From positions 483,607 to 547,606 of the forward strand of contig NZ_KE159707.1 of NCBI RefSeq assembly GCF_000403435.2: 64,000 nt of DNA, in the 5' to 3' direction. Positions 1-64,000 of the stretch are shown in pieces. The first letter of the stretch is position 1; every line of letters starts with the position of its first letter. The position numbers and the translations under genes were made by a program. This DNA comes from Oscillibacter sp. 1-3 (lineage in GTDB: Bacteria > Bacillota > Clostridia > Oscillospirales > Oscillospiraceae). The notes beneath the pieces were generated by a model. The model was given only the letters and a program-made list of their open reading frames with translations, had not been told where the DNA came from and did not search any database.

Positions 1-201
1 CGGAGCACCGGGCCCCAGGTGGTCTACGTGGCCTCCAACGCCTGGTGGGAGGAGCTGGAGGTCACCCTGCCCCGCCTGCCCGCCTCCATGTACTGGGAGC
101 TGGCGGCGGACACCTGGGAGGAGGAGCAGCCTCCCCGCCGCCCGGCGGAGGAGCGCTTCACCATCCGCCCCAGGAGCGTCATGGTGTTTGTGGCCCGGTA
201 G
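1..201 (+). CDS. C-terminal end of a glycogen debranching / isoamylase-type GH13 enzyme (partial)
   Basis: The reading frame is open from base 1 and stops at TAG 199-201, so only about 66 C-terminal residues are present. The stretch VVYVASNAWWEELEVTLPRLP followed by a Trp-rich segment and a final basic/hydrophobic strand resembles the C-terminal beta-sandwich of GlgX/TreX-type debranching enzymes, which hydrolyse alpha-1,6 branches of glycogen. The catalytic domain lies outside the window, so the family call rests on the tail alone. An internal ATG at 19 is not a likely start. Confidence 0.6.
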   Translation, partial: RSTGPQVVYVASNAWWEELEVTLPRLPASMYWELAADTWEEEQPPRRPAEERFTIRPRSVMVFVAR

Positions 202-323
202 CGGGGTATCCGTTGGCGGATCTCACAAAAAATTTGTAGGACTGCATAAATTTTCCACCAGGGTATTTTCTTCCGCCCTGCTTCTGCCGATATACACTCT
301 ATAAACAGGAGGGGGGGACGGCT

Positions 324-1028
324 ATGGAGTCCAGCGGCATCACCAGCGGCGCGGGCGCGCCTCAGCGGCAGGACTATGCCGCCTCCGCCCAGCGGGAGGC
401 CAAGAGCATCTATGAGATGATGCGGGACGCCAAAGAGAAGGCGGAGGCCCGGCGGGATCAGTTCAAGCTCCCCAAGAACGCCCGCTATGGAGACGCCCCC
501 ATGACGGCCTACGCCAAGCTGGCCCGGGCCAGGACGCCGGGGGAGATCACCGCCGCCTCCGGCTACGCCCGGCGGAAGATCGTCCAGCTGCAGTCCGCCC
601 TGCGGAGCGACCCGGACAACAAGGAGCGCATCCAGGCGGCCATCCGCCAGCTGCAGAAGGCCGTCCATCGGGCGGGAAGGAAGCAGAAAGACGTACAGCG
701 GGAGAAGCTGGCGGAGACCCGGCGGAAAAAGGCCCTGGAGGAGAAGAACCGCCGGAAGGCCGCCCGGCTCCGGCAGGAGCTCACCCGCACCCGGGCGCTG
801 CGGAGCATCCGGGAATCTGGCTATATCCGGGAGGCTGAGATGGACAATCGGACACAGGAGCAGCTGTCCGCCGCCAGACTGGAGCTGCGGACCCAGCTGC
901 AGGAGCTCACCTCCGCCACGGCGGGAGTCTCGGCAGGGGTGGCCGCGCAGCAGTACGCCGCCGCCCAGGCGGTGACGGCCGCGGAGGCCCCGGCGCCTTC
1001 GGACGCGGGCCTGGATATGCTGGCCTGA
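324..1028 (+). CDS. Unknown Lys/Arg/Ala-rich coiled-coil protein
   Basis: A 234-residue protein with a strong purine ribosome site (AGGAGGGGGG) just upstream of the ATG. Composition is highly charged. Residues about 20-60 and 95-165 are rich in Glu, Lys, Arg and Gln in heptad-like spacing (runs such as REKLAETRRKKALEEKNRR), and residues 190-234 are Ala-rich and uncharged. There is no signal peptide, membrane segment, cysteine motif or enzyme motif. It ends at a strong terminator hairpin and is convergent with livF. I do not recognise the family; a cytoplasmic, elongated structural or nucleic-acid-associated protein would fit the composition. Confidence 0.7.
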   Translation: MESSGITSGAGAPQRQDYAASAQREAKSIYEMMRDAKEKAEARRDQFKLPKNARYGDAPMTAYAKLARARTPGEITAASGYARRKIVQLQSALRSDPDNKERIQAAIRQLQKAVHRAGRKQKDVQREKLAETRRKKALEEKNRRKAARLRQELTRTRALRSIRESGYIREAEMDNRTQEQLSAARLELRTQLQELTSATAGVSAGVAAQQYAAAQAVTAAEAPAPSDAGLDMLA

Positions 1029-1047
1029 AAACATTCCAAACGATAAA

Positions 1048-1079
1048 GCGGGGAGGAGCTTACGCTCCTCCCCGCCTTT
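1048..1079. terminator. Bidirectional terminator between the coiled-coil gene and livF
   Basis: A perfect 12-bp stem (GCGGGGAGGAGC / GCTCCTCCCCGC) with a TTAC loop, flanked by AAA on the left and CTTT on the right. It lies between convergent genes, so it can serve both strands. Confidence 0.85.
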
Positions 1080-1086
1080 GTCGTTC

Positions 1087-1792
<706 letters not shown>

Positions 1793-1800
<8 letters not shown>

Positions 1801-2635
1801 CCTCCGCCACCCCCAGGTACGCGTCAATGACGCGCTGATTGTTCTGGATCTCCGCCGGCGTACCCTCGGCGATCAGCCTGCCGAAGTCCAGCACGTAAAT
1901 GCGGTCGGAGATGTCCATGACCAGGTCCATATGGTGCTCGATCAGAAATACGGTCAGCCCCAGCTTGGAGCGGATCTCACTGATAAAGGCGGTCAGCTCG
2001 CCGGTCTCCTGGGGGTTCATGCCCGCCGCCGGTTCGTCCAGCAGAAGGAGCTTCGGCTCCGTGGCCAGGGCCCGGGCAATCTCCAGCCGCCGCTGCTTGC
2101 CGTAGGGCAGGGATGTGGCCAGCTCGCCCTTCACATCGGAGAGGCCCACCAGCTCCAAAAGCTCCTCCACATGCTGCCGCTGGGCCTGCTCCTCTTTGCG
2201 GTTCAGGCGGAGGGCAGCGGAGAGAAAGTTGGTGTGGGTCCGGCAGTGCTTGGCGATGAGCACGTTGTCAAATACCGTCTGGGACTTCCACAGGCGGATG
2301 TTCTGGAAGGTACGGGCCATGCCCAGCTTGGTGATGGCGTCAGGGGTGGGGGCCAGGGCGCGGGAATACTCCCCGGCGTGCTGGCCCTTGTACTGCTGCC
2401 GCATCTTGCCCTGGGGATGGTTTTCCACGATCTTCTCCCCCTGGAACCAGACCGCGCCGTTGGTGGGCTGGTACACGCCGGTGACCACGTTGAAGGCGGT
2501 GGTCTTGCCGGCGCCGTTGGGGCCGATCAGGGCCACGATCTCCCCCTGGTTGATCTCCAGGTTCATATTGTCCACGGCCACCACGCCGCCGAACTGCATG
2601 GTGACGTTCTCCACTTTCAGGACGTTCTCACTCAT
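1793..2635 (-). CDS. livG: Branched-chain amino acid ABC transporter ATP-binding protein LivG
   Basis: Second ATPase of the importer, 280 residues. It shows Walker A GPNGAGKTT, the LivG-specific GMARTFQNIRLW segment, Walker B LLLLDEPAAGMNP and the His switch in FLIEHHMDLVM. Its start overlaps the livM stop as ATGA, indicating translational coupling. An insert of roughly 25 residues before GMARTFQ (PQGKMRQQYKG onward) is longer than in E. coli LivG but common in clostridial homologues (from memory). Confidence 0.95.
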
Positions 2636-3756
2636 TTTCCGGCGGCCTCCTTCTTTGTCTTTTTCGCTCTCTGCCGGAGGATATCCGGGAATTCCCGCTC
2701 CCCCATGATGCCCTTTCGGAAGAACAGCACCACGATCATGATAAAGATGGAGAACACCACCATCCGGAAGCCGGGAGCCAGCAGCTTGAGGCCGCCGGGG
2801 TTGTTGCCGGGATCATCCAGGAACCGCAGCCACCACTCGCTGCACCCGATGAAGAGATAGGAGGCGATGATGCTGCCGCTGATGGAGCCGATTCCGCCGA
2901 TGACCACCATGAGGAGGATCTCATAGGTCATGGCCACGGTAAAGCCCTTCGCCTGGACGCTGCTCATATACATGGCCAGCAGGCCGCCGCCCACGCCCGC
3001 GAAAAAGGAGCTGATGATGAAGGAGAGCATCTTGTGCTTTGCCAGATTGATGCCCATGGCCTCGGCGGCGATCTCATCGTCCCGGATGGCCTTGAAGGCC
3101 CGGCCGTAGGTGGAGTTTACCAGCAGCACGATGCCCAGAATGCACAGTCCCACAATAATGACATAGGGGTAGAGGTGCTTGAAGGTGGGATACTGCCGCA
3201 GGGTGTTGGAGCCGTTGGTGAGGGGGGCAAAGCTCTCATACTGGATGAAAGTGCGGATAATCTCTGCAAAGCCCAAAGTGGCAATGGCCAGATAGTCGCT
3301 TTTGAGCCGCAGCACCGGCAGGCCGATGAGCCAGCCGAAAAAGGCCGCCAGCAGGCCGCAGATCACCAGGGTGATTACCATCCCGATGACGCCGCCCACC
3401 AGATCGCCGAACACGCCGGAGAAGGTCTCCGGAATGGAGAACTGGACAATGCCGCCGTCATAGTACTGGTAGACCCCGGCCCGCTTCGCCACGGGGATGG
3501 TCAAAATGGCGTAGGTATAGGCGCCGATCAGCATGAATCCCGCCTGTCCCAGGGAGAACAGGCCCGTGAAGCCGTTCAGCAGGTTCATGGACACCGCCAG
3601 CAGCGCGTAGACGGTGCCTTTTTTCAGAACAGTCATGAGAAGCGTCTGGCCGGTGGCCTCCGCGATGCCCTCCGCCCCCAGGGACAGCGCCGAAAACGCG
3701 GCAATGAGGACCAGTCCCCATAGAATCGTCTTGTTGCGTTTTGTTTCCATCCTCAC
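2632..3756 (-). CDS. livM: Branched-chain amino acid ABC transporter permease LivM
   Basis: Inner-membrane permease with about 9-10 hydrophobic segments and the LivM hallmark QAGFMLIGAYTYAIL near the N-terminus. The cytoplasmic coupling loop is seen in RAFKAIRDDEIAAEAMGIN. The start is either GTG at 3756, which overlaps the livH TGA as GTGA and has GGAGG about 5 nt upstream, or ATG at 3750. The GTG is preferred for spacing. C-terminal residues (REFPDILRQRAKK) are basic and cytoplasmic. Confidence 0.93.
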   Translation of the reverse strand: MRMETKRNKTILWGLVLIAAFSALSLGAEGIAEATGQTLLMTVLKKGTVYALLAVSMNLLNGFTGLFSLGQAGFMLIGAYTYAILTIPVAKRAGVYQYYDGGIVQFSIPETFSGVFGDLVGGVIGMVITLVICGLLAAFFGWLIGLPVLRLKSDYLAIATLGFAEIIRTFIQYESFAPLTNGSNTLRQYPTFKHLYPYVIIVGLCILGIVLLVNSTYGRAFKAIRDDEIAAEAMGINLAKHKMLSFIISSFFAGVGGGLLAMYMSSVQAKGFTVAMTYEILLMVVIGGIGSISGSIIASYLFIGCSEWWLRFLDDPGNNPGGLKLLAPGFRMVVFSIFIMIVVLFFRKGIMGEREFPDILRQRAKKTKKEAAGK

Positions 3757-4628
3757 ACCTTCTCCTCCAGCTTCTCTCCGAAGAGGCCCGTGGGCTTCAC
3801 GAACAGCACCACGATCAGCAGCGCGAAGGTAAACGCGTCGCTGAAGGTGGAGTATCCCAGGCCCCGGATGATATTCTCACAGATGCCGATGATAAAGCCG
3901 CCCACCACAGCGCCGGGAATGGAGCCGATTCCGCCGAACACCGCTGCCACGAAGGCTTTCAGGCCCGGCATGGTGCCCACGGTGGGGGAGACGGTGGAGT
4001 AATTGCTGAAAAACAGGAAGGACCCCACCGCGGCCAGGAAGGAGCCGATGACGAAGGTCATGGAGATGACGCTGTTGATCTTGATCCCCATCAGCCGGGC
4101 CGTCTCAAAATCCCGGGAGGCCGCCCGCATGGCCATGCCGATGCGGGTCTTTTTAATCAGCGTCACCAGCGCCAGAATCAGCACAATGGTGAGGATGGGG
4201 GTAATGATGGTGACCCGCTTCGTCTCCGTGCCAAAGACGGAGATGCTGTCGGAGATCCAGGGGATGACCGGGTACTGCTGTGGCTGTCCGCCGGTGATAT
4301 ACCACATCAGGTTTTGCAGCAGGTAGCTGACGCCGATGGCGGAGATCATCACGCTCATACGGGGCGCGGAGCGCAGGGGCTTGTAGGCCAGCCGCTCCAC
4401 CGTGAACCCCAGGAGCACGGTGACGGCGATGGTCAGGGGGATCGCCAGCTGCACCGGCATGGCGGTGACGGCGTAAAACATGACAAAGCCCGCCACGGTG
4501 AAGATGTCGCCGTGGGCAAAGTTAATCAGGCGCAGAATGCCGTAGACCATCGTATAGCCCAGGGCGATGAGGGCGTACTGCCCGCCCACGGAGATGCCCG
4601 GCAGCAATGTCGACAAGATTTGTACCAT
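3753..4628 (-). CDS. livH: Branched-chain amino acid ABC transporter permease LivH
   Basis: 291-residue partner permease of LivM. It has eight or so membrane segments, the N-terminal GGQYALIALGYTMVYGILRLINFAHGD signature region, and the coupling loop GMAMRAASRDFETARLMGI. It is preceded by a good ribosome site and separated from livJ by two hairpins, and it overlaps livM by 4 bp. It forms the membrane channel for Leu/Ile/Val uptake. Confidence 0.95.
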   Translation of the reverse strand: MVQILSTLLPGISVGGQYALIALGYTMVYGILRLINFAHGDIFTVAGFVMFYAVTAMPVQLAIPLTIAVTVLLGFTVERLAYKPLRSAPRMSVMISAIGVSYLLQNLMWYITGGQPQQYPVIPWISDSISVFGTETKRVTIITPILTIVLILALVTLIKKTRIGMAMRAASRDFETARLMGIKINSVISMTFVIGSFLAAVGSFLFFSNYSTVSPTVGTMPGLKAFVAAVFGGIGSIPGAVVGGFIIGICENIIRGLGYSTFSDAFTFALLIVVLFVKPTGLFGEKLEEKV

Positions 4629-4649
4629 ATTCTCTCTCCTTATTTCCAG

Positions 4650-4748
4650 GTTTCGCCGGTTTTCCGGAAAGCAGATCCCGTCTCTGCCCTCCGGAAAACC
4701 GGCGGCGAAACGCCATGTACGGCAGCGGGGGAGAACCCCGCTGCCGTA
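4650..4748 (-). terminator. Two consecutive hairpins between livJ and livH
   Basis: On the livJ transcript the first hairpin is 4718-4748, a 13-bp perfect stem (TACGGCAGCGGGG / CCCCGCTGCCGTA) with a 5-nt loop. It is followed by an imperfect stem at 4650-4711 (GTTTCGCCGG...CCGGCGGCGAAAC with a bulge). Neither has a clean U-tract. The position suits partial termination or 3'-end protection that keeps binding-protein mRNA in excess over permease mRNA; that role is inferred. Confidence 0.6.
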
Positions 4749-4766
4749 TGTTTCCCGCAGGGGAGC

Positions 4767-5972
4767 TCACTGGGCGAGGCCCTGCTCCTTCACGGAATAG
4801 AATTCACCCTTTTCGGTGTCCACGCCTTTGATGAAGATGATGTTCTTGTCCACATCGCCCTCGTCGTCGAACACCACGTCGCCGGTGACGCCGGTGTAGG
4901 TCACGCCGGAGAGGGCCTGGGCAATGGCGTCGGAGTCGGCGGAATCGGCGGCCTTGATGGCCTCCACAGCCACCATGTAGGCGTCATAGCCCAGGGCGGA
5001 CACTGCGGAGACGGTGTCGCTGCCGCCGTTGTTGGAAAGCTTGTCGCTGTTGGCGTTCAGCCAGGACTTGAAGCCGTCCATAAAGGCGGCGGCGGCGTCA
5101 GAGGCGCCCTCGTCGTAGAAGGTGGAGAAGTAGACGTCCGTGCCGGCCTTGCTGGCGGCCTGGAGAATAACGGCGTCGTCCCAGGTGTCGCCGGCGATCA
5201 GGGGAATGCCGGCGGAGGCAGCCTGATCGATCAGCAGGGAGGCCACGGTGGTGGAGCAGGGCGCAAAGATGACGTCGGCGCCCGCGCTCTTGGCGGCGTT
5301 GACAAAGCCGGACATATCGGTGTTGCCCTGGGGGTTCTGGTCGGCCACCACCTGGATGCCCAGACGGCCGCACTCCTGGGTGAAGTACTCGCCCAGGCCC
5401 ACAGAGTAGTCGTCGCCCAGCTCCGTGAAGACGTAGGCGGTCTTGGCACTGAACTCATCCTTGGCCAGGTTGGCCAGCACGCTGCCCTGGAAGGGGTCCA
5501 GATAGCACACCCGGAAGTAGTAGGGGTTGCCCAGGGTCACGCCGGGGTTGGTGCAGGAGCAGCCGATGGCGGCGATCTTGGCCTCCTCGAACACGGGGGC
5601 GGCGGCCATGGACACGCCGGAGCCGTAGGAGCCCAGAACCACGGCCACACCGGAGCTCACCAGCTGCTGGGCCGCGGAGACGCCCTTGTCATTCTCGGAC
5701 TGGTTGTCCACAGGCACCAGCTCGATGCTGTACTCCTCGCCGCCGATGGTGACGGTGTTGACCTGGGTGTTGGCGTACTCGATGCCCAGGACCTCCTTCT
5801 TGCCGCCGGCGCCGTTGTTGCCGGAAGAGGGCTCATAGATGCCGATCTTGATGACTTTGCTGCCGGAAGCGCCGGAGCCCGAGCCGCCGTCGGAGCCGCC
5901 GGAATTGCCGCCGCAGGCCGCCAGGGACAAAACCATGGCCAGTGTCAGCAGCAGAGCGAATAGCTTTTTCAT
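4767..5972 (-). CDS. livJ: Branched-chain amino acid ABC transporter substrate-binding lipoprotein
   Basis: Extracellular solute-binding lipoprotein (Peripla_BP_6 type) that feeds LivHMGF. Starting at the ATG at 5972 (AGGAGG about 9 nt upstream) gives 401 residues opening MKKLFALLLTLAMVLSLAAC, a lipoprotein signal with lipobox LAAC and acylated Cys20. Upstream in-frame starts at 5981 and 6011 lack proper ribosome-site spacing. After a Gly/Ser linker the fold begins IKIGIYEPSSG; residues such as SYGSGVSMAAAPVFEEAKI match the ligand-cleft region. Substrate specificity cannot be fixed from sequence. Confidence 0.93.
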   Translation of the reverse strand: MKKLFALLLTLAMVLSLAACGGNSGGSDGGSGSGASGSKVIKIGIYEPSSGNNGAGGKKEVLGIEYANTQVNTVTIGGEEYSIELVPVDNQSENDKGVSAAQQLVSSGVAVVLGSYGSGVSMAAAPVFEEAKIAAIGCSCTNPGVTLGNPYYFRVCYLDPFQGSVLANLAKDEFSAKTAYVFTELGDDYSVGLGEYFTQECGRLGIQVVADQNPQGNTDMSGFVNAAKSAGADVIFAPCSTTVASLLIDQAASAGIPLIAGDTWDDAVILQAASKAGTDVYFSTFYDEGASDAAAAFMDGFKSWLNANSDKLSNNGGSDTVSAVSALGYDAYMVAVEAIKAADSADSDAIAQALSGVTYTGVTGDVVFDDEGDVDKNIIFIKGVDTEKGEFYSVKEQGLAQ

Positions 5973-6027
5973 TCTTTTCATCCTCCTCGAATTGGCGGAA
6001 TGGATTCCCATTCCAAGGTTATGGAAT

Positions 6028-6056
6028 ATATTATGCGGTTTTCAGCCGTTTTGCAA
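6028..6056 (-). promoter_or_regulatory. Sigma-70-type promoter for the liv operon
   Basis: Read on the minus strand: TTGCAA (6056-6051), a 17-nt spacer, then TAATAT (6033-6028), about 55 nt upstream of the livJ start. Spacing is optimal and no other good candidate lies nearby. Confidence 0.65.
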
Positions 6057-6304
6057 GATGAATAATACACAGAAAGAGAGGGGACGTTTTCCCGCCGCCC
6101 TCTTAAAATGTCCGCATTGCGCAGGCTTTATGTCTTTATATAGCGGACAAAAACCGATATGGACCAAAACGGAACCTGAGAACTGTCCACAAGTCACGGA
6201 CAGTTATTTTCGTGATTTTGATGAAAGCGCCCCGCGGAGGCCGGCGGTTTTTTCATATTTTAGCGGCTCTCCGCAGTGTTTTCCCGCCCTGTCCGCAAAA
6301 GCGG
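6057..6304. other. Intergenic region between ftsH and livJ
   Basis: No credible gene. It contains AT-richer sequence and a hairpin at 6181-6205 (AACTGTCC / GGACAGTT, followed by ATTTT on the plus strand) with no plus-strand gene to serve. Confidence 0.5.
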
Positions 6305-6333
6305 AGCCGCCCGCGCTGTATGCGCGGGCGGCT
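6305..6333 (-). terminator. Terminator-like hairpin after ftsH
   Basis: A 12-bp perfect stem (AGCCGCCCGCGC / GCGCGGGCGGCT) with loop TGTAT, 16 nt past the ftsH stop. On the minus strand the following sequence is CCGCTTTTGC, a short T-run, so termination is likely but not textbook. Confidence 0.65.
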
Positions 6334-6348
6334 GAAAAGGAAACTTCT

Positions 6349-8211
<1,863 letters not shown>

Positions 8212-8284
8212 TCAGGTCCCTCCTTTGGGGATAAATCGCTCTGGGGGCTGTCCCCGCCGGGCGGTTTATGGAATGCGGGTCGTC

Positions 8285-8479
8285 TCAGGGAATCAGGCCC
8301 CGGTCCCGGGCCAGGGCCTCGACGCTCCGGTCATAGGCGGCCTCCCCCTCCGGGGAGAAGAAGCAGCCGGGTACGCCCTCGCCGTGGTCCCGGTGGTGGG
8401 CAACGCATTCGCAGCACTTGCCGCGGCGGGGGCAGTCATAGGTGCAGGGGCAGGGCCGGGTGTTGGTACAGCCGCTCAT
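8285..8479 (-). CDS. Small Cys-rich DUF6485-like protein
   Basis: 64 residues beginning MSGCTNTRPCPCTYDCPRRG. Nine of the first 39 residues are Cys, in CxC, CPRRGKCCEC and PGCFF contexts, followed by a helical tail (AAYDRSVEALARDRGLIP). The pattern fits a small metal-binding protein of the DUF6485 type (recalled from memory). A strong GGAGAG ribosome site precedes the ATG. It sits between hpt and ftsH on the same strand, so it is probably part of that transcript. Function unknown. Confidence 0.75.
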   Translation of the reverse strand: MSGCTNTRPCPCTYDCPRRGKCCECVAHHRDHGEGVPGCFFSPEGEAAYDRSVEALARDRGLIP

Positions 8480-8495
8480 TGTAACTCTCCTTTTC

Positions 8496-9047
8496 TCAGC
8501 CGGCGTAGACCTCCGGCTTTAATACGCCGATGTAGGGGACGTTGCGGTACTCCTGGCAGTAGTCCAGGCCATAGCCCACCACGAACTCGTTGGGCACCTC
8601 GAAGCCGGCGAAGTCCGCGGTGATGGCCTTGGTGCGGCGGGAGGGCTTGTCCAGCAGGGTGACGATGGTGATGGAGGCCGCCCCCTTGGTCAAAAAGTAG
8701 TCCTTCAAAAAGGCCAGGGTGCTGCCGGAGTCCAGAATGTCCTCCACGATGATGAGATCCCGGCCGGTGATGTCCTGCTGGAGGTCGTGGTTGATCTTCA
8801 CCCGGCCGGAGGAGACGGTGGCGTTTTCGTAGGAGCTGACGGCGATGAACTCCACGTCGCTCTTGAGCTGGCAGGCCCGGACCAGGTCCGCCATGAACAC
8901 GAAGGAGCCTTTCAGCACCCCCAGGAACAGGGGACGCCTGCCCTGGAACCGCTCGTAGATGGCCTCACCCAGCTCGGCAATCCGTTTTTGCAGCTCCTCC
9001 TCGGTAATCAGAACTTTCAGAATATCCTTTTCCATCTCGCTTCTCAT
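8496..9047 (-). CDS. hpt: Hypoxanthine phosphoribosyltransferase
   Basis: Purine salvage enzyme converting hypoxanthine/guanine plus PRPP to IMP/GMP in the cytoplasm. 183 residues with LKGSFVFMADL, the PRPP-binding loop IIVEDILDSGSTL and the C-terminal VGYGLDYCQEYRNVPYIGVL segment. The first ATG (9047) overlaps the tilS stop as ATGA; MEKDILKVL four codons later is an alternative start. Coupling to tilS matches the tilS-hpt-ftsH arrangement of Bacillus and clostridia. Confidence 0.96.
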   Translation of the reverse strand: MRSEMEKDILKVLITEEELQKRIAELGEAIYERFQGRRPLFLGVLKGSFVFMADLVRACQLKSDVEFIAVSSYENATVSSGRVKINHDLQQDITGRDLIIVEDILDSGSTLAFLKDYFLTKGAASITIVTLLDKPSRRTKAITADFAGFEVPNEFVVGYGLDYCQEYRNVPYIGVLKPEVYAG

Positions 9048-10411
9048 GATCCATCCGCCTCTCTATTGTGTTCAATTTTAATAAACCGGACGGCGCTTCC
9101 CTCCGGCAGGAATTCCTGATCCACACCCAGCCGCCACACGGCAGCCAGCCTTCCATTGATATAAACGGCGGGCAGACGGTCCCGTTCTTCCAAAGTGATG
9201 CGCTTGTCCAGGCACAGCCGCTTGACGCTCCGCGCCCCCCGGCTTCCCGGCAGGGCCAGCCGGTCCCCCGGTACGCAGGGAGCCGCCTTTACCTCCCAGT
9301 TTTCGCAGATCGTCCTGTCCCGCAGGGCCATCCCATGGCCCTCTGGGTGGTCCAGAAGCGTCAGCGTATAATCTCCCCACCGGACGGGCTGGTCCGGCAC
9401 AAGCGGGATCTCCGTCAAGGGCTGAGGCCGGGTCTCCAGAATCAGCCGCCTCCGGCAGTACCGGGCGGTGACGCCGTGGGGCAGGCTGATGCGGCTCTCG
9501 TTCCCCTGCCCGGTCCGTCTGCACATATCCAAAAGCGCGTTTACATGCGCCGCCCCGATGTCCCTCCGGCCCACGCCCAGCAGGTCGAACAGCCGCAGAA
9601 GCATACGGGGCCGGACCGCCTCCGGGGCGCCGAATATCGCCTCGCAGGCCAAATTCACCCGCCCCTCCCGCACCTCCACATGGGCGGTGCGCTCCGCCGC
9701 GTCCCGCTCCAGGGAGTCGTCGATGCTTCGGAGCCGCTCCGCGGTCCCGCAGATGTGCTCCACCGCCCGGGGATTCAGCTCCTTCAAAAGCGGCATCACC
9801 TGGAGCCGCAGACGGTTCCGGCTGGCGGCGCTTGGGTCGGCATTGGTTTCGTCCTCCACATGGGGGATGTTCCAGGCGGCGGCGTAGTCCTCCAGCTCCG
9901 CCCTTGTCACATCCAGCAGGGGGCGCAGGATCATGTCCCGCTGGCGTTCCATCCCCGTCAGACCCTTGAGGCCCGTGCCCCGGAGCAGGTTCAGAAGGAC
10001 AGTCTCGGCGTTGTCGTCGGCGTGGTGGGCGGTGCAGATATAGCTGCATCCCTCCGCCTCTGCCGTCCGGCGGAGGAAATCGTAGCGCATGTTCCGGGCG
10101 GCCTCCTCAACGCAGAGGCCCTTTTCCCGGGCGAGCGCCCCGACGTCCCCCCGGCCCACGGCCAGGGGAATGTTCCACTGGGCGCAGATCTCTCGGACGA
10201 AGGCCTCATCCCGGTCCGCCGCCGCTCCCCGCAGCCGGTGGTTGAAGTGGGCGGCAATCACGCGCCCTCCCCGGGCTTTGCTCCACCCGTCCAGCATGTG
10301 CAGCAGGCACATGGAGTCCAGCCCACCGGACACGGCGCAGAGCGCCGCCTCCCCCCGCTCCGGCAGGACCGCACAGGGGGCCCGCTCCAGCAGCTCAGTC
10401 CTCGTCGTCAT
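9044..10411 (-). CDS. tilS: tRNA(Ile)-lysidine synthase
   Basis: Makes lysidine at C34 of the AUA-reading tRNA-Ile, an essential decoding modification. Starting at MTTRTELLERAPCAVL (10411) gives about 455 residues; the frame stays open upstream but that part lies inside dnaB in another frame. The PP-loop motif AVSGGLDSM is near residue 25-33, with HFNHRLRG, CTAHHADDNAETVLLNLLRG and RPLLDVTRAELEDYA further on, then a C-terminal substrate-binding domain. It overlaps the dnaB 3' end by 17 bp and hpt by 4 bp. Confidence 0.95.
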   Translation of the reverse strand: MTTRTELLERAPCAVLPERGEAALCAVSGGLDSMCLLHMLDGWSKARGGRVIAAHFNHRLRGAAADRDEAFVREICAQWNIPLAVGRGDVGALAREKGLCVEEAARNMRYDFLRRTAEAEGCSYICTAHHADDNAETVLLNLLRGTGLKGLTGMERQRDMILRPLLDVTRAELEDYAAAWNIPHVEDETNADPSAASRNRLRLQVMPLLKELNPRAVEHICGTAERLRSIDDSLERDAAERTAHVEVREGRVNLACEAIFGAPEAVRPRMLLRLFDLLGVGRRDIGAAHVNALLDMCRRTGQGNESRISLPHGVTARYCRRRLILETRPQPLTEIPLVPDQPVRWGDYTLTLLDHPEGHGMALRDRTICENWEVKAAPCVPGDRLALPGSRGARSVKRLCLDKRITLEERDRLPAVYINGRLAAVWRLGVDQEFLPEGSAVRFIKIEHNREADGS

Positions 10412-11759
10412 AGCGCTTGTCCAGCGTGGAGAACTGGGTGTACTCCGGCATCCACCGCAGCTCCACCTTGCCGGTCTCGCCGTGGCGGTTCTTGGCAACT
10501 ATACATTCCGCAATATTATGCTTTTCCGAATCCTCATTGTAATAATCGTCCCGGTACAAAAACAGCACAATGTCCGCGTCCTGCTCAATGGCGCCGGACT
10601 CCCGCAGGTCCGAGAGCATGGGGCGCTTATCGTCCCGCTTCTCATTGGCGCGGGAGAGCTGGCTGAGGCAGATCACCGGCACATCCAGCTCCTTGGCCAT
10701 GATTTTCAGCATCCGGGACATATCGGACACCACCTGCTGGCGGTTCTCGCCGCCCCGGGTCTGGCCGCCGGCGGAGGTCATCAGCTGCAGATAGTCAATG
10801 ACCACCAGCCCCAGGTTGTCCAGCCGGCGGCACTTGGCGTTCATGTCCGCCACGGACAGCATGGGGTTGTCGTCAATCCGGATGTCCACCCGGTTCAGGA
10901 TCGTGGCGGCCCCGGCGATCTTCTCCCAGTCGGTCTCCCGGAGGCAGCCGGTTTTCAGGCGGTTGTTCTCCACCAGAGCCTCGGTGCTGAGAAGCCGGGA
11001 GGCCAGCTGCTCCCGGGACATCTCCAGGGAGAAGACGGCCACGGTCTTCTGGTTGTTCTTGGCCACGTTCAGCGCCAGATTCAGCGCCAGGGAGGTCTTG
11101 CCCATGCCGGGCCGGGCCGCCAGCAGGATCAGGTCGGACTTGTTCAGTCCCGTGATCTTCTGGTCAATGGCGGAGAGGCCCGTGGAGAGTCCCGGCAGGT
11201 GGTTCTCGCTCTCCCCCATTTCGCTGAGGCGGTCCAGCACCTCCGGCAGCACCTGGCGCAAAGGCACCATGTCCTGAGCGGACTGGCCCCGGCGAACGGC
11301 GTAGACCTTCTGCTCCGCCGCCTCCAGGATCTCGGCGGCCTCGCCCACGCCCTCCTGCACCAGGGCCGTGATCTCCGCCGCCGCCTGGGCCACGCCCCGC
11401 AGAAGGGCCTTGTCCCGGACAATGGCGGCGTACTCCATCACGTTGGCGCTGGTGGGGGTGATCTCCATCAGCTGGGCGAGATAGGAACGGGTGGTCTGGT
11501 CGTCGTAGGCGCCGCTCTTGCGCATCTCCTCGCAGACGGTGATGCCGTCGATGGGCTTGGCGTAGGTGAACATGGAGTAGATGGTCTCAAAGATCTCCCG
11601 GTTCTGCCGCAGGTAGAAGTCGGCGGGCCGGAGCTTGTCCATCACGTCCTTGACGCAGTCGGCGTCGATGAGCATGGAGCCCAGCACCGCCTGCTCACCC
11701 TCCAGGCTGTGGGGCATCTGGCGGAGGAGAAGATCCTCGTTTGGCAACGAAAACACCAC
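10395..11759 (-). CDS. dnaB: Replicative DNA helicase DnaB
   Basis: Hexameric fork helicase, 454 residues. The N-terminal primase-interaction domain begins MPHSLEGEQAVLGSML; Walker A ARPGMGKTSLALN, Walker B LVVIDYLQLM, LSQLSRANEKRDDKRPMLSDLRESGAIEQDADIV and the arginine-finger region FLYRDDYYN all match DnaB. No intein or insertion. It follows rplI on the same strand, a common Firmicute pair. Confidence 0.97.
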   Translation of the reverse strand: MVFSLPNEDLLLRQMPHSLEGEQAVLGSMLIDADCVKDVMDKLRPADFYLRQNREIFETIYSMFTYAKPIDGITVCEEMRKSGAYDDQTTRSYLAQLMEITPTSANVMEYAAIVRDKALLRGVAQAAAEITALVQEGVGEAAEILEAAEQKVYAVRRGQSAQDMVPLRQVLPEVLDRLSEMGESENHLPGLSTGLSAIDQKITGLNKSDLILLAARPGMGKTSLALNLALNVAKNNQKTVAVFSLEMSREQLASRLLSTEALVENNRLKTGCLRETDWEKIAGAATILNRVDIRIDDNPMLSVADMNAKCRRLDNLGLVVIDYLQLMTSAGGQTRGGENRQQVVSDMSRMLKIMAKELDVPVICLSQLSRANEKRDDKRPMLSDLRESGAIEQDADIVLFLYRDDYYNEDSEKHNIAECIVAKNRHGETGKVELRWMPEYTQFSTLDKRYDDED

Positions 11760-11839
11760 CCTTTTCTATTCGATATGATAGAACCCAAAAATCGCCGGCC
11801 ATTGGAAGGACAGGCCGCCCAGGGGGGCGGCCCCTGCGG

Positions 11840-12289
11840 TCACTTCTCCTCGTAGACCGACACGTAGACGGTGCCGCTGACCTCGAAGCCCAGCTTGGCC
11901 TTCACCTGGTAGCTGCCAAAGGCCTTGATGGGGTCCTCCAGCACCAACTTCTGCTTGGGCACGTCGATGCTGTACTGCTTCATCAATCCCTCGGAGATCT
12001 CCTTGGTGGTGACGGCGCCGAAGAGCTTGCCATTGCTGCCGGCCTTGGCGGTAAGCTTCACCTGGCACTCCTTGAGCTTTTCGGCGATGTCCTCCGCCTC
12101 GGCCTTCATCCGGGCCTCCTCGGCCTTGCGGGCCTTTTCCTTGAGATTCATGGTGTTGATGGCGTCCGCCGTGGCGGGGATGGCCATCTTCCGGGGCAGA
12201 AGGAAGTTCCGGGCGTAGCCCTCGGAGACCTCCACCATCTGGCCCTTCTTGCCCTGGCCCTTCACGTCCTGCTGTAAAATGACTTTCAT
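11840..12289 (-). CDS. rplI: 50S ribosomal protein L9
   Basis: 149 residues, usual length. It opens [21 protein letters not shown], has [16 protein letters not shown], a long connecting helix (residues about 45-75) and the C-terminal domain [15 protein letters not shown]. It binds 23S rRNA. It lies between the two small membrane proteins and dnaB. A GC-rich hairpin (11813-11832) just after the stop lacks a T-run. Confidence 0.97.
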
Positions 12290-12392
12290 TGCTTATTTCT
12301 CCTTATTTCTGAAATCGTTTTTGTTTGAGTGCCCGGACCTGTCTTTTCAAGCGCCCGGCCAGACGGCGTTCAGCGCCTGTGAATACAGATTC

Positions 12393-12629
12393 TCACTGCT
12401 GATCGTGTTCACACTCCCTGCCCTCCAGCTCCTGAACCCGCTTCTCCAGGGCCTCCAGCTTTTCGCTCTGGGCCGCAAAGGCGCTGATCAGCACCGCCAG
12501 AATGAGGGCAATGAATACCAAAAAGGCGTAAAAATGGCGGGAGAGGTCCAAAAGCACGGAGCCGCCGAAAAACATAAACACAAATACCAGTACCAGGCAG
12601 ATGAAAAATGTCATCAGAAATTTCTTCAT
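12393..12629 (-). CDS. Small membrane protein with C-terminal coiled coil (copy 2)
   Basis: 78 residues: two hydrophobic segments (about 5-25 and 36-54) followed by a short coiled coil, SEKLEALEKRVQELEGRE, and an acidic tail. A strong AAGGAGGAG ribosome site precedes the ATG. It is clearly related to the neighbouring upstream gene (same topology and ELEGRE-type ending), so the two arose by tandem duplication. It resembles small clostridial two-TM proteins next to gdpP/rplI; no known function. Confidence 0.75.
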   Translation of the reverse strand: MKKFLMTFFICLVLVFVFMFFGGSVLLDLSRHFYAFLVFIALILAVLISAFAAQSEKLEALEKRVQELEGRECEHDQQ

Positions 12630-12692
12630 AACAGCTCCTCCTTCTCGCCTTTCAAAATAGAAAGAAACTACGCTCCTGGAGGCTGTGTCCCC

Positions 12693-12914
12693 TCATTCCG
12701 CACTCTCTCGGCCCTCCAGATCCTGAATGCGCCTTTCCAGCTCCTCCTGCTTTTTCCTCTGGGTTTCGAGGATATTGACGAGGACGCTGATGGGCGCTGC
12801 CAGCGCAAGGACAACCAGCAGCAAAAGCCCAACCCCTCCGAAGAGCGCACCCAGCAGCATGACCCCGCAAATCAGCGTCAGGCAGATGAAAAAGGCGGCG
12901 AAAAAGACCTTCAT
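12693..12914 (-). CDS. Small membrane protein with C-terminal coiled coil (copy 1)
   Basis: 73 residues: MKVFFAAFFICLTLICG opens the first membrane segment, a second follows at about 28-48, then the coiled coil RKKQEELERRIQDLEGRE. It is a paralogue of the next gene downstream, 63 bp away. It lies 11 bp after gdpP, so it is probably co-transcribed with it. The coiled coil would face the cytoplasm if both segments span the membrane. Confidence 0.75.
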   Translation of the reverse strand: MKVFFAAFFICLTLICGVMLLGALFGGVGLLLLVVLALAAPISVLVNILETQRKKQEELERRIQDLEGRESAE

Positions 12915-12925
12915 GACGTTTCCCC

Positions 12926-14920
12926 CTATTTCTCAAAATAGGCGTCAATGGCCGCCACCAGCCGGGTCCGCACGTCCAGGATGTCGCCGTTTTCAACGCA
13001 CCCGCCGGCGGTGGTGGAGTTGCCGCCGCCCCCCAGGGCCTCCAGCACCACCTGGACGTTGACCTCCCCCAGGGACCGGGCGGACATCAGCACGTTCTCC
13101 CCGTTGCGGTAGAGCACGAAGGAGGCCTTCACCCCCTTGAGGGTCAAAAGCTCATCGGCCGCCTGGGCCGCCGCCACCCGGTCCACCCCCTCCTGGGGCA
13201 CCACGGAGACGGCGATGTCCCCCCGGTAGAGCTCCGCCCTGCGGACGATGTCGTACCGGGAGACCATGTCGTTGAGATCGTTCTGGAACAGCCGCTGCAC
13301 GTCCGCCGTGTCGGCCCCGGCCCGGCGGAGGAAGGCCGCCGCCTCAAAGGTGCGGCCCCCGGTGCGGAGGGTGAAGTGCTTGGTGTCCAGCACGATGCCG
13401 GCAAGCAGGGCCTCCGCCTCCCCCCGCATGAGGTCGGCGGGCTCGATGAGGTACTGCAAAAGCTCCGTCACCAGCTCCGAGGCGGAGGAGGCGTAGGGCT
13501 CGTGGAAGCTGAAAGCGGCGTTTTCGATGTAGGTGGCGGCCCGGCGGTGGTGGTCGATGACCGCCACGCGGTTGCAGGCGTCCAGCACCTGGGGACTGTC
13601 CACCAGCTCCGGGCGGTTGGTGTCCACCACCACCAGGAGGGCCCCCGGCTGCATCTTCAAAAAGGCCTCGCCGCCGGAGATGAAGGTGTCCGCGTACTCC
13701 GGCATGGAGCGGACCCGCTCCAGCAGGGCCTCCGAGGCGTTATGCTCCAGGTCCATGACGATCTGGGCCTGCTTGCCCCGCTTCCGGGCGGCGCAGCAGA
13801 TGCCCACCGCCGCGCCCACGGCGTCCATGTCGGCATAGCTGTGGCCCATGACGTAGATCTGGCCCGCGTCGGCCATCAGCTCGCTGAGGGCGTTGGCCAT
13901 GACCCGGGACTTGACTTTGGTGCGCTTCTCCGTGGCTTTGGCCCTGCCGCCGTAGAAGGCAAAGTCCACCTTGCCCCGGACCACCGCCTGGTCGCCGCCC
14001 CGGCTGAGGGCCATCTCCAGGGAGAGGTTGGCGTTTTTCAAAAGCTCCGAGAGCGTAGCGCCGTCCTTGCCGATGCCGATGGACAGCGTGGGGGGGACGC
14101 CCTCCGCCGCCTTGATGTCCCGGATGGTGTCCAGCACGGAGAATTTCTCCTCCACGAAGTGGTCGTAATGCCGCTCCTCAAAGAGAAAGAGGTAGCGGTC
14201 CCGCTCGGTCTTGAGCAGGATGCCGTCGCTGCCGGCGGCCCACTGGTCCAGCTTCTCGTCGATCTGGGCCAGAATGCCGCTGCGCTGGGTGTCGGCGCAG
14301 GCCTTCATGAGGTCCTCGTAGTTATCCACCATCAAAAGGGCCAGCACGGGGCGGGTGGCGGTGTAGGCCTCCCGCAGGGCGTCGGACTCGGTGACGTCCA
14401 CCCAGTAAGTGGTGGCCACCAGGTTCTGCTCGCCGCTGCGGCTCTTGGCCCGCACCAGACTGCCGTAGACCCGGAAGCGGCGGCCGTTCATCGCCACCCG
14501 CTCCGGGCACTCCTGCTTGCCCTCCAGCAGCCACTGGACGGGGCAGTTCGGCACCGCGTCCTCCACCCGCATCTCAAAGAGGTGCTCCCGCACCCCGGCC
14601 AGCTGGAGGAAGTCCTCGTTGCTCCAGATGACCTCTCCGGTGTCCGGCCGGAAGACCATGATGGGCAGGGGGGAGTGGATGAGGGTGGACTTGCTGGCGG
14701 TGTCCACGCTGCCGGTGACGCTGTCGATGTACTGTAAGATCCCCTGGCGGCGCTTTTTGTTGGCCTGGGAAAAATAGGCGTACAGCGCCGCGGTGACGCA
14801 GGCCTCCGCCAGGGCCAGCAGGGGATTCACCGCCAGGGCCAGCAGGCAGAACAGGGCCATGCACAAAAAGTACAGCTTTAAGTTGGGCTCCAGCATACGG
14901 GAGAGTTTTTTGTTGTTCAT
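12926..14920 (-). CDS. gdpP: Cyclic-di-AMP phosphodiesterase GdpP (DHH family)
   Basis: Degrades c-di-AMP to pApA, controlling osmotic and cell-wall homeostasis. 664 residues: two N-terminal TM helices (about 15-55), a PAS-like domain (about 80-170), a degenerate GGDEF domain (about 190-310, TLSIGIGKDG), DHH motifs GHSYADMDAVGAAVG and VIDHHRRA, and C-terminal DHHA1 with GGGGNSTTAGG. It heads the minus-strand housekeeping run gdpP-rplI-dnaB, a conserved Firmicute order. Confidence 0.96.
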   Translation of the reverse strand: MNNKKLSRMLEPNLKLYFLCMALFCLLALAVNPLLALAEACVTAALYAYFSQANKKRRQGILQYIDSVTGSVDTASKSTLIHSPLPIMVFRPDTGEVIWSNEDFLQLAGVREHLFEMRVEDAVPNCPVQWLLEGKQECPERVAMNGRRFRVYGSLVRAKSRSGEQNLVATTYWVDVTESDALREAYTATRPVLALLMVDNYEDLMKACADTQRSGILAQIDEKLDQWAAGSDGILLKTERDRYLFLFEERHYDHFVEEKFSVLDTIRDIKAAEGVPPTLSIGIGKDGATLSELLKNANLSLEMALSRGGDQAVVRGKVDFAFYGGRAKATEKRTKVKSRVMANALSELMADAGQIYVMGHSYADMDAVGAAVGICCAARKRGKQAQIVMDLEHNASEALLERVRSMPEYADTFISGGEAFLKMQPGALLVVVDTNRPELVDSPQVLDACNRVAVIDHHRRAATYIENAAFSFHEPYASSASELVTELLQYLIEPADLMRGEAEALLAGIVLDTKHFTLRTGGRTFEAAAFLRRAGADTADVQRLFQNDLNDMVSRYDIVRRAELYRGDIAVSVVPQEGVDRVAAAQAADELLTLKGVKASFVLYRNGENVLMSARSLGEVNVQVVLEALGGGGNSTTAGGCVENGDILDVRTRLVAAIDAYFEK

Positions 14921-15046
14921 GGCGAAGCTCCTAAATACACAAATACAATAGATATATCAGTATACCAGTTTTGTCCGAAATAAGCAACTGCCAAAACCGC
15001 GGAAAGGCGCAAAATTCAAAATGACCGGACGGGACAGAAGCTGAAC

Positions 15047-15071
15047 GCCCGCCGGGGAATTCCCGGCGGGC
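15047..15071 (-). terminator. GC-rich hairpin after the LacI-family gene
   Basis: A 10-bp perfect stem (GCCCGCCGGG / CCCGGCGGGC) 8 bp past the stop codon of the regulator. No T-run follows on the minus strand, so it may be a processing or weak termination site. Confidence 0.5.
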
Positions 15072-15078
15072 CCGCTCG

Positions 15079-16107
15079 TTATTCCACGGTCTCTGCGTTG
15101 AGAATGGTACTGGAGGGATAGTAATACTCCCGCTCCGGACCACGGCGCTCCAGAACGGTGCCGAAGAGAACGGACAGCGCCTGATAGCTCTGGTAGGGCA
15201 GGTTCTGGTCGATGGAGAAATCCACCAGCCCCTCCTTCAAAAACCGCCGGATCTCCGGGCTGTTGTCGTGGGCCAGGACCCGCACCTGCTCGGCGCGGCC
15301 CGTCCGGCGCAGGGCCTCCACGCAGCCGGGAACACTCTGGGTGGCCATGTAGATATACCGCAGTCCAGACTCCGTCTCCAGCGCGTGGGACACGGCCTCC
15401 AGGGTCTTTTCGTAGCTGTCGTGGGTGGCGGCCACCAAAAAGGCGTCCCGGGAGAAGCCCCGCTCCGCCAGGCGCTCAAAAAATCCGTCGGCTCGGGCTT
15501 TATGGCCCACATACTCCAGGCCGGAGTAGGCCAGCAGCACCTTGTCCCCGGGGCGGAGGAATTTGGAGGCAATCTCCCCCGCCACCCGTCCGGCGTGGTG
15601 GGCGTCCTCCCCCACATAGCACAGCCGGGGGGCATGGGGAACATCGGAGTTGAACGTCACCACCGGGATCTGAAGCCCGGCCAGCTGGCGGAGCCGCTCG
15701 CAGACCTCGCCGCAGTCCGAGCCGCACAGGGCCACGCCGTGGACATGCTCCCGGGACGCCTGGTCCAGAAGCTGGAGGCAGCCCGCCGTGTCTCCGTGGG
15801 GATAGCGCAGCACCTCCACCGAGAGGTTGTAGTCCCGCCGCTCCTCCAGGAAGCGGCTCACGCCGTCGGCCATGGCGTCCTGAATATAGGGGCCCCACTC
15901 CGGCTGGATCACGGTGAAGCGCCGGGCCGTGCCGCTGGTAGCCAGGGCGCTGGCCATGCGGTTGGGACGGTAGTCCAGCTCAGCCATCACGGCCAGCACC
16001 CGCTCCCGCACCTCCGCCTTGACATAGGGGCGGTCGTGGAGCACCCGGTCCACCGTGCCGATGGAAACCCCCGCCCGCTCCGCGATCATCTTGATGGTGG
16101 CCCGCAT
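15079..16107 (-). CDS. LacI-family transcriptional regulator (sugar-binding-protein type)
   Basis: 342 residues. The N-terminal HTH (TIKMIAERAGVSIGTVDRVLHDR, residues about 4-26) and hinge helix (YRPNRMASALATS) are typical, followed by a periplasmic-binding-protein-like effector domain with TFNSDVPHAPRLCYVGEDAHHAGR, as in ribose/inositol sensors. It stands alone, with no transporter or catabolic genes beside it, so its regulon is elsewhere or is itself. Upstream, GGAAAATT (16122-16129) and AATTTTCC (16149-16156) form an inverted repeat over the promoter area, a possible autoregulatory site. Confidence 0.88.
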   Translation of the reverse strand: MRATIKMIAERAGVSIGTVDRVLHDRPYVKAEVRERVLAVMAELDYRPNRMASALATSGTARRFTVIQPEWGPYIQDAMADGVSRFLEERRDYNLSVEVLRYPHGDTAGCLQLLDQASREHVHGVALCGSDCGEVCERLRQLAGLQIPVVTFNSDVPHAPRLCYVGEDAHHAGRVAGEIASKFLRPGDKVLLAYSGLEYVGHKARADGFFERLAERGFSRDAFLVAATHDSYEKTLEAVSHALETESGLRYIYMATQSVPGCVEALRRTGRAEQVRVLAHDNSPEIRRFLKEGLVDFSIDQNLPYQSYQALSVLFGTVLERRGPEREYYYPSSTILNAETVE

Positions 16108-16548
16108 GAAAACGCCTCCTTGGAAAATTCGATACTGAAATCATATGAAATTTTCCCGCGCTTGTCAAGCTCTGCCGGAAGGCGCGCCTGTTGGGAGAGA
16201 CGGGAGCGCCCGCCGCCTTTGCCGCCGCTTGGAGGTTGAAAACCGATCCAAATCCGCCTTGACATTCCAATATGACTGCGGTAAAGTGAGAACATTCAAC
16301 CGAAAACCGAATTTGACAGCAATCCGCAAAACCGCTGTATTCACAGGCAGCGAGCGCAGTCCGGACGGGTCTGATCGCGCCGTTCTTCGTCAGATTTTCT
16401 TGAAATACATCCAGTATTCCTGCGAAAATTTCCCTCGGCCGGTGTGAGAATTCCTCGCCCATCCAATATTTTCCACTTATGAATACAGCCTCTCATATAC
16501 AGAAAACCTTTTTGAAACGCGGCGGTATTAAAATGAATCCATTAGGCC
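16108..16548. other. Intergenic region upstream of the LacI-family gene
   Basis: No convincing gene on either strand. It contains the inverted repeat noted for the regulator and otherwise unremarkable sequence of lower GC than its neighbours towards 16300-16548. Confidence 0.5.
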
Positions 16549-16781
16549 TTGTTTGAAAACATCGACAAACTTCTACAACGGAGCTGGGTGCGGAACGCAT
16601 AGAGCAGAACCTGCAGATTGAAACAGACTGCGTTGTTCAATGGATCAAACAGCGCATTCCGGATAAAGACCCACAATTTGAAAAAATCGAAAAAAATTGG
16701 TACATAACGGCAGGTCACTGCAGAACAGCCGTGAACGCACACAGTTATACCATTATCACTGTGCATAAAGTCAGGGAATGA
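16549..16781 (+). pseudogene. Frameshifted, N-terminally truncated DUF3781 gene
   Basis: One frame reads LFENIDKLLQR from TTG 16549. About 30 bases on, the reading continues in another frame as ELGAERIEQNLQIETDCVV...NWYITAGHCRTAVNAHSYTIITVHK, ending TGA 16779-16781. Joined, the two resemble the small DUF3781 family (ENIDKLHTTELG... to ...NAYSYTIITAHK, from memory). An in-frame TAG immediately precedes the TTG, so the normal N-terminus is missing. Frameshift near 16589. Likely a decayed gene, or a sequencing indel plus truncation. Confidence 0.6.
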
Positions 16782-16890
16782 CACGGCAAAAGATCACGGC
16801 ACACCAAAAGCAGGGGTTGAGAAGCCGAAGTCGCAAACGAAAATCGGGAGTTTTCTGCAGATACGGCCGCCGGAACGGGAGGAGCGCGTC

Positions 16891-17451
16891 ATGAGCGATT
16901 TAATGGAATTTGCCAGCAGAGAAGAGTTCCGGAAATGGCTCTGCGATCACTGCTTGTCAAGCGCCGGCGTCTGGCTTCTATTCGGCAAGGCCGGCGGGCC
17001 GAAAACAATAACGGCGGGAGAGGCCCTGGAAGAGGCGCTCTGCTTTGGCTGGATTGACGGTCAGATGCAGCGCATTGACGCTCAGACCTATCAGAAATAT
17101 TTCTCCCCGCGCAGGGAGAAGAGCAAGTGGTCGGAGAAAAACAAGGCGCTGGTCAAGGACCTGGAGGAACGGGGACTGATGACCGATTTCGGCAGAAGAA
17201 AAGTACAGGAAGCCAAGGAAAACGGCCAGTGGCACGCGCCGAAGCCCCCGGCGGTTACAGAGGAGCAGATCGCCTGCCTGTCCGCGCTGCTGGAGCGCTT
17301 TGAGCCCGCCTTCACAAACTTTCAGGCTATGCCGCCGTCGGTGAAGAAGACCTACGCGCGGGCGTATTTCGACGCCAAGACGGACGCCGGGCGGGAAAAA
17401 CGGCTCGCCTGGATGGCGGACCGGCTCAATAAAAACTTAAAACCGATGTAG
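16891..17451 (+). CDS. YdeI/OmpD-associated family protein
   Basis: 186 residues. It matches the YdeI family layout: F.SREEFRKWL near the N-terminus, SAGVWLLFGKAGGPKTITAGEALEEALCFGWIDGQ, then YQKYFSPRREKSKWSEKNKALV and a C-terminal helical part (PPSVKKTYARAYFDAKT). Members are sometimes called bacteriocin-protection proteins, but their biochemical role is unclear. Good GGAGGAGCG ribosome site. Monocistronic. Confidence 0.85.
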   Translation: MSDLMEFASREEFRKWLCDHCLSSAGVWLLFGKAGGPKTITAGEALEEALCFGWIDGQMQRIDAQTYQKYFSPRREKSKWSEKNKALVKDLEERGLMTDFGRRKVQEAKENGQWHAPKPPAVTEEQIACLSALLERFEPAFTNFQAMPPSVKKTYARAYFDAKTDAGREKRLAWMADRLNKNLKPM

Positions 17452-17528
17452 TGTTTCCCGCCCTGCGGGCATACAAATAGATCAGGCCGCGTTTGACCGG
17501 CGGAGTGCCGGACGCGGCGGAGCGAATG

Positions 17529-18062
17529 TTATCCAGGCTCCCGCAGAACTTTTTCGTAGAGATTGTACCATGGAAGCCCGTACTTCTCATATCCAAGGCT
17601 GACCGTTCCAACATATTTATATCCGCATTTTTTATATAAGCTCTCGGCGGAGATATTCCCCTTGGCGACGTCAAGCCTGATGCTTCTGCATCCCTCTTTT
17701 CCGGCAAGCTTCTCCGCCTGATCCAGCAGCATTTTCCCGATTCCCAATCCTGTGAAATCCGGATGTACTGCAAGCGTATAAATTACATATATATTGTCAT
17801 AGCTGCTCTCCGTGAGCCATCCGGCGTTTTCGTACCCCTCCTCCGGCCTATGGCGGAGGAGCACCGTCCCGACTATTTTCGCATCATTTTTTATGACGTA
17901 CAAAGCGCCATCCTTGATTCCCGCGCGCGCGTCATCCACCGTCGGATATACCCCTTTTTTCCACCCGGGATAATTTTCATGCGCGCACAAATCATCACAC
18001 ACCGCATCATAAAGGCTGCTTATTTCAAGAAGATCTGCCGCTTCCGCCCTTGTGAAAATCAT
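17529..18062 (-). CDS. GNAT-family N-acetyltransferase
   Basis: Starting at MIFTRAEAADLLEISSLYDAV (ATG at 18062, GGAAG upstream) gives 177 residues. The frame extends upstream but that part has no family similarity. The acetyl-CoA-binding motif A is VIYTLAVHPDFTGLGIGKMLLDQAEKLA, followed by CRSIRLDVAKGNISAESLYKKCGYKYVGTV. Substrate not predictable. It is convergent with the YdeI-like gene. Confidence 0.85.
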   Translation of the reverse strand: MIFTRAEAADLLEISSLYDAVCDDLCAHENYPGWKKGVYPTVDDARAGIKDGALYVIKNDAKIVGTVLLRHRPEEGYENAGWLTESSYDNIYVIYTLAVHPDFTGLGIGKMLLDQAEKLAGKEGCRSIRLDVAKGNISAESLYKKCGYKYVGTVSLGYEKYGLPWYNLYEKVLREPG

Positions 18063-18255
18063 CTTCTCACTTCCTATCCCCGCAGACTGCGGTTTGTCCT
18101 TCCGATTGATTGCAGCAGGGGCTCCGTTCAATTTGTCTCCGTACAGCCGCCGGCGCTTTGAGGGGCGCGTCCTCTTCGCAGATTTTATGCAGGGGCCGCA
18201 GGCCAAAACCGCGAATGGTAAAACGCAGTCGGACGTTTCCCGCTTTCAGCGGGAT

Positions 18256-18284
18256 TTGACGAATCGCGAAGGATTTGATATAAT
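18256..18284 (+). promoter_or_regulatory. Strong sigma-70-type promoter for the SLH gene
   Basis: TTGACG, 17-nt spacer, TATAAT; only one mismatch to consensus. The ATG lies 37 nt past the -10 with AAAGGAG ahead of it. Confidence 0.8.
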
Positions 18285-18320
18285 TCCCATATCTGTTTTC
18301 TCAAAGGAGACTGAACGGTT

Positions 18321-19826
18321 ATGAAACAACAACTGCATCGAGCAATTGCCTGTCTGGCACTGTGCGCCCTGCTGGCGGGGGCCGTCCCCCCGGCCTCCGC
18401 CGCAGGCCAGTTCCAGGACGTGCCCGCCTCCCACCCGGCGGCGGAGGCCATTCAGCGCTGCGTGGAACTGGGCTTTTTCCAGGGAGAGAGCGCCGCGCGG
18501 TTCGGCGTGGGCCACTCCATCACCCGGGGCGCCTTTGTGGTGGCGGCCAGCCGCTTTTTCGGCTGGGACACGAAAAATGTGTCCAAGACCCCCACCTACT
18601 CCGACGTACCCGCCGGCACCTGGTGCTACGGCGCCGTGGAGGCCGCCGCGGCCTGCGGCGCCTTGTCCAGCCAGAGCGGCACCTTCCGTCCAAACGACGC
18701 CATCACCCGGGAGGAGCTGGCGGTGCTGCTGGTGCGGGCGCTGGGGTACGAGACCGTCGCCGCCCTGGCCCAGGATCTGGCCACGCCCTTCCGGGACGTG
18801 CGGACCAACCCGGGGTACATCGCCATGGCCTATGACTTCGGCCTGGTCAGCGGCGGCACCCGCACCCAGTTCTCCCCCGACGAGCCCGCCGCCCGGGAGG
18901 ACGTAGCCGTCATTCTCATGGAGCTCTACGACAAGCTTCACGCCCCCGCCGCCCGGAGCATCGGCATCGCCAGTTCCGAGGCGGATTTGCCGGATCTGGC
19001 CGGCTATGAGACGGTGGCCATCTCCGCCGGCCGGCTGATGTGCGCCGGCAAGCCCTCGGTGCCCATCACCATGGAGGCCGGGAGGATTACCGCTTTGCAG
19101 GAGACGATCCGCCAGGCGGGAGCCAAGGCGTTTTTGCACGTGGTGGGGGGACCCACCGCCCTGAACGGGGATACGGATGAGACCATGTCGGTGCTGGCGG
19201 AGGCCGTGGAAAAAGGCGGCTATGACGGGCTGCTGCTGGATCTGGAGAAGCTGAAAAGCACCCAGGAGAGCGCCATGAGCCGGCTGATGCGGGCGCTGCG
19301 GCCCGCTTTGGACGGAAAGCCTCTCTACGTGATCGCCGACGCCCCCGCCTGGGACGGCACGGCCTACGAGGGCTATAACTACGGCCTGATCGGCGAGAAT
19401 GTGGACTGCCTGATTCTGCGCGTCTCCTCTCACAAGGGCCTCTCGGGGGACTTCCCCACCGCCCCGGTGGAGCCCCTGGAGGAGGCGTACTACGCCCTGG
19501 GCGAGCTGCGCGGCGTCATCGACGGCGACAAGCTGGCCCTGCTGGTGTCCACCGATGGAACTTTGTACCTGGGCGGCCGGGAGTCCGGCGGCATCTCCCA
19601 GGCGGAAATCCGAAAGCTGCTGACGGCGGATGAGACGAAGGCGTACTACTCCACCCGCTACGACTGCGCCTACGCCTCCTCCGTCTACGAAAAGCGGGAG
19701 GCCGTGGTCTGGTATCTCAACGACCGCGCCATCGAGGCCCGGGCCCGGCTGGCGGGGCTGTTCGGCGTGACCCGGCTCTGCATGGCGGATCTGAACGACC
19801 TGCCGGCGGTGATGCCGGAAACCTGA
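18321..19826 (+). CDS. SLH-domain surface protein with a C-terminal glycosidase-like domain
   Basis: 501 residues. Signal peptide about 1-28 (ends PASAAG). Three S-layer-homology repeats: FQDVPASHPAAEAIQRCVELG (from about 31), YSDVPAGTWCYGAVEAAAACG (from about 92) and FRDVRTNPGYIAMAYDFGLVSG (from about 155). These bind secondary cell-wall polymer and anchor the protein to the wall. Residues about 210-495 look like a GH18/YaaH-type TIM barrel: GGYDGLLLDLEKLK is at the strand-4 position where chitinase-like enzymes carry DxxDxDxE; here it is DLEKL, so catalysis is uncertain. Its own promoter and terminator make it monocistronic. Confidence 0.85.
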   Translation: MKQQLHRAIACLALCALLAGAVPPASAAGQFQDVPASHPAAEAIQRCVELGFFQGESAARFGVGHSITRGAFVVAASRFFGWDTKNVSKTPTYSDVPAGTWCYGAVEAAAACGALSSQSGTFRPNDAITREELAVLLVRALGYETVAALAQDLATPFRDVRTNPGYIAMAYDFGLVSGGTRTQFSPDEPAAREDVAVILMELYDKLHAPAARSIGIASSEADLPDLAGYETVAISAGRLMCAGKPSVPITMEAGRITALQETIRQAGAKAFLHVVGGPTALNGDTDETMSVLAEAVEKGGYDGLLLDLEKLKSTQESAMSRLMRALRPALDGKPLYVIADAPAWDGTAYEGYNYGLIGENVDCLILRVSSHKGLSGDFPTAPVEPLEEAYYALGELRGVIDGDKLALLVSTDGTLYLGGRESGGISQAEIRKLLTADETKAYYSTRYDCAYASSVYEKREAVVWYLNDRAIEARARLAGLFGVTRLCMADLNDLPAVMPET

Positions 19827-19843
19827 GACAGAAAACGCACTGC

Positions 19844-19879
19844 CCCCGGCGGGATATGAAGAATCATATCCCGCCGGGG
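19844..19879. terminator. Terminator after the SLH gene (shared with rpoN)
   Basis: A 15-bp perfect stem (CCCCGGCGGGATATG / CATATCCCGCCGGGG), loop AAGAAT, followed by ATTTTAT on the plus strand. It lies between convergent genes. Confidence 0.8.
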
Positions 19880-19904
19880 ATTTTATGTGCGCGGCGCAGC
19901 CGGC

Positions 19905-21245
19905 TCACCGCCTCCTGCCAGAGGAGGAGGGGAGGCGCAGCTCCATGCGGTATTTGGCCACCGTGCGGCGGGCCACCCGGACGCCGTCCTCCGCCAGCAG
20001 CTCGCACAGCCGCTGGTCGCTGAGGGGCCGGCGGGGGTCCTCATTTTGCACCAGGGCCAAAAGCCTCTGCTTCACCGCCTGCCGGGAGGGGCCCTGCTCC
20101 CCCACGGCCCGGCTGAAAAAGTACCGCAGGGGATAGGTGCCCTGGCGGCACTGGAGATACTTGTCCCGGGCGGCCCGGGAGATGGTGGAGGGGTGCAGCT
20201 CCAGCGCCTCCGACAGCGAGAGGAGGCTCATGGGGGCCAGCTCCCCGGTCTCCCCGGCGAAGAAGGGACGCTGGGCCTCCAGAATGGCGTCCGCGCAGCG
20301 GCGGAGAGTACCGCCCCGGCGGTCCAGGCTGGTGAGGAGCCACTTGGCCTGCTGCATCTTCTGGCGGAGGTAGTCCCGGGTCTCCTTCTCGTCGGAGTCC
20401 TTCAAAAGCCGGGTGTAGTAGGAGCTGATGGAAATTCTGGGAAGATAGTATTCGTTGAGGACGGCTGTCAGGACCCCGTCCAGCTCCACAATGAACACAT
20501 CGGGCCGGACGTAGACCGCCGGCTCCGCCGGCTGGAAGGCCCGCCCCGGATGGGGGTCCAGGGAGGAGATGACCTTCTCCGCCGCCTGGATCTCCGCCGC
20601 GGAAAGGCCCAGCTCCCGGGCGATGGGGCCGTAGTGCTTCTTTCCCAGCTCCGGCAGAAATCGGGCGGCGATGTCCATCACCGCCGGGGAGACGTTCTCC
20701 CGCCGGGCCAGCTGCAGCAGCAAACACTCGGAGAGATCCCGGGCCCCCACGCCGGCGGGGTCCAGGGACTGGACGGTGTCCAGAGCCTGCCGGATCAGCG
20801 TGTCCGGAATTTTCAGCTCCCGCAGGCCGTCCAAATCGGCATCATCCAGATAACCGTCCTCATCCACCATTTCCGCGATGTACTTGGACAGGGCCAGCAG
20901 GGGCTTTGGCAGGCGCATGCGCTCCAGCTGGTCCCGGAGGAAGGCCGCCAGGCTCTCCAGCTCACGGTCCGCCGCCCCCCGCTCCGGCGGGGCGTTTTCG
21001 GCGTGGGCGAAGGTGGCGCCATACACGCCGCCGTCAATCCAGCTGGCCTTTTGCCGCAGCTCCTCATAGGCGTCCCGGAGGGAGGGGGCGTCCTCCGGCT
21101 CCAGCAGGGGGTTCTCCTCGGTGAGGCGTCCCAGGTACTCCAGCAGCTCCTGGGAGTTCATCTGCAGAATCTCCATGGACTGGAGCAGCTGGGGGGACAG
21201 CTTGAGCTGCTGGCGCAGCTCGGCTTTTAACGAGACCAGGCTCAT
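19905..21245 (-). CDS. rpoN: RNA polymerase sigma-54 factor RpoN
   Basis: 446 residues. The N-terminal activator-interacting region has the Gln/Leu-rich LRQQLKLSPQLLQSMEILQMNSQELLEYL typical of region I. The core-binding domain spans about 90-230, and the C-terminal RpoN box ARRTVAKYR (425-433) recognises the -24 element. The ATG overlaps the stop of the upstream activator gene as ATGA, so activator and sigma factor are made from one transcript. This pairing is unusual because rpoN is normally a separate housekeeping locus; it suggests that the butyrate operon next door is a main target. Confidence 0.96.
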   Translation of the reverse strand: MSLVSLKAELRQQLKLSPQLLQSMEILQMNSQELLEYLGRLTEENPLLEPEDAPSLRDAYEELRQKASWIDGGVYGATFAHAENAPPERGAADRELESLAAFLRDQLERMRLPKPLLALSKYIAEMVDEDGYLDDADLDGLRELKIPDTLIRQALDTVQSLDPAGVGARDLSECLLLQLARRENVSPAVMDIAARFLPELGKKHYGPIARELGLSAAEIQAAEKVISSLDPHPGRAFQPAEPAVYVRPDVFIVELDGVLTAVLNEYYLPRISISSYYTRLLKDSDEKETRDYLRQKMQQAKWLLTSLDRRGGTLRRCADAILEAQRPFFAGETGELAPMSLLSLSEALELHPSTISRAARDKYLQCRQGTYPLRYFFSRAVGEQGPSRQAVKQRLLALVQNEDPRRPLSDQRLCELLAEDGVRVARRTVAKYRMELRLPSSSGRRR

Positions 21246-22678
21246 GTGCGGGCCTCCTTTCCGGCGTATTTGGCGATCTTTCGGGCAGCGGTTGCCTGGG
21301 AGATGCCCAGCTCCTTCGCAACCGCCACCGTGGTGCCGCAGCGGCCGTAGGACTCCCGGATGATCTGGCCCTCGTAGGCCTCCATCCGCTCCGCCAGGGT
21401 GCCGCTCCGCGCGGGCGGGGAAATGGCATGTGCCGGCTCCCCGGCGTACTCCGGCGGCAGGTGGATCAGATCAATCACCGGGTCCTGGACGGTGATGGCC
21501 ATGCGCTCCATCAGGTTTTCCAGCTGGCGGACGTTGCCGGGCCAGTGGTACTGCTCCAAAAAGGCCATGAGGCGGGGGCTGAGGGTCAGGGCGCTGCCGT
21601 ACTCCTGGCAGAACCGGGAGAGGAACTGGTGGGCCAGGGGGAGCACGTCCTCCGTCCGCTGCCGCAGGGGCGGAATGTGCATCCGGATGACGTTGAGCCG
21701 GTAGAAGAGGTCGGAGCGGAAGGCGCCCCGGTGCACCGCGTCCTCCAGGTCCCGGTTGGTGGCCACCAGCAGCCGGAAGTCCAGCTCGATCTTCCTGGTG
21801 CCGGAGAGGCGCTCAATGGTCTTCTCCTGGATCAGCTGCAAAAGCTTGGACTGGATATGGGGGGGCAGCTCGCCGATCTCGTCCAGGAAGAGAGTGCCGC
21901 GGTTGGCCAGCTCGATTTTTCCGATCTTGCCCGTGGAGGCCGCCCCGGTGAAGGCCCCCTTCTCATAGCCGAAGAGCTCCGACTCGATGAGGTTCTCATG
22001 GAGCACCGCGCAGTTGACCTCGATAAAAGGACCGGCGGCCCGGCTGCTCATGGCGTGGATGGCCTTGGCCACGGCGCTCTTGCCCACGCCGGTCTCCCCG
22101 GTGATGAGGATGTTGGCCTTGGTGTTGGCGGTGTTCTGCATCAGGGTCAAAAGCCGCTGCATGGGCTGGCTCTTGAAGACCAGGCTGGTCTCGGTGGCCC
22201 GGAGGCGCAGCTCCGCAATCTCCTGGGAGTACTGCAGCAGGGAGTCCTGCATGCTGCGGTAGTTGCGCTGAATGCTGTTGATCTGCTCCATGGACACCGT
22301 GTTGAAGCACATCACATATTTCAGCTCCCCGCCCGCGTCAAAGAGGGGAATGCCCACAGTCATCACGTTTTTGTGGATGCGGTTGATGGTCTGGGTGGTG
22401 GTGATCTTCTGCTTCTGGCGGATAACGTCCGCCGTGATGCAGGGGACAAAGGTGCCGTCCGCCTCCAGGTCAAAGGCGGAGCGGCCCACAATAGAGTTGT
22501 GGGTGAAGCCGAAGTTCTTCTCGTAGGTCTCGCTGACCCGCAGAATGATGCCCTTGGCGTCGGAGAGCATCATGTCGTCCGCCAGAACCAGGTTGTTCTC
22601 AGGACTGATGATGTCAAAGAGGCTCTTAAGGTTGATGTCCTCCTCAAAGGCGTAGGGCAGGGCGGGGATCTGGGGCAT
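21242..22678 (-). CDS. Sigma-54-dependent activator: PAS, AAA+ and Fis/TyrR-type HTH
   Basis: 478 residues. A PAS-like sensor is at about 30-135, a coiled linker at 136-165, then the AAA+ domain: Walker A GETGVGKS (194-201), sigma-54-contacting GAFTGA (241-246), Walker B LFLDE (263-267) and R-finger region SDLFYRLNVIRMHIPPLR. The C-terminal HTH (TVAVAKELGISQATAARKIAKYA) is at about 445-468. There is no response-regulator domain, so it senses a cytosolic signal through PAS. It is divergent from the crotonase operon and first in an operon with rpoN. Such activators of crotonase-type operons have been proposed in Clostridiales. Confidence 0.94.
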   Translation of the reverse strand: MPQIPALPYAFEEDINLKSLFDIISPENNLVLADDMMLSDAKGIILRVSETYEKNFGFTHNSIVGRSAFDLEADGTFVPCITADVIRQKQKITTTQTINRIHKNVMTVGIPLFDAGGELKYVMCFNTVSMEQINSIQRNYRSMQDSLLQYSQEIAELRLRATETSLVFKSQPMQRLLTLMQNTANTKANILITGETGVGKSAVAKAIHAMSSRAAGPFIEVNCAVLHENLIESELFGYEKGAFTGAASTGKIGKIELANRGTLFLDEIGELPPHIQSKLLQLIQEKTIERLSGTRKIELDFRLLVATNRDLEDAVHRGAFRSDLFYRLNVIRMHIPPLRQRTEDVLPLAHQFLSRFCQEYGSALTLSPRLMAFLEQYHWPGNVRQLENLMERMAITVQDPVIDLIHLPPEYAGEPAHAISPPARSGTLAERMEAYEGQIIRESYGRCGTTVAVAKELGISQATAARKIAKYAGKEART

Positions 22679-22720
22679 AACGGACAGCTCCTTTCCGGTT
22701 TGGTGCGGCGGGACGGTCTT

Positions 22721-22738
22721 CTATTCATTTTTGAGTAT
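22721..22738. promoter_or_regulatory. Activator site 1 (imperfect 18-bp palindrome)
   Basis: CTATTCATTTTTGAGTAT: left half-site CTATTCA exact, right half TGAGTAT with two changes from TGAATAG. Its centre is 21 bp (two helical turns) from site 2. It overlaps the -10 of the activator gene's own promoter. Confidence 0.6.
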
Positions 22739-22742
22739 ACCA
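22734..22742 (-). promoter_or_regulatory. Extended -10 promoter of the activator-rpoN operon
   Basis: On the minus strand TGGTATACT, an extended -10 (TGn + TATACT), about 55 nt upstream of the activator start; the -35 is weak. It lies across the end of palindrome 1 and abuts palindrome 2, so a protein bound there should block it. Confidence 0.55.
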
Positions 22743-22759
22743 TATTCAAAAATGAATAG
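22742..22759. promoter_or_regulatory. Activator site 2 (18-bp palindrome)
   Basis: ATATTCAAAAATGAATAG: one mismatch from the perfect palindrome CTATTCA-AAAA-TGAATAG seen in site 3. Sites 1 and 2 are on the same helical face. Confidence 0.7.
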
Positions 22760-22869
22760 AAAGAGGAAATGAGTGGAAAATCTGTGTGCGGAATAGCCAA
22801 AATTTCGACCTGGATTTATACCCTGCGGCAAAATCCGACGCCGGAGGGCCGGACTGCAGGCATCTTCAG

Positions 22870-22891
22870 CTCTATTCAAAAATGAATAGAG
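22870..22891. promoter_or_regulatory. Activator site 3 (perfect 22-bp palindrome)
   Basis: Arms CTCTATTCA and TGAATAGAG around AAAA. It is centred about 140 bp upstream of the -24/-12 promoter at 23021, a normal enhancer distance for sigma-54 activators. The 18-bp core is shared with sites 1 and 2. Confidence 0.75.
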
Positions 22892-23020
22892 CCGTCGCGA
22901 TCCGGCGGATCATTGGAAAATCAAGGAAAAAACAGGGTGTGCTTTATGGCGGGAGCCTGTCCCGCATTGTGGAATGTGACAGAAATGGCCGCCGCTTTCC
23001 AGCAAAACGGACTTGAAATA

Positions 23021-23037
23021 TGGTACAGAAATTGCTA
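23021..23037 (+). promoter_or_regulatory. Sigma-54 (-24/-12) promoter of the butyrate operon
   Basis: TGGTACAGAAATTGCTA compared with consensus TGGCACR-N4-TTGCW: the invariant GG and GC are exactly 10 bases apart and the TTGCT box is intact; the -24 box has T for C. Expected start of transcription is near 23047, giving a leader of about 60 nt before the crotonase ATG. Confidence 0.8.
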
Positions 23038-23108
23038 TTATTCTTAACAGCAAAAGCGCGCCGCGGCAAAAGGCGGCGGGACATACCAATATTTAAGGAG
23101 GAGCTATC

Positions 23109-23909
23109 ATGTATCAGACCGTTCGCTACGAGAAGAAGGACAACATCGGCATTGCCACCATCAACCGCCCCGAGGCGCTGAACGCCCTCAACTCCACTGT
23201 CGTGGGAGAGCTGGAGCAGCTGATTTCCGAGGTGGAGAAGGACACGGAGCTGCGGGCCTTTATCCTCACCGGCGAGGGCCGTTCCTTCGTGGCCGGCGCA
23301 GACATCGGCGAGCAAAAGCCCATGGACGTGGCCCAGGGCCGCAAGTGGGGCCAGCGGGGCAGCGCCCTGTTCCGCCGCATCGAGAAGCTGGAGATCCCCA
23401 CCATCGCCGCGGTGAACGGCTTCGCCCTGGGCGGCGGCTGTGAGATCGCCATGAGCTGCGACATCATTCTGGCCGCCGGTCCCAACGCCGAGGGCAAGGG
23501 CGGCGCCAAGTTCGGCCAGCCCGAGGTGGGCCTTGGCATCACCCCCGGCTTCTCCGGCACCCAGCGCCTGCCCCGCCGTGTAGGACTGGCCAAGGCCAAG
23601 GAGCTGATCTTCTCCGGCAAGGTCATCGACGCCGCCGAGGCCAAGGCCATCGGCCTGGTGAACGAGGTCTATCCCCTGGAGCAGCTGATGGACGCCGCCA
23701 TTGCCATGGCCCAGTCCTTCGCCGTCAACGCTCCTATCGCCGTGAAGTACTCCAAGGCATGCATTGACCGGGGCATGCAGATGGACATTGACGACGGCAT
23801 TGCCCTGGAGAACGAGCTGTTTGCCATGTGCTTTGCCACCGAGGACCAGAAGGAGGGCATGGGCGCCTTCCTGGAAAAGCGCAAGGAAAAGCACTTCCAG
23901 AACAAATAA
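23109..23909 (+). CDS. crt: Crotonase (enoyl-CoA hydratase / 3-hydroxybutyryl-CoA dehydratase)
   Basis: 266 residues with AAGGAGGAG upstream of the ATG. The oxyanion-hole segments are GRSFVAGADIGE and GFALGGGCEIAMSCD; the two catalytic acids are Glu112 (GGGCE) and Glu139 (QPEVGLG). The spacing between them is about seven residues longer than usual because of an AAGPNAEGKGG insert. It interconverts crotonyl-CoA and 3-hydroxybutyryl-CoA. It is the first gene after the sigma-54 promoter, 54 bp before the CoA-transferase gene. No thiolase or 3-hydroxybutyryl-CoA dehydrogenase gene accompanies it here. Confidence 0.92.
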   Translation: MYQTVRYEKKDNIGIATINRPEALNALNSTVVGELEQLISEVEKDTELRAFILTGEGRSFVAGADIGEQKPMDVAQGRKWGQRGSALFRRIEKLEIPTIAAVNGFALGGGCEIAMSCDIILAAGPNAEGKGGAKFGQPEVGLGITPGFSGTQRLPRRVGLAKAKELIFSGKVIDAAEAKAIGLVNEVYPLEQLMDAAIAMAQSFAVNAPIAVKYSKACIDRGMQMDIDDGIALENELFAMCFATEDQKEGMGAFLEKRKEKHFQNK

Positions 23910-23963
23910 AGGCTGTAATAGCAGCCAAAAACACACCTATCATCAATCGAGGAGTGGAAAACC

Positions 23964-25520
23964 ATGAAAAAAGTTCGTGTGATCTCCGCTGAGGAGGCCG
24001 CGCTGCTGGTCAACGACGGCGACACCATCTCCACCGGCGGCTTCGTCAGCTGCGCCTGCCCCGAGGCGCTGTCCACCGCCCTGGAAAAGCGCTTTGTGGA
24101 GACCGGCCACCCCAGGGACCTGACGCTGTTCTTCGCCGCGGGCCAGGGCCACCGGGACGGCACCGGCGGCGACCACTACGGCCACGAGGGCATGGTCAAG
24201 CGGGTGGTGGGAGGCCACTGGGACCGGGCCCCCAAGCTGGGCGACCTGGCCCTGGCCAACAAGATCGAAGCCTACAACCTGCCCCAGGGCGTCATCACCC
24301 ACATGTACCGGGACATCGCCGCCCACAACATCGGCACCATCACTCACGTGGGCCTGTACACCTTCGCCGACCCCCGCAACGGCGGCGGCAAGCTGAACAC
24401 CTGCACGAAAGAGGACCTGGTAAAGCTCATTGAGATCGAGGGCGAGGAGCGCCTGCTGTACAAGGGCTTCCCCATCAACGTCTGCTTCCTCCGGGGCAGC
24501 TACGCCGACGAGTACGGCAACTGCACCGTACATAGGGAGATCGGCCCTCTGGACGTCACCGCCCAGGCCCAGGCCACCAAGAACTCCGGCGGCAAGGTCA
24601 TTGTCCAGGTGGAGAAGATCGTCCAGGGCGGCTCCCTTGACCCCAAGCTGGTGAAGATCCCCGGCATCTACGTGGACGCCATCGTGGTGGGCTCCATCGA
24701 GGACAATATGCAGTGCCTGGGGATGCCCTACGACGGCGCCCTCACCGGCGAGTTCCGCATCCCCGTGGACGCCATCCCCCCCATCCCCCTGGACGCCAAG
24801 AAGATTCTGGCCCGCCGGGCGGCCATGGAGCTGCCCCAGGACGCCATTGTCAACCTGGGCACCGGCGCGCCGGAGAAGATCGCCAACGTGGCGGCGGAGG
24901 AGGGCATCTCCGACAAGCTGACCCTCACCGTAGAGGCTGGCTCCATCGCCGGCGTGCCCTACGGCGGCACCCAGTTCGGCGCGGCGGCCAACTCCATGGC
25001 CATTCTGGACCACAACGTCCAGTTTGACTTCTACCAGGGCGGCGGCCTGGACGTGGCCTTCCTGGGCCTGGCGGAGACGGCCCCCAACGGAGACCTGAAC
25101 GTGTCCAAATTCGGCACGCGCCTGGCGGGCGCCGGCGGCTTCATCGACATCACTCAGAACGCCAAAAAGGTGGTCTACTGCGGCACCTTCACCGCCAAGG
25201 GCCTCAAGACCGAGTGCCGGGACGGCAAGCTGGTCATCACCCAGGAGGGCGCCAAGAAGAAGTTTGTCAACGAGGTGGAGCACATCACCTTCTCCGGCGT
25301 ATACGCCAACAAGGTCCACCAGCCGGTGCTGTATGTCACCGAGCGGGCCGTCTTTGAGCTCCGCCCCGAGGGCGTGACGCTGATTGAGATCGCCCCCGGC
25401 ATCGACCTCCAGACCCAGGTGCTGGACCAGATGGAGTTCATGCCCAAAATCGCCGAGGATCTGAAGCTCATGGACGAGCGCATTTTCAAGGATGAGCTCA
25501 TGGGCCTTGCCAACGACTAA
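23964..25520 (+). CDS. Family I CoA-transferase, propionate/acetate CoA-transferase (Pct/YdiF) type
   Basis: 518 residues with alpha and beta halves fused, as in Pct/YdiF. The alpha-half hallmark is VNDGDTISTGGFVSCACPEALSTAL... near residues 16-40; the catalytic glutamate is Glu324 in LTVEAGSIAGVPYGG, the position used by Clostridium propionicum Pct (numbering from memory). It swaps CoA between acyl-CoA and a free acid by a glutamyl-CoA thioester. In this operon it could activate 4-hydroxybutyrate using acetyl- or butyryl-CoA, or release butyrate. It is not of the AbfT/Cat2 type usually paired with 4-hydroxybutyrate. Confidence 0.9.
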   Translation: MKKVRVISAEEAALLVNDGDTISTGGFVSCACPEALSTALEKRFVETGHPRDLTLFFAAGQGHRDGTGGDHYGHEGMVKRVVGGHWDRAPKLGDLALANKIEAYNLPQGVITHMYRDIAAHNIGTITHVGLYTFADPRNGGGKLNTCTKEDLVKLIEIEGEERLLYKGFPINVCFLRGSYADEYGNCTVHREIGPLDVTAQAQATKNSGGKVIVQVEKIVQGGSLDPKLVKIPGIYVDAIVVGSIEDNMQCLGMPYDGALTGEFRIPVDAIPPIPLDAKKILARRAAMELPQDAIVNLGTGAPEKIANVAAEEGISDKLTLTVEAGSIAGVPYGGTQFGAAANSMAILDHNVQFDFYQGGGLDVAFLGLAETAPNGDLNVSKFGTRLAGAGGFIDITQNAKKVVYCGTFTAKGLKTECRDGKLVITQEGAKKKFVNEVEHITFSGVYANKVHQPVLYVTERAVFELRPEGVTLIEIAPGIDLQTQVLDQMEFMPKIAEDLKLMDERIFKDELMGLAND

Positions 25521-25535
25521 AGTATAAAAGTTTCG

Positions 25536-25587
25536 CGCAAGCCTTTTCAAAGGCTTGCGGGGTGCAGGGGCAGCGCCCCTGCACCCC
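25536..25587 (+). repeat. Double hairpin between the CoA-transferase gene and abfD
   Basis: Two abutting perfect hairpins: CGCAAGCCTTT / AAAGGCTTGCG (25536-25559) and GGGGTGCAGGGGC / GCCCCTGCACCCC (25559-25587, loop AGC). They share one G. No T-run follows. Similar rich hairpins occur as dispersed intergenic sequence in Oscillospiraceae (from memory). They could cause partial termination or protect a processed 3' end. Confidence 0.7.
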
Positions 25588-25706
25588 GCAGGGCGCGGGA
25601 TTCCCCCAAAAGAGGCAAAAACACAGCGTCTCTGCCGCAAAGCGGCAGACAGCGTCCCTCAATAGAAGATAAAAGCCCCCCAAGAACAAAAAGGAGGACC
25701 AATCAA

Positions 25707-27182
25707 ATGGCCTTAATGACCGCCAACGAGTATGTGGAGAGCCTGCGGAAGCTGAACACCCGGGTCTACATGTTCGGCGAAAAAATCGACAACTGGGTGG
25801 ACCACCCCATGATCCGCCCCTCCATCAACTGCGTGGCCATGACCTATGCCCTGGCCCAGGACCCCCAGTACGCGGACCTGATGACCGTAAAGTCCAGCCT
25901 GACGGGCCACACCGTCAACCGCTTCACCCACCTGCACCAGTCCACCGAGGACCTCATTAACAAGGTGAAGATGCAGCGTCTGCTGGGCCAGAAGACCGCC
26001 AGCTGCTTCCAGCGCTGCGTGGGCATGGACGCCTTTAACGCCGTCTACTCCAGCACCTACGAGATCGACGAGAAGCACGGCACCCGCTACCACGAGAACT
26101 TCAAGAAGTTCCTCACCTTCGTCCAGGACAACGACCTCACCGTGGACGGCGCCATGACCGACCCCAAGGGCGACCGGTCCAAGTCCCCCAGCCAGCAGGC
26201 GGACCCGGACATGTACGTCCACGTGGTGGAGCGCCGGGAGGACGGCATCGTGGTCTCGGGCGCCAAGTGCCACCAGACCGGCTCCATCAACAGCCACTGG
26301 CACATCTTCATGCCCACCATCGCCATGGGCGAGGCGGACAAGGACTGGGCCGTCTCCTTCGCCTGCCCCACCGACGCCGAGGGCATGTATATGATCTACG
26401 GCCGCCAGTCCTGCGACACCCGCAAGCTGGAGGAAAACGCGGACATCGACGTGGGCAATGCCAAGTTCGGCGGCCAGGAGGCCCTGGTGGTGCTGGACCA
26501 TGTGTTCATCCCCAACGAGTACATCTTCTTAAACGGCGAGTATGAGTTCGCCGGCATGATCGTGGAGCGGTTCGCCGGCTACCACCGCCAGAGCTACGGC
26601 GGGTGCAAGGTGGGCGTGGGCGACGTGGTCATCGGCGCCGCGGCCCTTGCCGCCGAGTACAACGGCGTGGAGAAGGCCAGCGCGGTGAAGGATAAGCTCA
26701 TTGAGATGACCCACCTGAACGAGACGCTGTACTGCTGCGGCATCGCCTGCTCCAGCCAGGGCGCTCCCACCAAGGCGGGCAACTACCAGATCGACCTGCT
26801 GCTGGCCAACGTCTGCAAGCAGAACGTGACCCGCTTCCCCTACGAGATCGTGCGCCTGGCGGAGGACATCGCCGGCGGCCTGATGGTCACCATGCCCAGC
26901 CAGAAGGACTTCGACTCCGACACCGTAGTGGGCCGGAACGGGGAGACCATCGGCGAGATCTGCAAGAAGTTTTTCGCCGCCCGGGAGGGCGTCTCCACCG
27001 AGGACCGCCAGCGGATCATGCGCTTCCTGGAGAACATGTGCCTGGGCGCCGCTGCAGTGGGCTACCGCACGGAGTCCATGCACGGCGCAGGCTCGCCCCA
27101 GGCCCAGCGGATCATGATCGCCCGCCAGGGCAACATCCAGGGAAAGAAGCAGTTCGCCAAGGACATCGCGGGCATTCAGTAA
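25707..27182 (+). CDS. abfD: 4-hydroxybutyryl-CoA dehydratase / vinylacetyl-CoA delta-isomerase
   Basis: 491 residues. A [4Fe-4S]/FAD enzyme that dehydrates 4-hydroxybutyryl-CoA to crotonyl-CoA by a ketyl-radical route. All four cluster ligands known from Clostridium aminobutyricum are present at identical numbers: Cys99 and Cys103 (ASCFQRC), His292 and Cys299 (GYHRQSYGGC). Full length, no break, AAGGAGG ribosome site. It defines the operon as the succinate/4-aminobutyrate branch to butyrate. The 4-hydroxybutyrate dehydrogenase that would supply substrate is not in the window. Confidence 0.97.
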   Translation: MALMTANEYVESLRKLNTRVYMFGEKIDNWVDHPMIRPSINCVAMTYALAQDPQYADLMTVKSSLTGHTVNRFTHLHQSTEDLINKVKMQRLLGQKTASCFQRCVGMDAFNAVYSSTYEIDEKHGTRYHENFKKFLTFVQDNDLTVDGAMTDPKGDRSKSPSQQADPDMYVHVVERREDGIVVSGAKCHQTGSINSHWHIFMPTIAMGEADKDWAVSFACPTDAEGMYMIYGRQSCDTRKLEENADIDVGNAKFGGQEALVVLDHVFIPNEYIFLNGEYEFAGMIVERFAGYHRQSYGGCKVGVGDVVIGAAALAAEYNGVEKASAVKDKLIEMTHLNETLYCCGIACSSQGAPTKAGNYQIDLLLANVCKQNVTRFPYEIVRLAEDIAGGLMVTMPSQKDFDSDTVVGRNGETIGEICKKFFAAREGVSTEDRQRIMRFLENMCLGAAAVGYRTESMHGAGSPQAQRIMIARQGNIQGKKQFAKDIAGIQ

Positions 27183-27534
27183 GCCGCTCCCCGGGCCCCC
27201 GCGCCAAGCCCGGCCAAGCGGTCCGCGCATGGAGAGGGAATGCCGCACCCGCAGGCGCGTCTCGGAGGCCAACCGCCGCGAAGCGGCGGCTCTCAGGCCG
27301 GAGCTGAGCGGGCGGAGTCCTCGCCGCAAGGCGGGGCCGGAACGGAATTCCTTCCGCGGAGCGAACAGAGAAATTTTTCCGGAAGCAAATCTCGGAAAAA
27401 CGTCTAATCTTATGATCCCGGACCAACCCCCGGGGCAAAACTCGGGGGTTGTCCTTTTCACGCAAAAATCGAGAAAATTTAGGCAAAAATGTACAAAAAT
27501 CCCTCAGAAAATTGTAATAAGGAGAGAACATCAC
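27183..27534 (+). other. Intergenic leader between abfD and bcd
   Basis: 352 bp without a credible gene. GC-rich up to about 27360, then AT-rich. At 27424-27451 a hairpin (CAACCCCCG / CGGGGGTTG, 10-nt loop) is followed by TCCTTTT, resembling a weak terminator or attenuator inside the operon. The ribosome site AAGGAGAG lies just before bcd. Confidence 0.55.
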
Positions 27535-28672
<1,138 letters not shown>

Positions 28673-28674
<2 letters not shown>

Positions 28675-28696
28675 TACTTTCTTGAAAGAAAGTATC
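28673..28696. repeat. Perfect 24-bp palindrome at the bcd stop codon
   Basis: GATACTTTCTT / AAGAAAGTATC with a GA centre; the TGA stop of bcd lies within its left edge. A further small hairpin (GACAGCC / GGCTGTC, 28820-28839) precedes etfB. Function unknown; possible mRNA processing site between bcd and etfBA. Confidence 0.65.
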
Positions 28697-28896
28697 CAAA
28701 GAACTTTCGCGCGCTCCGGCAGTCCGGCAATCAACCGGGCTGAAGCGGCGGCAACGTTTAACTTCTCTCTGCGCAGAAAGTTTCTCTGATCCCGGCAAGA
28801 CTTTTGTACGGCAAAATTGACAGCCATGACCGGCTGTCGTGAGCACAGAAAGGGATCTGCCCTGGGATTCAAAATAAATTTGGAGGAAAAACAAGT

Positions 28897-29697
28897 ATGA
28901 AGATCATTGTTTGCGTCAAGCAAGTACCTGATACCTCCGGCAAGGTGGCCGTCAATCCCGACGGCACGCTGAACCGGGCTTCCATGCAGACCATCACCAA
29001 CCCCGACGACATGAACGCCGTGGAGGCCGCCCTGAAACTGAAGGACGCCGCCGGCTGCAAGGTTATCGTTGTCACCATGGGCCCGCCTCCCGCCGCGGGG
29101 ATGCTGCGGGAGCTGATGGCCATGGGCGCCGACGAGGGCGTGCTGGTGTCCGCCCGCGAGTTCGGCGGGTCCGACACCTACGCCACCTCCCAGATCCTGG
29201 CCGCGGCCATTGACACCATCGGCGTGGAGAAGGGAGACATCGTCATGTGCGGCCGCCAGGCCATCGACGGCGACACCGCCCAGGTGGGCCCCCAGATCGC
29301 CGAGAAACTGGGCCTGCCCCAGGTGACCTACGCCGCCGACATCCAGAAGGACGGGGAGAACATCACCGTCAAACGGATGCTGGAGGACGGCTACATGACC
29401 ATCAAGGTCCAGACTCCCTGCCTGCTGACCTGCATCAAGGAGCTCAACAACCCCCGCTACATGTCCATCGGCGGCATCTACGCCACCTACTCCAAGCCGC
29501 TGGAGACCTTCGACTACGAGAAGCTGAAGGACCACAGGCTCATCGACGCCGCCACCATCGGCCTCAAGGGCTCTCCCACCAACATCTTCAAGAGCTTCAC
29601 CCCGCCCCAGAAGGGCGCCGGCATGATGCTGGAGGGCGACGGCAAGGAGACCTGCGAGCAGCTGGCCGGGATTCTGGCCAAGAAGCACATCATCTGA
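28897..29697 (+). CDS. etfB: Electron transfer flavoprotein beta subunit
   Basis: 266 residues beginning MKIIVCVKQVPDTSGKVAV. Adenine-nucleotide/flavin-binding segments GDIVMCGRQAIDGDTAQVGPQIAEKLGLPQVTYA and the recognition-loop region ETPCLLTCIKELNNPRYMS-like sequence are present. In bifurcating complexes this subunit carries the FAD that receives electrons from NADH. GGAGG precedes the ATG; the stop is 18 bp before etfA. Confidence 0.96.
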   Translation: MKIIVCVKQVPDTSGKVAVNPDGTLNRASMQTITNPDDMNAVEAALKLKDAAGCKVIVVTMGPPPAAGMLRELMAMGADEGVLVSAREFGGSDTYATSQILAAAIDTIGVEKGDIVMCGRQAIDGDTAQVGPQIAEKLGLPQVTYAADIQKDGENITVKRMLEDGYMTIKVQTPCLLTCIKELNNPRYMSIGGIYATYSKPLETFDYEKLKDHRLIDAATIGLKGSPTNIFKSFTPPQKGAGMMLEGDGKETCEQLAGILAKKHII

Positions 29698-29715
29698 GAA
29701 AGGGGATAAACGATT

Positions 29716-30825
29716 ATGTCTAATTTCAACAGCGCGGATATTGCTGCTTTCAAGGATGTATGGGTGTTCTGCGAGCAGCGCGAGGGCAAGCTGATGCCCA
29801 CCGATTTTGAGCTGATCTCCAAGGGCCGCGACCTGGCCAACGAGCTGGGCGTGAACGTCTGCGGACTGCTGCTGGGCGGCAAGGGCATTGAGGCTGCCGC
29901 CAAGGAGCTGGGCGGCTACGGCGCGGACAAGGTCTATGTCTGCGAGGACGAGAAGCTGGCCGTCTACAACACCGACGCCTACGCCAAGGTCATCTGCGAC
30001 GTCATTGAGGAGCTCAAGCCCGAGGCGTTCCTGATCGGCGCCACCAACATCGGCCGCGACCTGGCCCCCCGCTGCGCGGCCCGCCTCCACACCGGCCTGT
30101 GCGCCGACTGCACCCACCTGGACATCGACGTGGCCAACTACATCCAGTTCCTGCGTGAGAGCAGCACTCTGGACGTGGACGGCCAGAAGTGGGACATGGA
30201 GGACCGGAACCTGAAGATGACCCGTCCCGCCTTCGGCGGCCACCTGATGGCCACCATCATCTGCCCCCGCTTCCGTCCCTGCATGGCCACGGTCCGTCCC
30301 GGCGTTATGAAGAAGAACGCCTTCGACCAGGCCAAGGCCGCCGCCTGCGTCATTGAGAAGCCCGCCTTCACGTTGTCCGACGCGGACATCCACACCGAGG
30401 TCACCGAGGTGGTGAAGGCCGCCAAGAAGCTGGTGGACCTGATCGGCGCGGACTTCATCGTGTCCGTGGGCCGCGGCATCAGCAAGGACGTGGAAGGCGG
30501 CATCAAGCTGGCCGAGGAGCTTGCCGCCGAGCTGGGCGGCGTCGTGGGCGGCAGCCGCGCCACCATCGACAGCGGCTGGCTCAGCGCCGACCATCAGGTG
30601 GGCCAGACCGGCAAGACCGTGCACCCCAAGGTGTACATCGCCCTGGGCATCTCCGGCGCTATTCAGCACAAGGCCGGCATGCAGGATTCCGAGTGCATCA
30701 TCGCGGTGAACAAGAACGACACCGCCCCCATCTTCGAGATTGCCGACTACGGCATCTGCGGCGACCTGTTCAAGGTCACCCCCATGCTCACCGAGGCCAT
30801 CCGCGCCGCCAAGGCCGCGAAGTAA
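29716..30825 (+). CDS. etfA: Electron transfer flavoprotein alpha subunit
   Basis: 369 residues. The C-terminal FAD domain shows GGSRATIDSGWLSADHQVGQTG, VYIALGISGAIQH and SECIIAVNKNDTAPIFEIADYGI, all standard EtfA. It pairs with EtfB to shuttle electrons to Bcd. Last intact gene of the operon; only a decayed TRAP permease follows before the terminator at 31398. Confidence 0.96.
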   Translation: MSNFNSADIAAFKDVWVFCEQREGKLMPTDFELISKGRDLANELGVNVCGLLLGGKGIEAAAKELGGYGADKVYVCEDEKLAVYNTDAYAKVICDVIEELKPEAFLIGATNIGRDLAPRCAARLHTGLCADCTHLDIDVANYIQFLRESSTLDVDGQKWDMEDRNLKMTRPAFGGHLMATIICPRFRPCMATVRPGVMKKNAFDQAKAAACVIEKPAFTLSDADIHTEVTEVVKAAKKLVDLIGADFIVSVGRGISKDVEGGIKLAEELAAELGGVVGGSRATIDSGWLSADHQVGQTGKTVHPKVYIALGISGAIQHKAGMQDSECIIAVNKNDTAPIFEIADYGICGDLFKVTPMLTEAIRAAKAAK

Positions 30826-30902
30826 GGATCTGGATTCACAATTGAAAACACCGTCTGGCCGGGGAGTTTCCCCCGGTCCGGGCGGATCTTACCGTTCCGA
30901 AA

Positions 30903-31363
30903 AAACCGATATTGATCTGCATTCTCCTCGGCGCGGCGGTGTTTACCGGCGTGTTCATGTCCCTGGACGGCGAGTAGATCATCGCCCAGCGGGGCATGGG
31001 CAGCGGCAAGCGGGACGCCTTCGCCATCATGATGGCCATCGTCTTCATCCTCGGCATGCTCATCGGCTGGCCGGGCATTGCGATGCTCGTGTTCCCCATC
31101 TTCCTGCCCATCACGGACCAGCTCGGCTCTGACCGGCTGTGGCTGGCGGCCGTCACCGCCTCCATGCTCCAGACCTGCTTCATGATCCCGCCCCTCGGCT
31201 TCGACCTGTTCTATATGCCAAGGGCATCCTGCCGCCGGAGGTCAAGATCCGGAAGGTCTGCAAGGGCGTCATCTCCTTCATCATTATCATTGTTCTTGTC
31301 CCGGTGCTCTGCGCGGTCTTCCCGCCTCTGTCCACCTGGCTGCCCAGCACGCTGGCCGCCTGA
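30903..31363 (+). pseudogene. Remnant of a TRAP transporter large permease (DctM)
   Basis: Translation gives ILICILLGAAVFTGVFMSLDGE, an in-frame TAG at 30975-30977, then a run from IIAQ through FAIMMAIVFILGMLIGWPG to SMLQTCFMIPPLGFDLFY, a frameshift near 31217, and KGILPPEVKIRKVCKGVISF...TWLPSTLAA. This is the C-terminal third of a DctM-type Na+/acid symporter subunit. The N-terminal two thirds and the DctP/DctQ partners are missing. It sits in the same orientation directly after etfA. Confidence 0.85.
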
Positions 31364-31397
31364 TCCGCCCGCAGCCGGCTCCCGCAAAGCAAGCGCC

Positions 31398-31431
31398 AAG
31401 CCCGGTCCCCTTTCAGGGGACCGGGCTTTTT
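31398..31431 (+). terminator. Rho-independent terminator of the butyrate cluster
   Basis: AAGCCCGGTCCCC, loop TTTCA, GGGGACCGGGCTTTTT: 13-bp stem followed by a T-run. It closes the crt-abfD-bcd-etfBA-dctM remnant region. Confidence 0.9.
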
Positions 31432-31736
31432 GATCTATGATTTCGCCCGGAATTCCTCCAGGCGGCCAGCGAGAGACGTAAGGCCCGCCTCATGCCATAC
31501 CGTCCACGCGTCTTCCCTTCCACGACCTTGGAACAGGGAGCGAACGCCTGCCATTGGGCGTGTCCCCTTCACAAATTTTATGAGGGGCCAAACTCTGTCC
31601 CGCCCCGTCCGCCGGAAACCCGGCGCTTTCGGAAAAACAGGCGGGGACAGCGCCCCGCCCCTGCAAAACCCCAGCCAAAAACAAAATTGCGGACGGTAAA
31701 ATATGCGGTTGGATACTTCCCCTGCCATTTTGCCGC
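31432..31736. other. Intergenic region upstream of miaB
   Basis: About 300 bp of GC-rich, hairpin-poor sequence with no credible gene on either strand. Confidence 0.5.
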
Positions 31737-31765
31737 TTGTACTTTTTCCCCTTTTATGCTACAAT
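31737..31765 (+). promoter_or_regulatory. Promoter of miaB
   Basis: TTGTAC, 17-nt spacer, TACAAT, with TGC immediately before the -10 (extended -10). 31 nt upstream of the miaB start. Confidence 0.75.
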
Positions 31766-31796
31766 AACTCAGTTATAATATCATGATCTGGAGGAG

Positions 31797-33215
31797 ATGG
31801 ATCTGGAACGGGAAAAGGTGCTGGTACCGGAGGAAAATCTGGCCCGCCAGCGAAAATTTGAAGAGCGGGTCCGGGCCATGTTCGATGCCCGGGAGGCCCA
31901 CCCCGCCGCCTGTGTGGACACCTTCGGCTGTCAGCAGAACGTGGCGGACGGTCAGAAGCTCATGGGAATGCTGGAGCAGATGGGCTTCACCTTCACCGAT
32001 GACCCCAAAGAGGCGGATCTGGTGATCCTGAACACCTGCGCTGTCCGGGAGCACGCGGAACAGCGGGTCTTTGGAAACTTGGGCATCCTGACCCACACAA
32101 AAAAAGAAAATCCCGAGCAGGTCATCGCCCTGTGCGGGTGCATGGCCCAGGAGGAGCGGGTGTCCAAACGAGTGAAGGAGTCCTACCGCCACGTGGATCT
32201 GGTGTTTGGCCCCCACGCCCTGTGGAAATTCCCGGAGCTCCTCTGGCAGGTCTATGAGACGAAAAAGCGGGTCTTTTCCGTGGCGGACGAGCACGGCACC
32301 ATCGCCGAGGGCATTCCCGCGGTGCGGGAGGACGGTGTGAAGGCCTGGGTTTCCATCATGTACGGGTGCAACAACTTCTGCTCCTACTGCATCGTGCCCT
32401 ACGTTCGGGGCCGGGAGCGGAGCCGCGATCCCGCCGCCGTGCTGGCGGAGGTTAGGCAGCTGGTGGAAGCGGGCTATAAGGACATCACCCTCCTGGGCCA
32501 GAATGTGAATTCCTACGGAAACGACCTGGAGCTTGATTACGACTTCGCGGATCTGCTGGCGGAGATCGACCGGATTCCCGGGGACTATCTGATCCGCTTC
32601 ATGTCCAGCCACCCCAAGGACGCCACGAAGAAGCTCTTTGACACCATGGCCCGGTGCTCCCACGTGGCAAAGCAGCTGCACCTGCCTTTCCAGTCCGGCA
32701 ATGACCGCATCTTAAAGGAGATGAACCGGCGGTACACCCGGGCGCAGTATCTGGAGCTGGTGAACTACGCCCGCAGCGTCATGCCCGGGCTGGTGGTGAC
32801 CAGCGATGTGATTATCGGCTTCCCCGGCGAGACGGAGGCGGAGGCCATGGACACGGTGTCGCTGGTGGAAGAGGTGGGGTTTGACGCCCTGTTCACCTTC
32901 ATCTACAGTCCCCGTCCCGGGACAAAAGCGGCAGAGCTGCCGGACCCGGCCAGCCGGGAGGAGAAGCAGAAGTGGTTTGACAAGCTTCTGGAGGTACAGA
33001 ACGGGCGGTCGGCGGCGCTTCACGCCGGGTATGTGGGAAAGACGCTGCGCGTGCTGGTGGACGGGGTCAGCGACGACCCGGCGTTTCCGCTGTCCTCCCG
33101 GACGGAGGGGAACAGGCTGGTGCGCCTCACCGGGGAGGAGAGATTGATTGGACAGTTTATCACTGTCAAGATTACTGGGAGCAATACTTGGGCCCTCTAC
33201 GGGGAGCCGGTGTGA
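31797..33215 (+). CDS. miaB: tRNA-2-methylthio-N6-dimethylallyladenosine synthase MiaB
   Basis: 472 residues. Radical-SAM methylthiotransferase adding ms2 to i6A37 of tRNAs. The N-terminal UPF0004 cluster cysteines lie in TFGCQQN, LNTCAVRE and LCGCMAQ; the radical-SAM motif is CNNFCSYC; the C-terminal TRAM domain ends GNTWALYGEPV-like. GGAGGAG precedes the ATG. miaA, the enzyme that makes its i6A substrate, lies 10 kb downstream in the same cluster. Confidence 0.96.
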   Translation: MDLEREKVLVPEENLARQRKFEERVRAMFDAREAHPAACVDTFGCQQNVADGQKLMGMLEQMGFTFTDDPKEADLVILNTCAVREHAEQRVFGNLGILTHTKKENPEQVIALCGCMAQEERVSKRVKESYRHVDLVFGPHALWKFPELLWQVYETKKRVFSVADEHGTIAEGIPAVREDGVKAWVSIMYGCNNFCSYCIVPYVRGRERSRDPAAVLAEVRQLVEAGYKDITLLGQNVNSYGNDLELDYDFADLLAEIDRIPGDYLIRFMSSHPKDATKKLFDTMARCSHVAKQLHLPFQSGNDRILKEMNRRYTRAQYLELVNYARSVMPGLVVTSDVIIGFPGETEAEAMDTVSLVEEVGFDALFTFIYSPRPGTKAAELPDPASREEKQKWFDKLLEVQNGRSAALHAGYVGKTLRVLVDGVSDDPAFPLSSRTEGNRLVRLTGEERLIGQFITVKITGSNTWALYGEPV

Positions 33216-33611
33216 CCGCCCTTTGGGCGTGGGCGGGTTTTGCTCGCCCTGACGGGCGGGGGAGATTTCAGCCATGATGATGGCTGGGCAATGCACCCCC
33301 CATTTTCTCTTTTCGGTTGCGCCGAAAAGAGAAAACGGGCCGTGCACGGTCCAAAAGAGAAAAGGCGCTGGGGACGAATTTGACCGCAAGGGTCAAATTC
33401 GCCCAAGTTACGGGGGCTGGCCTGAACCGGTGCCCATTTGGATTGCCGGTCTTCTGCCGGGTGCGCTTGACAGCGTACCTTGCGGAGGCGCTCTGCCGCA
33501 TTTGCGACTGCCAACGAGGGTGTTTTGCAGGTTTGACGCAAGGTCCCTAGCGCCGCTTCCCGCGCTTCGCGCATAGTCTGGCTTGAAAGAGAGCTTTTTG
33601 TTCTACCGGAT
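33216..33611. repeat. Left arm of a ~400-bp inverted repeat
   Basis: The reverse complement of this stretch reappears at about 34138-34540 with small differences. It starts right after the miaB stop and ends at the stop of the minus-strand cassette gene. Internal hairpins include a 14-bp stem TTTTCTCTTTTCGG / CCGAAAAGAGAAAA (about 33304-33337) and GAATTTGACC / GGTCAAATTC (about 33376-33400). No credible protein is encoded. Confidence 0.85.
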
Positions 33612-33613
33612 TG

Positions 33614-33859
33614 TCAGCGGTAGATTTCTTTTGCTAATAGAAAGGCTTGGCGGGCCAGTGCCGCTTCGTAGATGACTGCCATTGCGTTATGCTGTTCTTC
33701 ATATGCTATGAACAGTTCTGCTTGGGATTCTGAAAACGTTTCTTGCAGCGCTTTTTCGGCATGATCCGATCTGGCTTTTTGAAGAAAATATTCTCCATCT
33801 AAAAATGTCACCCATTGTTCCTCCAGTTCATTCAGGAGGACATCAATATAATCTCTCAT
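33614..33859 (-). CDS. Small acidic helical protein of a divergent cassette
   Basis: 81 residues, MRDYIDVLLNELEEQWVTFL..., rich in Glu, Ala and Gln and apparently all helical. No signal, TM or catalytic motif. The sequence pattern AELFIAYEEQHNAMAVIYEAALARQAF recalls small helical proteins found beside HTH regulators in clostridial accessory DNA; I cannot name the family. GGAG lies 6 nt before the ATG and a consensus promoter is upstream. It is divergent from an HTH gene 87 bp away and AT-rich relative to the chromosome. Confidence 0.75.
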   Translation of the reverse strand: MRDYIDVLLNELEEQWVTFLDGEYFLQKARSDHAEKALQETFSESQAELFIAYEEQHNAMAVIYEAALARQAFLLAKEIYR

Positions 33860-33888
33860 AATTTACTCCATAAAATAGTTGGCAGGCG

Positions 33889-33922
33889 CGTTTGAGTATG
33901 TTTATTATAACATACTCAAACG
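33889..33922. promoter_or_regulatory. 34-bp operator palindrome between the divergent cassette genes
   Basis: Perfect 14-bp arms CGTTTGAGTATGTT and AACATACTCAAACG around TATTAT. It covers the -10 and spacer of the promoter for the minus-strand gene and the likely -10 of the HTH gene. Expected binding site of the cassette's HTH protein. Confidence 0.8.
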
Positions 33923-33932
33923 TACTTGTCAA
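33904..33932 (-). promoter_or_regulatory. Consensus promoter of the 81-residue gene
   Basis: On the minus strand TTGACA (33932-33927), 17-nt spacer, TATAAT (33909-33904): a perfect sigma-70 consensus. The operator palindrome overlies its -10 and most of the spacer. Confidence 0.85.
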
Positions 33933-33946
33933 CAGAAAGAGTTCAT

Positions 33947-34147
33947 ATGAAATTCTCTGAGCATCTTTTCTCTTTGCGGACAAACAGCGGTTTGACACAA
34001 GAAGCTGTTGCAGACGGCGCAAAACTCAGCCTGCGGGCATATCAAAATTACGAGCGAGGCTTACGGGAACCGAAACTGACCGCTCTGATTGGGCTGGCGG
34101 ACTTTTATGACCTAACCCTAGACGAGCTGGTCTGCCGGAAGCGGTAG
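33947..34147 (+). CDS. Small XRE/Cro-type HTH regulator
   Basis: 66 residues from MKFSEHLFSLRTNSGLTQEAV; an upstream TTG would place coding sequence in the operator. HTH: LTQEAVADGAKLSLRAYQNYERGLREP, followed by LTALIGLADFYDLTLDELVC, the standard XRE fold. It probably represses both divergent promoters through the 34-bp palindrome. It ends at the start of the right inverted-repeat arm. Confidence 0.88.
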   Translation: MKFSEHLFSLRTNSGLTQEAVADGAKLSLRAYQNYERGLREPKLTALIGLADFYDLTLDELVCRKR

Positions 34148-34540
34148 AAGCAAAAGTCTGCTCTTCAAGCCAGACTATGCGCGAAGCGCGGGAAGCGGCG
34201 CAAGGGACCTTGCGTCAAACCTGCAAAACACCCTCGTTGGCAATCGCAAATGCGGCGGAGTGCCCCCGCAAGGTACGCTGTCAAGCGCACCCGGCAGAAG
34301 ATTGGCAATTCAAATGGGCACCGGTTCAGACCAGCCCCCGCATTTTGGGCGAAATTTGCCCGCACGGGCAAATTCTCGCCCCAGCGCCTTTTCTCTTTTG
34401 GACCGTGCACGGCCCGTTTTCTCTTTTCGGCGCAACCGAAAAGAGAAAATGGGGGGTGCATTGCCCAGCCATCGCCATGGCTGAAATCCACCCCGCCCGT
34501 CAGGGCGAGCAAAACCCGCCCCGCCCGAAGGGCGGTACAC
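34148..34540. repeat. Right arm of the ~400-bp inverted repeat
   Basis: Reverse complement of 33216-33611 with scattered substitutions. The small hairpin is kept but with a changed pair: GAATTTGCCC / GGGCAAATTT here (reverse-strand reading), against GAATTTGACC / GGTCAAATTC in the left arm. The remaining 95 bp to mutS are C-rich and empty. Confidence 0.85.
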
Positions 34541-34635
34541 CCCCGTCCGCGCCCGAGGCGCGCCCCCCCGTCCCGCCCCCGTGGGGCGGCATCCCCCGCC
34601 TACTGGGCAGTAATTGACAGAAAGAAGGCGCAGCC

Positions 34636-37239
34636 ATGGCAGAACTCACCCCCATGATGAAACAGTATCTGGAGATCAAAAAAGAAAACCCGGATTCCAT
34701 CCTGTTCTTCCGCCTGGGCGACTTCTATGAGATGTTTGAGGACGACGCCCGCCTTGCGTCAAAAGAATTGGATTTAACCCTCACCTCCCGGGACCACGGC
34801 AAGCACGCAAAGCCGGAGGAGGAGCGCGTCCCCATGTGCGGCGTGCCCTACCACGCCAGCGAGGCCTACATCGCCCGTCTCATCGCCAAGGGCTATAAGG
34901 TGGCCATCTGCGAGCAGATGGAGGACCCCGCCACGGCCAAGGGCCTGGTGAAGCGGGACATCATCCGGGTAGTCACCCCCGGCACCGTCATCGACGCCGC
35001 GTGCCTGGACGATAAGGCCGGCAACTTCATCTGCGGCATCTACATGGACTCCCGCTCCGCGGGAGCCGCTTTCTGCGACATCACCACCGGCAAGGCCCAC
35101 CTCACCAGCTTCACCGGAAAGGACCGGGCGGAGCATGTGGTCAACGAGCTGGGCCGCTTCTCCCCGGCGGAGGCCATCTTAAACGACGGCGCCTTCGCCG
35201 AGGCCGCTTTGACGGAGGTCCTGCGGGAGAAATTCCACTGCCGGGTGGAAAACGGCGGCCAGCGCCGCTTTCTTTTGAACGATGCGGAGCGAAACATCCG
35301 AAAGCAGTTCGGGGACGAGGCCTTCTCCCGCCTGCCTGCCGGCACCCCGGCGGCCGCCATGGCCCTGGGGGGACTGCTGAGCTACTTATACGAAACCCAG
35401 AAAACTGACCTCTCCCACATCAACGACCTGGACTACTATGAGCAGGGCCGGTTCATGGAGCTGGACCTGTCCGCCCGGCGGAATCTGGAGCTGACGGAGA
35501 CCCTGCGGAACAAGGAGAAAAGGGGAAGCCTCCTCTGGGTGCTGGACAGGACCAAGACCCCCATGGGCGGGCGGTGCCTGCGCAGCTGGCTGGAGCGGCC
35601 GCTGCTGTCTGTCACCGCCATCCACCGGCGGAACTCCGCCGTGGCCGCCCTGGTGGAGAGTACCATCGTCCGGGAGGAGCTCACCGCCGCCATGGCGGGC
35701 CTGGGGGACATGGAGCGCCTTTTAGGGCGCATCGTCTACGGCAGCGCCGGCGGGCGGGACATGGCCTCCCTCCGCGCCGCCATCGGGAAGCTGCCGGAGA
35801 TCCGGGGGCAGCTCTCCGCCCTCTCCGACCGCCGCCTCGCGGAGCTGACGGGGGAGCTGGACACTCTGGACGACATCGGCGCGCACCTGGCGGAGGCCAT
35901 CTGCGACGAGCCCCCCTTCTCCGTCCGGGAGGGCGGCTTCATCCGGGACGGCTTCCACGAGGAGGTGGACCGCCTGCGCCATATTTTGAAAAGCGGCAAG
36001 GGCGTCATCGCGGAGATGGAGGCCCGGGAGAAGGAAAAAACCGGCATCCGCTCTTTGAAGATCGGCTACAACAAGGTCTTCGGATATTACATCGAGGTAT
36101 CCAACTCCTTCCGGGGCCAGGTGCCGGAGGGCTACATCCGCAAGCAGACCCTGGCCAACGCGGAGCGTTACATCACCCAGGAGCTGAAGGACCTGGAGCA
36201 TGAGATCGTCACCGCCTCAGAGCGGGTGGTGGCCCTGGAGTACGAGCTCTTCACACGGCTGCGGGAGGAGATCTCCGCCGCCGCGCCCCGCATTCAGAAG
36301 GCCGCCGCCGCCGTGGCGGAGACCGACGCCCTGTGCTCCTTCGCCGCCGTGGCGGTGCGGGGGGGCTACTGCCGGCCGGACGTGGACGAGTCCGGCGTCA
36401 TTGAGATCCGGGAGGGACGGCACCCGGTGGTGGAGCGGATGCTCAAGGACACCCTCTTTGTGCCCAACGACACGTTTATGGGGGAGAAGGAGGGCCGGGT
36501 CTCCATCATCACCGGCCCCAACATGGCGGGCAAGTCCACCTACATGCGCCAGGTGGCCCTGATCGTCCTGCTGGCCCAGATGGGCAGCTTTGTCCCCGCC
36601 AGTCATGCCCATATCGGCATTGTGGACCGGATCTTCACCCGCATCGGCGCCAGCGACGACCTCTCCGCCGGGCAGTCCACCTTCATGGTGGAGATGACGG
36701 AGGTCTCCGACATCCTCCGCTGCGCCACGAAAAGCTCCCTGCTGATTCTGGACGAGATTGGGCGGGGCACCTCCACCTTCGACGGCATGTCCATCGCCCG
36801 GGCGGTGCTGGAGCACTGCGCGGAGAAGACCCGGGCCAAAACCCTCTTCGCCACCCACTACCACGAGCTGACGGAGCTGGAGAACACGCTCCCCGGCGCG
36901 GTGAATTACAACATCGCCGTAAAGACCCGGGGGGAGGACATCATCTTCCTGCGCAAGATCATCCCCGGCGGCGCGGACCGCAGCTACGGCATCGAGGTCG
37001 CCAAGCTGGCGGGACTGCCGGACAAGGTGCTCCAGCGGGCCCGGGAGGTTTTGACGGAGCTGGAGGCCGAAAACGGAGTACAGTATACGCCCCCCCCCCG
37101 CCGGGAGGCGGACCAGGTATCTTTGGACGCCCTGGGGGAGGGGGAGGTGCTGGACGCCCTTCGCCGCTGCCAGCCGGATACGCTGACGCCCATCGAGGCC
37201 ATGGGGCTGCTGTATGAGCTGAAAAAAAAGCTCTCATAG
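34636..37239 (+). CDS. mutS: DNA mismatch repair protein MutS
   Basis: 867 residues, normal length. The mismatch-recognition Phe-x-Glu lies in FRLGDFYEMFEDDA (about 26-38), Walker A is GPNMAGKST, followed by DDLSAGQSTFMVEM and the Walker B region LLILDEIGRGTSTFDG. It recognises mispairs and recruits MutL. It is separated from mutL by three other genes, an expanded version of the usual mutS-mutL neighbourhood. Confidence 0.97.
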   Translation: MAELTPMMKQYLEIKKENPDSILFFRLGDFYEMFEDDARLASKELDLTLTSRDHGKHAKPEEERVPMCGVPYHASEAYIARLIAKGYKVAICEQMEDPATAKGLVKRDIIRVVTPGTVIDAACLDDKAGNFICGIYMDSRSAGAAFCDITTGKAHLTSFTGKDRAEHVVNELGRFSPAEAILNDGAFAEAALTEVLREKFHCRVENGGQRRFLLNDAERNIRKQFGDEAFSRLPAGTPAAAMALGGLLSYLYETQKTDLSHINDLDYYEQGRFMELDLSARRNLELTETLRNKEKRGSLLWVLDRTKTPMGGRCLRSWLERPLLSVTAIHRRNSAVAALVESTIVREELTAAMAGLGDMERLLGRIVYGSAGGRDMASLRAAIGKLPEIRGQLSALSDRRLAELTGELDTLDDIGAHLAEAICDEPPFSVREGGFIRDGFHEEVDRLRHILKSGKGVIAEMEAREKEKTGIRSLKIGYNKVFGYYIEVSNSFRGQVPEGYIRKQTLANAERYITQELKDLEHEIVTASERVVALEYELFTRLREEISAAAPRIQKAAAAVAETDALCSFAAVAVRGGYCRPDVDESGVIEIREGRHPVVERMLKDTLFVPNDTFMGEKEGRVSIITGPNMAGKSTYMRQVALIVLLAQMGSFVPASHAHIGIVDRIFTRIGASDDLSAGQSTFMVEMTEVSDILRCATKSSLLILDEIGRGTSTFDGMSIARAVLEHCAEKTRAKTLFATHYHELTELENTLPGAVNYNIAVKTRGEDIIFLRKIIPGGADRSYGIEVAKLAGLPDKVLQRAREVLTELEAENGVQYTPPPRREADQVSLDALGEGEVLDALRRCQPDTLTPIEAMGLLYELKKKLS

Positions 37240-37302
37240 GGGCCGCCCCCAAAGAAAGGGCATCCCTCTGTATTCCCCCTGCCTTAGAACCCCCCCTGTA
37301 AA

Positions 37303-37378
37303 ATCAATGTGGTGCAGACTTCAATCGGACCTGGTATTGATTTGCGGGGCCTGCACCCCTGTGCAGGCCATCCCCCCA
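37303..37378 (+). repeat. Dispersed hairpin repeat, copy 1
   Basis: Ends in GGCCTGCAC-CCCT-GTGCAGGCC (37348-37369), a perfect 9-bp hairpin, preceded by a conserved GTGGTNCAG...TGATTTG segment. Copies 2 and 3 are at 39741 and 42051. Confidence 0.75.
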
Positions 37379-37459
37379 ATCCCCCAGCTTTCAGAGGCTG
37401 TATCCCCATTCTCAGCCGGCTCCATCAAACCCCAAACCCAATACCCCGGAGGGATCATC

Positions 37460-38170
37460 ATGCAAAAGCGAAAATACGGCGCCTATATGTCGTCTGGAGA
37501 GCAGATCGCTGGAACGGTGTTTTTCGCGGTTTATCTCCTTGTGCTTCCCTTTGCGGCAAAGCCGCTGTTCGGCCTTGCGGAGCTGCTGCTGGGAATCACC
37601 CTCTCCAGCGACATGGAGACGCTGATCTACTACTACATCCTTCTGGCCGTGACGGTCATTATCTTCCACGGCTTTCTGGCCCGGACCTCCCAGCGGCTGC
37701 TGGACAATCTGGACGGCGCGGTCAAAACCGTGCTGGCGGGCCTGGTGGCCCTGTACGGTCTCAACGAGCTGGCCTACCGCCTGATCCACATGGCGGTGGG
37801 CACCCGTACCAACCTCAACGACATCACCATCTCCGCCCGCGCCGACGGCGCGCCCCATATGACGCTGGTAATTGTGATTTTTCTTGCTCCCTTTGTGGAG
37901 GAGGCCCTCTTCCGGGGACTGGTCTTCGGCAATCTCAAGGGCCGGAGCCGGGCGGCGGCGTATCTTACGAGCTGTCTGCTGTTCGCCCTCCTCCACGTGT
38001 GGCAGTTCGCCGTGGTAAACCGGGACATCACCTACTTTCTGCTGATGGTGCAGTACCTGGTGCCGGGACTGGTGCTGGCCTGGGCCTACGAGCACTCCGG
38101 CACGCTGTGGGCCTCCATAGCCCTCCACGCATCGGCCAACGCCCTGTCCATCTGGACCATGATGGGCTGA
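37460..38170 (+). CDS. CPBP-family intramembrane metalloprotease
   Basis: 236 residues from MQKRKYGAYMSSGEQIAG (CGGAGGGA upstream); the longer frame upstream runs through the repeat. Six or so hydrophobic segments. CPBP/Abi motif 1 is EEALFR (Glu147-Glu148, Arg152) and motif 2 His is in LLFALLHVWQF, with a third His near ALHASANAL. Members process prenylated or signal peptides or confer bacteriocin self-immunity; the specific role is unknown here. Confidence 0.88.
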   Translation: MQKRKYGAYMSSGEQIAGTVFFAVYLLVLPFAAKPLFGLAELLLGITLSSDMETLIYYYILLAVTVIIFHGFLARTSQRLLDNLDGAVKTVLAGLVALYGLNELAYRLIHMAVGTRTNLNDITISARADGAPHMTLVIVIFLAPFVEEALFRGLVFGNLKGRSRAAAYLTSCLLFALLHVWQFAVVNRDITYFLLMVQYLVPGLVLAWAYEHSGTLWASIALHASANALSIWTMMG

Positions 38171-38198
38171 ATTTATTAAGAGAATCGAGAGAGATACC

Positions 38199-39110
38199 AT
38201 GAGTTTTTTTGACACCCTCTGCGAGATGCTGGTAATCCTGTTCGCCATGGCCATGGGCTTTCTGGCCCGCCGCCTGGAATATTTCAACGGCGAGACGGAC
38301 CAGCGGCTCTCCAAGGTCGTTTTGAATATCACCATGCCCGCCATGATCGTGGCGGCGGTCATCACCGGGGACACCCTGCCGGAGCTGGCGGAGGTCCTGG
38401 CCGTTTTGAGGGTGGCGGCGGTCTTCTATCTGCTGGAGATGGTCTTCGCCCTGACCGCTCCCCGCCTTCTGGGCGGCACGCCAGGGCAGAAGGGCGTGTG
38501 GCGGTTCGGCCTGGTCTTCGGCAACATCGCCTTTATCGGCTATCCGGTGGCCACGGCGCTGTTCGGCCCGGAGGCCCTCTTCTACGCCGTGATTCTGGCC
38601 ATGCCCTTCAACCTGCTGTCCTACACCCTGGGACCTTTGATGCTGGTGGGGGCAAAGCGCTTCCAGTGGAAGCAGATGCTGACCCCCTGCACCGTCGCCG
38701 CCGTCCTGGGGCTCTTCTTCGCCCTGACCCGCCTCCGCCCCCCGGCCATTGTGGGGGAGTGCCTCTCCTTTGTGGGAAATGTGACGGTGCCGTTGTCGCT
38801 GCTGGTGGTGGGCTCGCTGCTGGCGGGACTGCCTGTCGGGCAGGTATTCAAATCCCCCAGGCTCTGGTGTCTTTCTGTTCTGCGGCTGCTGGCGCTGCCG
38901 GGAGTGCTGTTTGTCATTCTCCGGGCCTTGGGGACAGCGCCCCTGCTGCTGGGCATCACCGTCATCGAGATGGCCATGCCCGTTGCCGTCAACGGCAGTA
39001 TGCTGTGCCTGGAGTACGGCGGGGACAAGGAGTGCATGGCCCAGGCCACACTGCTGACCACGGCGGCGTCCATTGTCACCATTCCCCTGATTGCGGCGGT
39101 ACTGCTGTGA
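38199..39110 (+). CDS. AEC-family (auxin efflux carrier type) transporter
   Basis: 303 residues with about ten TM segments. It has the N-terminal LSKVVLNITMPAMIVAAVI and C-terminal EMAMPVAVNGSMLCLEYGGD regions of bacterial AEC permeases such as malate or organic-acid carriers. Substrate unknown. 28 bp after the CPBP gene, probably co-transcribed. Confidence 0.88.
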   Translation: MSFFDTLCEMLVILFAMAMGFLARRLEYFNGETDQRLSKVVLNITMPAMIVAAVITGDTLPELAEVLAVLRVAAVFYLLEMVFALTAPRLLGGTPGQKGVWRFGLVFGNIAFIGYPVATALFGPEALFYAVILAMPFNLLSYTLGPLMLVGAKRFQWKQMLTPCTVAAVLGLFFALTRLRPPAIVGECLSFVGNVTVPLSLLVVGSLLAGLPVGQVFKSPRLWCLSVLRLLALPGVLFVILRALGTAPLLLGITVIEMAMPVAVNGSMLCLEYGGDKECMAQATLLTTAASIVTIPLIAAVLL

Positions 39111-39183
39111 GAGGCTTTGGGGAAGTCCCAACTCGACTTCGTGTTCCCGGTAAAACCTGGTGAATGCCATTGCGTGAAGAGGT

Positions 39184-39594
39184 ATGAAACTCAATATGAG
39201 GAAGTGTTTGTCACTTATCATAATTCTAATTTTTATTATGGCTGGGGTACTGTTTGCATTATCTGGGTTTGAAACGAGAGCAGACGTTTATTTACAGGAC
39301 TTTTCTGTTTCTGAGGATGGATCTGTAATTACCATAGAAACTTCACTTTCCGGTTCTATGGGATATATTAGAGCTATTAAAGCCGAAAAGGCTGATGATG
39401 CAATATACTGTTCGTTTTACTGCGCTTTTGGTGGATTGAACAGCAGTATCGGATCAAAAAATCATTTTGAAATCAAATTAGACGAGTCCTCTAGAAAAAT
39501 ATATTTTGACCGGGGTAAGGACGCAGATGATCTTGTGTTGGAAAAGGACACGGCAGCCAATGTATGGGTAGAAAAGAGGCCTGGCATAGAATAA
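39184..39594 (+). CDS. Low-GC exported or membrane-anchored protein of unknown function
   Basis: 136 residues: MKLNMRKCLSLIIILIFIMAGVLFALSG is a signal peptide or membrane anchor, then a soluble beta-rich domain (DVYLQDFSVSEDGSVITIETSLSGSMGYIRAI). Its codon choice is markedly AT-rich (many TTT, ATA, AAA) against GC-rich neighbours, which points to recent acquisition. No clear ribosome site. No family recognised. Confidence 0.7.
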   Translation: MKLNMRKCLSLIIILIFIMAGVLFALSGFETRADVYLQDFSVSEDGSVITIETSLSGSMGYIRAIKAEKADDAIYCSFYCAFGGLNSSIGSKNHFEIKLDESSRKIYFDRGKDADDLVLEKDTAANVWVEKRPGIE

Positions 39595-39740
39595 TTATGC
39601 AGGAGAACCCCATGCCTTAACAGGGGGGACACGAGAGCGAATTGGGGGTCGGGGAAATGGCCCGCTGAGGCCCCAGCGAAAAAAACGCCTGCCCCTCCGG
39701 ACAGTACATCTCACAGCGCCCCCCAATTGACATTTCCCTA

Positions 39741-39817
39741 CAGAAACAAAGTGGTACAGGCAGAAGGATCTGGCGCTGATTTGTGGGGCCCGCACCCCTG
39801 TGCAGGCCATTTCCCCG
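39741..39817 (+). repeat. Dispersed hairpin repeat, copy 2
   Basis: CAGAAACAAAGTGGTACAGG...GCTGATTTGTGGGG followed by GGCCCGCAC-CCCT-GTGCAGGCC, the same hairpin as copy 1 with one C/A mismatch in the stem. Confidence 0.75.
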
Positions 39818-39883
39818 GCGCAGGCACCCTTTTTTAGATGATTTTCTCAAATTTTCAACGTCCATGCGCAAGGAGGTATTTCC

Positions 39884-41851
39884 ATGCCCCATATCCGCCA
39901 ATTGGAGAGCCATGTGGCCGACCTGATCGCCGCCGGCGAGGTGGTGGAGCGCCCCGCCAGCGTGGTAAAGGAGCTGGTGGAGAACGCCATCGACGCTGGC
40001 GCCTCCGCCGTGGCGGTGGAGATCCGCCGGGGCGGCATGGGGCTGATCCGGGTCACCGACAACGGCTGCGGCATCGCCCAATCGGAACTGCCCACCGCCT
40101 TTCTCCGCCACGCCACCAGCAAGCTCCGCGCGCCGGAGGACCTGGGGCGCATCGGCACCCTGGGCTTCCGGGGAGAGGCCCTGGCGGCCATCTCCGCCGT
40201 CAGCCGGGTGGAGATCCTCACCCGGCAGAGAGGTGCGGAGAGCGGCGCCTCCCTGCATCTGGAGGGCGGCGTACCGGCGGCCGTGGAGGAGGCCGGTGCC
40301 CCGGAGGGCACCGCCATCTCCGTCCGGGACCTCTTCTTCAACACCCCCGCCCGGCTGAAATTCATGCGCAAGGACAGCGCCGAGACCGCCGCCGTGGCCG
40401 GCCTCATGCAACATTTGGCCCTGTCCCATCCCGACATCTCCTTCAAGTTCACCAAGGACGGCACGGAGGCACTCCACACCCCCGGGGACGGGAAGCTGGA
40501 CTCCGCCGTTTACGCGGCCCTGGGCCGCGACTTTGCCCGGGATCTCGTGCCGGTGGAGGGCCGGGGCGGGGAGACTGCCGTGGCCGGCTTTGTCACCGCT
40601 CCCCTCCAGGGCCGGGGCTCCCGGTCCATGCAGATCTTCTTTGTCAACGGGCGGTTCATCAAGTCCCAGCTGCTGACGGCGGCCCTGGAGGAGGGCTACC
40701 GCAATCAGATCATGAAGGGCAAGTTTCCCGGCTGCGTGCTGTCCGTGACGCTGCCGGTCTCCGCCGTGGACGTCAACGTCCACCCCGCCAAGACCCAGGT
40801 GAAGTTCGCCCGGGAGCGGGAGGTCTTTGACGCGGTGTACCACACGGTGCTGGACAGCCTGGAGAGACAGGGCGGCCCGGTGTCCGCCCCGGCCCCGGCA
40901 GCGGACACGGCGGTAAATCCCCGGCAGGATTTCTTCCAGGCCATGGACGCCAAAACCTACCGCCAGCAGGGGAGCGGGCCCGCCCCGGCGGCGGAGAAAA
41001 AGGCCCGTCCGGTTTGGAATACGGAGTGGAAGGCCCCGGCGAAGCTCTCCGACAGCCAGAGCGGGACGGCCTACCGCACCTCCGGCAAAACGCCTGCCGT
41101 CCCCAGCGGGGGCAGCCTCGGCGCGCCGCCCTCGGTGGTCTCCCGGCCCCCTCTGCGGGAGACGCCCGCCGCTCCGCCGCCCAGGCCCCCGGAACCCCCG
41201 GCAGCGCCGCAGGCGCCCCGGCGTCCCTCCGTGCCCGCCATCCCGGCGGAGCGGCCGGAGGGCCAGCAGACCCTGGAGCCGGCGGAGGAGATCCCCTGGC
41301 GGCTCGCCGGGGAGGTGCTCAACACCTACATTGTTTGCGAGAGCGCCGACGGGTGCGTCTACCTCATCGACAAGCACGCCGCCCATGAGCGGGTGAACTT
41401 CGACCGGCTGAAATCGGCCAAGGTCCCGCCCATGCGGCAGACCCTGCTCCAGCCCCTGGCGGCAGAGCTGAGCCGGGAGGACGGCACGCTGCTGCTGGAC
41501 AATCTGCCCCTGCTGGACCAGCTGGGCTTTGGCTGCGAGGACTTCGGCGGCGGAGCCCTGCTGGTGAGGGAGGTTCCGGCGGACCTTGACGCGGCGGAGA
41601 TCTCCGCCACCCTGGAGGAGCTGGCGGAGAACCTGCGGACAGGCCGCTCGGCGGAGGAACGGCGGGAGAATCTGCTGCATACCATGGCCTGCAAGGCCGC
41701 CATCAAGGGCGGCTGGACCAGCGACCCCGCAGAGCTGCGGGTGCTGGTGGAAAAGGTGCAGAGCGGCGAGGTGAAATACTGTCCCCATGGGCGGCCTGTG
41801 GCGGTGAAGCTGACCCGGTATGAATTGGAGAAGATGTTTAAGAGAGCCTGA
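39884..41851 (+). CDS. mutL: DNA mismatch repair endonuclease MutL
   Basis: 655 residues. N-terminal GHKL ATPase: ELVENAIDAGAS, DNGCGI and GFRGEALAAISAVS. A long Pro/Ala linker runs about 345-465, then the C-terminal nuclease domain with YLIDKHAAHERVNFDRL (the DQHAxxERxxxE-type metal site), ACKAAIKGG and CPHGRPVAVKLTRYELEKMF. It is therefore a nicking MutL, as expected where MutH is absent. Confidence 0.96.
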   Translation: MPHIRQLESHVADLIAAGEVVERPASVVKELVENAIDAGASAVAVEIRRGGMGLIRVTDNGCGIAQSELPTAFLRHATSKLRAPEDLGRIGTLGFRGEALAAISAVSRVEILTRQRGAESGASLHLEGGVPAAVEEAGAPEGTAISVRDLFFNTPARLKFMRKDSAETAAVAGLMQHLALSHPDISFKFTKDGTEALHTPGDGKLDSAVYAALGRDFARDLVPVEGRGGETAVAGFVTAPLQGRGSRSMQIFFVNGRFIKSQLLTAALEEGYRNQIMKGKFPGCVLSVTLPVSAVDVNVHPAKTQVKFAREREVFDAVYHTVLDSLERQGGPVSAPAPAADTAVNPRQDFFQAMDAKTYRQQGSGPAPAAEKKARPVWNTEWKAPAKLSDSQSGTAYRTSGKTPAVPSGGSLGAPPSVVSRPPLRETPAAPPPRPPEPPAAPQAPRRPSVPAIPAERPEGQQTLEPAEEIPWRLAGEVLNTYIVCESADGCVYLIDKHAAHERVNFDRLKSAKVPPMRQTLLQPLAAELSREDGTLLLDNLPLLDQLGFGCEDFGGGALLVREVPADLDAAEISATLEELAENLRTGRSAEERRENLLHTMACKAAIKGGWTSDPAELRVLVEKVQSGEVKYCPHGRPVAVKLTRYELEKMFKRA

Positions 41852-41903
41852 TCCCAGGCCCTTCTTTGGGGGATCTGGGGTACCGGGAGATTTAGGGAGG
41901 CTT

Positions 41904-41937
41904 GGGGAATGGCCCGCACAGGGGTGCGGACCCCACA
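41904..41937 (-). repeat. Dispersed repeat, inverted partial copy
   Basis: GGAATGGCCCGCACAGGGGT followed by GCGGACCCCACA is the reverse complement of the hairpin end of copies 1-3, lying 110 bp from copy 3 in opposite orientation. Confidence 0.65.
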
Positions 41938-41983
41938 GGGAAGCTCCCTGCTCCTATAAGATGACAATCCCACTATGTGTCTA

Positions 41984-42043
41984 TATTTTCTGTGGCCATA
42001 TTTTTTGTGACTGTATGTTCTGTGTCTCCATTTTCTTGCTGGA
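41984..42043. repeat. Degenerate 15-bp tandem repeat
   Basis: Successive units TATTTTCTGTGGCCA, TATTTTTTGTGACTG, TATGTTCTGTGTCTC and a partial CATTTTCTTGC. AT-rich island between the inverted repeat copies. No protein is inferred from it. Confidence 0.55.
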
Positions 42044-42050
42044 AGGTCTG

Positions 42051-42128
42051 CAGACAAAGTGGTACAGGCGGCCCGGAGAAACTGGCACTGATTTGTGGGG
42101 CCTGCCCCCTGTGCAGGCCATTCCCCCA
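42051..42128 (+). repeat. Dispersed hairpin repeat, copy 3
   Basis: CAGACAAAGTGGTACAGGCG...CACTGATTTGTGGGG then GGCCTGC-CCCCT-GTGCAGGCC. With the inverted copy at 41904 it brackets the 15-bp tandem repeat. Confidence 0.75.
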
Positions 42129-42196
42129 ACAACTGCCTGCCCCCATTCAGCTATCCGCCACTCAATCACACCCATCTCAGACAGGAGGAACTCCAA

Positions 42197-42319
42197 ATGG
42201 CAAAAAAAGACCGGCGGTTTACTGAGCGCTGCCGTCAAAACACGATGTCCGCCGGGACCAAGCCCCTGCCGGACCGGGCGGAAATCCCCGTCATCACCGC
42301 CGCATTGAGTGAGGATTGA
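42197..42319 (+). CDS. 40-residue basic protein of unknown function
   Basis: MAKKDRRFTERCRQNTMSAG... to ...ITAALSED. A textbook ribosome site AGGAGG sits about 9 nt before the ATG and the stop falls one base before the next gene's ATG, so it looks like a translated small gene coupled to the oxidoreductase. Basic N-terminal half, one Cys, no TM. No family recognised. Confidence 0.55.
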   Translation: MAKKDRRFTERCRQNTMSAGTKPLPDRAEIPVITAALSED

Positions 42320-42320
42320 T

Positions 42321-42911
42321 ATGAGACTTTTATTGATTGACGCCTGTGTCAGCCAGCGGGGCCCGGCCTCCCGGACCCGCCGTCTGGCGGATGCCTTTCT
42401 GGAGAGCTTCCGGGCGGCCCGCCCGGAGGCGGAAATCGAGACGGCGGCGCTGGAGCGGCTGGACATCATGCCCTTCACTCCGGAGGCCCTGGACCGGCGG
42501 GACGCCCTGGCCAAAGCGGGGGAGTTCGGCGCTCCGGTGTTCGCCCTGGCCCGGCAGTTCCAGCAGGCGGACAGGATCGCCGTCGCGGCCCCCTTCTGGG
42601 ATCTGAGCTTCCCCGCCGTCCTGCGGGTCTACATCGAGCACATCTCCGCAAACGGCCTGACCTACCACTACGAGTCCGACGGCTGCCACGGGGACTGCCG
42701 GGCCTCCCGGCTGGCCTATCTCACCACCGGCGGCGATTTGGAGCGGCCGGAGAGCCTTGGCGTGCTCTACTGGAGGCAGCTTGCCGCCATGTTCGGCATT
42801 CCCCGGTTTGACCACGTGTTTGCCGGGGGCCTGGACCTGGACCCCTCTCAGGCTCCGGCCATTATGGAGGATGCCTGCGCCAGGGCCCGGGCTCTGGCGC
42901 GGGAGTTCTGA
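42321..42911 (+). CDS. Flavodoxin-fold NAD(P)H-dependent oxidoreductase (AzoR/MdaB-like)
   Basis: 196 residues from MRLLLIDACVSQRGPASRTRRLADAFL. The FMN-phosphate loop is in SQRGPASRTRRLA, with AAPFWDLSFPAVLRVYIEHI and LTTGGDL as in azoreductase-like quinone reductases. An in-frame GTG four codons earlier is possible but overlaps the small gene. Ends 1 bp before miaA. Confidence 0.85.
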   Translation: MRLLLIDACVSQRGPASRTRRLADAFLESFRAARPEAEIETAALERLDIMPFTPEALDRRDALAKAGEFGAPVFALARQFQQADRIAVAAPFWDLSFPAVLRVYIEHISANGLTYHYESDGCHGDCRASRLAYLTTGGDLERPESLGVLYWRQLAAMFGIPRFDHVFAGGLDLDPSQAPAIMEDACARARALAREF

Positions 42912-42912
42912 C

Positions 42913-43857
42913 ATGGGACGAAAAATCGTCTGCGTCGTAGGCCCCACGGCCTGCGGCAAGACCGCCCTGGCAGTGGCGCTGGCAAAGCGGTACGGCGGCG
43001 AGGTGGTCTCCGCCGACTCCATGCAGATCTACAAGGGGCTGACCATCGGCACCGCCGCCCCCACCGAGGCGGAGATGGACGGGATTCCCCACCACATGGT
43101 CGCCGTGGCGGACCCCGGCGAGCAGTGGTCCGCCGCCCGATACGCCCAGGCCGCCATTCCCGTCATTGACGGTATTCTGGCCCGGGAGAAGCTGCCCATC
43201 CTGGCAGGCGGCACCGGGCTGTGGCTGGACGCCGTGGTCAGGGGCCACGGCTTCGCCCCAGGCGCCGCCGGGGGCGAGGTCCGGCGGCAGCTCCAGTCCC
43301 GGCTGGATGGGGAGGGCATTGGGCCTCTCCTGGCGGAGCTGCGGCAGGCGGACCCGGATGCGGCGGAGCGGCTGCATCCGTCGGATGAAAAGCGCATCCT
43401 CCGGGCCCTGGAGGTCTATTTGGAGACGGGGAAGACCATCACCGCCCACAACGAGGAAACCCGCGCCCTGCCGCCCCGGTACGACGCCGTGTGGATCGGC
43501 CTCCAGTTCGCCGACCGGGAGGACATGAAGGCCCTGATTGACCGCCGGGTGGACGCCATGGTGGAGCGGGGCCTTTTGGAGGAGGTCCGCGCCCTGCTGG
43601 GGCGGGGCCTTCCCCGGGACGCCACCTGCATGCAGGCCATCGGCTACAAGGAGTTCCTGGGGGTTCTGGAGGGCAGGCGCACGGAGGCAGAGGCCATTGC
43701 GGAGGTAAAGCTCCGCTCCCGGCAGTACGCCAAGCGGCAGCTGACCTGGCTGCGGCGAAATCCGGCCATCCACTGGATCTATTGGGAAAAAAAGCGGGAT
43801 TTTGCGAAAGCCCTACGGATTTCGACGGAAATCCTGTCCGCCGCTGGCGTATCCTAG
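42913..43857 (+). CDS. miaA: tRNA dimethylallyltransferase MiaA
   Basis: 314 residues from MGRKIVCVVGPTACGKTALA. Walker-type loop GPTACGKT (9-16), SADSMQIYKGLTIGTAAPT, HHMVAVADP, LAGGTGLWLDAVV and the tRNA-binding AIGYKEFL are present. It prenylates A37 of UNN-reading tRNAs, the substrate of MiaB upstream. The open frame extends upstream inside the oxidoreductase, but that part is not MiaA. Confidence 0.96.
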   Translation: MGRKIVCVVGPTACGKTALAVALAKRYGGEVVSADSMQIYKGLTIGTAAPTEAEMDGIPHHMVAVADPGEQWSAARYAQAAIPVIDGILAREKLPILAGGTGLWLDAVVRGHGFAPGAAGGEVRRQLQSRLDGEGIGPLLAELRQADPDAAERLHPSDEKRILRALEVYLETGKTITAHNEETRALPPRYDAVWIGLQFADREDMKALIDRRVDAMVERGLLEEVRALLGRGLPRDATCMQAIGYKEFLGVLEGRRTEAEAIAEVKLRSRQYAKRQLTWLRRNPAIHWIYWEKKRDFAKALRISTEILSAAGVS

Positions 43858-43914
43858 GTTCAGGGCGGACCGTACATAGATTTGTCCGCCACGAAAGAAA
43901 AAGGAGCGGACAGT

Positions 43915-44145
43915 ATGCAGACAAAAGCCAATTTACAGGACATCTTTCTCCTCAGGGCCAAGCGGGACAGGCTCCCGGTCACCATGTTTTTGATGAACGG
44001 CTTCCAGATGCGGGGCGTCATCACGGGCTTTGACGCCTTCGTGGTGGTTCTGGACAGCGACGGCAGGCAGCAGGTCATTTACAAGCACGCGATCTCCACC
44101 ATCGCTCCCGCAAGACCCGTGGAGCTGGCGGAGACAGAGGGCTGA
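43915..44145 (+). CDS. hfq: RNA chaperone Hfq
   Basis: 76 residues from [22 protein letters not shown] with AAAGGAG upstream; an in-frame ATG 33 bp earlier has no ribosome site. Sm1 ([23 protein letters not shown]) and Sm2 ([11 protein letters not shown]) motifs are intact. Forms an RNA-binding hexamer. miaA-hfq is a widely conserved pair. The C-terminal tail is short, as in Firmicutes. Confidence 0.95.
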
Positions 44146-44342
44146 CAGCCCCCGAAGCACCACTGCGCAAGGCCCTGTATTCACAGCAGGAGGATGCAGG
44201 ATTTTCTGGAATTTTTCCGCCAGGCAGGGAGATTTTCCTTGGCCATATGACGTATGGCCGGGGAAGGCGACGCGGTATGTCGGGAAAAGACCGCCGGGAC
44301 AGCGTTCAACAGTTGTAAATACAGGTTCTAAGGAGACCTCCT

Positions 44343-45596
44343 ATGAAGAGTACCTCACTGGCCACACGAATACTGATGCTGCTGGTATGCCTGGGCGTGG
44401 CGGCCTATTTCGGCTACCAGTCCCTGCGCTATCTGGACGACCCCCTCACCACCACCGCGGCCTACGGCTATACGGTGGACGAGACCATCTCTGCCTCGGG
44501 CTACGTGGTGCGCAGCGAGCGGGTGCTGGAGGACAACGACAGCGGCCTGCTGCGGCTGGCCCGGGCGGAGGGAGAGCGGGTCAGCGCGGGAGGCGCGGTG
44601 GCGTCGGTCTACGCCGACCGCGCCTCCCTGGACCGGCAGAGCGAAATCGACGCCCTGGAGGCCAGAATCGAACAGCTGGAGTATGTCCAGAGCGCCTCTC
44701 TCAGCTACGAGGCCTCCGCCAAGCTGGACAGCCAGATTGCCCAGGACCTGCTGGCGGTGCGCGCCGCCCTGGCGGCCGGGCGGCTGGATACCGTGGAGAG
44801 CCGCGGCGGCGAGCTGCGGGCCCTGGTGATGAAGCGGGACTATACATACTCCGGCGGCGACCTGGACGAACAGCTGGAGTCCCTGCGGCAGGAGCTCAGG
44901 GACCTGCGCCGTCAGTCGGCGGGGTCCACCCGGCGGATCAGCGCCCCGGTGTCGGGACTGTACTCCGCGGTGGTGGACGGCTATGAGGCCGTGCTGACGC
45001 CGGAGAGCATCCAGGAGATGTCCCCCTCCCAGCTCAGCGCCGTCCAGCCGGACAGCGCCGTCAGCTCCCATGTGGGTAAGCTGATCCTGGGGGACAGCTG
45101 GTACTACGCCGCCGCCCTGCGCGCCAATGAGATCAAAGACATCCAGGAGGCCGGCAGCATCTCCCTGCGGTTTTCCAAGGACGTGGCCCGGGACCTGGAC
45201 GTGACCGTTCAGTCCGTGGGCTGGGAGGAAAACGGGCGGTCCGTGGTGGTCTTTCACGGAAAATACGACCTGGCCCATCTGACACTGCTGCGCCAGCAGA
45301 GCGCGGAGATCATCCTGAACACCATGACCGGCATTCGGGTGCCCCAGGAGGCGCTGCGGGTAGTGCCCTGGCCCGTCTCCGACGGGGAGGGGGGGACCCA
45401 GGAGGTCCAGACCACCGGCGTGTACTGTGTGGTGGGGGTGAAGGCCGTCTTCAAGCCGGTGACGGTGCTCTACAGCGGGGAGGGCTTCGTGCTGGTCCGG
45501 CCCGCCTCCTCGGAGAAGAAGCGAATTTTCCGCTCCGGAGACGAGGTCATCGTCACGGCCAGAGATCTATACGACGGAAAAGTTGTAGGAGAATAA
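44343..45596 (+). CDS. HlyD-like membrane-fusion / envelope protein
   Basis: 417 residues: N-terminal TM anchor (about 8-26), a barrel-sandwich half (YVVRSERVLEDNDSGLLRLARAEGERVSAGGAVASVYAD), a coiled-coil hairpin (about 95-200), then the second half ISAPVSGLYSAVVDGYEAVL. The layout resembles periplasmic adaptor/HlyD proteins. Related proteins precede yggS-sepF in clostridia, so a role in envelope assembly or division is possible. A strong AAGGAG site precedes the ATG. No transporter partner is adjacent. Confidence 0.78.
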   Translation: MKSTSLATRILMLLVCLGVAAYFGYQSLRYLDDPLTTTAAYGYTVDETISASGYVVRSERVLEDNDSGLLRLARAEGERVSAGGAVASVYADRASLDRQSEIDALEARIEQLEYVQSASLSYEASAKLDSQIAQDLLAVRAALAAGRLDTVESRGGELRALVMKRDYTYSGGDLDEQLESLRQELRDLRRQSAGSTRRISAPVSGLYSAVVDGYEAVLTPESIQEMSPSQLSAVQPDSAVSSHVGKLILGDSWYYAAALRANEIKDIQEAGSISLRFSKDVARDLDVTVQSVGWEENGRSVVVFHGKYDLAHLTLLRQQSAEIILNTMTGIRVPQEALRVVPWPVSDGEGGTQEVQTTGVYCVVGVKAVFKPVTVLYSGEGFVLVRPASSEKKRIFRSGDEVIVTARDLYDGKVVGE

Positions 45597-45631
45597 AGAA
45601 ATCAGCTGAAAAAGAGAGGATTGGAACGTCT

Positions 45632-46327
45632 ATGTCCATTGCGGAGAATATCGCCCGGGTGCGGGCGGAGCTGGCGGACGCCGCCAGAGAGGCCGGCCGG
45701 AGGCCGGAGGAGATCCTTCTGGTAGGGGCCAGCAAGATGAACGGCGCAGACGCCTGCCGGGAGGCCATTGCCGCCGGCATCGACGCCCTGGGGGAAAACC
45801 GGGTTCAGGAGATGGTGAAAAAGCTCTCGGAGAACGCCTACGACGGCGCGCCGCTGCACTTCATCGGCCATCTCCAGCGCAACAAGGTCAATAAGGTGGT
45901 GGGACACGTGTCCCTGATCCAGTCCGTGGGCTCTCTGGAGCTGCTGGATGAGATTGAAAAGACCGCCGCCCGGCTGGAGCTGCGGCAGGACATTTTGCTG
46001 GAGGTGAATATCGGCGGCGAGGCGGCCAAGAGCGGCTTCGCCCCCAAGGACGCCGTCGCGGCGGCGGAAGCCGCCCTGTCCCGGGAGCATGTGCAGGTGC
46101 GGGGCCTGATGACCATCCCCCCTGCGGACGCGGACCGGGAGGCCAATATGCGCTATTTTCAGGAAGTTCATACACTTTTTGTTGACATCAACGAGAATTT
46201 GTTCCATAATGAACTAAAGTATCTCTCCATGGGCATGAGCGGCGACTATGCCGACGCCGTCCGCGCCGGCGCGACCATGGTCCGGGTGGGCACCGCCATC
46301 TTCGGCGCCCGGGACTACACCCTGTGA
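45632..46327 (+). CDS. yggS: PLP homeostasis protein YggS/YlmE (PLPBP)
   Basis: 231 residues. PLP-binding lysine Lys35 in LLVGASKMNG, GENRVQEMVKK, LHFIGHLQRNKVNKV and LSMGMSGDYADAVRAGATMVRVGTAIFG match the COG0325 family, which buffers pyridoxal phosphate. In Firmicutes it lies just upstream of sepF and divIVA, as here. Confidence 0.95.
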   Translation: MSIAENIARVRAELADAAREAGRRPEEILLVGASKMNGADACREAIAAGIDALGENRVQEMVKKLSENAYDGAPLHFIGHLQRNKVNKVVGHVSLIQSVGSLELLDEIEKTAARLELRQDILLEVNIGGEAAKSGFAPKDAVAAAEAALSREHVQVRGLMTIPPADADREANMRYFQEVHTLFVDINENLFHNELKYLSMGMSGDYADAVRAGATMVRVGTAIFGARDYTL

Positions 46328-46414
46328 CCGCCGTCTCTCGCCCGGCGCGAAGCCGCCCCGGGGCGGGCTTTGGAATACGATCTTGCGCTCAAAGCGCACT
46401 GAGGAGGCTTTGCC

Positions 46415-46849
46415 ATGAGCATTATCGACGAGCTGAAAAAATGGACCCATCCCTATGAGGATGAGGACGACGACTTTGAGGAATTTGAAGAACCGGTCCG
46501 CAGGGACGAGTTCGAGGACCGCCGCAATAAATACGACGACCGCCGGAACAAAGTGGTGAACATCCACGCCACCACGCAGCTGAAGGTGGTGCTGGTGAAG
46601 CCGGAGCGGTTTGAAAACGCCTCCGAGATCGCCGACCACCTGAAGGACAAGCGGACGGTGGTGCTGAACCTGGAGTCCACCAACAAGGACATCGCCCGCC
46701 GCCTGATCGACTTTCTCTCCGGTGTGGCCTACGCCGGGGAGGGCAAGATCAAAAAAGTGGCCGCCAATACATACATCATCACGCCCTACCACGTGGACAT
46801 TGAGGGCGATCTCATCGACGAACTGGAGAACAACGGGCTGTATTTTTAA
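46415..46849 (+). CDS. sepF: Cell division protein SepF
   Basis: 144 residues. N-terminal amphipathic helix MSIIDELKKW (membrane binding), acidic linker (YEDEDDDFEEFEEP), then the SepF core from about residue 50: KVVLVKPERFENASEIADHLKDKRTVVLNLESTNKDIARRLIDFLSG. Bundles FtsZ and tethers it to the membrane. 36 bp before divIVA. Confidence 0.95.
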   Translation: MSIIDELKKWTHPYEDEDDDFEEFEEPVRRDEFEDRRNKYDDRRNKVVNIHATTQLKVVLVKPERFENASEIADHLKDKRTVVLNLESTNKDIARRLIDFLSGVAYAGEGKIKKVAANTYIITPYHVDIEGDLIDELENNGLYF

Positions 46850-46885
46850 GAGAACAGAGCAGCGCCGACAGGGGGTATTGCTGGA

Positions 46886-47629
46886 ATGCTGACACCGCAG
46901 GAAGTCTCCTCCCACGCCTTTACCAAGGGGTTCATGGGCGGATACAACATGACCATGGTGGACGAGTTTTTGGACGAGCTCACCGACGACTACACGGCGC
47001 TGTACAAGGAAAATGCGGCGCTGAAAGCCAAGATGAAGGTTCTGGTGGAAAAGGTGGAGGACTACCGCGCCACGGAGGACTCCATGCGCGCCACCCTTCT
47101 CACCGCCCAGAAGATGGCGGACTCCATCGTCCGGGAGGCCGAGGCCCGGCGGGACAACCTGCTGGCCCAGGCGGAAGCGGACGCCCGCGAACGCATCGCC
47201 CAGATCCAGCGGGAGGTGGAGGCGGCGGAGGAACGCCTGCGCCAGGGACAGCGGGAGCTGGCCCAGTTCATCTCCGCTGTCCAGAAGGTGTGCAATCAGG
47301 AGCTGAAATTCCTGGAGGAGCTCCCCCAGCTGCCCATTTCCGCGCCGGCCGCGCCGGTCCAGGAGATCCGGGAGCCCGCGGCGGCGGCCTCCTTCCAGGA
47401 GACGCCCGCCCCGGAGCCGGCGGAGGCCGAGGATACGGCCCCGCCCGTGTCCGCCCCCGGAGCCGTGGAGATTCCGCCTGCGGCGGCGCCCGTCCCGGAG
47501 GAGGACCCCTATCCCGAGGGAGACCCCTTCGCCAAGGAGCCGGCGGAGCCGCTGGAGGCCACCCGCCGCATCAAATTCGACAAGCTGGACGACCTGAAAT
47601 TCGGCCCTAACTACACCAGCGGAACATAG
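46886..47629 (+). CDS. divIVA: DivIVA-domain protein
   Basis: 247 residues. The N-terminal membrane-curvature motif is TPQEVSSHAFTKGFMGGYNMTMVDEFLDEL, followed by a coiled coil to about 150 and a disordered Pro/Ala/Glu-rich tail ending LDDLKFGPNYTSGT. It localises to poles and septa. The stop codon overlaps the edge of a short inverted-repeat element. Confidence 0.93.
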   Translation: MLTPQEVSSHAFTKGFMGGYNMTMVDEFLDELTDDYTALYKENAALKAKMKVLVEKVEDYRATEDSMRATLLTAQKMADSIVREAEARRDNLLAQAEADARERIAQIQREVEAAEERLRQGQRELAQFISAVQKVCNQELKFLEELPQLPISAPAAPVQEIREPAAAASFQETPAPEPAEAEDTAPPVSAPGAVEIPPAAAPVPEEDPYPEGDPFAKEPAEPLEATRRIKFDKLDDLKFGPNYTSGT

Positions 47630-47737
47630 GCCGTGTTGGAAAAGCGGCAGAATGCCCAACTGGCGGATCTCCTTCCGCCTTGCCCGGCGAAAAAAATCCC
47701 TCGCCGCCGGGGCATTCCGCCATGTATAAACAGGGCC
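47629..47737. repeat. Short hairpin element (MITE-like), divergent copy
   Basis: Begins GGCCGTGTTGGAAAA and ends ATAAACAGGGCC; the halves are imperfect inverted repeats (AGAATGCCCAACTGGCGGA against its counterpart GGCATTCCGCC). Related to the element at 57795 (shared ...GCCCAA..GGCGGATCT..TTCCGCC). Confidence 0.55.
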
Positions 47738-47883
47738 TGTCACAATCTGTAAATTGACGGACAACGAACCGCTAAGAACGGCGGTCCCCTGCAGCCGTTT
47801 GTACGGTTTTGTCCCTGCAGGGGACGCTCCCTGGGCGCCCTGTCCCCCCAGTCATCAGCAATTTTGAATCCTATAATCTTCTC
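47738..47883. other. Intergenic region before the HAD gene
   Basis: GC-rich sequence with an inverted CCCTGCAG / CTGCAGGG pair near 47794-47818; a TATAAT lies at 47872. No gene. Confidence 0.5.
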
Positions 47884-47918
47884 AAAAAGCGGTTCTAATG
47901 AAATTAGAACCGCTTTTT
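47884..47918 (+). terminator. Perfect hairpin with T-run immediately before the HAD gene
   Basis: AAAAAGCGGTTCTAAT, loop GAA, ATTAGAACCGCTTTTT: a 16-bp stem. It would terminate divIVA-operon transcription. A TATAAT (47872-47877) just upstream could make this stem the extreme 5' end of the HAD mRNA instead. Confidence 0.75.
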
Positions 47919-47936
47919 CCAAAGGGAGGAACCGCT

Positions 47937-48818
47937 ATGGCAAAGCAGCGGCCCATTATCGCTTTTTTGTACGACTTTGATAAGACGCTTTGTACCACCG
48001 ATATGCAGAACTACGCCTTCATCCCCAGCCTGGGCATGACCCCGGCGGAGTTCTGGGCGGAGGCCAACGGCTTCGGCCGCCGCAACCGCATTGACGGGAT
48101 TCTGGCCTATATGTACACCATGCTCCGGGAGGCGGAGCGAAAGCGCCTCCCCTTCACCCGGGCGGACCTGGTGGACAAGGGGCGGGACATTGTGCTCTTC
48201 CCCGGCGTGGAGGACTGGTTTTGCCGGATTAACGACTACGGCACAACGCTGGGCGTCCAGGTGGAGCACTACATCATCTCCTCGGGCCTGCGGGAGATCA
48301 TTGAGGGCTCCTCCATCAGCGCCGAGTTCAAGGAGATCTACGCCAGCGAGTTCTACTATGACGAAAACGGCGTGCCGGTGTGGCCCAAGCTGGCGGTGAA
48401 CTTTACCGCCAAGACCCAGTTTGTCTACCGGATCAACAAGGGCGTGCTGGATGTGTCCGATGACAAGACCCTCAACGACTCCATGCCCGACGACAGCAAG
48501 CGGGTGCCCTTCACCAACATGGTCTACATGGGAGACGGCCTCTCGGACGTGCCCTGCATGAAGATGATGCGGGCCTACGGCGGCCAGGCCATCGCCGTGT
48601 ATCAGGAGGGAAACCGCCAAGGGGTGGAGGACCTGCTGGCCAAAGGCCGGGTGGATTTCATCTTTCCGGCGGATTACAGCGAGGGCACGGCTCTGGACAC
48701 CACGGTAAAGCACATTATCCAGAAGATGGCCATCGCGGACCTTCTGTGGGAGGAGAATGTTCAGCAGCTGCGCGGCATCGGCGGAGATGTGCTGCCCAAT
48801 CAGGTGGGGCTGTTTTGA
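47937..48818 (+). CDS. HAD-superfamily phosphatase
   Basis: 293 residues from MAKQRPIIAFLYDFDKTLCTTDMQ, GGGAGGA upstream; a 13-codon longer frame starts inside the hairpin. HAD motif I DFDKTL, motif II Ser in YIISSGLREIIEG, motif III/IV lysine and MGDGLSDVPCMKM. Family related to phosphoserine-phosphatase-type enzymes; substrate unknown. Confidence 0.85.
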   Translation: MAKQRPIIAFLYDFDKTLCTTDMQNYAFIPSLGMTPAEFWAEANGFGRRNRIDGILAYMYTMLREAERKRLPFTRADLVDKGRDIVLFPGVEDWFCRINDYGTTLGVQVEHYIISSGLREIIEGSSISAEFKEIYASEFYYDENGVPVWPKLAVNFTAKTQFVYRINKGVLDVSDDKTLNDSMPDDSKRVPFTNMVYMGDGLSDVPCMKMMRAYGGQAIAVYQEGNRQGVEDLLAKGRVDFIFPADYSEGTALDTTVKHIIQKMAIADLLWEENVQQLRGIGGDVLPNQVGLF

Positions 48819-48899
48819 GCGGTTCCCGAAAATAATGAGAAAAAGGAAGCAAGGACGGGGATTGCAGGACAAGGCGGAGGACGCAGGCGGGCTGACGCC

Positions 48900-48974
48900 C
48901 GGCAAGAACATTTAACGCAGAGTGGCAGAAAAAGATCCACCGTTTGGGCGTTTTGACTTTTTTCAAACAAGGCC
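48900..48974 (+). repeat. Hairpin element, single right end
   Basis: Shares with the element at 57795-57955 the sequence AAAAAGATCC..CGTTTGGGCGTTTTGACTTTTTTCAAACAAGGCC in the same orientation. No matching left end was found upstream. Confidence 0.6.
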
Positions 48975-49053
48975 TAAGCACCAGCGATTTCACGGATCAC
49001 GGTTTGAAACCAGAAGTTGGGCATGATTACTCATCTCACCAAATCAACATTTA

Positions 49054-49281
49054 ATGGATGACATTTCGGATGAATACGAGAGATACAAAAGGACTTATAT
49101 GAAGTTAAGGATTTTTACCCCCGCAATCGTTCTGAGTTTGAGCTATTTGTTATTTGTGAATTTTTGTAATATACCGCAGATCCTGCTGTTTTGCATTTTG
49201 GGAACGGTTATATTGGTGCCAATGGAGTTATCCATCATTTTATCTGCAAGCAAACGGGAAAATGGCGTATATTATGTATAA
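49054..49281 (+). CDS. Small low-GC membrane protein
   Basis: 75 residues with two hydrophobic segments (about 20-38 and 42-64: LRIFTPAIVLSLSYLLFVNFC and LLFCILGTVILVPMELSIIL) and a charged N-terminus. AT-rich codon usage. No clear ribosome site, so the start is uncertain. No family recognised. Confidence 0.5.
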   Translation: MDDISDEYERYKRTYMKLRIFTPAIVLSLSYLLFVNFCNIPQILLFCILGTVILVPMELSIILSASKRENGVYYV

Positions 49282-49352
49282 AAGTGCATTTGTTGGGCAG
49301 GAAAAACCGCCGCTATGGAAAATACTAATCATCGCATTTAAGGGAAGGGGCA

Positions 49353-49571
49353 CTAAAAAAATAATTGAACGGCATGGTTGAGTATCAGCAGAACGCCTGT
49401 CCCCATAAAAATCCACGATAATTTTTTTCTCTTTTCCTTTTCTCTTTGAGAAAACAGAAACAGCGCAGCCGCACCCACAAGACCGATACCTGCGGCCAAC
49501 GATACAATGGATATAATGCGCATGGTCTCCGGGGTTGGAACAGGAACAAAGTCAGGAATGGGAAAACGCAT
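49353..49571 (-). CDS. Small two-TM membrane protein downstream of tetR
   Basis: 72 residues: MRFPIPDFVPVPTPETMRIIS, TM about 17-40, basic loop QREKEKRKKLS, TM about 51-70. GAGGAGG upstream of the ATG. It lies 29 bp after the TetR gene on the same strand, so the regulator probably controls it. Function unknown. Confidence 0.65.
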   Translation of the reverse strand: MRFPIPDFVPVPTPETMRIISIVSLAAGIGLVGAAALFLFSQREKEKRKKLSWIFMGTGVLLILNHAVQLFF

Positions 49572-49600
49572 ATCACAGCCTCCTCTTCACTATGAATTTC

Positions 49601-50191
49601 TCACTGAAAAATTCTGGACACAAGTATATCCGTCATGCAGTCAAACACAGCAAAATAATCACACGTGACGGAAAGGGTTTCTTTCGCGCTGATCGTCGCC
49701 AGCAGGGCGCTTAAAATCCCAAATGCCTGGGACTGCTCCATTTTCAGGGTGAGATTGGCCGCCTGGACGGCTTGTCTGAAAACCGCAAAGCTGTCAAGCT
49801 TGATTTTCCTGATGGCTTCTTCCGGCAGCTTTGCAATGAAGGCCTGAAAATCCGGCGTATTGACATGATACAAAAACGGCTTGCTGTCATATTCCCGGAC
49901 CAGGTCCTTCATGGACTGCGCAAATCCCGCTTTGGTCTGCTGACATCTGTTGATTTCAAGAACCCGCTCTGTCAGCCTCGACTGAATATTTTCAATTGTT
50001 TCGAGAAATAAATCCTCCTTTGCGGGGTAGAGGGTGTAGAATGTGCCGATGGAGACCGCCGCCTGACTGCACAGATTTTTGACACTTGTTTTTTTGTATC
50101 CCTGCGCAATCCAGCATTCCTCGCACAGCTCTCTCAACCTCTCGCGGACAGCCCTTTTATCGGCTTCCGACAGCACTGGCTTTGACGGCAT
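49601..50191 (-). CDS. TetR/AcrR-family regulator
   Basis: 196 residues. N-terminal HTH: WIAQGYKKTSVKNLCSQAAVSIGTFYTLYPAKEDLFLETI (about 27-66). The ligand domain is not assignable. A strong inverted repeat lies 30 bp upstream and the small membrane protein gene follows, suggesting a self-regulated two-gene unit. Confidence 0.88.
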   Translation of the reverse strand: MPSKPVLSEADKRAVRERLRELCEECWIAQGYKKTSVKNLCSQAAVSIGTFYTLYPAKEDLFLETIENIQSRLTERVLEINRCQQTKAGFAQSMKDLVREYDSKPFLYHVNTPDFQAFIAKLPEEAIRKIKLDSFAVFRQAVQAANLTLKMEQSQAFGILSALLATISAKETLSVTCDYFAVFDCMTDILVSRIFQ

Positions 50192-50219
50192 AAATCTGTA
50201 CCTCCCGGCAAAATATCAT

Positions 50220-50248
50220 TTGCGAATATTCGCTAAATATATTCGCAA
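50220..50248. promoter_or_regulatory. Operator-like inverted repeat upstream of tetR
   Basis: TTGCGAATAT and ATATTCGCAA separated by 9 bp, in AT-rich sequence directly upstream of the TetR start. Probable autoregulatory site. Confidence 0.7.
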
Positions 50249-50360
50249 GTAAATGATAGCATCTCTGCCTGTACCTGTCAAGGGAAAGTTTAGCGGCGCA
50301 TAACTGCCGGCAGCTTCGCTCCGCACGATTCGCGGCCTTGTCCATATCAGAGAAAACCGC

Positions 50361-50388
50361 AAAAGCGGGCGCTCTGCGCCCGCTTTTT
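50361..50388. terminator. Terminator-like hairpin
   Basis: AAAAGCGGGCGC, TCT, GCGCCCGCTTTTT: symmetric stem with A- and T-runs. No gene on either strand obviously ends here; it may insulate the following operon. Confidence 0.6.
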
Positions 50389-50391
50389 CTC

Positions 50392-50424
50392 TTTACAAAC
50401 GGTATCGTCTTTGGTAAACTATAC
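50392..50424 (+). promoter_or_regulatory. Promoter of the XRE-MBOAT-SGNH operon, with inverted repeat
   Basis: TTTACA (50392), 17 nt, TAAACT (50415). GGTAT (50401) and ATACC (50420) flank the spacer/-10, a possible site for the XRE protein. Confidence 0.55.
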
Positions 50425-50464
50425 CCTGCGTATTGAAAAGATCCCCGAAAAGGAGAGAGAATTT

Positions 50465-51148
50465 ATGGCTTCTGAATTTTCACGGACGCTGTCCCTGCTG
50501 CGGCAGGAGCGGGGCGTCTCCCAGCGCACCGCCGCCGGGGACCTGGGTATCTCCCAGGCCCTGCTGAGCCACTATGAAAACGGCATCCGGGAGCCGGGCC
50601 TCTTATTTGTGGTGAAGGCCTGCGACTACTACCACGTCTCCGCCGACTTCATCCTGGGCCGGACCCTGTCCCGGGAGGGCAGCATGCTGACCTCCGAGGA
50701 GATTTTGAATGCCGCCGAGCCGGGCAACGTGCTCCAGGGCAGCATCCTGGCCACCCTTCAGAGCAAGCTGCTCTCCGGCGCGGTGGGGGTGCTGTTCGGC
50801 CTTCTGGGCAAACTGGGGGACAAGGCCGCCATCAACGCGGCGTCGGACTATCTCTCCAGCGCCGTCTACCAGCTCTACCGCCACCTGTACCGCTCCGCCG
50901 GGGCCAACGAGGCCTATTTCTCCCTGGACCCCGCCGCCTGCACCATGGGGCTGGCCGGGGCGGACATGAAGCTGTCCGAGGCCAGGTACGCCCGGGCCCT
51001 CCGGGGCCAGACGGCCCAAAAGGCGGAGTTCCCGGACCTCAGCAGCCAGGCCATCGCCGACGCCTATCCCGGCCGCTGCCAGAGCCTGACCCAGATCCTC
51101 AGCGCTGCCGACGCCCGGCTCAGCGCCCTGTCTGAGAGCAAGTCATGA
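50465..51148 (+). CDS. XRE-family HTH regulator with a helical C-terminal domain
   Basis: 227 residues from MASEFSRTLSLLRQERGVSQ, AAAAGGAGAG upstream. HTH about 8-62 (GVSQRTAAGDLGISQALLSHYENGIREP). The remaining ~160 residues are Ala/Leu-rich helices (KLLSGAVGVLFGLLGKLGDKAAINAASDYLSSAV), with no known effector domain. The stop overlaps the MBOAT start as ATGA, tight coupling between a DNA-binding protein and a membrane acyltransferase. Confidence 0.85.
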   Translation: MASEFSRTLSLLRQERGVSQRTAAGDLGISQALLSHYENGIREPGLLFVVKACDYYHVSADFILGRTLSREGSMLTSEEILNAAEPGNVLQGSILATLQSKLLSGAVGVLFGLLGKLGDKAAINAASDYLSSAVYQLYRHLYRSAGANEAYFSLDPAACTMGLAGADMKLSEARYARALRGQTAQKAEFPDLSSQAIADAYPGRCQSLTQILSAADARLSALSESKS

Positions 51149-52602
51149 GCTTTCAGTCCTTTGGCTTCTGGATTTTTCTGGGGCTGTCGCTGGCGCTCTG
51201 CCGCCTGTTCAGCGCCTTTGCGGAGGCGGGCGCGGGCTTGAAGCCCTCTCTCCGCAGAGCCGGTCTCCGGACCTTTTCTCTGGCGCTGGTCAGCCTGGTA
51301 TTCTACATCCTCTGCTGCGATGGCAGCGGCCAGGCCCTGCTGCCGCCTTCCGCGGGGATGCTTGTCTCCTGGTCTGCGGCGAAGTACCTCCAATCCGGAA
51401 AACCGCACCGGCAAGCGGTGTTTTTACTGGCGGCAGGGTGGCAGGTGTGCGTCCTGCTCCTGTATAAATACGCCGCCTTTTTCACCGGGGGCCGCTTTTC
51501 CCTCTCTCCCGTGCCGCCGGGAATCAGCTTCTTCACCTTCCAGCAGCTGTGGTTTCTAAAGGAAATCTATTCCGGCGCCTTCACCCTGGTCCCGGATAGA
51601 CGAGGCAGCTTTGTCCTGTATTCCCTTTTCTTCCCCACCGTCACCTCCGGCCCCATCTGGAAGCCCCAGGCCTTCTTCCCTCAGCTGGAGGGCAAAAGGG
51701 CGGACGGGTCGAACTTTGCCCCGGCGCTGTACGCCATCTCTCTGGGAATGGCAAAAAAGGTGCTGCTGGCGGACCCCCTGGGCACGGTGGTCGCCAACGG
51801 CTGGGCGCTGGGCGCGGACATGACGGCCCCCGCCGCCTGGGTGGTGATCCTGGGGTACAGCCTGCAATTGTATCTGGACTTCTCCGGCTACTGCGACATC
51901 GCCTCCGGCTGCGCCCGGCTGTTCGGCATCCGGGTTCCCGTGAACTTTGACTCCCCCTATCGGGCTCTCAGCGCGGGGGAGTTCTGGAAACGGTGGCACA
52001 TGACGCTGACCGCGTTTTTGCGGGAGTGTGTCTATATCCCCCTGGGCGGCAGCCGCCGGGGGACGGCGCGGACCTGCGTCAACATCCTGATTGTCTATCT
52101 CATCAGCGGCTTCTGGCACGGGGCCGGCTGGACCTTCCTGGCCTGGGGCCTGCTCCACGGACTGGCCCAGGTGATAGAGCGGCTCTGGCCCGGACGGGAG
52201 CGGCTGCCCAAGGCCCTCCGGTGGGCCTTGACCTTCCTCTTTGTAAATCTTGCCTGGGTGTTCTTCCAGGCCCCTTCCCTGGCCGCGGCAGGGTCCCTGC
52301 TGCGCGCCGCCGTCCGCGGCGGCGGGGGATTGCCCCTGGAGCAATTGGCGGCGGGCGCGTTGGACAGCGAGGCCACGGCCCTGCGGACATTGCTGCCCTT
52401 TGCCGCCAAGGCGGTGCCGGGGCTGGTGCTGGCGGCCCTGTTCGCCATTGGGCTGGCGGTGTCTCTCCAGCGGCGGAGCGTTGTCCGGCGGATGGAGGAT
52501 TTCCGGCCCACGCTCCCCAGGGCGGCGGCCTGCGGCATTCTGCTGGCCTGGGCCGTGCTGTCCTTTTCCAGCACAGCCGCATTCATCTATTCCAACTTTT
52601 AG
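51145..52602 (+). CDS. MBOAT-family O-acyltransferase (AlgI/DltB/PatA-like)
   Basis: 485 residues, about 11 hydrophobic segments. MBOAT core: PPGISFFTFQQLWFLKEIY, LDFSGYCDIASGCARLFGI, SPYRALSAGEFWKRWHMTLTAFLRECVYIPLGGSRRG, and the catalytic His in SGFWHGAGWTFLAWGLLHG. It moves acyl groups across the membrane for O-acylation of envelope polysaccharide. Followed 11 bp later by the SGNH-like partner. Confidence 0.92.
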   Translation: MSFQSFGFWIFLGLSLALCRLFSAFAEAGAGLKPSLRRAGLRTFSLALVSLVFYILCCDGSGQALLPPSAGMLVSWSAAKYLQSGKPHRQAVFLLAAGWQVCVLLLYKYAAFFTGGRFSLSPVPPGISFFTFQQLWFLKEIYSGAFTLVPDRRGSFVLYSLFFPTVTSGPIWKPQAFFPQLEGKRADGSNFAPALYAISLGMAKKVLLADPLGTVVANGWALGADMTAPAAWVVILGYSLQLYLDFSGYCDIASGCARLFGIRVPVNFDSPYRALSAGEFWKRWHMTLTAFLRECVYIPLGGSRRGTARTCVNILIVYLISGFWHGAGWTFLAWGLLHGLAQVIERLWPGRERLPKALRWALTFLFVNLAWVFFQAPSLAAAGSLLRAAVRGGGGLPLEQLAAGALDSEATALRTLLPFAAKAVPGLVLAALFAIGLAVSLQRRSVVRRMEDFRPTLPRAAACGILLAWAVLSFSSTAAFIYSNF

Positions 52603-52612
52603 GAGGGCGGCC

Positions 52613-53653
52613 ATGAGAGACGTAAAACAGCGCTGGGCCGCCGCGGCGCTTGCGGTAACGGCGCTTTTGCTGGCTCTGTGCGCCGCCGCGGTGTATCTGG
52701 TGGACCCCTTCTTTCACTATCACGCCCCGGACCCGGAGGGGGAGGTCTGGTTTGACCAGCGTGCCCAGGGAGCGGGCCTGCTGCGGAGCCAGGAGTATGA
52801 GACCATTCTCCTGGGCTCCTCTCTGGCGGCCAACTACCGTCCTTTCTGGTTCGACGTGTTCTATGAGACCTCCACAGTAAAGATCACCTTCCCCAACGGC
52901 GGCTTCCGGGAGTTCAGCCAGGCCCTGGACTACGCCACCACCCGGCAGAACGTAAAGCGGGTGATCTTCGGCCTGGACCCCAATCTCCTCTCACGCAGCC
53001 CGGCGGAGGAACCGGACCAGCTGCCGCAGTATCTCTACGATGACAATCCCTGGAACGACGGACAGTACCTTTTGAACAAGGACGCCCTTCTGCGCTCTGT
53101 CTACACCGTGCTGAAAAAGGCCCAGGGGGAGACCCAGACGCTGCAGGACGCCTTTGTATGGGACGGGAACGTGTCCTTTAACCGGGAGGAGGCCCTGGGG
53201 GGCTATGAGCGTCCGGGGACCCGGGAGGCGGCAAAGCCGGCGGACTGGTTCCGGGAGAACTGCGCGGCCAACCTGCGGGAGGTCACCGGCTGGCTGGAGC
53301 GGTATCCGGACACGGAGTTCATCTTCTATTTTTCGCCGTACAGCATTCTCTTCTGGGACAAGGCGGACCGCCTTGGGGAGACAGAGGCGGTGTTCGCCAT
53401 GATGGACGAGGCGACGGAGACCCTGCTGGGCTATGGCAACGCGGAGCTGCAATTTTTTATGGATGATCTGGAGGTCATCACAAATCTGGACAACTATGCG
53501 GACCACATCCATGTGGCGGGGCGGGTCACCTATCAGATGTCCAAGGCCATGAACACGGGGGAGTACCGCCTGACGGCGGAAAACCGCCGGGAGAGGCTGG
53601 ACGCGCTGCGGGAGTTTGTGGTAAACTATGACTATGAGCGTATTTTTGCATAA
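52613..53653 (+). CDS. SGNH-like membrane-anchored partner of the MBOAT acyltransferase
   Basis: 346 residues from MRDVKQRWAAAALAVTALLLALC (AGGAGGG upstream): one N-terminal TM, extracellular domain. Block I-like ILLGSSLAANY (Ser at 69-70) and a C-terminal YADHIHVAG with Asp and His match the layout of AlgJ/AlgX/DltD-type SGNH enzymes. It probably completes acyl transfer to the polymer outside the cell. 120 bp before lepA. Confidence 0.85.
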   Translation: MRDVKQRWAAAALAVTALLLALCAAAVYLVDPFFHYHAPDPEGEVWFDQRAQGAGLLRSQEYETILLGSSLAANYRPFWFDVFYETSTVKITFPNGGFREFSQALDYATTRQNVKRVIFGLDPNLLSRSPAEEPDQLPQYLYDDNPWNDGQYLLNKDALLRSVYTVLKKAQGETQTLQDAFVWDGNVSFNREEALGGYERPGTREAAKPADWFRENCAANLREVTGWLERYPDTEFIFYFSPYSILFWDKADRLGETEAVFAMMDEATETLLGYGNAELQFFMDDLEVITNLDNYADHIHVAGRVTYQMSKAMNTGEYRLTAENRRERLDALREFVVNYDYERIFA

Positions 53654-53773
53654 TACAATGCGGAGTTCGCGCCTCAGGCGCGGGACGGGGGGAGACCGCC
53701 CCCCGCGGGGCGGATTCCGAAGGAATACAATTTCCCCGATACCCACCGGGTATCAAAAAGGAGGCCCTTTTAT

Positions 53774-55579
53774 ATGGCAAAACAGTCAAATATCCGAAAT
53801 TTCAGCATCATCGCCCATATTGACCATGGCAAATCCACCCTGGCGGACCGCCTGCTGGAAAAATGCGACGCAGTCTCCCAGCGGGAGATGGAATCCCAGC
53901 TCCTGGACAACATGGACCTGGAGAAGGAGCGCGGCATCACCATCAAGGCCCGGGCCGTCCGGCTGAACTACACCGCCGCCGACGGGGAGATCTACGAGCT
54001 GAACCTCATCGACACCCCGGGTCACGTGGACTTCAATTACGAGGTCTCCCGGTCCCTGGCCGCCTGCGAGGGGGCCGTGCTGGTGGTGGACTCCACTCAG
54101 GGCGTGGAGGCCCAGACCCTAGCCAATACCTACCTCGCCATGGAGCACGACCTGGAAATCCTCCCCGTGTTCAACAAGATCGACCTCCCCGCCGCCGACC
54201 CCGCCAAGGCCAAGCAGGAGGTGGAGGACATCATCGGCCTCCCGGCCCTGGACGCGCCGGAGATCTCCGCCAAGATGGGCGTCAACATCGACGCCGTGCT
54301 GGAGGACATCGTGAAAAACGTCCCGCCCCCCTCCGGGGACGCGGACGCCCCCCTGAAAGCCCTGATCTTCGACAGCCAGTACGACAGCTACCGGGGCGTC
54401 ATCGTCTATATGCGCCTCATGGAGGGCCGTCTGCGCACCGGCCAGCAGGTGAGGATGATGGCCTCCGGCGCCAGCTACCAGGTGGTGGAGTGCGGACACC
54501 TGCTGCCCCTGGGCCTGGAGCCCTGCGGCTGCCTGGAGGCCGGGGAGGTGGGCTACTTCACCGCCTCCATCAAAAACGTGAAGGACACCCGGGTGGGCGA
54601 CACGGTGACGGACGCCGCCGCCCCCGCGGCGGAGGCCCTGCCGGGCTACCGCCCCGTCCAGCCCATGGTCTACTGCGGCATTTACACAGAGGACGGCTCC
54701 AAGTACCCCGACCTCCGGGACGCCCTGGAGAAGCTCCAGCTCAACGACGCCTCCCTCAGCTTTGAGCCGGAGTCCTCCGTGGCCCTGGGCTTCGGCTTCC
54801 GGTGCGGCTTTTTGGGGATGCTCCATATGGAGGTCATTCAGGAGCGGCTGGAGCGGGAGTTCGACCTGGACCTGGTGACCACGCTCCCCTCCGTCATCTA
54901 CAACGTCTACAAGTCCGACGGCTCCATGGTGGCCGTGGACAACCCCCACAACTACCCGGACCCCTCCGCCATTGAGCACGCGGAGGAGCCCTATGTCAAG
55001 GTCTCCATCATCTCCCCCAACGAGTACGTGGGCAATATCATGCCCCTCTGCCAGGAGCGGCGGGGAGAGTTCAAGGACATGCAGTACCTGGACACCAACC
55101 TGGTGGAGCTCCACTACCAGATGCCCTTAAACGAGATCATCTACGACTTCTTCGACACTCTCAAGGCCAACACCCGGGGCTACGCCTCGCTGGACTACGA
55201 GCTCTCCGGCTACCGTCCCAGCGAGCTTGTGAAGGTGGACCTGCTCTTAAACGGCGACCAGGTGGACGCCCTCAGCTTCATCGCCCACAAGGACAAGGCC
55301 TATCCCCGGGCCCGGAAGCTGTGCGAGAAATTAAAGGAGAACATCCCCCGCCAGCTCTTCGAGGTGCCGGTGCAGGCGGCCATCGGCGGACGGGTCATCG
55401 CCCGGGAGACGGTGAAGGCCATGCGGAAAGACGTGCTGGCCAAGTGCTACGGCGGCGACATCACCCGAAAGAAGAAACTGCTGGAGAAGCAGAAGGAGGG
55501 CAAAAAGAAAATGCGGAGTTTGGGGTCTGTACAGATTCCGACGGAGGCATTTCTGGCTGTTCTCAAGCTGGACGAATAG
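53774..55579 (+). CDS. lepA: Elongation factor 4 (LepA)
   Basis: 601 residues, full length. G1 [16 protein letters not shown]2 [10 protein letters not shown]3 DTPGHVDF, G4 NKID; then domains II-V and the LepA-specific C-terminal domain ([37 protein letters not shown]). Back-translocates stalled ribosomes. AAAGGAGG upstream. Confidence 0.97.
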
Positions 55580-55595
55580 ACTGCCCCTGAATAAG

Positions 55596-55634
55596 GGACG
55601 GCGGGCTGATCATCAGCCTGCCGTCCGCTTTTTG
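55596..55634 (+). terminator. Terminator of lepA
   Basis: A 14-bp stem (GGACGGCGGGCTGA / TCAGCCTGCCGTCC, one G-T) with loop TCA followed by GCTTTTTG. Confidence 0.88.
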
Positions 55635-55642
55635 CTTTCCTG

Positions 55643-55924
55643 TCAGCGCACCGTTACCGGGTCTTCCAAAACGCGCGGCTCCACATAAACAATTCTGGCT
55701 TCCTGAAAATTCTCCCAATCCAGCTTTTGCCCGCAGCGGCTGCAAAAGGCTATGTACTCCCGCTCCATCGTCTTCTCACACCTGGGGCAAACCGGATAGG
55801 CCGGCGCCCCGTGACAGCGGGAAAAGGAGCGGATTTCCGCCACCGCCATGGGGCGGCGGTAAAGCAGCTGCTCCCAGAGCAGCGGACGCCCGATACGCCG
55901 CAAAAACTGCCGTGCCCGCTTCAT
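55643..55924 (-). CDS. Small zinc-ribbon protein
   Basis: 93 residues from MKRARQFLRRIGRPLLW. A basic N-terminal half is followed by two zinc-ribbon knuckles, CPRCEKTM and CSRCGQKLDW, and a beta-rich tail. Its ATG overlaps the XRE stop as ATGA. The longer frame upstream lies inside the XRE gene. Likely a nucleic-acid or protein adaptor paired with the regulator. Confidence 0.75.
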   Translation of the reverse strand: MKRARQFLRRIGRPLLWEQLLYRRPMAVAEIRSFSRCHGAPAYPVCPRCEKTMEREYIAFCSRCGQKLDWENFQEARIVYVEPRVLEDPVTVR

Positions 55925-56136
55925 TTCACGTCCTCCTGATCCTCCTGCACAGTCAGCAGATCTTTCATGGGAACCTGGAGCGCCTCGCTGATTTTGAGCA
56001 GCAGAGAGGATGAAACGTTGATATTTTTGGAACACAGATTCCTCAAGTGGCGGTCACTGATGTCCAGCTTCTCCGCCAGTGGCTCCTGCTTGAGATCCTT
56101 TTCCTTGATAACCCTGCTGAATTTTTCATGATCCAA
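55921..56136 (-). CDS. Small XRE-type HTH protein
   Basis: 71 residues: IKEKDLKQEPLAEKLDISDRHLRNLCSKNINVSSSLLLKISEALQVPMKDLL, a compact XRE domain, with an acidic tail EDQEDVK. Translationally coupled to the zinc-ribbon gene. Targets unknown. Confidence 0.85.
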   Translation of the reverse strand: MDHEKFSRVIKEKDLKQEPLAEKLDISDRHLRNLCSKNINVSSSLLLKISEALQVPMKDLLTVQEDQEDVK

Positions 56137-56242
56137 AAATATGGGTATACATGTTACCTCCTTGTATTTATCATAGGAGGCGAGGGGCCTGATTACCAGG
56201 AAATCAAGTTCCGGCTGCGGCGGATTTTGGAGAAATTTGTCG

Positions 56243-56273
56243 AAAAAAAGCGAGCCTGCGGTGACAGGCTCGC
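56243..56273 (-). terminator. Terminator of the ECF sigma operon
   Basis: On the minus strand GCGAGCCTG / CAGGCTCGC (9 bp, 6-nt loop) followed by seven T. It lies 130 bp past the exported-protein stop. Confidence 0.85.
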
Positions 56274-56403
56274 GGGAAGTGCGGCATATGGATGGTTAGG
56301 GAGTCAGCGTACTCCGGCGGTATCCGCCCTTGACACGAGACCTGTTTTATGATGCGGATACGGCAGAAGACGGATGAGAAGCAGCAAGGGGAAATCAGAG
56401 GAC

Positions 56404-56841
56404 TCAGGACGGCGCGGTACAGGTGGTGGTAAGGTACTCTCTGGAGTCGGAACCGCCGTCCCGCTCGGCGTACATGGTCAGCTTTGCGTAATACTTGCCA
56501 CCGGGTTCGCCGTAGTAAGTGTAGTGACCAAGGTGAACCGCGTCATCTTCACGCAGGAGGCCGTTGGCCACGGTCCCTGTAATAGTGGCAACACGGGTGC
56601 CGCTCGATTTATATATGATGAGCTCGGAAACACCGACATAGTCTGAGTAAGTAGTCGCGGTGACCGTAAAGTCGATCCGTACAGATCCCTTACTCGTCCC
56701 TGGGTATATGCCGGCGCCATAACCGTTTAAGTAAAGGCTGGCGCGAGGAGACAGCTCGATTGCGGACGCCGATTGACAAAGAGAGGCGATCAAAAAAACA
56801 AGGGTCACAAACATAAGCGTTAATTTTTTTGCTCGACACAT
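56404..56841 (-). CDS. Exported protein of the ECF sigma operon
   Basis: 145 residues from the ATG at 56841 (GGAGAG 8 nt upstream); a GTG at 56850 overlaps the upstream stop but has a poorer ribosome site. Signal peptide MCRAKKLTLMFVTLVFLIASLCQSASA, then a beta-rich domain (IELSPRASLYLNGYGAGIYPG, VRIDFTVTATTYSDYVGVSELIIYKSSGT). Two late Cys are absent except one near the C-terminus (TTTCTAPS). No family recognised; probably the regulated output of the operon. Confidence 0.8.
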   Translation of the reverse strand: MCRAKKLTLMFVTLVFLIASLCQSASAIELSPRASLYLNGYGAGIYPGTSKGSVRIDFTVTATTYSDYVGVSELIIYKSSGTRVATITGTVANGLLREDDAVHLGHYTYYGEPGGKYYAKLTMYAERDGGSDSREYLTTTCTAPS

Positions 56842-56846
56842 AGAAA

Positions 56847-57710
56847 TCACTCTCCAATAGAATCGATAATCTGTTTCAGTGTTTCCAACGAGAGATCACC
56901 GCTGATGACCATGATCGTCTGATCGCTTGAGTATACAGCACAACTTGAGGAAAGATTTGACATGATGTAAAACAGCCTTCCATTGCTGGAGTACTCTTCA
57001 ACCTCTGCGGCATCCTTTTCCAAAGTATAGCTGGGAATACGGTCATTTTGATAATACTGCTGGACTTCAATGAAAAAAGATTGATCGCCGCAGGTAAATC
57101 CGCACAGAATTACCGAAGCCTCTGTGTCTTTACTTACGCTAATGTCTCTTGCCAGCATTGACCCCTCCGGATACCAGATCGGAGCCGGAATCATGACGCC
57201 GCATTCATCAAAAGTTCCCTGAACCGCCTGCCGCAGCGCTTCTGACGCCGGGTCCGCTGCACCCATTTCAAACCGAAAGGTTTCCGCGGTCCACTGCGCC
57301 AGTGCGCCGAAAATGTCAAAGCCTATCGCCTGCGCCGTAACCATGCAGGAGACGGTCAAAGCCGCAACGGTCGCGGACAGGGGCAGCAGCCGCTTCAAAG
57401 GCCGTCTGCGTCTGCGCGCGGTTCCCGCCGCACTCTTCCCGGCGGAATCTCTCATTGGATAAAGGGAACGGCCCGTGCCGTCCGGGGTATTAAAGTATGT
57501 TTGGAAGTCCTCCCAAGCCTGAGCGGCGTCGGGAAGAGAATCGGGAGCGCGCTCCCTCTCCCGCTTTTCAATCACCTCCAGAATTTGAAAGATCTGCTCA
57601 TCGTCCCCGTCTTCCGAAGAGTCAAAATCTGCGCGCAGCAGATTGAGCAGCTGCTCCGTGCTCAACTGATCCAGAAATCCGTACGTCTGCGTTCTGCCAT
57701 CTGTCGGCAT
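56847..57710 (-). CDS. Anti-sigma factor-like protein with DUF4367 domain
   Basis: 287 residues: an N-terminal cytoplasmic region rich in acidic residues (LSTEQLLNLLRADFDSSEDGDDEQIFQIL), a basic stretch ARRRRRPLKR, one TM (about 108-130) and an extracellular domain with the DUF4367 look (YPEGSMLARDISVSK...FFIEVQQYY...QTIMVISGDLSLETLKQIIDSI). Located after an ECF sigma gene, it should bind that sigma and release it on an envelope signal. Confidence 0.82.
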   Translation of the reverse strand: MPTDGRTQTYGFLDQLSTEQLLNLLRADFDSSEDGDDEQIFQILEVIEKRERERAPDSLPDAAQAWEDFQTYFNTPDGTGRSLYPMRDSAGKSAAGTARRRRRPLKRLLPLSATVAALTVSCMVTAQAIGFDIFGALAQWTAETFRFEMGAADPASEALRQAVQGTFDECGVMIPAPIWYPEGSMLARDISVSKDTEASVILCGFTCGDQSFFIEVQQYYQNDRIPSYTLEKDAAEVEEYSSNGRLFYIMSNLSSSCAVYSSDQTIMVISGDLSLETLKQIIDSIGE

Positions 57711-57794
57711 CCCCGCACCTCCTTATAAAGTAATGGCCGCAGGTTGGAAAACCTGACATAAAAATCTGAAAATTTCCAAAAAAATTTTTTTCTA

Positions 57795-57955
57795 GGCCTT
57801 GTTTGATAAATGGCAAAATGTGCAGCGGCGAGAGATTTTTTTGCCGCTCAAGGCGATTTGATGCCGCCATACTCTGTGTATTGCAAGGAAAATCAACGCA
57901 AAGCGGCGGAAAAAGATCCGTCGTTTGGGCGTTTTGACTTTTTTCAAACAAGGCC
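57795..57955. repeat. 161-bp hairpin element (MITE-like) between sigma and anti-sigma genes
   Basis: Perfect 12-bp terminal inverted repeats GGCCTTGTTTGA / TCAAACAAGGCC; the two halves are imperfect inverted repeats throughout. No coding capacity. Related pieces at 48900-48974 and 47629-47737. Confidence 0.75.
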
Positions 57956-58017
57956 CAACGCTGAAAACGAAAACCGGCGTCCCAAGGGACAACCCGGCCG
58001 AACAAAAGCATTTATTT

Positions 58018-58527
58018 TCAATGTTCCGGAAGCACGTCCTGCAGTTTCTTCCTGATCCGTTCCAGACGCTTCTGACTGGCCCAAACGGAGATGCCCAGCT
58101 CCTTGGAAATTCTTAAGTGGCCGTACCCGTTGAGAACATACCGCCGGAATATGTGCCACTCGTCCTCGGTAAGCGTCTCCCGGGCCGCTTCCATAATGCC
58201 GGAAATGCTGACGGGGTAGGGGTTGGACGGCGCCGGGACCTCGGGGAGGAAATCATAGTTCAGCGAGAGGAAGATTTTGAGATAGCGGCTTCGCGCCCGT
58301 TTGTACTCGCGGATTTTGAATTTCAGCACGCTGATCAGATATGCTCTTGGATTTTCGTGGTGCCGGAGCTTTTCTTTTTGCTGAAGGACTGTGTAGAAAG
58401 CGTCCTGAACAACCTCCTCCGCCTCGTACGTGTCATTGAGCTGTGCCCTGGCGTAAATCACCAGGCCGTTGAAGTTGTTCTGGTACAGGGATTCAAAAAA
58501 CACATCCTGCTCTGGCGGCAAGACCAA
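58018..58527 (-). CDS. ECF-type RNA polymerase sigma factor
   Basis: 169 residues. Region 2: LYQNNFNGLVIYARAQLNDTYEAEEVVQDAFYTVLQQKEKLRHHENPRAYLISVLKFKI; region 4: LTEDEWHIFRRYVLNGYGHLRISKELGISVWASQKRLERIRKKL. No region 3. Its own promoter lies 110 bp upstream; the anti-sigma gene follows after the inserted hairpin element. Confidence 0.9.
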   Translation of the reverse strand: MVLPPEQDVFFESLYQNNFNGLVIYARAQLNDTYEAEEVVQDAFYTVLQQKEKLRHHENPRAYLISVLKFKIREYKRARSRYLKIFLSLNYDFLPEVPAPSNPYPVSISGIMEAARETLTEDEWHIFRRYVLNGYGHLRISKELGISVWASQKRLERIRKKLQDVLPEH

Positions 58528-58637
58528 TCCCTCCTCTTATGGCGTTATCTATTTCTGGAAAAACAAGGAACACCCGGACCGCGCGCCGCACTGACCAGGG
58601 CGTTTGCGCGGGGCGCAAAGCAGTCCAAAAGTGAACT

Positions 58638-58667
58638 AACTATACCATAGTTTTGGCAAAACTGCAA
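58638..58667 (-). promoter_or_regulatory. Promoter of the ECF sigma gene, with two small palindromes
   Basis: On the minus strand TTGCAG (58667-58662), 17 nt, TATAGT (58644-58639) with TGG before it (extended -10). Palindromes AACTAT-ACC-ATAGTT (58638-58652) and GTTTTG-G-CAAAAC (58650-58662) cover the -10 and the spacer. Confidence 0.65.
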
Positions 58668-58932
58668 TCATTTTGTTAAAAATGTCCGTCGTTTTTCATC
58701 AATACAAGGGGGAATGAGCCGGTTTGCCGCCCATGCCGGTTTTTTTTGCCGGTTTTTTGGAAAAGTACGCCGAAGCGCTCTTCCCGCCACAGGCGGCGCC
58801 TGGCTCCAAACCTCCGCCTGTCGGAATTTCCAGACATCTCCATCGCTTCCGGCGGCATAAGCCGTAAAAAACAGCGGATACTAGCTTTTGCCAGAGTGAC
58901 ATAGCAACAACACTTTTCAAAGGAGTTTTGAT
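58668..58932. other. Intergenic region upstream of spoVT
   Basis: No gene. T-rich and GGTTTTTT runs near 58735-58760; ribosome site AAAGGAG just before spoVT. Confidence 0.5.
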
Positions 58933-59472
58933 ATGAAAGCAACTGGAATCGTGCGGCGGATTGATGACCTGGGAAGGGTCGTTATCCCCAAGGAAATCCG
59001 CCGCACCATGCGTATTCGTGAGGGAGACCCCCTGGAGATTTACACCAGCCGGGACGGGGAGGTCATTTTCAAGAAGTACTCCCTCCTGGGAGGCGTGGAG
59101 GACTTTGCCGGGCAGCTGTGCGAAACCATGAGCCGCTCCACCGGCTCCATCTGCGCCGTCACCGACCGGGACACGGTCATCGCCGTGGCCGGCGGCGGCA
59201 AGCGGGAGCTGATGGGCAAGCGCATCACCTCGGAGCTGGAGCAGATTATGGAGAGCCGCCAGATCTACCAGTACAACGGCGAGGGCCAGGCCATGCCTGT
59301 GTCCGACAGCAGCGACCGCCTTGTAGCCAACGTGGCGGCCCCCATCCTCTCCGAGGGCGACCTGCTGGGCCTTGTGCTGTTCATCGGCAATACCCCCGCC
59401 GTCCCCGGCGACGCGGAATACAAGCTGGCGCAGACCATCGCCGCCTTTTTGGGCAGGCATATGGAGGCCTGA
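58933..59472 (+). CDS. spoVT: Stage V sporulation protein T (SpoVT)
   Basis: 179 residues. N-terminal AbrB swapped-hairpin DNA-binding domain MKATGIVRRIDDLGRVVIPKEIRRTMRIREGDPLEI and a C-terminal GAF-like domain (about 55-178). Forespore regulator that adjusts the sigma-G regulon in Bacillus. Its presence implies an endospore former. Followed by its own terminator. Confidence 0.95.
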   Translation: MKATGIVRRIDDLGRVVIPKEIRRTMRIREGDPLEIYTSRDGEVIFKKYSLLGGVEDFAGQLCETMSRSTGSICAVTDRDTVIAVAGGGKRELMGKRITSELEQIMESRQIYQYNGEGQAMPVSDSSDRLVANVAAPILSEGDLLGLVLFIGNTPAVPGDAEYKLAQTIAAFLGRHMEA

Positions 59473-59482
59473 TCGCCGGATG

Positions 59483-59515
59483 AACGGACGCCTGTGACGG
59501 GGCGTCCGTTTTTTT
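59483..59515 (+). terminator. Terminator of spoVT
   Basis: AACGGACGCC / GGCGTCCGTT with an 8-nt loop, followed by TTTTT. Confidence 0.88.
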
Positions 59516-59577
59516 CGGAATATATCCCCATCCACGTCCTATATCCTTGTACCAAGGATTTTTTTGGAGGTGGGCGT

Positions 59578-60948
59578 ATGGTGATGGAGTGGCTGCGGGC
59601 CGCCGACGATCTTCTCTGGGGGCCGGGCACCCTGGCGCTGCTGGTGGGGACGGGGGCGTTTTTGACGCTTCGCACCCGTTTTCTCCCCTGGCGGAACCTG
59701 GGCTACGCCCTGAGAGCCGCCCTGGGCCGGGAGGCCCGGGTGAGAGGCCGGGACGGCGACGTGACCCCCTTCGCCTCTCTCATGACCGCCCTGGCCGCTA
59801 CCATCGGCACCGGAAACATCGTGGGCGTGGCCACGGCCCTGGTGGCGGGAGGCCCCGGGGCGCTGGTGTGGATGGAGCTGGCGGCCCTGCCGGGCCTTTC
59901 CACCAAGCTGGCGGAGTGCCTGCTGGCGGTGAAATTCCGCCGCCGGAACCGCCGGGGGGAGATGTCCGGCGGGCCCATGTACGTCATGCGGGACGGCCTG
60001 GGGCGCCCGGGGGCCGTCATGGGGGCGGCGTATGCCCTCTTCGCCGTGTGCTCCTCCTTCGGCATCGGCGGCATGGCCCAGGCAAACTCCATCGCCGGGG
60101 CGCTGGAGGCCTCCTTCGGCGTGCCGGTGCGGATCACCGGCCTGGTGACGGCGGGGCTGGCCCTGGCCGTCATTCTGGGGGGCGTGAAGAGCGTGGCCCG
60201 GGCCTCCGCCGCCGTGGTGCCGGTGATGGCGGCGCTGTACCTGGGGGCGGCTCTGGCGGTGCTGTGGGGCTGCCGGGAAAATCTGCCCGCCGGTATCGTC
60301 CAGATCCTCCGCTGCGCCGTCTCTCCCCGGGCGGCGGCGGGAGGCGCGGCGGGAACCCTGATGAACACCGTCCGCTGGGGCGTGGCCCGGGGGGTGTTCT
60401 CCAACGAGGCGGGCATGGGCTCCGCCGGCATCTCCGCCGCCTCCGCCGCCACCACCAGCCCCGCCCGGCAGGGCTACATCGGCATGACCGGCGCCTTTTT
60501 CGACACCTGCGTGGTCTGCACCGTCACGGGCCTGGCCATCTGCTGCTCCGGGGTCCTGGGCACGGCGGACGCCGCCGGAAACGCCGTGGACGGCGCGGCG
60601 CTGACCATCCTGGCCTTCCGCTCCGTACTGGGACCGGCAGGGGGCCTGCTGGTAAGCGTCTCCATCGTCCTCTTTGCCTTTACCTCCATCCTGGGCGGGG
60701 CGTACCAGGGGGAGAAGGCCTTTGAGTACCTCTTCGGCACCCAGCGCGTCCTGCTGTACCGCCTGGCCTTTGTTCTGGCGGCGGCGTGGGGGGCGGCGGC
60801 GGAGCTGGAGGCGGTGTTCCGCTTCTCCGACATCTGCAACGCGCTGATGTGCCTGCCGAACCTGCTGTGCCTGCTGCTGCTCTCCGGTCTCACGGCCCGG
60901 GAGCTGGAGGCCTTCCAGCCCGAGGTCCGGCGGAGACGGAAAACGTAA
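59578..60948 (+). CDS. Alanine/glycine:cation symporter (AGCS family)
   Basis: 456 residues from MVMEWLRAADDLLWGPGTL, TTGGAGGTG upstream; the longer frame overlaps the spoVT terminator. About 11 TM segments. AGCS signatures: ATIGTGNIVGVATALVAGGPGALVWME, MSGGPMYVM, GVFSNEAGMGSAGISAASAATTSP and FTSILGGAYQGEKAFEYLFG. Imports Ala or Gly with Na+ or H+. Confidence 0.93.
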   Translation: MVMEWLRAADDLLWGPGTLALLVGTGAFLTLRTRFLPWRNLGYALRAALGREARVRGRDGDVTPFASLMTALAATIGTGNIVGVATALVAGGPGALVWMELAALPGLSTKLAECLLAVKFRRRNRRGEMSGGPMYVMRDGLGRPGAVMGAAYALFAVCSSFGIGGMAQANSIAGALEASFGVPVRITGLVTAGLALAVILGGVKSVARASAAVVPVMAALYLGAALAVLWGCRENLPAGIVQILRCAVSPRAAAGGAAGTLMNTVRWGVARGVFSNEAGMGSAGISAASAATTSPARQGYIGMTGAFFDTCVVCTVTGLAICCSGVLGTADAAGNAVDGAALTILAFRSVLGPAGGLLVSVSIVLFAFTSILGGAYQGEKAFEYLFGTQRVLLYRLAFVLAAAWGAAAELEAVFRFSDICNALMCLPNLLCLLLLSGLTARELEAFQPEVRRRRKT

Positions 60949-60964
60949 ACTTTCTGTAAAAATA

Positions 60965-60992
60965 TTGCATTTTAGAATTTTAATGGTATGAT
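60965..60992 (+). promoter_or_regulatory. Promoter of the CobW gene pair
   Basis: TTGCAT, 16-nt spacer, TATGAT in a short AT-rich gap after the symporter gene; no clear metal-box palindrome was recognised. Confidence 0.6.
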
Positions 60993-61032
60993 AAAGTCTG
61001 GTTCAGAAATTTTATAGAAGGACTTGATCGCT

Positions 61033-62235
61033 ATGACAAAAATCGACATTATCTCCGGATTCCTGGGGGCGGGTAAGACCACCCTCATCAAAAAACTGCT
61101 CTCCGAGGCCTTTCCCGGGGAGAAGCTGGTGCTGATCGAGAACGAGTTTGGCGAGATCAGCATCGACGGCGGCTTTTTGCGGGAGTCCGGCGTGCAGATC
61201 TCCGAGATGTCCTCCGGGTGCATCTGCTGTTCTCTGGTAGGGGACTTCAACAAGGCCCTGAAAGATGTGGCGGACCAGTTCCACCCGGACCGTATCCTCA
61301 TTGAGCCCTCCGGCGTGGGGAAGCTCTCCGATGTCATCGTGGCGGTGGAGAACACCGTCTCGGACGTGCCGGAGCTGAAGCTCAACAGCTTCGTCACCGT
61401 GGCGGACGCCACCAAGGTGAAGGTGTATATGAAGAACTTCGGCGAGTTCTACAACAACCAGGTGGAGTCCGCCGGCACCATCGTCCTCTCCCGGACCCAG
61501 AAGCTCTCCCAGGAGAAGCTGGAGGCCGCGGTGAGCATGCTCCAGGAGAAGAACCCCTCCGCCGCCATCCTCACCACCCCCTGGGACCAGCTGGACGGGA
61601 AGACCATCCTCTCCGCCATGGAGAAGGTGTCCCTGGCCGAGGAGCTGCTGGCGAAGATGCGGGCGGAGCATGAGGCCGAGGAGGCTGAGCACGAGCACCA
61701 TCATCACGACCATGAGGAGCATGAGCACCATCATGACCACGATCACGGGGAGCATGAGCACCACCATGACCACGACCACGGGGAGCATGAGCACCAACAT
61801 GACCACGATCACGGGGAGCATGAGCACCACCACGACCACGATCACGGGGAGCATGAGCACCACCACGGTCATGAGGAACACGACCACCATCACCACCACG
61901 GTCACGAGTGCAGCGACCCCGGCTGCTCCTGCCACGGCCACCATCATCATCACCACCACGCCGACGAGGTGTTTTCCTCCTGGGGCAAAGAGACCCCCAA
62001 GGCCTTCTCCCAGGCGGACATCGCCCGGATTCTCACGGCGCTGGACTCCGGCGAGTACGGCAGGATTCTCCGGGCCAAGGGCATCGTCAATGGAACGGAG
62101 GGCGCCTGGGTGGAGTTCGACTACGTGCCCGAGGAGCATGAGGTCCGGACCGGCCGCCCCGACTACACCGGCCGCCTCTGCGTCATCGGCGCGGAGCTGA
62201 ACGAGAAGAAGCTGGCGGAGCTGTTCGGCCTGTAA
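61033..62235 (+). CDS. CobW/G3E GTPase with a long histidine-rich insert
   Basis: 400 residues from MTKIDIISGFLGAGKTT; a TTG three codons earlier has no proper ribosome-site spacing. Walker A GFLGAGKT (9-16), the metal-transfer CxCC motif Cys63-Ile-Cys65-Cys66, and the IEPSGVGK and VVDA-like VADATK switch segments. Residues about 216-310 are almost only His, Asp, Glu and Gly, and a CSDPGCSCHG knot plus a seven-His run follow. The C-terminal CobW_C domain is short. Probably a Zn/Co/Ni metallochaperone and store. 20 bp before a second CobW gene. Confidence 0.92.
   Translation: MTKIDIISGFLGAGKTTLIKKLLSEAFPGEKLVLIENEFGEISIDGGFLRESGVQISEMSSGCICCSLVGDFNKALKDVADQFHPDRILIEPSGVGKLSDVIVAVENTVSDVPELKLNSFVTVADATKVKVYMKNFGEFYNNQVESAGTIVLSRTQKLSQEKLEAAVSMLQEKNPSAAILTTPWDQLDGKTILSAMEKVSLAEELLAKMRAEHEAEEAEHEHHHHDHEEHEHHHDHDHGEHEHHHDHDHGEHEHQHDHDHGEHEHHHDHDHGEHEHHHGHEEHDHHHHHGHECSDPGCSCHGHHHHHHHADEVFSSWGKETPKAFSQADIARILTALDSGEYGRILRAKGIVNGTEGAWVEFDYVPEEHEVRTGRPDYTGRLCVIGAELNEKKLAELFGL
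61717..61848 (+). repeat. Four 33-bp tandem repeats encoding the His-rich insert
   Basis: Units at 61717, 61750, 61783 and 61816 each encode EHEHHHDHDHG (third unit HQH); a decayed fifth unit follows. The perfect codon phase makes the repeat number free to vary without a frameshift. Confidence 0.92.
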
Positions 62236-62255
62236 CCGCAGAGAGGACATGTGCC

Positions 62256-63185
62256 ATGGATATTCCCGTCTATCTGGTCGCCGGCTTTCTGGACAGCGGC
62301 AAGACCAATTTTATCAACGGCGTCCTGGAGGATGGCTTCGCCCGCCAGGACAAGACCCTGCTGATCTGCTGCGAGGAGGGGGAGGAGGCGTATAACCCCA
62401 AGGCCCTGGACAACGTCGCCGTCGTCACCGTGGAGGACGAGGAGGACCTCAAGTGCTCCCAGATGAAGGCCTGGGAGAAGGAGTACCGCCCCAAGCAGGT
62501 CCTCATCGAGTACAACGGCATGTGGCAGATGGAGCGGCTGTACCGGGAGGTGCTGCCAGCCAACTGGGTGCTCTACCAGATCATGACCTTTGTGGAGGCC
62601 GGGACCTTTGAGGTCTACGCCAAGAACATGGGCCAGCTGATGATGGAGAAGATCACCAACGCCGACCTGCTGGTGTTCAACCGCGCCACACCCCAGCTGC
62701 GGGAGGCGCTGCGGAAGCGGAATCTCAGGATGGTAAACCGCCGGGCGGACATCTACTTTGAAAACACGGACGGCACCAGCGAGGACTATCTCACCGGGGA
62801 CGAGTGCCCCTTCGACCTGAGCCAGGATGTGGTGGACATCCCGGACGAGGACTTCGGCGTGTGGTATGTGGACGTGATGGACCACCCGGACCGCTACGAC
62901 GGCAGGCTTGTCCACATGAAGCTGATGATGTGCCACTCCAAAAAGTACCCCGGCATCCACTGCCCCGGACGCTTCGCCATGGTGTGCTGTGAGAACGACG
63001 TGCAGTTCCTGGGCCTCATCGCCAAGGGCGGCGGGCTGGACGCTTTGGAAAACCGGGACTGGATCGAGGTCACCGCCAAAATGGCGGTGGAGAAGCACAA
63101 GGCCTACAAGGGCAGGGGGCCGGTGATGAACATCCTCTCCCTGAGCCCCTGCGAAAAGCCCGCCCAGGAGGTCGTCACCTTCTGA
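62256..63185 (+). CDS. CobW-like GTPase fused to a TIGR03943/DUF1980-like domain
   Basis: 309 residues. Walker A-type loop AGFLDSGKTNF (9-19); no CxCC, but Cys38-Cys39 lie nearby (TLLICCEEGEEAY). The C-terminal third (YDGRLVHMKLMMCHSKKYPGIHCPGRFAMVCCENDVQFLGLIAKGGG) resembles the OB-fold domain of TIGR03943 proteins that accompany UPF0718-type metal-linked permeases (from memory). Co-transcribed with the His-rich GTPase. Confidence 0.82.
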   Translation: MDIPVYLVAGFLDSGKTNFINGVLEDGFARQDKTLLICCEEGEEAYNPKALDNVAVVTVEDEEDLKCSQMKAWEKEYRPKQVLIEYNGMWQMERLYREVLPANWVLYQIMTFVEAGTFEVYAKNMGQLMMEKITNADLLVFNRATPQLREALRKRNLRMVNRRADIYFENTDGTSEDYLTGDECPFDLSQDVVDIPDEDFGVWYVDVMDHPDRYDGRLVHMKLMMCHSKKYPGIHCPGRFAMVCCENDVQFLGLIAKGGGLDALENRDWIEVTAKMAVEKHKAYKGRGPVMNILSLSPCEKPAQEVVTF

Positions 63186-63210
63186 TTGCGCTTTGTAATA
63201 CCACAGCAAA

Positions 63211-63243
63211 AAACTCCCCTCTGTTTTGAACGGAGGGGAGTTT
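63211..63243 (+). terminator. Terminator of the CobW pair
   Basis: AAACTCCCCTC / GAGGGGAGTTT, 11-bp stem with an 11-nt loop. Confidence 0.8.
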
Positions 63244-63311
63244 GCGCTTGCTTTTTAGGGGAAATGCCCTATAATGGGAATATCAATTTTCTGTGGAAAG
63301 GATTTATTGTC

Positions 63312-64000
63312 TTGAAAAAACGCCTTCCAAAATTCCGCCTCTCCCTGCCGCTCGCCCTGCTGACGGCGGTGCTGCTGGCGGGATTCATCACCCTGCTGGC
63401 CCTGTGGTGCCAGCCCAACGCCTTCCGGGGCGTGATCTCAAACTTTCTCCGCAAGCCGGTGCTGATCCTGCTGAACGCCCTGCCAGTGGGGCTTCTTCTG
63501 CTGGGGCTGGCGTGCCTCTTCCGCAATGTGTTCTTCGGCGCGGCTCTTACAAACCTCATCGTCTGCGGCCTCTCCATTGCCAACCGCGTGAAAATTGAGG
63601 TGCGGGACGAGCCCGTGTTCCCCCGGGACCTGGCCCTCCTGAAAGAGGTCTCCAGCGCCGTGGAGAGCTACGACATCCGCTATCCCGCGGGTGTCATTGC
63701 CGCCGTGGTGCTGATAACCCTGGCCCTAGCGGTTCTGGGCATCTTTATCGAAGCCAGACCCTTCCCGGCAAAAGCGCGCTGGCAGGGGAGCCTCCTGGGG
63801 GCGGCGGGAAGCTTCGGCGCCCTGGCCCTGGCGGTGGTCACCGTCCTGGGCTCCACCGGCCTGTACGACAGCATCGGGGCCTCGAACCCCTACCGCCTGT
63901 CCACCGTGTTCAACGAGAACGGCTTCCCCTACAACTTTTGCCACCAGTTCACCACCTTCCTGGTGGACAGGCCCCAGGGCTTCAACCGTGCCCAGGCCGC
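63312..64000 (+). CDS. LTA-synthase-like membrane sulfatase (N-terminal part, runs off the window)
   Basis: Starts at TTG 63312 (AAAGGA about 10 nt upstream) and stays open to 64000, about 229 residues. Several TM segments (about 11-31, 46-66, 70-88, 120-140, 155-175), then an extracellular start (NGFPYNFCHQFTTFLVDRPQGF). The VFFGAALTNLIVCGLSIANRVKIEVRDEPVFPRDLALLKEV stretch is typical of LTA-synthase-type phosphoglycerol transferases. The catalytic domain is beyond the window. Confidence 0.85.
   Translation, partial: MKKRLPKFRLSLPLALLTAVLLAGFITLLALWCQPNAFRGVISNFLRKPVLILLNALPVGLLLLGLACLFRNVFFGAALTNLIVCGLSIANRVKIEVRDEPVFPRDLALLKEVSSAVESYDIRYPAGVIAAVVLITLALAVLGIFIEARPFPAKARWQGSLLGAAGSFGALALAVVTVLGSTGLYDSIGASNPYRLSTVFNENGFPYNFCHQFTTFLVDRPQGFNRAQA

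What the first reader, a model, noticed from the sequence alone, without database searches (positions are those of the whole stretch)
19905..30825. Self-contained sigma-54 switch: activator and rpoN in one operon, divergent from a 4-hydroxybutyrate-to-butyrate operon
Seen: a PAS/AAA+/HTH activator with GAFTGA overlaps rpoN by ATGA on the minus strand, and on the plus strand crt - CoA-transferase - abfD - bcd - etfBA follows a -24/-12 promoter. Known: sigma-54 genes need such activators, and sigma-54 control of crotonase operons has been proposed in Clostridiales. Inferred: here the sigma factor itself is bundled with its activator beside its target, so butyrate synthesis from 4-hydroxybutyrate may switch as an autonomous unit in response to a PAS-sensed metabolite.
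Basis: partly seen in the sequence, partly recalled or inferred. Interest (0 to 1): 0.75.

Follow-up and report, generated by a model that had tools for sequence, protein, structure and literature searches.

The report
Butyrate switch that outlives its sigma factor
A gut bacterium carries the gene for its only sigma-54 transcription factor in the same operon as the activator of a butyrate-making operon, and a few relatives that appear to have lost sigma-54 still keep this one activator with its sigma-54 contact loop destroyed, which suggests the switch was rewired to the ordinary sigma factor.

Summary
In detail: a GAFTGA activator (21242-22678) overlaps rpoN (19905-21245) and diverges from crt-pct-abfD-bcd-etfBA behind a -24/-12 element (23021-23036). 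The autonomous-switch claim is not: this is the genome's only rpoN beside ten strong activator matches. The activator itself looks dedicated. Its 18-bp palindrome occurs with at most one mismatch only in this intergenic region, and in 11 of 11 relatives where activator and operon are unlinked the palindromes stand before crt. Two unexpected results: the -24/-12 coincides with a sigma-A-like promoter in 24 of 45 butyrate promoters but 0 of 13 other sites in this genome; and GAFTGA is intact in 44 of 44 activators from genomes with rpoN but lost in 3 of 4 without. In those three the DNA-binding helix and palindromes persist, the -24/-12 is gone and no other sigma-54 activator remains; six other rpoN-less genomes lost the activator too. 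Inferred: repeated rewiring from sigma-54 to sigma-A. Nothing has been tested at the bench.

The parts
19905..21245 (-). rpoN, RNA polymerase sigma-54 factor; only copy found in the genome
   Evidence: TIGR02395 396 bits, three Pfam sigma-54 domains; single PF04552 match in own genome
21242..22678 (-). sigma-54 enhancer-binding activator: PAS-like, AAA+ with GAFTGA, HTH
   Evidence: Pfam/NCBIfam, PAS_9 in 20 of 23 aligned proteins, overlaps rpoN by ATGA
22721..22738 (.). operator-like palindrome 1
   Evidence: 2 mismatches to CTATTCANNNNTGAATAG; conserved position
22734..22742 (-). extended -10 (TGGTATACT) of the activator-rpoN operon, between and overlapping palindromes 1 and 2 (inferred promoter)
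   Evidence: TGnTATA[C/A]TC in window and all 31 loci shown; not in the 10 unlinked arrays shown
22742..22759 (.). operator-like palindrome 2, 21 bp from palindrome 1
   Evidence: 1 mismatch; conserved
22872..22889 (.). operator-like palindrome 3
   Evidence: 0 mismatches; conserved
23013..23041 (+). sigma-A-like promoter TTGAAA-17-TATTAT superimposed on the sigma-54 promoter
   Evidence: same register in 24 of 45 butyrate promoters, 0 of 13 other sites
23021..23036 (+). -24/-12 sigma-54 promoter TGGTAC-N5-TTGCT
   Evidence: counterpart found in 33 of 46 relatives' loci
23109..23909 (+). crt, short-chain enoyl-CoA hydratase (crotonase)
   Evidence: PF00378; best NCBIfam NF004475, below its cut-off (354 vs 394)
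23964..25520 (+). family I CoA-transferase (YdiF-like; the name pct is mine)
   Evidence: PF01144, 459 bits to 2ahu
25707..27182 (+). abfD, 4-hydroxybutyryl-CoA dehydratase
   Evidence: 922 bits to 1u8v; C100, C104, H293, C300
27424..27451 (+). terminator-like hairpin between abfD and bcd
27535..28674 (+). bcd, acyl-CoA (butyryl-CoA) dehydrogenase
   Evidence: 500 bits to chain C of 5ol2
28897..29697 (+). etfB
   Evidence: NF042971 501.5 vs cut-off 475 bits
29716..30825 (+). etfA
   Evidence: NF042970 690 vs cut-off 600 bits

Best explanation
A dedicated one-component sigma-54 activator controls a crotonyl-CoA-to-butyryl-CoA operon by binding three palindromic enhancers and opening sigma-54 polymerase at a -24/-12 promoter (inferred from conserved sequence). 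Two of its sites also cover the -10 of its own promoter, so it probably represses itself and the rpoN behind it; as that rpoN is the cell's only one, the butyrate activator may help set the sigma-54 level for the other activators (inferred). The operon promoter is composite: a sigma-A -35/-10 lies on the -24/-12, so the two polymerases would compete for it (inferred). Some lineages without rpoN lost the activator altogether; three others kept it as their only sigma-54-type activator: it lost GAFTGA, kept its DNA-binding helix and operators, and the promoter lost the -24 while keeping a sigma-A part. There it probably works as a sigma-A-dependent regulator, activator or repressor unknown.
For: Palindromes with at most one mismatch occur in the genome only here. 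All three are at set spacings in 32 of 46 relatives' loci. In 11 of 11 unlinked genomes they precede crt elsewhere, each with a -24/-12. Extended -10 between sites 1 and 2 in window and 31 loci, not in 10 unlinked arrays. Composite promoter 24 of 45 against 0 of 13 other sites; shuffles mean 0.15, maximum 3. GAFTGA in 44 of 44 with rpoN, 1 of 4 without. G183, G149 and G143 have one sigma-54-type activator each, this one; 11 rpoN-bearing genomes in the same search have 2-9. The three lie at separate places of the activator tree, keep palindromes and lack -24/-12.
Against: No expression or binding data. G143 and G149 are 71% and 88% complete, so missing rpoN is firm only for G183 (96%); G180 (77%) has no rpoN found but keeps GAFTGA and -24/-12. 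Only four genomes are in the class, and the three have long branches, whose placing the tree tool calls unsure and which decay would also give. Six well-assembled rpoN-less genomes kept crt but not the activator. 21 of 45 butyrate promoters miss the composite criterion. Autorepression is read from overlap only; the filter itself favoured part of the -10, and unlinked genomes have no such overlap.
Confidence: 0.65

Rival explanations
1. One reading: an autonomous unit in which sigma factor, activator and target form a private switch.
For: Activator and rpoN overlap here and are adjacent in 41 of 44 genus genomes that have both.
Against: Sole rpoN in a genome with ten strong activator matches; 13 TGGCAYN5TTGCW sites against 5 for the reversed pattern, seven of them within about 1.2 kb of six other activators' domains; 16 genus genomes have rpoN without this activator; target unlinked in 11 of 46 loci.
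Confidence: 0.04
2. In the three rpoN-less genomes the activator is a decaying leftover, not a working sigma-A regulator.
For: Long branches for G149, G143 and G183; the lesions differ among the three; six other rpoN-less genomes have lost it altogether.
Against: Open frames of 477-519 residues without stops; the HTH segment is nearly identical to the intact ones; palindromes and the activator's own -10 persist; all other sigma-54-type activators are gone from these genomes at the cut-off used.
Confidence: 0.28
3. Missing rpoN in G183, G149 and G143 reflects incomplete assemblies.
For: G143 71%, G149 88% complete; G206 (93%) has five activators and an intact -24/-12 but no rpoN was found, so gaps do occur.
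Against: G183 is 96% complete; all three lost GAFTGA and the -24/-12; six further genomes of 94-96% completeness lack both rpoN and every activator.
Confidence: 0.08
4. The TATAAT beside the -12 is only an AT-rich melting stretch, not a sigma-A promoter.
For: Most other sigma-54-like sites in this genome are followed by AT-rich sequence too.
Against: None of 13 other sites has a -10 of 5 or 6 matches in that register, 29 of 45 butyrate promoters do; a -35-like hexamer at 16-18 nt is in 29 of 45 against 2 of 13. In 5 rpoN-less genomes TTGC-TATAAT is part of the best sigma-A-like promoter before crt.
Confidence: 0.25

Closest known systems
Sigma-54 butyrate regulons of Clostridiales: CrbR, XanR, YctR, XcgR (Nie et al. 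2019, PMC6615313; abstract, sections 5 and 9 and passages seen)
   Same: Activators, mostly PAS-bearing, predicted to control crt/bcd/etf or abfD operons from sigma-54 promoters with UAS sites; a single sigL per genome in the 57 genomes that have it.
   Different: 'Oscillibacter' does not occur in the main text. The order crt-pct-abfD-bcd-etfBA is not in the parts of Table 1 that I saw. 'autoregul' and 'overlap' do not occur, and what I saw says nothing of rpoN in an activator's operon or of activators outliving sigma-54.
GAFTGA-less enhancer-binding proteins: TyrR, DhaR, HupR, and those of Fusobacterium nucleatum and Jannaschia, which lack sigma-54 (Francke et al. 2011, PMC3162934; passages seen)
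   Same: Loss or change of GAFTGA and shown or proposed sigma-70 dependence, in two organisms without sigma-54.
   Different: Here congeneric genomes with and without rpoN are compared, and operators, target operon and promoter are followed; the three lesions differ.
Neisseria pilE sigma-70 and sigma-N promoters with a degenerate rpoN (PMC6755734; passages seen)
   Same: Sigma-54 and sigma-70 promoters close together or overlapping; sigma-N can block sigma-70; rpoN decaying.
   Different: There the activator is truncated in N. meningitidis; here it persists with its operators.
4-hydroxybutyryl-CoA dehydratase 1u8v (Clostridium aminobutyricum, species recalled)
   Same: AbfD 922 bits, Fe-S ligand positions conserved.
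   Different: Operon and control were not compared.

Membership tests
Sigma-54 factor (RpoN) | activator-interacting, core-binding and DNA-binding domains; curated equivalog score | tested here: met
Sigma-54 enhancer-binding activator | AAA+ Sigma54_activat domain with GAFTGA and C-terminal HTH | tested here: met
   best fold-search hits are sigma-54 activators
Sigma-54 enhancer-binding activator | binds upstream palindromes and activates a -24/-12 promoter | not testable with these tools
   only conservation and the unlinked-genome test
PrdR (best-scoring NCBIfam activator model) | NF041552 curated score 795 bits | tested here: not met
   345.8 bits; not filed as PrdR
CrbR/XanR/YctR/XcgR groups of Nie et al. 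| orthology and same UAS motif | not tested
   their sequences and motif logos were not seen
4-hydroxybutyryl-CoA dehydratase | Fe-S ligands C99, C103, H292, C299 (recalled) and full-length similarity to 1u8v | tested here: met
   (C100, C104, H293, C300 here)
Acryloyl-CoA reductase complex (AcrCBA) | NCBIfam scores for all three subunits | tested here: inconclusive
   EtfB and EtfA over the AcrB/AcrA cut-offs, dehydrogenase below AcrC (532 vs 640)
GAFTGA-less, main-sigma-dependent enhancer-binding protein (TyrR-like), for the G143, G149, G183 orthologues only | GAFTGA lost, DNA binding kept, works with the main sigma factor | tested here: inconclusive
   loop lost and HTH kept by sequence; the working with sigma-A is not testable here

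The most novel reading that the evidence does not exclude
A composite sigma-A/sigma-54 promoter let Oscillibacter-type gut bacteria leave sigma-54 more than once. In at least two lineages the only sigma-54-type activator that survived was the butyrate activator, which shed its sigma-54 contact loop, kept its operators and became a sigma-A regulator of the same operon; other lineages went further and dropped it. Where rpoN remains, the butyrate activator's autorepression sets the supply of sigma-54 for the whole cell.
Probability: 0.45. Interest if true: 0.75.

Novelty: new variant of a known kind. Interest (0 to 1): 0.6.

Why it matters
How a bacterium can leave sigma-54 is a real evolutionary puzzle, because sigma-54 and sigma-A recognise different promoters and are activated differently. 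These genomes give congeners in which the same palindromes, operon and DNA-binding helix can be followed through the loss, with a composite promoter as a plausible bridge, so the question becomes testable with reporters. The target is butyrate formation in gut bacteria, so the switch also bears on when they make it.

Tried and rejected
Autonomous switch: rejected. Second rpoN: none found in own genome. Linkage as the essence: rejected by 11 unlinked genomes. rpoN beside this activator as a trait of the whole family: not borne out; of 29 other rpoN loci read (from 44 matching genomes of 120) only L149, same genus, has it; those loci reach only about 0.6-0.9 kb upstream of rpoN, so more distant neighbours were not seen, and L161 shows a weak 33% activator-like match. 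PrdR membership: not met. A 4-hydroxybutyrate dehydrogenase: six iron-alcohol-dehydrogenase matches, five scanned; four match NF058672 far under its cut-off (108-216 vs 500 bits), so the source of 4-hydroxybutyrate is unresolved. The fold model was of low confidence (pTM 0.36) and its fold search returned known sigma-54 activators among the 50 rows shown. No Rfam match at gathering score and no tRNA in the window. Literature: Oscillibacter with sigma-54 gave one paper, a fosmid study listing an rpoN (passages); for activators without rpoN the useful hits were PMC3162934 and PMC6755734; one search returned none. PMC5715108 (passages) lists abfD as a pathway gene and places Oscillibacter in the acetyl-CoA pathway.

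Rows dropped or limits: the 39% match of G164 and the second, paralogous matches in G150 and G195 were left out of counts. Of 26 genus genomes without an over-cut-off rpoN, 21 were given. In one search, 13 of 46 loci without a -24/-12 match (or cut short) were left out by construction, so the 45 rows (window, 33 loci, 11 unlinked) are all of sigma-54 type; they are related and not independent. In one search the array of L114 (spacing 20 bp) and loci L050, L064 and L068 failed the filter, and the filter itself fixed part of the sites' inner ends. L053 and L056 are cut by contig ends and counted neither as linked nor unlinked. In one search rows G164, G201 and G213 were left out. Alignment A1 holds 20 of the 46 loci plus two distant ones.
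Full report
What is there. The activator overlaps rpoN by ATGA at 21242-21245. The -24/-12 element at 23021-23036 is the only such site in the window. AbfD is a convincing 4-hydroxybutyryl-CoA dehydratase: 922 bits to 1u8v over 488 residues with the Fe-S ligand positions kept (which residues are ligands is recalled). The dehydrogenase is closest to a chain of 5ol2, recalled to be a clostridial butyryl-CoA dehydrogenase/Etf complex. Between abfD and bcd lie 352 nt with a terminator-like hairpin, so the six genes may not form one transcript. In 20 relatives' loci where the gap could be measured it is 92-271 nt, with a terminator-like hairpin in 9 of 20 by a crude script.

Not autonomous. The genome (4.47 Mb, 94.7% complete) has one rpoN and 14 matches to the sigma-54 activator domain, ten of them over 140 bits. 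The pattern TGGCAYN5TTGCW has 13 matches against 5 for the reversed pattern, so some are chance; seven lie within about 1.2 kb of six other activators' domains. Genes beside such sites include a 3-hydroxybutyrate dehydrogenase, a CoA-transferase subunit and a 3-hydroxyacyl-CoA dehydrogenase in a row, an amino-acid permease, an amidohydrolase and an AtuA-family gene, each near another activator, and, without an activator nearby, FlhB. So this rpoN is most likely the general sigma-54 of the cell.

But the activator looks dedicated. The palindrome CTATTCANNNNTGAATAG occurs with at most one mismatch at two places in the genome, both here; a third copy with two mismatches lies 21 bp from one of them; seven other places have two mismatches, and the reversed pattern has four. 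Orthologues of the activator at 66% identity or more were found in 46 loci (L027-L072), in records named mostly Oscillibacter, Dysosmobacter or Oscillospiraceae. In 33 of 46 crt or abfD of the divergent operon is beside it. In 32 of 46 the three palindromes stand at similar spacings, about 21 and 130 bp, and 33 of 46 have a -24/-12 245-353 nt from the activator's start. In 11 of 46 the activator is not beside the operon and has no palindrome upstream; two more loci are cut by contig ends. In all 11 of those genomes the palindromes are found before crt elsewhere, three copies at most one mismatch from the 16-mer core in 9 of 11 and two copies in 2 of 11, each with a -24/-12; single matches at other places occur in these genomes too. 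This separation test is the best evidence that activator, sites and operon belong together, and it shows that linkage is not needed. The front of the operon varies: L064 lacks abfD there, and L063, L068 and L069 have abfD first, without crt beside it.

Own promoter. In the window and 31 loci the stretch between palindromes 2 and 1, with their inner ends, reads TGnTATA[C/A]TC on the activator's strand, an extended -10. In 10 unlinked arrays that stretch differs. The filter used for the 31 rows itself required part of the inner ends, with two mismatches allowed, but not the TG or the last bases. Occupation of sites 1 and 2 would cover the -10 of the activator-rpoN operon. Autorepression, and with it a brake on the only rpoN, is inferred, not shown. 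As sites 1 and 2 persist in unlinked genomes they also seem to serve as enhancers.

Composite promoter. In the window a sigma-A-like promoter TTGAAA-17-TATTAT (23013-23041) lies on the -24/-12. Among 45 butyrate promoters of this type (window, 33 loci, 11 unlinked), 24 have both a -10 with at least 5 of 6 matches directly after TTGC and a -35 with at least 4 of 6 at 16-18 nt; 0 of 13 other sigma-54-like sites in this genome do; 1000 composition-keeping shuffles gave a mean of 0.15 and a maximum of 3. The 45 are related, so not independent, and 21 of 45 fail the criterion.

What happens without rpoN. In the genus, 60 of 86 genomes have an rpoN over the cut-off, one strong match each, three of them with an extra short stretch of 22-32 bits. 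The activator is in 48 of 86 (leaving out a 39% match). Both are present in 44, adjacent in 41; in the other three they are on different contigs. Sixteen have rpoN without this activator, four the activator without rpoN. Of 26 genomes without rpoN, 21 were searched for crt and 16 have it. Activator domains counted in 22 chosen genomes (E<=1e-20): G148, G152, G153, G159, G174 and G192 (no rpoN, 94-96% complete) have none; G183 (96%), G149 (88%), G143 (71%) and G180 (77%) have exactly one, this activator; G206 has five and is probably an assembly gap, as its crt promoter still carries palindromes and -24/-12; the 11 rpoN-bearing genomes have 2-9. GAFTGA is present in 44 of 44 activators from rpoN-bearing genomes and in 1 of 4 without, G180 (by hand, 4 in 17,296 under random assignment, ignoring kinship). 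G143 has lost both loop segments of the AAA+ domain, G183 reads DSSTGS and G149 GAATAR in place of GAFTGA, while the DNA-binding helix is almost unchanged. Palindromes persist in all three, three copies in G149 and G143 and two in G183; no -24/-12 was found there, whereas G180 keeps both GAFTGA and -24/-12.

Promoters of rpoN-less genomes. Apart from G206 and G180, no -24/-12 was found before crt in 14 of 16 loci. In 5 of these 14 (G149, G152, G163, G192, G193) the best sigma-A-like promoter reads TTGC-TATAAT, as if the -12 had become an extended -10 and the -24 were erased; G146, G147 and G153 come close, G143 is weaker, G159 has TATAAT without TG, and G148, G174, G183 and G185 show nothing convincing before crt. 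In G183 the operon beside the activator starts with abfD, behind TTGCAA and TGTTATAAA.

Number of events. In the activator tree G183 falls among G170, G179 and G180, and G143 beside G169 and G114, both with strong support; G149 is unresolved; the tool warns that long rows are unsurely placed. At least two events are likely.

Reading. Most likely a dedicated sigma-54 activator circuit, converted to sigma-A control in some lineages where rpoN was lost and dropped in others. Whether the GAFTGA-less proteins activate, repress or merely decay is not known. That activators without GAFTGA go over to sigma-70 is in print (PMC3162934, passages), as are close or overlapping sigma-70/sigma-N promoters with a failing rpoN (PMC6755734, passages) and predicted sigma-54 control of clostridial butyrate operons (PMC6615313, abstract, sections 5 and 9 and passages). 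What appears new, within searches, is the set of congeneric genomes in which operators, target and promoter can be followed through the loss, and rpoN standing behind this activator's promoter. On checking, the confidence of the best explanation was lowered from 0.68 to 0.65, because six well-assembled rpoN-less genomes that lost the activator had been left out of its statement.

Noticed in passing
27424-27451: Strong terminator-like hairpin in the 352-nt gap between abfD and bcd; may split or attenuate the operon.
   Followed up: partly
L163 (G000:C8:306000-318000) 2572-5825: Another sigma-54-type gene row next to its own activator: 3-hydroxybutyrate dehydrogenase (TIGR01963 over cut-off), a CoA-transferase subunit and a 3-hydroxyacyl-CoA dehydrogenase.
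   Followed up: partly
L175 (G000:C10 near 33773): A second acyl-CoA dehydrogenase beside a 3-hydroxybutyryl-CoA dehydrogenase-like gene, so the window's Bcd is not the only such gene.
   Followed up: no
L252 (G195) and L253 (G150): Paralogous activators at 51-53% identity, GAFTGA intact, with a -24/-12-like site upstream and no palindromes of this type.
   Followed up: no
L182 (G000:C1 near 1142941): Phosphoenolpyruvate mutase (TIGR02320 over cut-off) beside an iron alcohol dehydrogenase, which suggests phosphonate synthesis.
   Followed up: no
L174 (G068:C23:118000-128000) 2698-6391: In this same-genus genome without the activator, rpoN lies near a gene whose start resembles an acetyl-CoA acetyltransferase (by eye, not scanned).
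   Followed up: no
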